Source: a virus
DNA length: 26,333 nucleotides
IMG/VR virus record: IMGVR_UViG_3300031862_000546
Location: 1 to 26,333 of that record
Direction: 5' to 3' (one strand)
Of the stretch, positions 1-26,333 are shown one piece after another; within the stretch, counting starts at the first letter, position 1, and every line of letters begins with the position of its first letter. The translations under genes and the position numbers were made by a program. The notes below the pieces were generated by a model. The model was not told the DNA's origin. It saw only the letters and a program-made list of their open reading frames with translations, and did no database searches.

Positions 1-480
1 AGGCATTTCTGAGACAGCTTCATTGAATCCTTGAACAGATGCGGTTGCAGAATTCATTTGGGAAGCGAAACTCCACATAGCGGCTGCTGCAGCGATGATG
101 ACAGCAATGCCAACGCCAGTTAAAGCGAGAAAAGTTGCATAGCTAATGTTCAGAGCATTTTGAGCAGCTGTTGCAATCCAGCAGGCAGCGGCATAAACTT
201 TCTGGGCAACGGCGACGCCCCAGCTTGTCCTCATGAACATGCCCATAACTGTTACGACCATCATGGCAGAGTTGAAAACCCGAGCTTGCTGATCGTTGAG
301 TAAGCCGAACTCGTGGGCGATGTGCCCAATAGCGACGCCAGTTGCTCCTAAACCCGCGATGGCTGCGCCTAAGCTCTTGATCCGTACACTTAATGCTTCA
401 GCGTCGCTTTGTATTCTGGCGAATTCGTGGCTTGCATGGTTGACGGCGCGGATGGTGACGGCAATTTCTCGGAAACTCAT
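1..480 (-). CDS. Tape measure protein, N-terminal part (cut by window edge)
   Basis: Tail tape measure proteins set tail length and line the tail lumen. I translated 160 codons from the ATG at 480 to the window edge with no stop, so only the N-terminus is here. It starts MSFREIAVTIRAVN, then a helical stretch, then hydrophobic segments rich in Ala, Gly and Val (about residues 40-55 and 125-140, the latter with VGIAVIIAAAAAMW). This hydrophobic character and the place directly after the tail chaperone and gp10-like genes fit a tape measure protein. Its ATG overlaps the upstream stop as ATGA, so translation is probably coupled. The family call rests on composition and gene order, as no diagnostic motif is available in this fragment. 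Confidence 0.75.
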   Translation of the reverse strand, partial: MSFREIAVTIRAVNHASHEFARIQSDAEALSVRIKSLGAAIAGLGATGVAIGHIAHEFGLLNDQQARVFNSAMMVVTVMGMFMRTSWGVAVAQKVYAAACWIATAAQNALNISYATFLALTGVGIAVIIAAAAAMWSFASQMNSATASVQGFNEAVSEMP

Positions 481-839
481 AAGCCAGCCTCCGCTTTGGC
501 TGCGTCGATGGCTGCACAAATGATGTCCTCGAGCTGAGGAAGATACTCTCGAATGGCGGGGTAGAGGTATGGCTGTGCTCGCATGTGTCTGGTTCCAAGT
601 TCAACGAATAAGGCGTAAGCAGCTTCAGCGCCTATCTCGGCGACCCATTCCTGAATCTTCGCATAGATTGTGCTTCGCAGATAGCCTGTTCGCACTGGCA
701 CAAGCTGCTTAGCTAAAGCCTTAATGTCAGAAGCCCAGCTGTGCAGGTATCTGTAGACTTCTCGTTGCATTGCGGAGTCAAAGCTTCGCATTGCCGCTTG
801 AAACTCTTCTATTCCTTCGACATCGCATGATATTTCTAT
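477..839 (-). CDS. HK97 gp10-like tail completion protein
   Basis: Small neck/tail-completion protein of the HK97 gp10 family. Family hallmarks are visible: a VPVRTGYLRSTI segment in the middle and YALFVELGTRHMRAQPYL near the C-terminus, followed by a helical tail. The first ATG (791) would cut off a well-formed family N-terminus: the open frame upstream reads IEISCDVEGIEEFQAAM, the usual strand plus 'gi-ee-f' helix. No ATG, GTG or TTG lies between the stop at 867-869 and 791. I therefore place the start at the ATA at 839-837, which overlaps the TAG of the frameshifted chaperone as ATAG. If only standard starts are allowed, the gene is 477-791 (104 aa). The product is about 120 aa, normal for the family. 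The function call is strong; the start is uncertain. Confidence 0.8.
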   Translation of the reverse strand: MEISCDVEGIEEFQAAMRSFDSAMQREVYRYLHSWASDIKALAKQLVPVRTGYLRSTIYAKIQEWVAEIGAEAAYALFVELGTRHMRAQPYLYPAIREYLPQLEDIICAAIDAAKAEAGL

Positions 840-1344
840 CGACGTTTCGCTTCCCTCTCCACCTTTTTACGCTCTTCCTCTGCCTCTCTGTCCATTTCGT
901 TCAGGATCACGATGAATTTCTGGACCATTTTTGCTGGTTCTCTTCCAAGCTCTGAGGGCAGTTTTTTGAATTCTTGACAGAGTCGGAATTCTGTGAGGTC
1001 TGGGTTCGGTTGCTGTCGTCTGATGGCTCGGATAAAAAAGCAGTTTCCTCGAGGCTGACATTGTTTAGTTTGTTGGCAATTTGGCTGAAGAGTTCACCCA
1101 AGCCAATTGGGATGCCGTCTTCTTCGCTCAACAGTTTTTCAAGTGTTATGGGCTTGTGGGGTGGTTGCTCCTTTAGGCTTGCCCAGATTGTTTCAGCTTG
1201 GATTCCTATGAAGTCGCTACTTATGATGTGGCCTGATACTGGGTGATATTTGGTGTATTTCTGAATGATTCTGCTTCGCTTTGCCCATGTGATCTCTTGG
1301 AAAACGTAGCGACCGGCGTACTGTTCTCCGTAGCGGTTGTCTAT
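836..1344 (-). CDS. Tail assembly chaperone, -1 frameshifted (gpGT-like) product
   Basis: If ribosomes slip -1 at 1033-1039, translation continues at the ATC at 1033 for 65 codons to a TAG at 836-838. The extension (IRAIRRQQPNPDLTEF at its start; MVQKFIVILNEMDREAEEER further on) is far more protein-like than the zero-frame tail, with a charged coiled-coil C-terminus ending EREAKRR. The fused product would be about 169 aa, against 145 for the unshifted form. In lambda-like tails gpG coats the tape measure and the T domain recruits tube subunits; the slip ratio sets stoichiometry. The stop overlaps the ATA proposed as the start of the gp10-like gene. That the -1 frame is coded is inferred from its sequence character and position. 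Confidence 0.72.
907..1344 (-). CDS. Tail assembly chaperone, zero-frame (gpG-like) product
   Basis: Located between the tail tube and tape measure genes, where the gpG/gpGT-type chaperone sits. The frame is open from 1371 to the TGA at 907-909 and its first two thirds are clearly protein-like (YGEQYAGRYVFQEITW, then LSEEDGIPIGLGELFSQI). After the slippery site the zero frame becomes a low-complexity Ser/Asn/Gln tail of 41 residues. There is no ATG, GTG or TTG before the TTG at 1131, which would delete most of the conserved-looking part. The best non-standard start is ATA at 1344, a few bases after an AGAGG motif and the stop of the 76-aa gene. A +1 shift from that gene at GGT TGA is an alternative. 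Size with the ATA start: 145 aa, similar to lambda gpG. Confidence 0.7.
   Translation of the reverse strand: MDNRYGEQYAGRYVFQEITWAKRSRIIQKYTKYHPVSGHIISSDFIGIQAETIWASLKEQPPHKPITLEKLLSEEDGIPIGLGELFSQIANKLNNVSLEETAFLSEPSDDSNRTQTSQNSDSVKNSKNCPQSLEENQQKWSRNSS
1033..1039 (-). promoter_or_regulatory. Programmed -1 ribosomal frameshift site (T TTT TTA)
   Basis: On the minus strand the zero-frame codons read GCT TTT TTA, which is the canonical X XXY YYZ heptamer with X=T, Y=T, Z=A. It lies where the zero frame turns low-complexity and the -1 frame becomes protein-like. No strong stem-loop is evident within 10 nt downstream; a 5-bp ACAGA/TCTGT hairpin lies farther off. Confidence 0.75.
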
Positions 1345-1345
1345 T

Positions 1346-1576
1346 TCAACCTCTTCTTTTCGCGTTTTGAATCATCTCCATGGTGGCTATTCTGTTTCTG
1401 ATGGCTGTGTTAACGTCTTCAAGCACGATGTCTTGCATCCACTTGGGAAGCTTGAGTATCCGAACCCCGAGCGTTTCCCACATTTTCAGCCATTTCTTGC
1501 GCAAGGTAGCCTCTCGACCAAAATTTTCCAAAACTTTGACTTCAACAGCCAATCTTGTCCACCTCAGCTTATCCAA
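1346..1576 (-). CDS. Uncharacterised 76-aa tail-region protein
   Basis: Begins with TTG at 1576, overlapping the end of the tail tube gene by 13 nt, and stops at the TGA at 1346-1348, two bases short of the chaperone's proposed ATA. It is basic and helical (KKWLKMWETLGVRILKLPKW, then a helix ending QNAKRRG). Its place between tail tube and chaperone suggests a tail assembly role. The last sense codon and stop, GGT TGA, preceded by purine-rich AGAAGAGG, could allow a +1 shift into the chaperone frame, joining the two ORFs, in the manner of the prfB site. I cannot assign a family. Confidence 0.6.
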   Translation of the reverse strand: MDKLRWTRLAVEVKVLENFGREATLRKKWLKMWETLGVRILKLPKWMQDIVLEDVNTAIRNRIATMEMIQNAKRRG

Positions 1577-2418
1577 ACGTCTCTGGCAACGAAGCTCGCC
1601 TTCAGACTGACGAGGTCTTCAATTCGGGTAGGCGTGCTGGCGTTTTCCCACTTGCAGTATTTGAATAGGGCACTGTTGGTTCCGCCTAAGCCGAATTTTA
1701 GGCTGAATTCGCTGTCGTTGATTATGTCATCGTATTCTTGTTTGCTTTCAAACTCGAAGATTAATTCGCCTATTAGGTTGCGGTGGCGTGCTGCAAGGTA
1801 TTTGAGTAGTTCTCCGCTTGTTGAGCGGATTACGGGCACTCGCTTGAGGTTGTTTTCAATCGTGAATTTCCAGTCTGTTGCCCTTTCTATGGTTGTTAAG
1901 CCCGAGCCGTCTCCTGCGCCTCGTTGAACATAGCTTTCGTTGTAGGGAACCGCCCCAGAATAGTCGGCGTAGGTGGCTCCTGTTATTTTTGATGTGCCAA
2001 CGACAACGTTTTGTCCGATCAGTTCTACGGTTGCCTTAACAACCTCTTCGATACCGCATTCTACGGTAGCCTTGTCTATTCGGCATCCTTTGTGGAGAAA
2101 GTCGATGATTCCAGAGGCTTTTTCATAGAAGACTTCGATGCTTAGAGAGTTCAATGTTGTCGCATACTGCAGAAAGTTTATTGGGGCGTCGCTTGGCAGT
2201 GGATAAGCAACTTTCAAGGCGATGTCTCTTAATCCTTTCTTGATCGCTTGTAGGTCTCGGCTTCCGATTCCGCGCACTTTGATTAGGCTTGGATTCAGGG
2301 AAGGGTCAACGTCTTCTGCTTCGATGCCGAGCATTGAGGGGTTGGATGGTGTTTCTCCGTAGTTGGTTTCTTGTACGTAGTAGATTTTTGCTTCGTGTGC
2401 TCCATAGGGCATGCTCAT
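1564..2418 (-). CDS. Major tail tube protein
   Basis: The 284-aa protein starts MSMPYGAHEAKIYYVQETNYGETP, the usual 'aYv.E.tyGetP' opening of long-tail tube proteins, followed by a beta-rich body with repeated strand patterns (IKVRGIGSRDLQAI; KATVELIGQNVVVGTSKI; RDVWIS at the end). Tube proteins polymerise as stacked hexameric rings around the tape measure. It follows the tail terminator gene by 15 nt and overlaps the next gene slightly, as expected in a tail module. Length is within the range of single-domain tube proteins with an extra loop or Ig-like portion. Confidence 0.8.
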   Translation of the reverse strand: MSMPYGAHEAKIYYVQETNYGETPSNPSMLGIEAEDVDPSLNPSLIKVRGIGSRDLQAIKKGLRDIALKVAYPLPSDAPINFLQYATTLNSLSIEVFYEKASGIIDFLHKGCRIDKATVECGIEEVVKATVELIGQNVVVGTSKITGATYADYSGAVPYNESYVQRGAGDGSGLTTIERATDWKFTIENNLKRVPVIRSTSGELLKYLAARHRNLIGELIFEFESKQEYDDIINDSEFSLKFGLGGTNSALFKYCKWENASTPTRIEDLVSLKASFVARDVWIS

Positions 2419-2433
2419 TTCTTTTCATTCCTC

Positions 2434-3435
2434 CTAAGTGGTTAGAACGTTTTCAAACAACCATGATTTTGTCGTGAATTCGGTTCGCCATATGAAGGGT
2501 TTAACTTGCACATCGTCCATGTTACGGAAGCTGACGATGTCGGCATAGCTTATGCCATTGACTGTGAACGCTATTTCTGTGTAATCGCAGTAAAGAATAG
2601 CGGGTGTTACGCCATCGCTTGGGTTTGTTGTCTTCGCCAGCAAATAGACATAGCCATCTGCATCGACATAATCTGGCAAGTTAGACGACAAGGTTATTGT
2701 CAGAACTTCGTCGCTTCCGCCAGCGCCAGAGGTAGGGTTCTGCCATGTACTCGCAATATGGCTCCAAACTTTTATTGTGGTGCCATTTCCTGCTGGGGCT
2801 GTGCCGTAGCCCTCAAACTTCAAAATCATCCTTTTCAAAACGTCTTCGTCGGCGTCTATTTTGAGGCGGAAAAGCATAAGGGCGTATTTTCCATTTTCCG
2901 AAGTTGATTTGCTGAAGCGGTCATTATCGCTGTACCAGATTTTTTGGTATTCAATATCGGTTAGCTCTGTCCAGCTGGGATCACTGGGTGAAGGCTCCGT
3001 TACAAAAGCTGAATGATAGGCTTTGTGCGTTCCTGAGGAGCGTCCGATACCTCGGAAGTAATAGTCTGCTTCGTTGGGGTGGTTGCGTTTCTCTCGGATA
3101 ACTCTGTTAATATCAGTTCGTATTTTGTCTCGCATGGTTCTGCCGATAATGCCTTGTTCAGGCTTGTCTACGACCCAGACGTTAATGCGTGCAAAGATTA
3201 GTCGGCGTCTGAGGTTGCCGTCAAAGCTGAGTTTGTTGTCTTCGGTGCGGTCTAAGCCAACTGTTATTTGTCCATCATAGTTTTTGAAGAGTTCACGGTC
3301 ATACCATTCTTGGCTGACGTAAATGTTGGCAAGGGAACCGTCGTCTTTTACAACCCAGAGGTATCGCTTGAGCAATCGCATCAGCGTCAAAATTGGATCT
3401 TCGACTTGGCTCACTGTCCGAGAAGCCTCCTGCAA
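2434..3435 (-). CDS. Tail terminator/completion protein with inserted beta-sandwich domain
   Basis: Residues 1-130 have the alpha/beta look of a tail terminator (DPILTLMRLLKRYLWVV, then RRRLIFARINVWVVDKPEQG and a helix RDKIRTDINRVIREKR). About residues 130-290 are a Gly/Thr/Ser-rich beta region resembling a jelly-roll or carbohydrate-binding module (KYALMLFRLKID; EVLTITLSSNLPDYVDADGY; YTEIAFTVNG). The last 40 residues (DIVSFRNMDDVQVKPFIWR, then WLFENVLTT) return to a terminator-type final strand. So the beta domain looks inserted in the terminator fold rather than appended. The gene lies directly before the tube gene, the standard terminator position, and overlaps the head-closure gene by 25 nt. 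The terminator call is from position and pattern; the inserted domain's ligand is unknown. Confidence 0.6.
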   Translation of the reverse strand: MQEASRTVSQVEDPILTLMRLLKRYLWVVKDDGSLANIYVSQEWYDRELFKNYDGQITVGLDRTEDNKLSFDGNLRRRLIFARINVWVVDKPEQGIIGRTMRDKIRTDINRVIREKRNHPNEADYYFRGIGRSSGTHKAYHSAFVTEPSPSDPSWTELTDIEYQKIWYSDNDRFSKSTSENGKYALMLFRLKIDADEDVLKRMILKFEGYGTAPAGNGTTIKVWSHIASTWQNPTSGAGGSDEVLTITLSSNLPDYVDADGYVYLLAKTTNPSDGVTPAILYCDYTEIAFTVNGISYADIVSFRNMDDVQVKPFIWRTEFTTKSWLFENVLTT

Positions 3436-4802
3436 ACGGCTTTGCGGTGGACGGTTTCGCCTTTAAAGTCAAATTCTTGGATGTCGAGAACCTCGTAATC
3501 GACGCCTTTTCTGTGGATTTTGTCATGTTGTCTTATTGGAGCGAAAACGTGAATGGTGAGGTAATCATTGATGATGTAACCAGGTTCGATTAAGACCTCT
3601 TCAATTCTTGCTGGGCTAACGATGGCTTGGATGTCGATGCCTTCGCCGTATGAAACTGTTTCAGATGCTTCTCGTATCGGGTATAGGGTTACGTTTTCGC
3701 CTTTCGACTTCAGGATTTGTGTGAAGCGTGTTAGTGGGTCCTCGTAGTTTAGGTAGAGTAGTGACAGCCAGGCGACTGTTGCCATTGCTTGTTTGTTTTC
3801 CTCGTAGCTGTAGTCGGAGTGTTTTGCGCCCCAGAACATGAATTCGCTCTGATGTTTGTCGATGATTTTCATGCTGAATTGGAAGCTTGGTTTGTCGTGG
3901 TTTTTGCGGATTTTCCATAGGATTCCGCTTGTGACTGCGTCGTAATAGTCGCATGCTGGGAAACGGCTGGACACGTCGATGTAGCCTGCCCAACAGATGG
4001 CTGGGTTGTATGCTGGATACTGCGGGCTGGCTCTGATTGTGTTGATGATGTTGTAGACTTTTTGGGCGGTTATGCTCCAGCCTTCGTAATCATATATGCC
4101 AAGAAGAGCGTAGGCGAATGGGTCATCGTAAATCTCGTTCTCATTTGCACCGACTCGATGCCAATTTGAATCGGCAGGGTCATAGTAGAGCCAAAGACTT
4201 TCAAAACCTTCTCGAAGGAAATTAACAGCCTTTGACATTATGTTTTGGTAGGTGTTGGCGTTGGCGGTATCGTATTTTTCTGCGAGCATTTTTAAGCCAA
4301 TAAGCCCGTAGAGACATTCGATGTCCAGTTGGAGAAGCCAAGCGTCTGCAATGGTGACAGCTCTGGCAAAACCGCCGTAGGTCTGCTTGTCCTGCATGGT
4401 TTTGAGAAAAGTGGCTCCGGCGAGCTTGGCAGCGTTCAGGTATGCAGCTGTGCTGGTTAACTCGTAGGCCCTCAAAAGGGAAGGAATAACGCGGCATGCG
4501 TCTACGCTGTAATAGTATGTGCTTGTTTCGTTGCTTTTGAATCCGCCATAAGCCTTCTTTGCTGGGTCCGTACACTGCTGCGTTAAAATCCAGTCTGCGA
4601 GAGAAACAATCTTGTTGTAGATGTCTGTCTGCTTGCTGGCAAATTGTGGATTGTGGTAGGTTTCATATAGGAAGTCTATGGCGAAGGCTGCTGCAAAGGC
4701 AGCTCTGCCCCAAGTCAGGTCAGGACCATAACCTGGAATAACGTAAACGTAAGGTGCGTAGTCCATGACGAATTGATAATAGGCTTCTGGAACGGTTCCC
4801 AA
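3411..4802 (-). CDS. Head-closure protein fused to an alpha/alpha-toroid (six-hairpin glycosidase-like) domain
   Basis: About residues 1-355 form repeated helix pairs rich in Trp, Tyr and Ala with Gly-containing turns (AYGGFKSNETSTYYYSVDAC; ADAWLLQLDIECLYGLIGL; DDPFAYALLGIYDYEGW), the pattern of (alpha/alpha)6 toroids such as six-hairpin glycosidases. Residues about 358-463 match a head-closure/head-tail joining protein: FTQILKSKGENVTLYP, a strand IDIQAIVSPARIEEVLIEPGY, then HDKIHRKGVDYEVLDIQEF. It lies between the adaptor (4806-5159) and the tail terminator, exactly where the head-closure gene should be. Ordinary head-closure proteins are about 100 aa, so the N-terminal 350 residues are an addition. 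Active-site residues cannot be assigned, so it may bind rather than cleave glycans. Confidence 0.65.
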   Translation of the reverse strand: MGTVPEAYYQFVMDYAPYVYVIPGYGPDLTWGRAAFAAAFAIDFLYETYHNPQFASKQTDIYNKIVSLADWILTQQCTDPAKKAYGGFKSNETSTYYYSVDACRVIPSLLRAYELTSTAAYLNAAKLAGATFLKTMQDKQTYGGFARAVTIADAWLLQLDIECLYGLIGLKMLAEKYDTANANTYQNIMSKAVNFLREGFESLWLYYDPADSNWHRVGANENEIYDDPFAYALLGIYDYEGWSITAQKVYNIINTIRASPQYPAYNPAICWAGYIDVSSRFPACDYYDAVTSGILWKIRKNHDKPSFQFSMKIIDKHQSEFMFWGAKHSDYSYEENKQAMATVAWLSLLYLNYEDPLTRFTQILKSKGENVTLYPIREASETVSYGEGIDIQAIVSPARIEEVLIEPGYIINDYLTIHVFAPIRQHDKIHRKGVDYEVLDIQEFDFKGETVHRKAVCRRLLGQ

Positions 4803-4805
4803 GCT

Positions 4806-5159
4806 TTAGACCCTTCCAACATAAGTTCCTTTCAAACGCTCAAGCATGCGCTCAAGTTCAGACCGCAAAACATCCAAAGGCGGAGCATTACTTAGCACGG
4901 AGACGTTTTGGTCTCCAACAGAGAAGCTTAAACCGACTGCTGATCCGCCGGTTAGGTAACAGATTGCGTAGATAGCTGCCAGAACTGTCATGAATTCTTT
5001 TTCAGCGTCGGTGCAGTTTTGATAGTCGATTTCTTTTCCAAGCTCAAGCTCTAACGTAACCTCAGCACGCTTCAACATCTTCAAGATTTTAGCATCTGAA
5101 ACATCCGCTGAGTTAATGTTAATCACATCGCGAACATCGTCAACAGTTACACTTGCCAA
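4806..5159 (-). CDS. Head-tail adaptor (gp6-like connector)
   Basis: A 117-aa, mostly helical protein starting with TTG: TVDDVRDVININSADVSDAK, a helix KILKMLKRAEVTLELELGKEI, then FMTVLAAIYAICYLTGG and a C-terminal helix PPLDVLRSELERMLERLKG. This is the four-helix plan of gp6/gp15-type adaptors that dock below the portal. It is followed after 3 nt by the head-closure fusion, the expected order. A TATA-like ATTTATA lies 26 bp upstream of the TTG, so part of the module may be transcribed from here. Confidence 0.72.
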   Translation of the reverse strand: MASVTVDDVRDVININSADVSDAKILKMLKRAEVTLELELGKEIDYQNCTDAEKEFMTVLAAIYAICYLTGGSAVGLSFSVGDQNVSVLSNAPPLDVLRSELERMLERLKGTYVGRV

Positions 5160-5181
5160 GACAGCTGGCTCCCTTTCTGCC

Positions 5182-5188
5182 TATAAAT
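5182..5188 (-). promoter_or_regulatory. Candidate TATA box before the adaptor gene
   Basis: Minus-strand ATTTATA is centred about 26 bp before the TTG start of the adaptor gene, the standard archaeal TATA-to-start-site spacing, which would give an almost leaderless transcript. It lies in an A/T-rich gap (5160-5317) in which I see no gene. Confidence 0.4.
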
Positions 5189-5317
5189 CGAGAAAGAAGC
5201 CAAAATTAAGCAATTTTCACGATAAAAAAGCAGATTTCAATTCGAAATTCTGGAATATGTGAACTAAGACCATATATTTGAAAAGGAGAAAGTAGGTGCG
5301 TGCTAACTTATTTTGCC

Positions 5318-6103
5318 CTACCGTTGGTTTGCATTGATGAAATTCAGCAATAAGTTAGTGCCTTCTTCATTCAGAATGATTTCAAACCATTTGGCTCTAT
5401 TTCTCTTCAATGCATGGTTATAGAATATGTCTTGAAGTTCTGTCAAAGGGGTGTTTCCATGGCTAATTGGCAAGGCTTGCTGATATACTTTTGATTCATT
5501 CCTTTCCCCTTTTATGATTATGTACTCTCCAGTATGGTGATTGCCTCTTTTAATATGAGCATTTGTTCTGAGCGTGTCCTCAATCGTGATGTCAAGTTCG
5601 CGACATTTGTCGTAAAGGTTGTAACGTCTAATTTCGTTCTTTCCTGCAAAAATTTGAGAAATTCTAATCTGAGCTATTAATCCGTAAAACCAACTGGGAC
5701 CCCTATTCTGCTTTAGAAGGCACTTTAACTCTTCAGAATACAATTTAGGGTTTCTTAGAAAATCGGTTTTGGAAGGTACTGGTATTTTCTTCATAGAAGC
5801 TAAAAAGAAGACAAAGTCTCCAGGGTATAATTTCGCCAGCATCCAATCCCTTGGGCCTTCTCCGAAAGTGAACTCGGCGAATTCAGGGTCATTGTGTACC
5901 TCAGTATCTACTGAGTAACCAAGCTGTTCAAGGATTTCGCATGTTCCAGGAACCGAATCACGAAGTTCTTTGTAAACTGCCCCTTCTCCCATGGCCGGTA
6001 TGGGAACAAAAATGAAAGAGTTATCTTCGAAAACCGGTAACACCATCAATAGTGGGCGAGTGTTGGAAACATTCACTCCAACATGCATTACTGCGCTTTT
6101 CAA
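5318..6103 (-). CDS. Nmad3-like protein (putative nucleotide-modification-associated domain)
   Basis: A 261-aa protein beginning with TTG (or ATG at residue 6). Its N-terminal half resembles the Nmad3 family as I recall it: an opening VMHVGVNVSNTRPLL, PVFEDNSFIFVPIP, an acidic HNDPEFAEFTFGEGP segment, and LYPGDFVFFLASM. Nmad domains were predicted by comparative genomics to act with enzymes that alter or recognise modified bases in phage and host DNA; no activity is shown by this sequence. The second half includes FYGLIAQIRISQIF and a HIKRGNHHTGEYIIIKG segment that may be functional. It sits with the next gene (14 nt gap) as a cassette inside the head/neck operon, unlike a structural gene. 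Alternative: an unrelated viral alpha/beta protein. Confidence 0.5.
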   Translation of the reverse strand: MKSAVMHVGVNVSNTRPLLMVLPVFEDNSFIFVPIPAMGEGAVYKELRDSVPGTCEILEQLGYSVDTEVHNDPEFAEFTFGEGPRDWMLAKLYPGDFVFFLASMKKIPVPSKTDFLRNPKLYSEELKCLLKQNRGPSWFYGLIAQIRISQIFAGKNEIRRYNLYDKCRELDITIEDTLRTNAHIKRGNHHTGEYIIIKGERNESKVYQQALPISHGNTPLTELQDIFYNHALKRNRAKWFEIILNEEGTNLLLNFINANQR

Positions 6104-6117
6104 ATTTTCATACGACC

Positions 6118-6723
6118 TTACGAGAATCTGCGGCAGTCTTTTCTAAATTTGCATTCATCACCAAATCTACAAGTCTTATTGCCTTTGTCTTTTTTGCTTA
6201 TTTCTTCTATACACTCGTGAGTAATGGGCGTTTTCTTGCCAATAAGGAAATGGTTCAATATCTCTTCTGTTTGAGTTTCATTAACGAACGGGTTCTTTTT
6301 GAGTTTAGGACGGTCAAAATTGAACCCAAACAGGGGTTTAACTAATTTAGAATCTTCAAAGGAATAGATGTATGTTGGTCCTTTTACACAGATATGTCCC
6401 TCGATGGGGAAGTTTTCTCTTACGTCGATGTATCCTACAATGAACTGTTTAGTGCCAGTTCCAAATTTCTTTTCCAACTCTTTGTTTACTTCCTCATTCT
6501 TGCAAGTCGTTATCAGAAAGAGATAGCGTAGCTTCTTTTCTGCGAATTTCTGTATGTTGCTCTGGTAACATTCAGCGCAAAGGTTCTCTGCGCCGATTTC
6601 TAAATGTGGTTCAGTTTTATGGTCATGTCCCTGTTCGTTTAGTACGTCTCTTATAGGCAACTTTGAAGAGGGAGAATGGTAAAAATATTGAACCATCCCT
6701 TTCTCTTGTGGAATCCTGGCCAT
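6118..6723 (-). CDS. Uncharacterised cysteine-containing protein, partner of the Nmad3-like gene
   Basis: About 201 aa from the ATG at 6723, preceded by AGAGG; an upstream TTG at 6762 would add 13 residues. It has a CAEC pair near residue 50, a strand-rich middle (RYLFLITTCKNEEV; QFIVGYIDVRENFPIEGHIC; GPTYIYSFEDSKLV), and a Cys-rich end (TCRFGDECKFRKDCRRF) that could bind zinc in a CCCH-like way. The strand-rich middle is somewhat reminiscent of small base-binding domains such as EVE/ASCH, but I cannot claim homology. It precedes the Nmad3-like gene by 14 nt, so the two are probably co-expressed. A TTTAAAT at 6784-6790 could be their own promoter. Confidence 0.6.
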   Translation of the reverse strand: MARIPQEKGMVQYFYHSPSSKLPIRDVLNEQGHDHKTEPHLEIGAENLCAECYQSNIQKFAEKKLRYLFLITTCKNEEVNKELEKKFGTGTKQFIVGYIDVRENFPIEGHICVKGPTYIYSFEDSKLVKPLFGFNFDRPKLKKNPFVNETQTEEILNHFLIGKKTPITHECIEEISKKDKGNKTCRFGDECKFRKDCRRFS

Positions 6724-6783
6724 CCTGAATCCTCTGTTATAAGCTATGCAAATAGTAACCAAATTCTGTTCAGAAGCTTTGTC

Positions 6784-6790
6784 ATTTAAA
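6784..6790 (-). promoter_or_regulatory. Candidate TATA box of the Nmad3-like cassette
   Basis: Minus-strand TTTAAAT in the short gap between the membrane-protein gene and the cassette would place a start site near 6760, upstream of the preferred ATG at 6723. It suggests that the cassette has its own expression, as for a moron. This is a motif match only. Confidence 0.3.
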
Positions 6791-6843
6791 GGTTTAGTTG
6801 AGCATGATGGAAGGCATCACCAGCGCAAGGAAAGGGCGTGCGT

Positions 6844-7017
6844 TTACTGTTGTTGTCCTTTGTAGTAGCTTAGTCCTGCTGTGACTCCTGTCGTAATGGC
6901 GAACCACACGATTGTTGCTGTTACGTTTCCTTGGCTAACTATGTAGGCTAAGCCAACTGAGGCGCCGTTAAGCACAGCGAGAACCGCAGCCAGCTTTGGT
7001 TTGAATTGGAATCCCAC
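6844..7017 (-). CDS. Small two-helix membrane protein (holin-like)
   Basis: A 57-aa protein with two hydrophobic segments, about residues 8-28 (KLAAVLAVLNGASVGLAYIV) and 33-50 (TATIVWFAITTGVTAGLSYY), separated by a short polar turn and ending KGQQQ. I chose the GTG at 7017 because a perfect GGAGGTGA lies at 7022-7029 just upstream; the longer ATG reading (7047) would place that site inside the gene. The GTG shares a base with the portal stop codon. Two-helix proteins in virion operons are often holins, but no lysis enzyme is seen nearby, so this is only a resemblance. Confidence 0.65.
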   Translation of the reverse strand: MGFQFKPKLAAVLAVLNGASVGLAYIVSQGNVTATIVWFAITTGVTAGLSYYKGQQQ

Positions 7018-8228
7018 TATTTCACCTCCTTTCCAGTTTCTTGCCACAGTTCCCAGCCGAATTTTGTGGCGTTCTTGCGGAACTCCTCTGAGCGTATGAG
7101 ACCCAATTCTGCAGCCTTTACGAGGTCAGCCATGACAACCTCTGGAGTTTCTGGGCTGCCCCAGTTGAGGCGAACCTTAGCCTCTGCTGGACTGAAGCCT
7201 GATTGAGTCAAAACCGTGTCGAAGATGTCTCTTTCGACTTGTCTTTTGATGTAGCGTTGTATGGGGTTTATGAGTAGGTTTTGAAGGTCTAAGGCTGCGT
7301 TTGCTGAGGCTTCTGTAAAGCCAGGCGTGCTGAATAGGCGGGGGAGTGGTGTTTCGCAGCCGAGGTAAAATTGGTTAATGATGTGGTCGATGTAGTATTC
7401 GAAGCGGGCTCTTGGGTCAAGCATTACTGGTTTTATGTCGCCTTTTCCTCGGTAGAAGAGCCATGCTCCTTCTTCTGGGCGGTTTCTTATCGCTGCCTCA
7501 AACTTTTTGATGTCTTCGTCCTTTGCGTTTTCCAACAAAGTTAAGACATCGGGTCCAGCGTATTTTTCGAAGATGCTTGGCATTATCCGTTCTATTTTTG
7601 CTTTCATCCAAGCGTAGCTGGGTCTCCTGTTTGAGTTAAAAATGAGAGTGTGGAGCAGAACCTGTAGAATGCCTATTCCGAAGCCTGAATTGCCAATGTT
7701 ATTTATTCTCCAATGAATAACAGCTTCAGGGACGAGTTCCTTGTCGGCTTCGGCGTAGTTGTGTCGGAGCTTGTATCCATCGGTCTTGTATGGTATTTTC
7801 AAGCCTTCGCCTATGTAAGCCAGCTTAACCTTTTCAATGGCATCTATCGGAAGCCTGTGTAAGCTGGCAAGTTTTTCAGGCGTGATTCTAAGCCAAAAGT
7901 CGTTTCCACAAGCGATTAGAACGCGTGCCATGTCATTGAGCAAAGCATCAAGGTTGATGTCTTCATTAAACTGGTCGACTGCTTGTTTGGCTTTCTCCAT
8001 TTGAGGGTATTTTTCGTTTGCTGTTGTGTAGAAGCCCATGCCAACAGTTGCAGAGGCAAGCAGGTCGACTGACGATTTGCATGTTGGATCTCTTTCATAG
8101 AGCTTCATGATGTCTGCAAGCGGTATGTCTGGTGAAGTTTCAATTACCGCTTGAGTGGATGGGTAAGCAGTGCCCGATCGTGTGGGGCGGGTGAAAACCT
8201 CGATAAGCTTCTTGACAATGCTACTCAC
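7017..8228 (-). CDS. Portal protein
   Basis: The 403-aa protein fits the portal family. It has an N-terminal clip/wing part (DPTCKSSVDLLASATVGMGF; NLDALLNDMARVLIACGNDFW), an outer-strand section (IHWRINNIGNSGFGIGILQ), and a C-terminal helix-rich part ending in a tail that mentions the downstream adaptor surface (LVKAAELGLIRSEEFRKN). The stem-like DHIINQFYLGCETPLPRLFSTPGF is typical of portal C-terminal domains. Portals form the dodecameric channel at one capsid vertex. It starts with GTG and overlaps the winged-helix gene by 8 nt. Unusually, it lies downstream of the major capsid gene. Confidence 0.85.
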   Translation of the reverse strand: MSSIVKKLIEVFTRPTRSGTAYPSTQAVIETSPDIPLADIMKLYERDPTCKSSVDLLASATVGMGFYTTANEKYPQMEKAKQAVDQFNEDINLDALLNDMARVLIACGNDFWLRITPEKLASLHRLPIDAIEKVKLAYIGEGLKIPYKTDGYKLRHNYAEADKELVPEAVIHWRINNIGNSGFGIGILQVLLHTLIFNSNRRPSYAWMKAKIERIMPSIFEKYAGPDVLTLLENAKDEDIKKFEAAIRNRPEEGAWLFYRGKGDIKPVMLDPRARFEYYIDHIINQFYLGCETPLPRLFSTPGFTEASANAALDLQNLLINPIQRYIKRQVERDIFDTVLTQSGFSPAEAKVRLNWGSPETPEVVMADLVKAAELGLIRSEEFRKNATKFGWELWQETGKEVK

Positions 8229-8469
8229 TTTTCAAACCGCCAAGAAACTTGATGCCTTCCTCAGTGATCTCGTAGGGAGCGCGGTGTTCCTTTCCACTTT
8301 TCCTTATGTAGCCGTTTTGGATGAGAAAATCGAATATGCTCTCAAATGTGCCGTGTGTGCCACACCGCTTGACCGTTCTCTTCTCAAGTTCGGTTCGGCA
8401 TAGAGGCTGTCTGCTAAGCTCCGCTAAGACGATTCTCGCAAGCCGCAATCTTTCAGACAGTCTTCTCAT
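8221..8469 (-). CDS. Winged-helix DNA-binding protein
   Basis: An 82-aa protein with a clear winged-helix layout: RLARIVLAELSRQPLCRTEL (helices 1-2), GTHGTFESIFDFLIQNGYIR (recognition helix) and a wing SGKEHRAPYEITEEGIKFL. This is a common archaeal transcription-regulator form. It overlaps the zinc protein as ATGA and the portal by 8 nt, so it is translated as part of the virion operon. Its targets are unknown; it may time late gene expression. Confidence 0.75.
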   Translation of the reverse strand: MRRLSERLRLARIVLAELSRQPLCRTELEKRTVKRCGTHGTFESIFDFLIQNGYIRKSGKEHRAPYEITEEGIKFLGGLKSE

Positions 8470-8720
8470 GTTAAGGAAACCTCTACAGGTTTTTGTGTGC
8501 TATAGAAAGGGGGAGAGTGGTTGTTGCAGACCATTAGAATCTGTAGGTCGCGCTTTCCGTCCAAGCCATACGTTTCAGGTGCTAAGTCGGGCGTGTAAGG
8601 CTGCATTGTGACTCCGCATATTGGACAGTAGCGCCAGCAATCGCAAACGATTAAGTCGTTTTTGCGGTGCGAACGGTAGATTCTTCCGCACTTCGAGCAT
8701 TTGCCTTCATATTTTTCCAT
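8466..8720 (-). CDS. Zinc-binding small protein
   Basis: An 84-aa protein with Cys pairs CSKC (residues 8-11), CDC (27-29) and CPIC (33-36), and a late Cys-His set (VCNNH). These are likely zinc-ribbon ligands. The stop overlaps the winged-helix ATG. It lies between capsid and portal genes and could be a nucleic-acid-binding or regulatory partner of the winged-helix protein; no family is recognised. Confidence 0.65.
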   Translation of the reverse strand: MEKYEGKCSKCGRIYRSHRKNDLIVCDCWRYCPICGVTMQPYTPDLAPETYGLDGKRDLQILMVCNNHSPPFYSTQKPVEVSLT

Positions 8721-8746
8721 TTAGCTTCTAACCTGGATGGCTACGA

Positions 8747-9700
8747 TTACAATGAGGTGCTTATGTTGGTCATCTTTGCTACAGCCTTGCTTCGTAGGAC
8801 GCCTAAGCCGAAGCGTGTTGTGGCTCTGACGCCGTATTCGCCTGTTTTTGGGTCTTGCCAGTCTTCAATGGTTACGTCTCTTCGCAAGAGCATGACTGCA
8901 GCTACACGAGTGTCTATGGCATAAGCGGTTCCGTTAGGCACAAGTGTGCTTGCTTGGACGCGCATGCCTAAGACGCTTGTAACTATGCCTTGCTCTAAGT
9001 CTGTTTGTCCTGAGGGCAAGTATTGGGCGTGGATGAATTTGTCATCGTTCAGTAGTTGATGTAGTTGTGTTTCGTGCACTGCGAGGACTGTGGGTCTCCA
9101 GTTTTCGCCTCTAACAGCATTGTGGAGTTTTAGCAAACCGTTCCAGCTTAGGGCTGCGCCGCCTCCAGCTATTGGGGCTCCTCCTGCCAAGTCTGCGTCT
9201 GCTATGGCTCCGTACAGCGAGAGGATTTTTGTTGTTTCGTTTTCGCCTAAGGCTCTGCCTACTTTTTCGATCATGTTGTCCATGACGTTCCATGTGGCGT
9301 CTTCTGCGAATTCTCTGGTCCATTCTTCGGAGGCTTCTGCAAGCGTGTTTGTTTGGATGTCAACGGTGCTGGTTTTTTTGCCGCTGAGCCTTGCGATTGC
9401 GCCTTCAGCATAGTTGTAAGCCACTGCCTTTTCGTCGAGTGGGAAGCGTTCTAACGGTTCGGTTGTCGACTTTACGTTTATGATGTTTCTGCCGATTAGT
9501 TCTGGGTAGGCTGCTTCTACGAGTGTGTCATGCATGCGTCCTAAAGCGCCTACCATGTCGCTGAACAAGCCTTCTTTGATTCCGACTTCCATGTACCGCT
9601 TCAGAAACGGATGCGTAACCGCTCGTTCTTTGACTTTTTCAACGAGCAGTTTGAACTCGTTGTCCTTTTGCATCAGGCTTTCAAAAAGTTTGGGCTTCAT
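8747..9700 (-). CDS. HK97-fold major capsid protein
   Basis: The 317-aa protein has the expected order of an HK97-fold capsid subunit: N-terminal helical arm, an E-loop-like area (ERFPLDEKAVAYNYAEGA), a spine helix region (EWTREFAEDATWNVMDNMIE), then WNGLLKLHNAVRGENWRPTV and LAVHETQLHQLLND with the characteristic TSVLGMRVQASTLVPNGTAY and a late GVRATTRFGLGVLR. These last patterns are the conserved A-domain strands of archaeal and bacterial siphovirus capsid proteins. It follows the DUF2190-like gene by 3 nt and the prohead protease two genes earlier. Confidence 0.85.
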   Translation of the reverse strand: MKPKLFESLMQKDNEFKLLVEKVKERAVTHPFLKRYMEVGIKEGLFSDMVGALGRMHDTLVEAAYPELIGRNIINVKSTTEPLERFPLDEKAVAYNYAEGAIARLSGKKTSTVDIQTNTLAEASEEWTREFAEDATWNVMDNMIEKVGRALGENETTKILSLYGAIADADLAGGAPIAGGGAALSWNGLLKLHNAVRGENWRPTVLAVHETQLHQLLNDDKFIHAQYLPSGQTDLEQGIVTSVLGMRVQASTLVPNGTAYAIDTRVAAVMLLRRDVTIEDWQDPKTGEYGVRATTRFGLGVLRSKAVAKMTNISTSL

Positions 9701-9703
9701 GGC

Positions 9704-10135
9704 TTATCCCTTGCACACATGGATGAAAAGTAAGTCATTGTCGGCTGTGGTGGTTTCAAGGGCTGTTCCGAGTTTGCGGTTGTAGAATATGGTGTATGTT
9801 GCTGTTCCGCCTTCATTCACTGCTTGATCCACGAGTTGTATGACTTTGCCGTTGGCAGAACTGCAAACTGCTTTTCCTCGGGTTATGGCTCCGCCAGCTT
9901 TGACTTTGACTCTTCCTCGGATTAGAACTGGACAGGGCTGTCCTGAAGCCACGGTTTTTGTTGCTATGCCTATGGCGTCGTCTCCGCCTGGACTGGGGGA
10001 AACCTTGTCGTCAGCTGAGAGATAGACTGGGTCGCCTTTGGTTACGGCTGCTGCGGCTTCGAAGGTTTCAATTATGGCGTTTGGGTCGTCTGTTTCGCCT
10101 ATTGCCATCCAAGTTTTTCCTGAAACATCAGCCAT
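9704..10135 (-). CDS. DUF2190-like capsid decoration/fibre protein
   Basis: The 143-aa beta-rich protein shows the DUF2190 pattern: AVTKGDPVYLSADDKVSPS, then DAIGIATKTVASGQPCPVLI and RGRVKVKAGGAITRGKAV. In tailed viruses these proteins are commonly encoded next to the capsid gene and decorate the capsid surface. The ATG has GGGGAG about 9 nt upstream. The stop is 3 nt before the major capsid ATG. Confidence 0.75.
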   Translation of the reverse strand: MADVSGKTWMAIGETDDPNAIIETFEAAAAVTKGDPVYLSADDKVSPSPGGDDAIGIATKTVASGQPCPVLIRGRVKVKAGGAITRGKAVCSSANGKVIQLVDQAVNEGGTATYTIFYNRKLGTALETTTADNDLLFIHVCKG

Positions 10136-10165
10136 TTCACATTACTCCCCATTTTGGTTTTGGTT

Positions 10166-10321
10166 TCAATCGGTTCGTCCCGATTTACTCCCGGTCACTT
10201 TTTGTGACTGTGATTCAAGTTTGCGGATTCTATCTTCAAGTTGGCGAAGCCACTCTGCAAGCTGAGAATTATCCAAAGTCTGCTTTTTGCTCAATTCGTA
10301 GAAAGTTCTGTCTTCAGGCAT
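10166..10321 (-). CDS. 51-aa coiled-coil protein between protease and capsid genes
   Basis: I read this short gene directly: ATG at 10321 overlaps the protease stop (ATGCCTGA), and the TGA is at 10166-10168. The product has a helical heptad-like core (LAEWLRQLEDRIRKLESQSQ) and a basic end. The location, overlap and coiled coil suggest a small scaffold or head-assembly helper, but nothing shows this directly. Confidence 0.65.
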   Translation of the reverse strand: MPEDRTFYELSKKQTLDNSQLAEWLRQLEDRIRKLESQSQKVTGSKSGRTD

Positions 10322-11570
10322 TTTTCATTCTCTCATTTAGTTTGAATATTGCTTGACGTATCGCTTGACATTCTCTTTGCATTCCCATTGTGCTGCGTTC
10401 AACAGCGGGGCTTGGCAAAAGCGATTCAAGAATTCTTACTGCTTCACTTATTGGGATAGTCGGTTCGGTTGGCTTCTTGAGCAAAGTTTCAGCTATGGAG
10501 CAGGATTCCGTTTCTTTGCAGAACTCGCTTTCAATGTCTGATTCTTTGGCGTGAGCGCATAAGTGGCGTTTGGCTTCAGCTTGCTCCTCAGGTGATAGGT
10601 CAGTTTGTGAGAGTCTTGCCAAAGCGTTTCTCAAGTGTGGAATATCAAGTGAACCATCTGCTTTGTGGTGTGGGAGATGGCGCAGGGTTCTGGGAACGGT
10701 TTTGTTTTGGTCGTCTTTGGTTCCGCCTTTTGAAATCACGGCGAAAGCGGAATCGGGTAAGTCGTTGATGTAGGCTGTGTCCCATTCTGCTTCTTTCAGC
10801 CTTTTTTGCTCAGCTTCAAGGATTGCCTTAACTTGCGCCTCAACAAGCTTTTTCAATTCTTCTTCATTCGGAGGAACCAGCTTTTCCAAAACCTTAATGT
10901 TCGTCTCCGGTATGCCTGGCACAGCCACGAGGCTTAACTCAGCATTGTGCAGTCCATGCGGAACCTTACCGTCCAAAATATCTATGGTTTCGTAGTCGGC
11001 TCCAACGCTCACATGCTGGATTAAGCCTTTGCGGATTTTTTCTGCAACTTCATCATCATAGACTTCTGCTTCGTACCAGAGGTTCTGTCCATCCCAATCT
11101 GTTTTGACGACTTTTCCAATGGCGTTAGGCACAGCAACATGCTCGACGTAGATGGGTGCAGAGACAAGTTTGTTGGCGAAATTCTGCAGCTCTTCAGGCA
11201 TGTACACGTTAAGGTTTCGGCTCATGCCAGCGGTTATGGCTATGCCGCGAATCCGCAGAGGCTTGTCGACAATTTTCTCCAAAACCTTGAAAGGCAAAAT
11301 AGCCTGAATATGCTCTCTAACGGGTTTTAAGCCTTCACGATGCTGTTCAAACCATTCCTTAGCCTTGTCCAAATTCCACGTTTTGGAACGGTCAAACAAG
11401 TAACTTTGAACTTCAGTTGTATCCTTGCCCTTAGGCTTGCCGATTATGGCTTTAATTCCTTCCTCTTCAGAAAGCGTAATAGTGCGTAGGCTGTCCTGCT
11501 CAAAATCTTCAGGGCTGCGATGCCCAGAACGAATATACTGATCAGTTTCTTCCCATGGGATTTTGACCAC
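10314..11570 (-). CDS. Prohead maturation protease (S78-like) with C-terminal scaffold-like extension
   Basis: The 418-aa protein starts with GTG after GAGG. About residues 95-235 hold the protease: LRIRGIAITAGMSRNLNVYM, a VEHVAVPNAIGKV segment with the likely catalytic His, KGLIQHVSVGADYET with the likely Ser, and LHNAELSLVAVPGIPETNI. About residues 240-275 are a charged helix as in scaffolding regions. The rest includes AYINDLPDSAFAVI and RTLRHLPHHKADGSLDIPHL with LRNALARLSQT, a conserved block seen in phage head proteins. So a protease and scaffold-like function seem combined in one chain. It is the first gene of the virion operon; no terminase precedes it. Confidence 0.8.
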   Translation of the reverse strand: MVKIPWEETDQYIRSGHRSPEDFEQDSLRTITLSEEEGIKAIIGKPKGKDTTEVQSYLFDRSKTWNLDKAKEWFEQHREGLKPVREHIQAILPFKVLEKIVDKPLRIRGIAITAGMSRNLNVYMPEELQNFANKLVSAPIYVEHVAVPNAIGKVVKTDWDGQNLWYEAEVYDDEVAEKIRKGLIQHVSVGADYETIDILDGKVPHGLHNAELSLVAVPGIPETNIKVLEKLVPPNEEELKKLVEAQVKAILEAEQKRLKEAEWDTAYINDLPDSAFAVISKGGTKDDQNKTVPRTLRHLPHHKADGSLDIPHLRNALARLSQTDLSPEEQAEAKRHLCAHAKESDIESEFCKETESCSIAETLLKKPTEPTIPISEAVRILESLLPSPAVERSTMGMQRECQAIRQAIFKLNERMKNA

Positions 11571-11600
11571 AAACCTCGTTCTTCTTGAAGGAAGAAACGG

Positions 11601-11648
11601 TTTTTATATTGAAATGTTGAATGGTACCTACGTAGGCGCTTATGTAGG
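11601..11648. promoter_or_regulatory. Bidirectional promoter and RHH operator region
   Basis: A TATA-like TTTTTATATT at 11601-11610 reads as AATATAAAAA on the other strand and is suitably placed for both the minus virion operon (GTG at 11570) and the plus RHH gene. A perfect palindrome CCTACGTAGG at 11627-11636 and a second half-like TATGTAGG at 11641-11648 lie at and just after the expected plus start site. Spacing of the two TAxGTAGG units is 12 bp, suiting an RHH dimer-of-dimers. Confidence 0.55.
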
Positions 11649-11656
11649 TTTATCGA

Positions 11657-11827
11657 ATGAAAAGGAAAGACTGGGTCAAAGTCTACCTGAGCGACGAGCA
11701 GAAACGTTTGCTTAGGAAAATCGCTGAAAGCTTAGGAATTGGAGAAAGCGAAGTTTTGCGTCAAGCATTCATGGAATATGCAAAAAGCATAAGTCTCATA
11801 ACAGAAAGAGTACACCAAAGAATATAG
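11657..11827 (+). CDS. Ribbon-helix-helix regulator, 56 aa
   Basis: Read directly from the ATG at 11657 to the TAG at 11825-11827. The product begins KDWVKVYLSDEQKRLL (the ribbon strand then helix A), followed by KIAESLGIGESEVLRQAFME (turn and helix B), the CopG/Arc-like RHH layout. It is small and single-domain, as for self-repressing archaeal plasmid and virus regulators. The TACGTAGG/TATGTAGG repeats directly upstream are a probable self-operator and could also gate the divergent virion operon. Confidence 0.8.
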   Translation: MKRKDWVKVYLSDEQKRLLRKIAESLGIGESEVLRQAFMEYAKSISLITERVHQRI

Positions 11828-11887
11828 ATCCAAGAATCTGCAGAAAGAACTGAATCAGTAGTCAGCAAGGGTAAAAAGCCACTGACT

Positions 11888-13015
11888 ATGATTTTATCTT
11901 TGGAGGTAAAAGGTCTGTCGAATGAATCCTCCGTAGTGTGGTCCATAGAACCGCACACTCAAGCCAAGCATGAGATATTAGGGAACTACCTAAAAGCGTG
12001 GTTCCCTATCCTGTCAAGCTGGGCAGGAAGAATAATCTATTTGGACGGTTTTGCTGGGCCCGGTGTTTACTCGGGTGGTGAAGATGGGTCTCCAGTGATA
12101 GCGTTGCAAACTGCTGTAGAGCACACATTGCGAATGCGCTTCAAGGAAATAGTGTTCTATTTTATCGAGAAAGACCCGGATCGTGCAAAGATGCTTACTG
12201 AAGTTCTTAAGAAACGCTTTCCAAACCTTCCAAAGAATATAACGTACAGAGTACAAGGTGCAGAATTTGCCCCAACGCTTGAACAAGTGTTAACTGAGCT
12301 TGAAAAGAGAGAGGCAAAGCTTGCTCCGACATTCGCTTTCTTGGACCCCTTTGGTTTTTCAGGTCTTCCCATAAAACTAATTGGGCGAATGATGAGTTAT
12401 GATAGTTGTGAAGTGTTAATCACGTTTATGGCTGGATTCGTGAAGCGTTTCTTAGATGAATTGCGTGCTCCTGTTTTGAATGAATTGTTTGCATCCGAAG
12501 AATGGAAGCAAGCTTGCGATATGGGTGATCCAGATAAGCGCTTGAGATTTCTCTTAGATTTGTATGAAAGGCAACTGAGGAATGTTGGAGGGGCCAAGTA
12601 TGTAAGAAGCTTCGGGATGATTGGTCCTCAAAATCAGCTTATCTATTATCTGGTTTATGGAACTAAGCATTTGAGAGGGCTTGAAGTCATGAAGGAAGCA
12701 ATGTGTAAAGTGGACAGGAGAGGAACCTACACATTTTCCGATTTTACGGATGTTGGTCAGACATACATGATAGACTATACCGAGGAGCCTCATTGGATTC
12801 CTAAGGCAGCGGAGATGGTCTATAATGAGTTTAAAGGAAAATCGGTTTCAGAAGATGCGATCCATCAGTTCGTAATTGCAAGCACTCCTTTCATCTATCG
12901 CAAGTCTGTTTTAGAGTATTTAGAAAAGGATAGCCCGCCAAAGATAATCAAAGTGACTGAGAGGAAAAAGAAATTTAGTTATCCTAAAGGATGCGTAATA
13001 ACTTTTTGCAAATAA
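11888..13015 (+). CDS. tcmP: Three-Cys-motif partner protein (TcmP family)
   Basis: The 375-aa protein matches the TcmP family: HTQAKHEILGNYLKAWFPIL near residue 23, then IIYLDGFAGPGVYSGGEDGS (residues 49-68) and FIEKD at 92. FLDPFGFSGLP follows at 151-161. The DGFAGPG loop and the DPFG motif are as expected for a Rossmann methyltransferase-like fold, with motif I and motif IV positions; catalysis has not been shown. TcmP genes are known to occur with a three-Cys partner, thought radical-SAM-like. Here the two convergent neighbours carry CxxxCxxC motifs, which fits. The C-terminal 90 residues may be a DNA- or partner-binding helical domain. The ATG start is used, but a GTG at codon 17 is possible. 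It ends 20 bp from the first radical SAM gene's stop. Confidence 0.8.
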   Translation: MILSLEVKGLSNESSVVWSIEPHTQAKHEILGNYLKAWFPILSSWAGRIIYLDGFAGPGVYSGGEDGSPVIALQTAVEHTLRMRFKEIVFYFIEKDPDRAKMLTEVLKKRFPNLPKNITYRVQGAEFAPTLEQVLTELEKREAKLAPTFAFLDPFGFSGLPIKLIGRMMSYDSCEVLITFMAGFVKRFLDELRAPVLNELFASEEWKQACDMGDPDKRLRFLLDLYERQLRNVGGAKYVRSFGMIGPQNQLIYYLVYGTKHLRGLEVMKEAMCKVDRRGTYTFSDFTDVGQTYMIDYTEEPHWIPKAAEMVYNEFKGKSVSEDAIHQFVIASTPFIYRKSVLEYLEKDSPPKIIKVTERKKKFSYPKGCVITFCK

Positions 13016-13035
13016 CTTTTTAGATGAGGGAGATA

Positions 13036-14109
13036 TTAAGTCTGCAAGGCAGTCTTACCATAACAGCTACAGACTCGAGGCGTGTAACGCAATTTTAAAG
13101 CATCCCACATTTCCACTGTTTCTTTGCATATAGATACTCGGGACAGAGGAAAGTTTGCTGAATCGAGTTTCTTGTAGAAAAACTCGTATATTTCCTTCCT
13201 CTGCTCAAAAGATAACTTTTTGCCCCAACCAGTGTCCTCTTTGAAGAAACGTGTCCAAGACATATCTGCGCATGCTTCTTTAGCATACTTTATTGTTTTC
13301 CAGAGCCCTCTTGGCGTGCCAAGAATAATTCTGTTAGGATTCAGGTTGACCAGTATTTGGTCAACCAATTCACCATAATGCAGCTGCCAATCAGGGACCG
13401 GAAAAATAGGATCTATGCGTATCCTCGTGTCATACCCAGCAGTGCTAACCTGTTTGGCAGCTTCAATTCTTTTCTCTGGAGGAGGAGCAGCTTTCTCCCA
13501 AAGCTTGGCGACTGCAGGAGCGTTAATGCTCCAACCGCATATCACCTGTTTTCTCGGGTGGTCTAACAGAAACTCTATGTTTCTCGCTCCAAATTTCGTG
13601 AGGAGGTATATCTTGTGCTTACTCTGTTGCTCAAATCTTTCAACTATTTGAGCCATTATCTGGGGATTCATAAGAGCATCCGACAACTCACCTGCGTTGA
13701 AAATTGATGGTGAACGGATTTTAGTGAAGGCTTCATCCAAGGCTTCCAGGATATGGTCAATCCTCACATATTGAGGGCGCATTTTGCCGCGAGTTGTTCC
13801 TCGTAAGTAGCAATAGCTGCAGTCCAGTGGGCAACCATACGCCCATCTTAATTCCCAGAACATTCCGCATGCTATGCTTTCAGGGGTTTTGTGAAAAGGC
13901 ACAACAATGCGGTTTCCATTCCAAGCAGGCTCTATCAGTTCATAAGACTCGCTTATCTCTGGGTGTTTTATTTTTTGCATGGCTTCTGGCTTTATGAACT
14001 CGGTTAACTTCTGCATGTCTTTTGTAGCTTTCTCTCTCTTCTGGCGTTTTATTGTTCGCCAAGCCTTTAATGCTGCTTCCCTATGCTTTTTCTTGTCTTT
14101 GGCAGTCAT
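13036..14109 (-). CDS. SPL-like radical SAM protein (first copy)
   Basis: A 357-aa protein from the ATG at 14109. The radical SAM iron-sulfur motif is CPLDCSYC (C93, C97, C100). Later blocks are NAGELSDALM, HKIYLLTKF, RIRIDPIFPVPDWQLHY, RIILGTPRGLW and a late CKETVEMWD followed by Cys-rich RVCSCYG. This is the layout of spore-photoproduct-lyase-like radical SAM enzymes, which bind a 4Fe-4S cluster and cleave SAM. I reject the longer TTG start at 14148 because the TATA box 14135-14143 would be inside it. The N-terminal 50 residues are basic (KDKKKHREAALKAWRTIKRQ), perhaps nucleic-acid-contacting. It is a paralogue of the next gene and faces the TcmP gene; substrate unknown. Confidence 0.78.
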   Translation of the reverse strand: MTAKDKKKHREAALKAWRTIKRQKREKATKDMQKLTEFIKPEAMQKIKHPEISESYELIEPAWNGNRIVVPFHKTPESIACGMFWELRWAYGCPLDCSYCYLRGTTRGKMRPQYVRIDHILEALDEAFTKIRSPSIFNAGELSDALMNPQIMAQIVERFEQQSKHKIYLLTKFGARNIEFLLDHPRKQVICGWSINAPAVAKLWEKAAPPPEKRIEAAKQVSTAGYDTRIRIDPIFPVPDWQLHYGELVDQILVNLNPNRIILGTPRGLWKTIKYAKEACADMSWTRFFKEDTGWGKKLSFEQRKEIYEFFYKKLDSANFPLSRVSICKETVEMWDALKLRYTPRVCSCYGKTALQT

Positions 14110-14134
14110 ACTGCATCCGTTTCCTACCCAGAGT

Positions 14135-14143
14135 ATTATATAA
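14135..14143 (-). promoter_or_regulatory. TATA box of the first SPL-like gene
   Basis: Minus-strand TTATATAAT is centred at 14139; a start site 26 nt downstream (about 14113) lies just before the ATG at 14109, so the transcript would be nearly leaderless. This also decides the start codon. Confidence 0.6.
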
Positions 14144-14200
14144 CACAAATTAACATTTTACTAATTGGATACTCGGTTTCGAGATTTTCATTAGGCAAAG

Positions 14201-15166
14201 CTAAGGTAAACAATTACACTGAATACTCTTGTAGTCCATGCCAAGTTTGGTCCACATTTCAATAGTTTCTTTGCAAAGAGCAACCTTCGAGTAATTGTAC
14301 TTAGATCTCAGATATTCCAATACGGTTTTATAGATCAAGAATCGAGTGTTGAAAGCAATTTTCTTTCCCCAGTTGGAAGTTTCTGTCATAAAAATTGTCC
14401 ATGATTTGTCTCTTGCATTATTGATGGTGCTTTGAAGACCTCTTAAAGAGCCCAGAGTGATTCTTTCCGGAACAAACTTGCTGAATATTGAGTCTATGAT
14501 ACTTAGATATTGTTTTTGCCAATTTTCAACGGGAACTATTGGATCAATACGGATGCGTGTCTCGTAGCCTGCTTCGCTCAAGAGTTTTGCAGCGTTCAGT
14601 CTTTTTTCGACAGAAGGTGCTCTCTCCCATTTTCTTGCGACTGATGGTGCGTTTAGGCTAAAACTAACTATAACTTGACTGTGGTTTTTCATTTTGAGAA
14701 GATTTTTTATGATGGTGGATTTAGTCAAGAATAGGACTTTGTGTTGCTCTTGTTCTTCAAAAAGTGGTATGACGAATCTTGAAAATGGTTTATTGGTGCT
14801 TTCAGTCATTAGAGAATCAGCCAGCTCTCCAGTGTTTAGTAGCTCCCTTGAGTGTCCGTCGTTCTCAAAGAAGCTTTCCAAATGCTTCTGGATTTTACAG
14901 TAGTCTTTGACGATAGGCTTTGTCCTTGTACTGAGAAGCCGTAGTGTTCCCTTGAGAAAGCACCATGCACAATCATAAGGACAACCGTAAGCCCATTTCA
15001 GTTCCAGAAAATGTGGACATACAACGTCTGTCAGTTTCTGGGGAATCGGCGTCTTGTCAAATCTTTTTATTATCGATCCGTCTCCTACTTTCTGGACCAG
15101 TACTTGTTCTGATCCATCGAGGAGAGTATAGCTGTGAAACTTGACTTCTGGCAGACGTTCACTCAT
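14201..15166 (-). CDS. SPL-like radical SAM protein (second copy)
   Basis: A 321-aa protein starting with ATG after GGTGAAGGAGAA. The iron-sulfur motif is CPYDCAWC (C62, C66, C69), preceded by FLELKWAYG. It shares with the neighbouring copy NTGELADSLM, RIRIDPIVPVENWQKQY, RITLGSLRGL and CKETIEMW, then a Cys-rich end (QCNCLP). The two are thus paralogues, but this one lacks the basic N-terminal extension. Both retain the cluster Cys and the TGELxDxLM block, so neither looks dead. Two copies could act on different sites, or act as a pair with TcmP. The role is unproven; DNA/RNA repair or radical-based modification are both possible. Confidence 0.78.
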   Translation of the reverse strand: MSERLPEVKFHSYTLLDGSEQVLVQKVGDGSIIKRFDKTPIPQKLTDVVCPHFLELKWAYGCPYDCAWCFLKGTLRLLSTRTKPIVKDYCKIQKHLESFFENDGHSRELLNTGELADSLMTESTNKPFSRFVIPLFEEQEQHKVLFLTKSTIIKNLLKMKNHSQVIVSFSLNAPSVARKWERAPSVEKRLNAAKLLSEAGYETRIRIDPIVPVENWQKQYLSIIDSIFSKFVPERITLGSLRGLQSTINNARDKSWTIFMTETSNWGKKIAFNTRFLIYKTVLEYLRSKYNYSKVALCKETIEMWTKLGMDYKSIQCNCLP

Positions 15167-15402
15167 TTCTCCTTCACCATAGTTTGTATTTTTTGTTTTG
15201 CAGATATGTTAAGGTTTTGTGTGTGCGTGTGTGTGCGTGCTTTCGCCTGCACTAATAGTCTCTCTGTTTCTTTAAGAAATATGCTTCTTCTATAAGATGA
15301 ATAATAGCCTCTCCGCTAACCTATCTCTATGTTATTCATCTTCTTTTTCTTCTCTCGTGAGCGTTTTAGTCTCTCTTTGGTCTCTCTGCACACGCACACA
15401 CA
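15167..15402. repeat. Non-coding island with nested inverted and direct repeats
   Basis: No gene is seen. An outer 14-bp perfect inverted repeat TGTGTGTGCGTGTG (15218-15231) pairs with its complement at 15389-15402. An inner 11-bp perfect pair AAGATGAATAA (15294-15304) and TTATTCATCTT (15332-15342) has a 27-nt loop. TAGTCTCTCT occurs as direct repeats at 15256-15265 and 15367-15376 with a third GTCTCTCT at about 15380. The whole can fold into a long hairpin. It separates two minus-strand operons. Confidence 0.6.
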
Positions 15403-15738
15403 CTAAGTGTTTTCTGCTTTCACCTCCTCTTCTCTCAGGCGTACATCCAAGAGCGTCAGTTGTCTGAGCTTCTCTTTCAAGTGTTCACTGACATACTGTT
15501 CGATGGTTGCGATGTCTATTCTGTAAATGATGATTCCCAAGGGATTCTTTGCAGTAGTCTCCAAGAACCCCAAATCCTCAGTCAGCATCTTCATGTACTT
15601 CTGTATCGTCCGCTTGTCAGCTCCAACGTGAACCTTAATCAGCTTCTCAACACATGTAGAGGGAATCTGCAGTCGATAGCCTTTTCTGAGAATTTCCTCA
15701 ACAAGTTCAACACATTTCACGAAAGCTTTACTCACCAT
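15403..15738 (-). CDS. Small helical, HTH-like protein
   Basis: A 111-aa protein, last of the six-gene operon. The middle (VGADKRTIQKYMKMLTEDLG, then FLETTAKNPLGIIIYRID) has the look of a helix-turn-helix followed by a wing, so DNA binding is plausible. The C-terminal helix (EHLKEKLRQLTLLDVRLREE) may dimerise. ATG at 15738 follows the previous stop by 2 nt (TAAACATG). Its TAG lies inside the outer repeat arm of the non-coding island. No family recognised. Confidence 0.65.
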   Translation of the reverse strand: MVSKAFVKCVELVEEILRKGYRLQIPSTCVEKLIKVHVGADKRTIQKYMKMLTEDLGFLETTAKNPLGIIIYRIDIATIEQYVSEHLKEKLRQLTLLDVRLREEEVKAENT

Positions 15739-15740
15739 GT

Positions 15741-16109
15741 TTATCCCATCAGGTTATGCAGTTTCGAAATTGGATGCCCTTTCCATCCTCGTTTAAGCAT
15801 ATCTTCGGTTGTTTCATCCGTTTTTGCTATGCATTCTGATATCGCCTTCAGCTCGTGCCCCTTTGGAAACCATATCAGCCATCTTCGGTCTGGAAAGAAA
15901 TGGTCATCAGTGCTGACTTCGAAAATGCACGCCGCGACTTCTCCGTCGCACGGGTCTTCTTTCCGGTATAAGGCTTCAACTGACTGTTTTGGGAAGCCTT
16001 GGAACCTGCCTTGCCCTTGGTCGCTGTTGAAGGTGCGGTCTATTTTGGCTTCTCCCGTATGGAAAGTTTGGTTTTTTCGCAAAAACCTCACAACCGCCTT
16101 TAACCTCAA
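15741..16109 (-). CDS. Uncharacterised 122-aa protein
   Basis: The C-terminal two thirds are clearly protein-like (DGEVAACIFEVSTDDHFFPD; RRWLIWFPKGHELKAISECI). The only usable early start is TTG at 16109, which is in the same frame as the preceding gene, two codons after its TAG. So either the gene starts with this weak TTG, or at a GTG a few codons later, or the TAG is read through and the two ORFs form one protein of about 213 aa. No known family. Confidence 0.6.
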   Translation of the reverse strand: MRLKAVVRFLRKNQTFHTGEAKIDRTFNSDQGQGRFQGFPKQSVEALYRKEDPCDGEVAACIFEVSTDDHFFPDRRWLIWFPKGHELKAISECIAKTDETTEDMLKRGWKGHPISKLHNLMG

Positions 16110-16112
16110 AGG

Positions 16113-16382
16113 CTATTCCTGACTGATTTTTAGAATGCCTTCGCTTTCGTTGAAAATGAGGAGTTTAACCTTGGCTCCTTCAGCTCGGATTATGCTTGCA
16201 AACTGTTGGTCTATTTCGCCTATGTAACTAACCCTTTTCGCTCCGCTGAAGTAAACGAGTTCAACGATGTTTCCATTGTCATCTTCGCGATAGAATAGTC
16301 TGCCGCCGTTTTTTACGCCAACCTCGATGATGTTTTTGAAAAGCTCCTTATCCTTCACGTCGCCTGAAAGCCTAAAACTCAT
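16113..16382 (-). CDS. Uncharacterised 89-aa protein
   Basis: ATG at 16382 overlaps the preceding stop as ATGA, so I prefer it to the GTG at 16391. A compact alpha/beta pattern is seen: SFRLSGDVKDKELFKNIIEV, strands GRLFYREDDNGNIVELVYF, and KVKLLIFNESEGILKIS. It ends with TAG followed in frame by the next ORF. The function is unknown. Confidence 0.62.
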   Translation of the reverse strand: MSFRLSGDVKDKELFKNIIEVGVKNGGRLFYREDDNGNIVELVYFSGAKRVSYIGEIDQQFASIIRAEGAKVKLLIFNESEGILKISQE

Positions 16383-16663
16383 GGTATCCACATTCCTTCA
16401 GTTGAACCCAAAGGTTTGGCAAACTCTTCCACAAGTTTTTGATAGTCTTTCGGATGCTGCTCCAACTCGGCAACTGTTGTTCGTTTTTGAGCTTCGAAAA
16501 TCAAGATGTGTCCATTGTTTTTGTCTATTCCGTAAATGCGGAAGATGATGCGATAGAAAATTCCGTGTTGGTCTATTGATTTTCGCATGGCGCAATGGTG
16601 AACTGGTTTAGCTTCATCCACTTTTGCCTTAAACTCTTTAATGTCGTAAACGATTTCCTTCAT
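16379..16663 (-). CDS. Uncharacterised 94-aa protein
   Basis: ATG overlaps the preceding TGA (ATGA). Strand-rich middle (HGIFYRIIFRIYGIDKNNGH, then ILIFEAQKRTTVAELEQHP) with a C-terminal helix (KDYQKLVEEFAKPLG). It looks like a small globular alpha/beta protein. Strictly coupled translation with both neighbours says that it works with them. No family recognised. Confidence 0.65.
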   Translation of the reverse strand: MKEIVYDIKEFKAKVDEAKPVHHCAMRKSIDQHGIFYRIIFRIYGIDKNNGHILIFEAQKRTTVAELEQHPKDYQKLVEEFAKPLGSTEGMWIP

Positions 16664-17301
16664 TGGATTCTCCCTCGGATTATTGCTCTTTCAAGTGGTG
16701 TTAGGTCCCATGTTGCGAGAACGCCGAACAGGTTTGGTGTTAGCTGCTTCAGCAGGATGGGGTCTTTTGGTGGAACGGGCTTCCATTCTTCGACTTCCCA
16801 GAGGATGTGATAGTTCTTGAGCAGAACATTGACCTCGTTGACGAGGATTTTGGCTGGAATGATGGGAACGAGTGTTTGGATGTTTTTGTTGCCTTTGATG
16901 TCGTTTTGCCAATTGTCTAATGGGATTTCAGGTTTTTGTGGAATCCATTTGAAGGTTGCTGGAGGGAGTTTGACGTCGCCGAATGTTTTTCTTGGAACCG
17001 TAATCCATCTTTGGTCAGCATATACTGCGCTTCCGTCTTTGAATTTGTAGCAGTGGCATTGTTTGGCGTCTGCTCTGCATATTGCGAGTTTTGGGTCTCC
17101 GTCCTTGTTTAGGCCTGCTTTTTGGAAGCTTTCGAATATGTCGATGATTTTCTTTCCGTAGCGCATATGTCCATAAACGGCACGCTGGTCTTTGTAGATC
17201 TGCTCTTTTCGTAACTTTGTGTTTTGCTTGAGGGCCTGTCTTAAAGCATTGAATTCCGCTTCCGCTCGCCCTTTGGGTAAGGCTAACTCTTCAACTTCCA
17301 T
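16660..17301 (-). CDS. Uncharacterised 213-aa protein
   Basis: Starts at the ATG at 17301, with GGAGG within the end of the RHH gene upstream. The N-terminal third is helical and charged (EFNALRQALKQNTKLRKEQI). Three Cys (C75, C82, C84 in CRADAKQCHC) may bind metal. The C-terminal half has strands and Pro-rich turns (TLVPIIPAKILVNEVNVLL; LFGVLATWDLTPLERAIIRG). It is the largest protein of the unknown operon and the likeliest core component. I do not recognise a family, and it does not have terminase or nuclease motifs that I can see. Confidence 0.65.
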   Translation of the reverse strand: MEVEELALPKGRAEAEFNALRQALKQNTKLRKEQIYKDQRAVYGHMRYGKKIIDIFESFQKAGLNKDGDPKLAICRADAKQCHCYKFKDGSAVYADQRWITVPRKTFGDVKLPPATFKWIPQKPEIPLDNWQNDIKGNKNIQTLVPIIPAKILVNEVNVLLKNYHILWEVEEWKPVPPKDPILLKQLTPNLFGVLATWDLTPLERAIIRGRIQ

Positions 17302-17303
17302 GC

Positions 17304-17480
17304 TTAGCCTTCCTCCTTGTGCACTATTACCGGCGTGGCGTGCGGGTTGTCTTTCTTGTAGGATTTTATCCCAAGCCTGATAATGTGCTCCATGAAAGTG
17401 CTCCGCTTTGTTATACCTCGAAGCCTATCGATTTCCTTCAAGAGCTCTGGTTCGATGGTAAAACCAATTTTTACCTTCAT
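17304..17480 (-). CDS. Ribbon-helix-helix regulator, 58 aa
   Basis: Read directly from ATG 17480 to the TAA at 17304-17306. MKVKIGFTIEPELLKEIDRL is the RHH strand and helix A; TKRSTFMEHIIRLGIKSYKK is helix B. It is first in the minus-strand operon that runs to 15403, and probably represses it through the ATAC-TTG-GTAT site at 17508-17518. The stop is 2 nt before the next ATG. Confidence 0.78.
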   Translation of the reverse strand: MKVKIGFTIEPELLKEIDRLRGITKRSTFMEHIIRLGIKSYKKDNPHATPVIVHKEEG

Positions 17481-17507
17481 GTTATTGAACTCCTGAGTGT
17501 TCCGTGG

Positions 17508-17537
17508 ATACTTGGTATACTACGAAGACTTTATAAA
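17508..17537. promoter_or_regulatory. Divergent promoter with symmetric TATA box and operator
   Basis: TTTATAAA (17530-17537) is a perfect palindrome and can serve both the minus RHH operon (start site expected near 17507) and the plus RHH/restriction operon (near 17560). The inverted repeat ATAC-TTG-GTAT at 17508-17518 lies on the minus start site and is a candidate operator. The two operons may thus be co-controlled. Confidence 0.55.
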
Positions 17538-17603
17538 CCTAATCCCACTAATCATACTTGTCACACTACAAACAGAAAGGAAAGAATTGAGTGTGAAATG
17601 TGA

Positions 17604-18047
17604 ATGAAAACCCTTAAAATTTCAGACGATGTTCACCAGAGGCTCACATCTCTTCTTGGCGAGTTAATGGCTCAAACAAGCAAGATGCAGACATATCAAG
17701 ACGCCATAGAAGCCATGCTCACCCGTTCAGTTATACTGCCCACAGAAGTGCTTGCAGAGATTGAAAACTTTATAGAAGAAAACAAGCGCTTAGGCTTCAC
17801 GACGAGAGAAGAGTTCATACGTGATGCAGCAAGATGGCGACTGAAGTTTCTCAGAGAAGAATCCGAATACGTGGAAATTCCAAGAGACAAGTATGAAAAA
17901 CTTGAGGCTGCTGTCAAAGAAATGAACACACCTTATCACAGTGCTTCAGACTTCGTTCACACACAGATCGATGAAGTGCTGGAAAAATATGACAAGTGGC
18001 TTGAAGAAAAAGACGCACTGGAGAAAAAACAACGGAAAAGAGTGTGA
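17604..18047 (+). CDS. RHH-type regulatory protein preceding the restriction genes
   Basis: The 147-aa protein starts MKTLKISDDVHQRLTSLLGE, an RHH-like strand plus helix, with helix QTYQDAIEAMLTR. A second RHH-like unit follows (EIENFIEENKRLGFTTREEF, then IRDAARWRLKFLR). The C-terminal part has a strand VEIPRDKYEKLE and a lysine/glutamate-rich coiled helix. It lies 17 nt before hsdR on the same strand, so it is likely co-transcribed and could control the restriction operon. An antitoxin-like or accessory role is an alternative. Confidence 0.65.
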   Translation: MKTLKISDDVHQRLTSLLGELMAQTSKMQTYQDAIEAMLTRSVILPTEVLAEIENFIEENKRLGFTTREEFIRDAARWRLKFLREESEYVEIPRDKYEKLEAAVKEMNTPYHSASDFVHTQIDEVLEKYDKWLEEKDALEKKQRKRV

Positions 18048-18064
18048 CCGAGTCATGCTAATTT

Positions 18065-20899
18065 GTGGAGCTGTGGTTTAACGTGGTAAAAGATTCCTCA
18101 GAGTGGCTCACGCGCAAGGAAAAAATTGATATTCTTTTGAGACAAGCGGGTTGGGACATGAGGGATTCTACGCAAGTTGTTTTGGAAGTCGATACGAAGC
18201 AGTCCGATTTTAGAGCGAGAAATTATAAGACTGTTTCGGAGACTCTCAGGGCTGAGGGCGAAAGCGCCTATGCTGATTATTTGCTTCTTGATGGTTCTGG
18301 AGAGGCGTTGGCGATTATTGAGGCTAAAAGGACATCTAAGGACCCGATTCTTGGTCAGAAACAAGCAGAGGGCTATGCAGACGATATTAAGAAGCAGACT
18401 GAGAAGGATGTTTTTATCTTTCTTACGAATGGTTATGAGATTTGGTTTTGGAATCGACCTTATGAGAACCCGCGTATGGTGAAGGGCTTCCACTGTCGGG
18501 AAGCTTTGGAAAGGATTAGATTTCAGAATTATTCGAAGAAGGATTTCTATGATGTTCCGATTAGGAAAGAAATTGTTGACAGACCTTATCAGATTGAGGC
18601 TGTTAAGAGGGTTTTAGAGGGAATCGAGAAGGGTAAGCGTAAGTTTTTGATCGTGCAAGCTACGGGCACGGGCAAGACAAGGGTTGCTATGGCTATTATT
18701 GATGTGCTGTTGCGTGCGAACCGTGCGCAGAAGGTTTTGTTTCTGGCAGATCGGAAGGCGTTGAGGGACCAGGCTTTTAGTGATGGGTTTAAGGTGTTCT
18801 TTCCGAATGAATCTAAGATTAAGGTTTTTTCTGGTGCGGTAGATAAGACTCCGAGGTTGTTTGCTTCGACGATTCAGACGTTTATGGAGTGTTATCAGGA
18901 GTTTTCCACTGGCGATTTTGATGTCATTATTTCGGATGAGTGTCACAGGTCGATTTATAATAAATGGAAGGATGTTTTCACGTATTTTGACGCTGTCGAA
19001 ATTGGTTTGACAGCAACTCCAGCTGAGTTGGTTGAAAGGGATACGTTCAGGTTCTTTGAATGTGAAGACAGTATTCCCACTGTTCTTTATACATATGACG
19101 AGGCGGTTGAAGATGGTTGGCTGGCTCCTTTTCGATTGTACAAGGCTAAGACGCATTTTCAGATTGCTGGAATTAAGCCGGAGGATGTGCCTGGTGAAGT
19201 GATGAAGGAGCTTATGGAGAAGGGTGTTGAGCCTGAAGAGGTGAATTTTGAAGGCACGGACATTGAGAAGAAGGTTGTTGTAATTGGAACGAATGAGGCT
19301 ATTGTTAAGGAGTTTATAGAGAACTGTGTGAGGGACATGACGGGCACTTTGCCTGCTAAGTCGATATTTTTTGCGATGACTAAGAAGCATGCTAAGCGTT
19401 TGTGGGAAGCGTTTGAGAGGCTTTATCCAGAGTATAAGGGTAAGCTTGCGAGGATTATTGTTTCTGAGGATGAGAGAGCTCAGGAATCTTTGAAGGAGTT
19501 CAAAATCGAAAGTTTGCCGAGGGTGGCAATATCGGTCGACATGCTGGATACTGGAGTGGATATGCCCGAAGTTTGTAACTTGGTGTTTGCTAAGCCTGTG
19601 TTCTCGAAGATTAGGTTTTGGCAAATGATTGGCAGAGGTTCGAGGAATGATGAAGCTTGCAAGTTTAAGGAGTGGCTGCCTAATGGAAAGAAGGAAGAGT
19701 ACCTGATTTTTGACTGTTGGAGTGTCTTTGACTGGTTTGACATTCATCCTAAAGGAAAAGAGGAGGCACCATCTGAAGCAGTCCCAGCGAAAATATTCTT
19801 AGTTAGAATACGTTTGCTTGATCATTTTCTTAAAATTGGCAATAAGGCTCGTGCTGAGGAAGTGAAAAAGAAGCTAATGGAAGACATTGCGGCGCTTCCG
19901 AAGGAATCTATTTCTGTTAGAGAGCATCTGAGAGATATTGAATTGGCATCTTCTCCTAAGCTGTGGGACAGGGTTGGACTTGATCCTCTGGATTTCTTGA
20001 AGACCAAGATTACACCATTGATGAAGTATAAGCAGAATGTGGAGATTAATGAGGCGTCTTTTGCATTGAAGGTTGAGCAGCTTAGTTTGGCTTTGCTGGC
20101 TGGCAATCAGGCTGAGGTTGATAGGCTAAGAGAAGCTATCGGAGAGACTTTGAACTGTTTGCCTACCACGATACGTGAGGTTAAGGAGAAAGAAGCGTTG
20201 CTTGATAAGGCTTTGAGCAAGTCGTTCTGGCAAGGTATCACTTGTGAGGATGCTCAGATGATGTTAAGGGAATTTGGTCCCTTGATGAAATATAAATTGC
20301 CAGAACCGAGGCCTACAATTGTTCTTGATATCGATGATGTTGTGGAGCGGAGAGAGCTAATTGAGTATGGTCCGCCTCTCACTCCTCTTTCAGATTACGT
20401 TGAGAATTATAGAGCCAAGGTAGAGAGAAAGATAAAGAAGATTGCCGAGGAACATCCGACGATTCTGAAGATTAAGCGTGATGAAGTCATTACAGAAGAG
20501 GACTTGCGGAATCTTGAGAAGACATTGAACAGTCCAGACTTGTACGTAACGGAGGAAGTCCTTCAGAAAATTTACAAACAGCCAAAGGGAACGTTGGTGC
20601 AGTTTATTAAGAAAATGTTAGGATTGTATGAGTTTCCTGATCCGCGGAAGAAGATAGAGGAAGCTTTTAAGACGTTTATGATTGAGAAGAATTATTTGAA
20701 CGCTGATCAGGTGAACTTTTTGAGAACCGTTCAGACTGTCTTCGCGATGAAGCATCACATTGAGTACAGTGATTTGTTTGAGCCGCCTTTCACGAGTTTT
20801 GGACCAAAGGCGCCCATTCCCTTATTTCAGAAGGATGAGTTAACGGAAGTTCTTTCGATGTGTCAGAATTTGGAGCAGGAGGTGTTTAAGAATGCTTGA
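18065..20899 (+). CDS. hsdR: Type I restriction enzyme, R (motor-nuclease) subunit
   Basis: The 944-aa chain starts with GTG (a GTG at 18083 is possible). It has an N-terminal PD-(D/E)xK nuclease with D71 and E86-A-K88 (YADYLLLD; AIIEAKR). The SF2 translocase follows: Walker A ATGTGKT at 199-205, DECH at 291-294, GLTATPA at 314-320, and a C-terminal motor half with motif VI QMIGRGSRND. The final third is helical and binds the methylase. HsdR drives ATP-dependent DNA translocation and cleavage of unmodified DNA in an R2M2S complex. It overlaps hsdM by 8 nt. Length is typical for compact HsdR. The G/T-rich coding strand differs from the neighbouring genes (see findings). Confidence 0.93.
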   Translation: MELWFNVVKDSSEWLTRKEKIDILLRQAGWDMRDSTQVVLEVDTKQSDFRARNYKTVSETLRAEGESAYADYLLLDGSGEALAIIEAKRTSKDPILGQKQAEGYADDIKKQTEKDVFIFLTNGYEIWFWNRPYENPRMVKGFHCREALERIRFQNYSKKDFYDVPIRKEIVDRPYQIEAVKRVLEGIEKGKRKFLIVQATGTGKTRVAMAIIDVLLRANRAQKVLFLADRKALRDQAFSDGFKVFFPNESKIKVFSGAVDKTPRLFASTIQTFMECYQEFSTGDFDVIISDECHRSIYNKWKDVFTYFDAVEIGLTATPAELVERDTFRFFECEDSIPTVLYTYDEAVEDGWLAPFRLYKAKTHFQIAGIKPEDVPGEVMKELMEKGVEPEEVNFEGTDIEKKVVVIGTNEAIVKEFIENCVRDMTGTLPAKSIFFAMTKKHAKRLWEAFERLYPEYKGKLARIIVSEDERAQESLKEFKIESLPRVAISVDMLDTGVDMPEVCNLVFAKPVFSKIRFWQMIGRGSRNDEACKFKEWLPNGKKEEYLIFDCWSVFDWFDIHPKGKEEAPSEAVPAKIFLVRIRLLDHFLKIGNKARAEEVKKKLMEDIAALPKESISVREHLRDIELASSPKLWDRVGLDPLDFLKTKITPLMKYKQNVEINEASFALKVEQLSLALLAGNQAEVDRLREAIGETLNCLPTTIREVKEKEALLDKALSKSFWQGITCEDAQMMLREFGPLMKYKLPEPRPTIVLDIDDVVERRELIEYGPPLTPLSDYVENYRAKVERKIKKIAEEHPTILKIKRDEVITEEDLRNLEKTLNSPDLYVTEEVLQKIYKQPKGTLVQFIKKMLGLYEFPDPRKKIEEAFKTFMIEKNYLNADQVNFLRTVQTVFAMKHHIEYSDLFEPPFTSFGPKAPIPLFQKDELTEVLSMCQNLEQEVFKNA

Positions 20900-22373
20900 T
20901 CCTGAGATAAAGTCCAAGATTGAGAAGCTTTGGAACATGTTTTGGGCTGGCGGTTTGGCGAATCCATTGACTGCCATTGAACAGATGTCCTACTTGATTT
21001 TTATGAAGAGGCTTGAAGACCTTGATAATGTTCATCGCATGCGGGCAGAAGCAGTCAAGGAGACGTATAAATCGGTCTTTGAAGGTCACGAGAATTGTAG
21101 GTGGTCGAATTGGAAGCATATGAATGCTGAGGCGATGTTTAAGCATGTTAGCGAGGTTGTGTTTCCGTTTATCAAGAATTTGCATAACGGTGAGGATGTA
21201 GTTTATGCGCAGTATATGCACGATGCTACTTTCATGATTCCTAAGGCTTCGCTCTTGCAGGAAGCTGTTTCGATTATTGACGATATCAAGATTGGAGAGA
21301 GACCAGACATTCAGGGAGACATTTACGAACATTTGCTTGGTGAGCTGAAGACTGCAGGGAAGAATGGGCAGTTTAGGACGCCTCGCCATATTATTCGTAT
21401 GATGATTGAGCTCGTTGATCCAGAGATTGGGCAGAAGATTTGCGACCCTGCCTGCGGAACTGGCGGCTTCCTAATTGCCGCATATCAACACATACTAAAG
21501 AAGTACACAACTCCAGATATGGTGAAGTTCGACCCTGACGGCACGCCACACAATCTGATAGGGGATAAGATAGTAAGGAAAGAACACTGGGAGCTTTTAT
21601 GGAAAGAAACATTCTATGGGTTCGATTTTGATATCACGATGATACGCATTGCACTCATGAACATGATTCTGCACGGCATAAAAGAACCAAACATCAGACA
21701 GATTGACACACTTTCCAAGAGATTTGAGCAAAAACCGCAGTACGATATTGTCCTTGCGAACCCACCTTTTGCCGGCTACGTCGACAGAGCTGATATACAT
21801 GATAATTTCAAGGTAGACACAACCAAGACGGAGCTTTTGTTTCTGGAACTCTTCTATAATCTTCTGACAATCGGAGGAAAAGGAGCAGTAATTGTTCCTA
21901 ACGGTGTATTGTTTGGTTCTTCAAACGCGCACGTAAAAGCAAGACAAACGATTCTTGAAAAATGCGACCTCCAAGCAGTTATATCTATGCCTTCCGGAGT
22001 GTTCAAGCCCTACTCAGGTGTTGGTACGGCAATCCTAATCTTCGTCAAGGGCGGAAAGACCGAGAAAGTCTGGTTTTACGATATGAAATTCGACGGTTTT
22101 TCCCTTGATGAAAAACGTGATTTCATCGACGGCAAGGGAGACATTCCTGACATAATTGAGAAATTCAAGAAGGGACAAGTTGAATCGACTCAGAGCATTC
22201 TTGTGCCCTTTGAGATGATAAAGAAAAACGATTACAACCTGTCGATTTCACGATACAAGCAGGTTGAGCGTGAAGAAGTCGAGTTTGAAGAACCTGAAGT
22301 CTTGATCGAAAACGTCTCTCGATTAGAAGAAGAGATTGCGAAGGAATTGCAAGATTTGAAAGCGATGATATGA
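20892..22373 (+). CDS. hsdM: Type I restriction enzyme, M (adenine-N6 methyltransferase) subunit
   Basis: The 493-aa protein has the N-terminal helical domain of HsdM (KLWNMFWAGGLANPLTAIEQ), the GxFxTPRHI-type entry (GQFRTPRHIIRMMIELV), SAM-binding motif I DPACGTGGFL (185-194) and catalytic NPPF (290-293). It methylates adenine in the site given by HsdS, protecting host or element DNA. Directly followed by hsdS, whose ATG abuts the hsdM stop. Nothing is missing. Base use changes sharply just after motif I. Confidence 0.95.
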   Translation: MLDPEIKSKIEKLWNMFWAGGLANPLTAIEQMSYLIFMKRLEDLDNVHRMRAEAVKETYKSVFEGHENCRWSNWKHMNAEAMFKHVSEVVFPFIKNLHNGEDVVYAQYMHDATFMIPKASLLQEAVSIIDDIKIGERPDIQGDIYEHLLGELKTAGKNGQFRTPRHIIRMMIELVDPEIGQKICDPACGTGGFLIAAYQHILKKYTTPDMVKFDPDGTPHNLIGDKIVRKEHWELLWKETFYGFDFDITMIRIALMNMILHGIKEPNIRQIDTLSKRFEQKPQYDIVLANPPFAGYVDRADIHDNFKVDTTKTELLFLELFYNLLTIGGKGAVIVPNGVLFGSSNAHVKARQTILEKCDLQAVISMPSGVFKPYSGVGTAILIFVKGGKTEKVWFYDMKFDGFSLDEKRDFIDGKGDIPDIIEKFKKGQVESTQSILVPFEMIKKNDYNLSISRYKQVEREEVEFEEPEVLIENVSRLEEEIAKELQDLKAMI

Positions 22374-23651
22374 ATGCACGGCGCCAAGCTACCATACGGC
22401 TGGAAACTCAGTGCTCTTGGGGAAGTCATTTTGGGTAAACCGCAATATGGACTAAATGCACGGTCTTCAACAAAAAAGAATGAGATTGTATATCTTCGCA
22501 TCAGTGACATAACAGACGAAGGGGAACTCAAAACTGAAGGCCTTCACTATATTGATGCGAATTCTACGGAAGTCGGTAAGTACGAACTTCATGAAAATGA
22601 TTTTTTGATAGCGCGCAGTGGTTCTGTCGGCCGAGTTTATCTTCATCATGATTTGGGAAAGCCTTCAGTCTTTGCATCCTATCTGATTAGATTTAGGCTG
22701 GATTCAAGTAAAGTTCTCCCGAAATTCGTATTCTACTGGGGATTAAGTCCCCATTTCAAAAGAGAGATTGGGGCAAGGAGGAAAGTAGTAGCGCAACCCA
22801 ACATCAATGCAAAGGATTACTGCAGATTTATGCTCCTTGTCCCACCCCTCGAAATACAGCAAAGAATTGCCTCAGTCTTAGAGAAGGCTCACAAACTTAA
22901 GCAGAAGCGCAAAGAAGCAAATCAACTATCATTGAGAATTATTAGATCTATTTTTCTGAAGATGTTTGGTCATGGAATACCGCAGAACAAAATTGATGAT
23001 GTCGTAGAATTCGTTTCCAGCGGGTCTACACCATTAGGCGGCGAGAAAACTTATGTTGCAGACGGTATTGTTTTCATCAGAAGCCAAAATGTACTCATGA
23101 ACGAATTGAAATTAGATGATGTCGCACACATTACAGAACAGGTTCATAATCAAATGAGAAGAACATGGGTCAAAGATGGCGACGTTCTACTCAACATAAC
23201 TGGCGCTTCAATGGGTCGAGTGGCTTTCTACAGAGGACCAGACGACAAAGCGAATGTGAATCAACATGTCTGTATCATAAGGCTGAATAAGCACAAAGCC
23301 CTACCGGAATACATTTCGTACTATCTCTCGAGCTCAAATGCCCAAAAGCAAATTTGGACTATCCAAGCCGGTGCCTCAAGACAAGCTCTAAACTTTGAGC
23401 AAGTGAAATCACTTAGCCTATATCTACCACCTCTCAGCGAACAGCAAAAATTCGCAACCATCGTCAGAACAACACAGGCTCTGCGAGGCAAGCAAACTCA
23501 ATCCGCCATGCAGATTGATGAATTATTCCACTCTTTGATGCACAAAGCCTTCAGAGGAGAACTTGTCGCAGAGATCAAAAAACTCTCTGAAAAGAAGATT
23601 ACAAGCCCACGGACTCTGGGCTCTTACCTTGATCGCAATGTGCTATCGTAA
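22374..23651 (+). CDS. hsdS: Type I restriction enzyme, S (specificity) subunit
   Basis: The 425-aa protein has two target-recognition domains (about 1-155 and 200-360), each followed by a conserved helical region: PPLEIQQRIASVLEKAHKLK after the first and PPLSEQQKFATIVRTTQALR after the second. Typical motifs are KYELHENDFLIARSGSVGRV and VKDGDVLLNITGASMGRVAF. HsdS sets the bipartite sequence recognised by the methylase and nuclease. Complete by length and domain order. Confidence 0.92.
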   Translation: MHGAKLPYGWKLSALGEVILGKPQYGLNARSSTKKNEIVYLRISDITDEGELKTEGLHYIDANSTEVGKYELHENDFLIARSGSVGRVYLHHDLGKPSVFASYLIRFRLDSSKVLPKFVFYWGLSPHFKREIGARRKVVAQPNINAKDYCRFMLLVPPLEIQQRIASVLEKAHKLKQKRKEANQLSLRIIRSIFLKMFGHGIPQNKIDDVVEFVSSGSTPLGGEKTYVADGIVFIRSQNVLMNELKLDDVAHITEQVHNQMRRTWVKDGDVLLNITGASMGRVAFYRGPDDKANVNQHVCIIRLNKHKALPEYISYYLSSSNAQKQIWTIQAGASRQALNFEQVKSLSLYLPPLSEQQKFATIVRTTQALRGKQTQSAMQIDELFHSLMHKAFRGELVAEIKKLSEKKITSPRTLGSYLDRNVLS

Positions 23652-23707
23652 AAGATTTCTGGAAAGTCTTATGAACGGTTTCATCTATTTCAAAATGAGG
23701 AGATAAT

Positions 23708-23872
23708 ATGACAGAGTGTCCCAGATGCAGAAGAGAGATCTCAAAGGCGTCCAAAGAATGGGACTATGCTGCTTTCCATGTCAAACTATTCAACTGCCCA
23801 AAATGTGACAAAACATTCAAAGCATACTACCGCCAAGGCAAATTAAGTCACACAATCCCAAAGGCAAAATGA
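23708..23872 (+). CDS. Zinc-ribbon mini-protein, 54 aa
   Basis: Read directly from the ATG at 23708 (GAGGAGA just upstream) to the TGA ending at 23872. It has two Cys pairs, CPRC (residues 4-7) and CPKC (about 31-34), with an aromatic-rich stretch between, i.e. a classic zinc ribbon. Basic C-terminus. It lies between hsdS and the nuclease gene on the same strand; DNA or RNA binding is likely, but the target is not known. Confidence 0.75.
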   Translation: MTECPRCRREISKASKEWDYAAFHVKLFNCPKCDKTFKAYYRQGKLSHTIPKAK

Positions 23873-23932
23873 ACGAACAACAGAGAAGGGAACATTAAAA
23901 TCTTCCAGCTCTAATCTTCTTTGGGAATAAGA

Positions 23933-25186
23933 ATGCCTGAAATCGTGAGTGACTGTTCAAGTCTGGAACCTGCTATCGCACCCTTCATTGATGCCGCAAA
24001 CACTACAAAATGGAAACATGCATTAAACATCATTTACCTAAACGGTGCAGTACTCGAAACTGTCGAGGGCACTGGAATACCATGCCTCATAAGCCAAACA
24101 GGCTCAGCCGAGGCAACAGAAGAAAGTATCGACCTCCTCGTTGGAAAATCACAAACAAAACTCATGCCCCTCATAATTGATGCCGCAAAACTGTTTCTAC
24201 CAAAACTGCTGTACACTGCAAAGAAAGCAAGCGCCGAAACAACAGAAAACCCAGACAATACAGAAGCCGCCCTTGTCGCAACCAAAGTAGTAATGGAAAC
24301 TATGCCAGAACTCGAAAAACTTCAGAAAGAAGCACCAAAACTCTTACTCAAAGGTGCCTTCTCCATACCAGACCTCATCGCAGCAGGCCTGTTCAAAACA
24401 CTAACAGAAATGAGAACTAACCAAACAAGCTGCGGAATCAAAGAAAAAGACTACGAAAACATGATAAACGCCCTTTCAAGACTGGACGTTATCGAACCAA
24501 TACTCCAAGCTTCCATATGCCCAAAATGTACCAACTATCAGCTCACAATCTCCCCATGCCCGACCGCCAAACTCACATGCCCAAAATGTGGAGAAAATTG
24601 GGCAACCCAAATGATCTACATGTTTAAAGGCCAACTCAGCAAAATCAAAGCAGAAAACCAAGACCTGCCCCTCTTCATATCCAACTACCTCAAATTCAAA
24701 ACAAGCCCAAGCACTATGTTTGGCGAAATAAGGATTTATCCGAACGCCCAAGTCAAAAACACAACAACAAGTAAACAAGAAACCGTCGAAGTTGACGTAT
24801 ACATACCCGACTTCAAAGTAGGCATCGAATGCAAAGCATACTCAGACCCAACATCGCCAATGACAACCCAACGACTAAACGGAATGACAGGAGACATCAT
24901 AGAAAAACACGCGAAGAAATACATCAACATCGGCATAGAATACATCTTCCTTGCAACAAACCTGCCCGAAAACCAAGCACAAAAGTTAGAAAATGCACTG
25001 AAAACTTCAATGGAAAACCAAAACATCAAAGTAAAAACGCTAAAGGTCATCCCAAGAAAAATTGATACACTCCTGCAATTCCTAAACGGATTGGCTACTC
25101 AGATCACAAACAAAATCGCAAGTTTCCCAGAAGAAAACACGCCAAAGATTGACAGCTCACAGAAAGAAGAGGGTTTTCAGCTTTAG
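23933..25186 (+). CDS. PD-(D/E)xK nuclease-like protein with zinc ribbon
   Basis: About 417 aa from the ATG at 23933 (a TTG at 23921 would add four residues). The N-terminal half is helical with no recognised family. A zinc ribbon follows: C196, C199 (CPKC) and C216, C219 (CPKC). Then comes a nuclease core: VEVDVYIPDFKVGIECKAYS with D288 and E299-x-K301, then a helix TGDIIEKHAKKYINIG and the strand IEYIFLATN. This is the restriction-endonuclease-like fold with a recognisable D...ExK. Long helical lead plus zinc ribbon plus nuclease is an unfamiliar arrangement to me. Location next to the type I system and in the element's early-gene end suggests a defence, anti-host or DNA-processing role. 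The nuclease fold is inferred from motif spacing. Confidence 0.68.
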   Translation: MPEIVSDCSSLEPAIAPFIDAANTTKWKHALNIIYLNGAVLETVEGTGIPCLISQTGSAEATEESIDLLVGKSQTKLMPLIIDAAKLFLPKLLYTAKKASAETTENPDNTEAALVATKVVMETMPELEKLQKEAPKLLLKGAFSIPDLIAAGLFKTLTEMRTNQTSCGIKEKDYENMINALSRLDVIEPILQASICPKCTNYQLTISPCPTAKLTCPKCGENWATQMIYMFKGQLSKIKAENQDLPLFISNYLKFKTSPSTMFGEIRIYPNAQVKNTTTSKQETVEVDVYIPDFKVGIECKAYSDPTSPMTTQRLNGMTGDIIEKHAKKYINIGIEYIFLATNLPENQAQKLENALKTSMENQNIKVKTLKVIPRKIDTLLQFLNGLATQITNKIASFPEENTPKIDSSQKEEGFQL

Positions 25187-25195
25187 TTCCATGGC

Positions 25196-25330
25196 TTACT
25201 CGCGCCGAAGAGTGAAAAGTAAGTCTTGAAGTTCTGAAATTTCACATGTAAAAGCTGCTGCATTTGCGCCTTCTTGTGAAATGCGCCATTTTTCTGGCTT
25301 AATTTTAACGCAGAAGCGATTCTAACCCAT
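25196..25330 (-). pseudogene. Possible small minus-strand gene with in-frame TAG at codon 3
   Basis: The gap 25187-25375 holds a minus-strand frame that reads protein-like for 41 codons: VKIKPEKWRISQEGANAAAF, then TCEISELQDLLFTLRRE, ending TAA at 25196-25198. The only in-frame ATG (25330) is separated from it by GGT TAG; there is no ATG, GTG or TTG after the TAG. It may be a decayed gene, may start at a rare codon, or have the TAG read as an amino acid. Apart from this I see no gene in the gap. Confidence 0.4.
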
Positions 25331-25375
25331 TTTTAGAGTTTAGCCTAAAGTCTTAAGCGAGGTGGAGTGGAAGCC

Positions 25376-25552
25376 ATGCCCAAGTATTTGGTGGAAATAA
25401 TCCTTGTAGTCGACGCCAAAGCCCCAGAGGAAGCTCGAAAAATCGCCGACTACATCATAGACCTTCCCATCCCAGACAAAGAAATCGAAAACAAGATAGA
25501 AAGCCTCAGGTGTGAAGAAATTGTCCAAATCGCAAACCAGAAACTACGGTAA
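25376..25552 (+). CDS. Uncharacterised 58-aa protein
   Basis: I chose the ATG at 25376 because GAGGTGGAG lies about 8 nt upstream; a GTG at 25367 would add three residues. The sequence (MPKYLVEIILVVDAKAPEEA, then RKIADYIIDLPIPDKE) has a ferredoxin-like beta-alpha-beta look. It overlaps the next ORF. Conserved small early viral proteins often have this size; function unknown. Confidence 0.6.
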   Translation: MPKYLVEIILVVDAKAPEEARKIADYIIDLPIPDKEIENKIESLRCEEIVQIANQKLR

Positions 25553-25838
25553 ATTCTGGCCCAAAGTAAGACCCTTGATCTGGGAGAAAGCTCAACAGCT
25601 CTATCAAGAAGAACAAGCCAAAACCATGGGCACAGACTATAAAGGCATAACAGCAACCCACAAAGAACTCAGAGAAGCAGGATACTTCCACACAGCCAAA
25701 CTAATCACCCTCAGAAACCTATACCTCCAAAACAAAACCTCGCCTGCCCTTACAAACAATTCTTTACGGCATCTTAAAAATCCATCTCACCAAAATAAAA
25801 ACCAGAAGGAGGTGAAAACTTGCCCAAACAAGGAATGA
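25512..25838 (+). CDS. Uncharacterised 108-aa basic protein
   Basis: Starts at a GTG within the preceding gene (41-nt overlap), so the start may be later, for example at TTG 25521. The middle is protein-like ([20 protein letters not shown], then [20 protein letters not shown]) and may contain an HTH. The end is Asn/Lys-rich and overlaps the start of the next gene by 19 nt. No family recognised. Confidence 0.5.
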
Positions 25839-26227
25839 CAGGCTTATGCCTAAAAACCGAAGTCGCCAACCTACTACGCTCCAAAGCAGAAAACGCCAAC
25901 ATGGGCATAAACGACTACCTAACCACACTCCTATTAGGACCGTCCCAGTCTGGAGAACAACCATACACAGGACCGTCCTGGGACCGTCCCAAATCTGGAG
26001 ACCAAACCCCAATCCCCACACAAAACCCCAACCTACTCCAAGCACTAATCAGCCTACTACAAGCTCTAAACCAACAACAAAACCCAAACCAAACCCCAAA
26101 CAACCCGTTTTCTCTTAGTGAAGGTTCTCTTTCCGAAAAGAGAAAGTTCTTGGTGCCGGGGGCGGGATTCGAGCCCGCGACCTCTGGACTATGGGCGTTT
26201 GCCCCCTTTTTGTTCTCCAGATTATGA
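25820..26227 (+). CDS. RHH-like small protein whose frame runs into the tRNA antisense
   Basis: TTG at 25820 is preceded by an excellent AAGGAGGTGA (25805-25814). The first 40 residues ([20 protein letters not shown], then [12 protein letters not shown]) look like an RHH-type DNA-binding domain. A Pro/Gln/Asn-rich linker follows, with GGACCGTCC repeats in DNA. From about 26151 the reading passes antisense through the tRNA ([12 protein letters not shown]) and its intron to a TGA. That C-terminal part is unlikely to be native; the gene was probably cut and fused when the element integrated at the tRNA 3' end. Confidence 0.55.
25937..26002 (+). repeat. Three GGACCGTCC repeats in the linker of the last gene
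   Basis: GGACCGTCC occurs at 25937, 25970 and 25981; the first and third are followed by CAGTCTGGAGA or CAAATCTGGAGA, making a near-duplicate of about 20 bp. They may only encode a Gly-Pro-Ser linker or could be protein-binding sites. Confidence 0.5.
26125..26144. terminator. Hairpin beside the tRNA 3' end
   Basis: TTCTCTTT and AAAGAGAA form an 8-bp stem with a 4-nt CCGA loop, 6 nt from the tRNA 3' end. It could terminate tRNA transcription or be a recombination-related structure at the element border. The direction is not clear. Confidence 0.35.
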
Positions 26228-26261
26228 GTCTGGCGCCCAAACCAAGCTAGGCTACCCCGGC
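26151..26261 (-). tRNA. tRNA-Met (CAT), intron-containing; probable attachment site
   Basis: Minus strand: acceptor GCCGGGG pairs with CCCCGGC; the D-arm is GCCT...GGGC; the anticodon loop is CTCATAA with stem CCAGA/TCTGG; the T-arm holds GGGCTCGAATCCC; the discriminator is A and CCA is encoded (26151-26153). The D-arm and loop are as in archaeal elongator Met tRNAs, though a CAT anticodon could be a tRNA-Ile2 precursor. The 33-nt intron lies in the variable region. The element lies on the tRNA's 3' side, the usual arrangement when an element integrates at a tRNA 3' end. Confidence 0.9.
26182..26214 (-). other. tRNA intron at position 45/46 with bulge-helix-bulge motif
   Basis: Minus-strand CTGG-AG|A at the 5' splice site and CCAG-AG|G at the 3' site form a 4-bp central helix between two 3-nt bulges, the standard archaeal bulge-helix-bulge. 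Removal of 33 nt restores a normal variable loop AGGTC. The inner part has a GGGC/GCCC hairpin. The site is not the common 37/38 position. Confidence 0.85.
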
Positions 26262-26333
26262 CTTTAATTTCATTAACGAGTCATCATTAAAGAGTTTTTG
26301 GTTAATGGTGTCAAATTGTTGTGATGTACGTCT

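Follow-up and report, generated by a model that had tools for sequence, protein, structure and literature searches.

A viral TcmP gene convergent with two SPL-like radical SAM genes: a candidate nucleic-acid modification module

TcmP proteins are already known from pairs with DUF5131 proteins (Gp37-Gp68; PF07505). The pair is widespread and is listed in PADLOC as a candidate defence system alone (PDC-M30 and PDC-M41, in which component A is TcmP and component B is DUF5131). In these systems, a cysteine-rich, radical-SAM-like partner adjoins TcmP. The two genes are convergent in several cases, such as Gordonia phage Easley and actinobacterial plasmids, while they lie on the same strand in Pseudomonas pCAR1.2. 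In the portion of the open-access literature reached by our searches, no function was reported for the TcmP/DUF5131 pair, although one may be in print elsewhere. Judged from titles, this literature held no work on the function of TcmP in phages and nothing relevant on SPL in connection with a methyltransferase, phage or defense. Searches of the open-access literature for TcmP with radical SAM, and for DUF5131, returned nothing; those for radical SAM hypermodification returned tRNA work alone, and the meaning of "GMT" in the Pfam name GMT-wHTH was not found there.

The locus described here lies in a contig of 26,333 nucleotides, called the window throughout, from a virus of uncultured archaea; a near relative is binned in a Bathyarchaeota MAG. 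The features discussed below are as follows.

5318-6103: Nmad3 gene
11888..13015, plus strand: TcmP gene, ORF of 375 aa
12044..12064, plus strand: TcmP motif I, DGFAGPG, residues 53-59 of the translation
12344..12355, plus strand: TcmP motif IV, DPFG, residues 153-156, at the position of DPPY in RlmJ
13036..14148, minus strand: radical SAM A gene, 370 aa if translation begins at the listed TTG
13810..13833, minus strand: CxxxCxxC of radical SAM A (C106, C110 and C113), the expected [4Fe-4S] ligands judging from the sequence
14201..15166, minus strand: radical SAM B gene, ORF of 321 aa

TcmP and radical SAM A are convergent with a gap of 20 bp, and the reading frames of A and B are both intact. 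The earlier note's description of a TcmP gene facing two SPL-like radical SAM paralogues is borne out by the ORFs and by matches to TIGR04474 and PF20903. The translations also contain the motifs that it listed: TcmP has DGFAGPG and DPFG, A and B both have CxxxCxxC, RIRIDP and CKETxEMW, and the NAGEL block is found in A and the TGEL block in B.

The window shares the TcmP family and the adjoining cysteine-rich partner with the TcmP/DUF5131 systems. However, it has two partners, both of them SPL-like, whose cysteine motif is CX3CX2C instead of the CX6CX2C of aligned DUF5131 proteins. They are about 70-120 aa longer than DUF5131 and carry extra invariant cysteines. A and B gave no PADLOC match at E 0.01 and no PF07505 match, so that component B of PDC-M30 is absent, whereas control DUF5131 proteins do match PDC-M30B and PDC-M41B. 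An alignment of the SPL-like proteins compared with DUF5131 gave an hhalign probability of 0.9, which is no link by sequence profiles alone; kinship of the two families rests on motifs shared by eye and on the position beside TcmP. The earlier note had treated the twin genes and a "three-Cys-motif partner" of TcmP as separate things. This distinction is not supported: the SPL-like proteins hold the place that bacterial loci give to DUF5131/Gp37 beside TcmP, and the three-Cys-motif partners near the window TcmP are the two CxxxCxxC proteins, the nearest being 20 bp away.

Two surveys of TcmP and its neighbours were carried out. The TcmP-seeded survey covered three phyla and gave a radical-SAM-like neighbour at 90 of the 95 loci examined, with a median gap of 6.5 bp and two fusions; in the phylum of L023, the 30 loci examined were the best-scoring ones, apart from a further match that was passed over because its genome was already represented. 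Sixteen of the 90 partner ORFs match the partner profiles weakly, and five (L099, L103, L112, L125 and L177) have neither cysteine motif. Six genomes of 2.4-4.2 Mb contain 13-37 radical SAM matches each, which we estimate at roughly 1% of their genes. Pairing in 90/95 loci against such a background is beyond chance, and in the surveyed archaea and bacteria a TcmP gene lacking a radical-SAM-like neighbour is very rare. The radical-SAM-seeded set was found with the peptide patterns KET[VI]EMW and [MH]F[WL]EL[RK]WA inside the radical SAM protein; therefore, conservation at those patterns is partly a result of selection. TcmP adjoined (47) or was fused to (8) the radical SAM gene in 55 of these 72 loci; co-occurrence of TcmP with SPL-like genes elsewhere, on which the earlier proposal depended, is thus found. 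The two sets overlap and are not independent: L088, L089, L090 and L092 lie in seed genomes or their like, seven further TcmP-seeded loci are identical to radical-SAM-seeded ones, and L136 and L144 share lengths, and nearly scores, with L061 and L021. For DUF5131 the pairing is not obligatory. Half of the viral DUF5131 loci (40/80, kept out of at least 585) had no TcmP within up to 3 kb on each side, and of the five viral matches of the SPL-like type two, L192 and L193, had none in the flanking DNA examined.

The twin arrangement is not supported as a defining feature of the module, contrary to the earlier note, and obligatory twins were rejected: 66 of the 72 loci show one radical SAM gene and six have two. 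For SPL-like pairs in the strict sense, the support from other loci is therefore thinner, and one of the six loci (L014) is on a contig of the window's own virus type. A distinct haloarchaeal clade has twins as well. There, on plasmids of Halopiger, Natribaculum and Haloarcula, one TcmP gene likewise accompanies two radical SAM genes, but the latter form their own clade (SH-aLRT 100) and are nearer to the PA0069/Rv2578c models.

TcmP is found with SPL-like, haloarchaeal, DUF5131, short archaeal and other partner families. Four partner families alternate along the TcmP tree, with 14 changes of partner type, where the least possible number is 3 and the mean after shuffling is 27.8; this tree was built by a quick method and has long branches. 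In seven ORFs, TcmP is followed by an SPL-like domain in a single chain (L022 and L026 among them), and a further such fusion (L038) is cut at the contig start. In L148 and L103, TcmP is joined to weakly matching radical-SAM-like domains, that of L103 being without either cysteine motif.

The gene pairing, fusions, partner exchange, conserved residues and predicted folds reported here were computed; from the sequences and models we infer a catalytic activity, an order of steps, a substrate and a biological role. Our preferred reading, held tentatively and at a little short of an even chance, is that the module modifies nucleic acids, coupling radical chemistry with methylation. With a [4Fe-4S] cluster and SAM bound, the radical SAM protein or proteins would generate a 5'-deoxyadenosyl radical and work on a base. 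The same or a neighbouring nucleotide would then be methylated by TcmP, taken as an amino-methyltransferase of the RlmJ type that carries a winged-helix-like part. The radical step is placed before the TcmP step because a radical-SAM-like gene almost always adjoins TcmP, while radical SAM partners also exist apart from TcmP. A and B probably either substitute for one another or act in sequence, as each type is also the sole radical SAM beside some TcmP; L021, for example, has the A type and no B. The target is somewhat more probably DNA than RNA. For the virus of the window, the modification would serve as a mark on its own nucleic acid, the most plausible benefit being protection from restriction by the host.

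TcmP scores 203.8 bits against TIGR04474, above the curated cut-off of 53, and 209.1 bits against PADLOC PDC-M30A (PDLC04567; E 2.4e-62). Its AF2 model (pLDDT 89.1) is closest in fold to RlmJ, the 23S rRNA m6A2030 methyltransferase (Z 16.8, 209 aligned residues, rmsd 3.3), followed by Trm1 (Z 14.4) and Trm5 (Z 14.1), so that the margin between RlmJ and the next methyltransferase is small, about 2.4 Z. TcmP is thus predicted to consist of an RlmJ-like SAM-dependent methyltransferase core and a C-terminal winged-helix-like region, the latter being additional to RlmJ. Motif I, the GSP motif, the motif II acid and the D of motif IV are collinear in the two proteins; the helical insert of RlmJ lies mostly opposite a gap in the TcmP alignment. 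Motif I aligns with YLDTHAGAGRY of RlmJ and is conserved across TcmPs (D53 in 88/89, G57 in 83/89, and G59 in 86/89). For the residues to which the accessible part of the RlmJ report assigns functional roles (PMC3814359), the TcmP counterparts are D153 (catalytic D164 of RlmJ; 92/92), S68 (RlmJ S100; 85/89) and E94 (RlmJ E118; 70/91). K27, in the first helix, is kept in 88/88 sequences, but the sequence alignment does not put it on the catalytic K18 in helix 1 of RlmJ. By sequence the RlmJ match is weak (E 0.017; hhalign probability 36), a phmmer search of the PDB with TcmP gave no match, and no Trm1 family (PF02005) was matched in Pfam at E 0.01. With Trm1, the hhalign probability was 0.8 and the DPFG stretch alone was aligned.

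These folds bear on the nature of the target. If it were rRNA or tRNA, TcmP would methylate an exocyclic amine in the manner of RlmJ or Trm1 and the radical SAM enzyme would extend the base, much as wyosine is built by Trm5 and TYW1 together; during infection, translation would thereby be shielded from a nuclease or altered. The nearest TcmP folds, RlmJ and Trm1, act on RNA, as does Trm5 among the next, and DPFG of TcmP resembles DPFGSP of Trm1. On the other hand, RlmJ and Trm1 are distant from TcmP in sequence, the fold of radical SAM A is that of the DNA enzyme SPL (Z 24) ahead of RlmN (16.0) and TYW1 (14.2), and a methyltransferase-first order does not predict that TcmP hardly ever occurs without radical SAM. 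We consider this RNA-directed version of the module rather unlikely.

TcmP may also be a former methyltransferase that now serves as a SAM-binding, winged-helix targeting subunit guiding the radical SAM enzyme to nucleic acid. The window has DPFG in motif IV, not the DPPY of RlmJ, an observation against RlmJ-like catalysis, and across TcmPs the motif varies beyond D153 (P154 in 81/92, F155 in 45/92, and G156 in 67/92). The strong tie of TcmP to radical SAM, at times by fusion, also fits such a role. However, D153 itself is invariant and the residues aligned with the SAM ligands of RlmJ are mostly kept, so we regard this proposal as unlikely.

Returning to a modification unit with an active TcmP, the radical step would be performed by A and B, which are 41% identical over 308 columns. 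Both exceed the cut-off of the Pfam SPL family PF20903 (27), with 65.8 bits for A and 55.7 bits for B; for PF04055 (cut-off 29.5), B is above at 30.6 bits and A is below at 23.7 bits. The AF2 model of A (pLDDT 84.0) has the radical SAM superfamily fold, with SPL as the best match (Z 24.0) and other radical SAM proteins at 14-17. C106, C110 and C113 are each Cys in 84/84 aligned members with a letter there; loss of cluster-binding residues among homologues, raised in the earlier note, is therefore not seen among the aligned SPL-like members. Four extra cysteines are invariant in these members, and a CKE...CxC block stands at their C-terminal end. In a tree built by a quick method and containing long branches, A falls in an A clade and B in a B clade, which is also home to most of the single partners included. 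A tblastn search with A found no match in the phage collection, while among plasmids it matched 9 records (24-32% identity), most of which carry an SPL annotation.

Among solved families, SPL comes nearest in both sequence (E 1.3e-20) and fold, and a repair module therefore has to be weighed, in which the radical SAM enzyme reverses a DNA lesion in the manner of SPL and TcmP finds the lesion or clears a by-product. The two proteins share the radical SAM fold and CxxxCxxC with SPL but differ in the C-terminal CKE...CxC block and in having TcmP beside or fused to them. Cys140 of SPL (the Cys of FEAACTSD in 4fhc), which we take to be the catalytic hydrogen donor, aligns with E154, a position that is Glu in 85/85 members. 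The SPL equivalog model TIGR04070 gives 80.3 and 73.7 bits, far below its cut-off of 400, and a patchy distribution and a methyltransferase partner would be odd for a repair system. Thymine-dimer repair of the SPL type, which the earlier note had entertained, is not borne out, and we rejected it as the best reading; a repair module of any kind is quite improbable. The other part of that earlier suggestion, nucleic-acid modification, fits both predicted folds, since RlmJ and SPL are nucleic-acid enzymes. A peptide or small-molecule substrate, as for radical SAM maturases that work with methyltransferases, is very unlikely: the second fold of A is the peptide maturase SuiB (Z 17.2), followed by viperin-like enzymes (16.9), but SPL stands about 7 Z units above both. 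Viperin-like enzymes act on nucleotides.

The proposed modification unit may have a role in defence or counter-defence. The Nmad3 gene is not adjacent to the module, as had been stated, but about 5.8 kb away. L001, L002 and L014 all retain the module, yet none of them aligns with the Nmad3 stretch; for the restriction genes there is no alignment in L001 either, and L002 and L014 end too early for a comparison. The link to the Nmad and restriction genes drawn in the earlier note is thus unsupported, and a functional link was rejected on the basis of these checkable module-bearing relatives. A PADLOC search of 135 neighbour genes from L015-L064 (210 picked, 148 retained by size, 13 removed by hand) matched no family more than four times, which, as raw counts, is no clear defence signal. 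The commonest Pfam family among them, the dihydroorotate dehydrogenase iron-sulphur domain (5/135), probably stems from related Methanoperedens loci. At loci without TcmP, judged by eye and motif, the radical SAM gene directly follows HsdM/HsdS-like ORFs in L030 and a restriction-helicase-like ORF in L027. Among the five loci that lack TcmP and have long flanks or similar ones, two show such restriction-modification-like neighbours, and the neighbours at others (L031, L051, L071 and L078) are housekeeping genes. In the viral L192, a single case in which no TcmP was seen, the radical SAM gene shares an overlap with an ORF resembling DNA amino-methyltransferases. Phage contigs often carry DNA methyltransferases.

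The near-constant pairing, the exchangeable radical enzyme and the occasional fusion unite two orphan families in a single two-enzyme hypothesis that can be tested, for which the predicted folds point to a modified base as the product and the fused versions, L022, L026 and others, offer practical proteins to purify. More speculatively, and with a likelihood that we put well below even, TcmP and its exchangeable radical-SAM-like families may together constitute a single class of two-component systems for nucleic-acid hypermodification, widespread but so far unrecognised. In this class, the radical enzyme would make a new base that one conserved methyltransferase finishes or reads; viruses, plasmids and cells would use it in restriction and anti-restriction conflict, and the twin versions in two lineages would perform two radical steps. 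If this is true, bases made by radical SAM enzymes would join the chemistry of virus-host conflict.

The TcmP gene and its two spore photoproduct lyase (SPL)-like radical SAM paralogs, A and B, are arranged as follows.

11888-13015, + strand: TcmP (TIGR04474, 203.8 bits)
13036-14148, − strand: radical SAM A, convergent with TcmP and 20 bp from it; Pfam SPL score exceeds the cut-off
14201-15166, − strand: radical SAM B, 52 bp beyond A; Pfam SPL score exceeds the cut-off

A and B are 41% identical, and the motifs named for them in the earlier note are kept in both proteins. The observation of a TcmP gene with twin radical SAM genes was confirmed, and it belongs to a wider pattern. The viral record has matches to portal, major head, and tail proteins in the window. 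The same trio occurs on two other viral contigs (A identity of 99% and 94%) and on contig L014, which was binned in Ca. Bathyarchaeota A05DMB-2 (A identity of 96%). L014 is collinear with the window across 8.9 kb (94%); therefore, it is viral or proviral. A second viral lineage carrying the module is represented by the viral contig L191 (47.7 kb); at 5111-7802, it has one SPL-like radical SAM gene, whose product shares 40% identity with A, and a short TcmP gene. A ParB-like ORF on this contig was recognized by eye.

Genomes with a TIGR04474 match numbered 38 of 392 in the phylum of L033 (a Methanoperedens MAG), 23 of 398 in that of L014, and 82 of 400 in that of L023 (a Dehalococcoidia MAG). 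We examined every match place in the first two phyla and 30 loci in the third. A radical-SAM-like neighbor (partner) was present at 39 of 40, 22 of 25, and 29 of 30 loci, respectively (90 of 95 in total). Because six genomes carry 13–37 radical SAM matches each, chance adjacency would account for a few per cent at most. Among the five partnerless loci, L134, L155, and L156 score under the family cut-off, and L170 is shortened, probably at a contig end; the sole unexplained exception is L154, whose TcmP (55.4 bits, just over the family cut-off) had no recognized radical SAM neighbor. Separate pairs lie within 300 bp in 85 of 88 cases. Besides two fused proteins, 47 partners were classed as SPL-like, haloarchaeal, short, or weak, and 35 as DUF5131, with weak matches tallied apart from firm ones. 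Their cysteine motif is CX3CX2C in 53, CX6CX2C in 32, and neither in 5 (n = 90).

A genome scan of archaea and bacteria, queried with the aligned A and B sequences, gave 72 loci. TcmP adjoins the radical SAM gene in 47 of them (median gap of 6 bp; 36 pairs on the same strand and 11 on opposite strands), and the two share one ORF in eight, including L038, which is cut by the contig start. No TcmP accompanies the radical SAM gene at the remaining 17 loci. In five of these (L024, L027, L031, L063, and L072), the flanking sequence reaches 4.5 kb or more on each side; in the other 12, the available sequence has an end within 1.8 kb. Two partner families meet at L077 (6762-9689), where a TcmP-SPL-like fusion that ends early lies beside a DUF5131 gene on the opposite strand. 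Two radical SAM genes occur in six loci (L014–L019). In L019, the order at 6048-10046 is radical SAM B, TcmP, radical SAM A, TcmP, and this alternating run may be ancestral to the twin arrangement, which would have arisen by loss of one TcmP.

Mapping the four partner labels onto the TcmP tree (n = 92) takes 14 changes, against a minimum of 3 and a mean of 27.8 for shuffled labels; the labels are clustered yet have been swapped repeatedly. In the partner tree (n = 57), the haloarchaeal and DUF5131 types each form a single clade (support of 100 and 97, respectively); inside the SPL-like group, A and B belong to different clades (89 and 99). B clusters with most single partners put in the tree. 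L021 has A beside TcmP and lacks B in 16.9 kb of sequence; L146, with 3.7 kb of sequence, holds another single partner of the A clade. The separate clades and the occurrence of A without B in L021 indicate that the window twins are old paralogs and not a fresh tandem duplication. Twins also occur in the separate haloarchaeal clade.

The TcmP model (pLDDT 89.1) is closest in fold to RlmJ (Z 16.8, rmsd 3.3, 209 aligned residues), followed by Trm1 (Z 14.4) and many other methyltransferases (13–14). D153, the counterpart of RlmJ D164, is conserved in all 92 sequences. In RlmJ, methyl transfer requires D164, K18, Y4, and H6, with S100 and E118 as cofactor contacts (PMC3814359). The helix-strand order of the final 75 residues is consistent with a winged helix; Pfam GMT-wHTH matches the corresponding region in the fused relatives L022 and L077, and the window TcmP had no match to this family. 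The model of A (pLDDT 84.0) is closest in fold to SPL (Z 24; next family, 17.2). In the SPL-like family, C94, C106, C110, C113, C341, C360, C362, and E154 show no variation among the rows that have a residue at the position (83 to 85 of 85), a conservation that arises partly from the search patterns used to collect the loci.

The earlier note had also tied the module to neighboring restriction and Nmad-like genes. Genes elsewhere in the window are as follows.

5318-6762: Nmad3-like gene (PF18754, 54.6 bits) and an unassigned neighbor
17604-23651: apparently complete type I restriction-modification set (HsdR of 944 aa, HsdM, HsdS) behind a small ORF
23921-25186: 421-aa ORF with CxxC pairs and a DVYIPDFKVGIECK stretch

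The Nmad3-bearing stretch (5.3–6.8 kb) had no blastn alignment in the sister contigs L001, L002, and L014, so it looks like variable cargo by this comparison. The restriction-modification genes past 18042 had none in L001, whose compared sequence runs 3.7 kb further; this comparison covers L001 alone, as L002 ends 0.5 kb past 18042 and L014 ends 0.2 kb past 17301. Since the module is kept while these stretches are unaligned in its relatives (three contigs for Nmad3, one for restriction-modification), the proposed link is unsupported. The DVYIPDFKVGIECK stretch is reminiscent of a PD-(D/E)XK nuclease, and its ORF had no match in NCBIfam or PADLOC.

The two components of the PADLOC candidates PDC-M30 and PDC-M41 correspond to TcmP and DUF5131. 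One study predicted PDC-M30 in 32 strains of P. aeruginosa, of which 68.8% were resistant; this is a correlation only (PMC10855318). An expression table for S. meliloti has a TcmP gene listed beside the Hna defence gene (PMC12445080). In Gordonia phage Easley, the TcmP/DUF5131 pair sits between the immunity repressor and the integrase. No paper on the chemistry of this pair was found in the open-access literature searched.

TcmP and the radical SAM protein are two intact-looking enzymes with nucleic-acid-type folds that are encoded together, exchangeable, and sometimes fused. We infer that they share one substrate: the radical enzyme would act first, and TcmP would then methylate its product. 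This order is suggested by the presence of radical SAM partners without TcmP, at some SPL-like loci and at 40 of 80 viral DUF5131 loci (taken from at least 585, up to 3 kb each side), while TcmP is almost never found without a radical-SAM-like neighbor. RNA is a serious rival as the substrate. DNA is slightly favored by the SPL fold, by restriction-modification-like neighbors of the TcmP-less loci L027 and L030, and by the viral locus L192 (468-3396), in which a DNA amino-methyltransferase-like ORF (TSPPY, DPFAGSG) overlaps that of the radical SAM protein, which has a CxxC...CxxC knuckle inserted and a CKE...CNC end; no TcmP was found within the 7.6 kb of L192 sequence. The system in the window is an SPL-like, twin, archaeal viral version of a known but unsolved pair, and this version is new.
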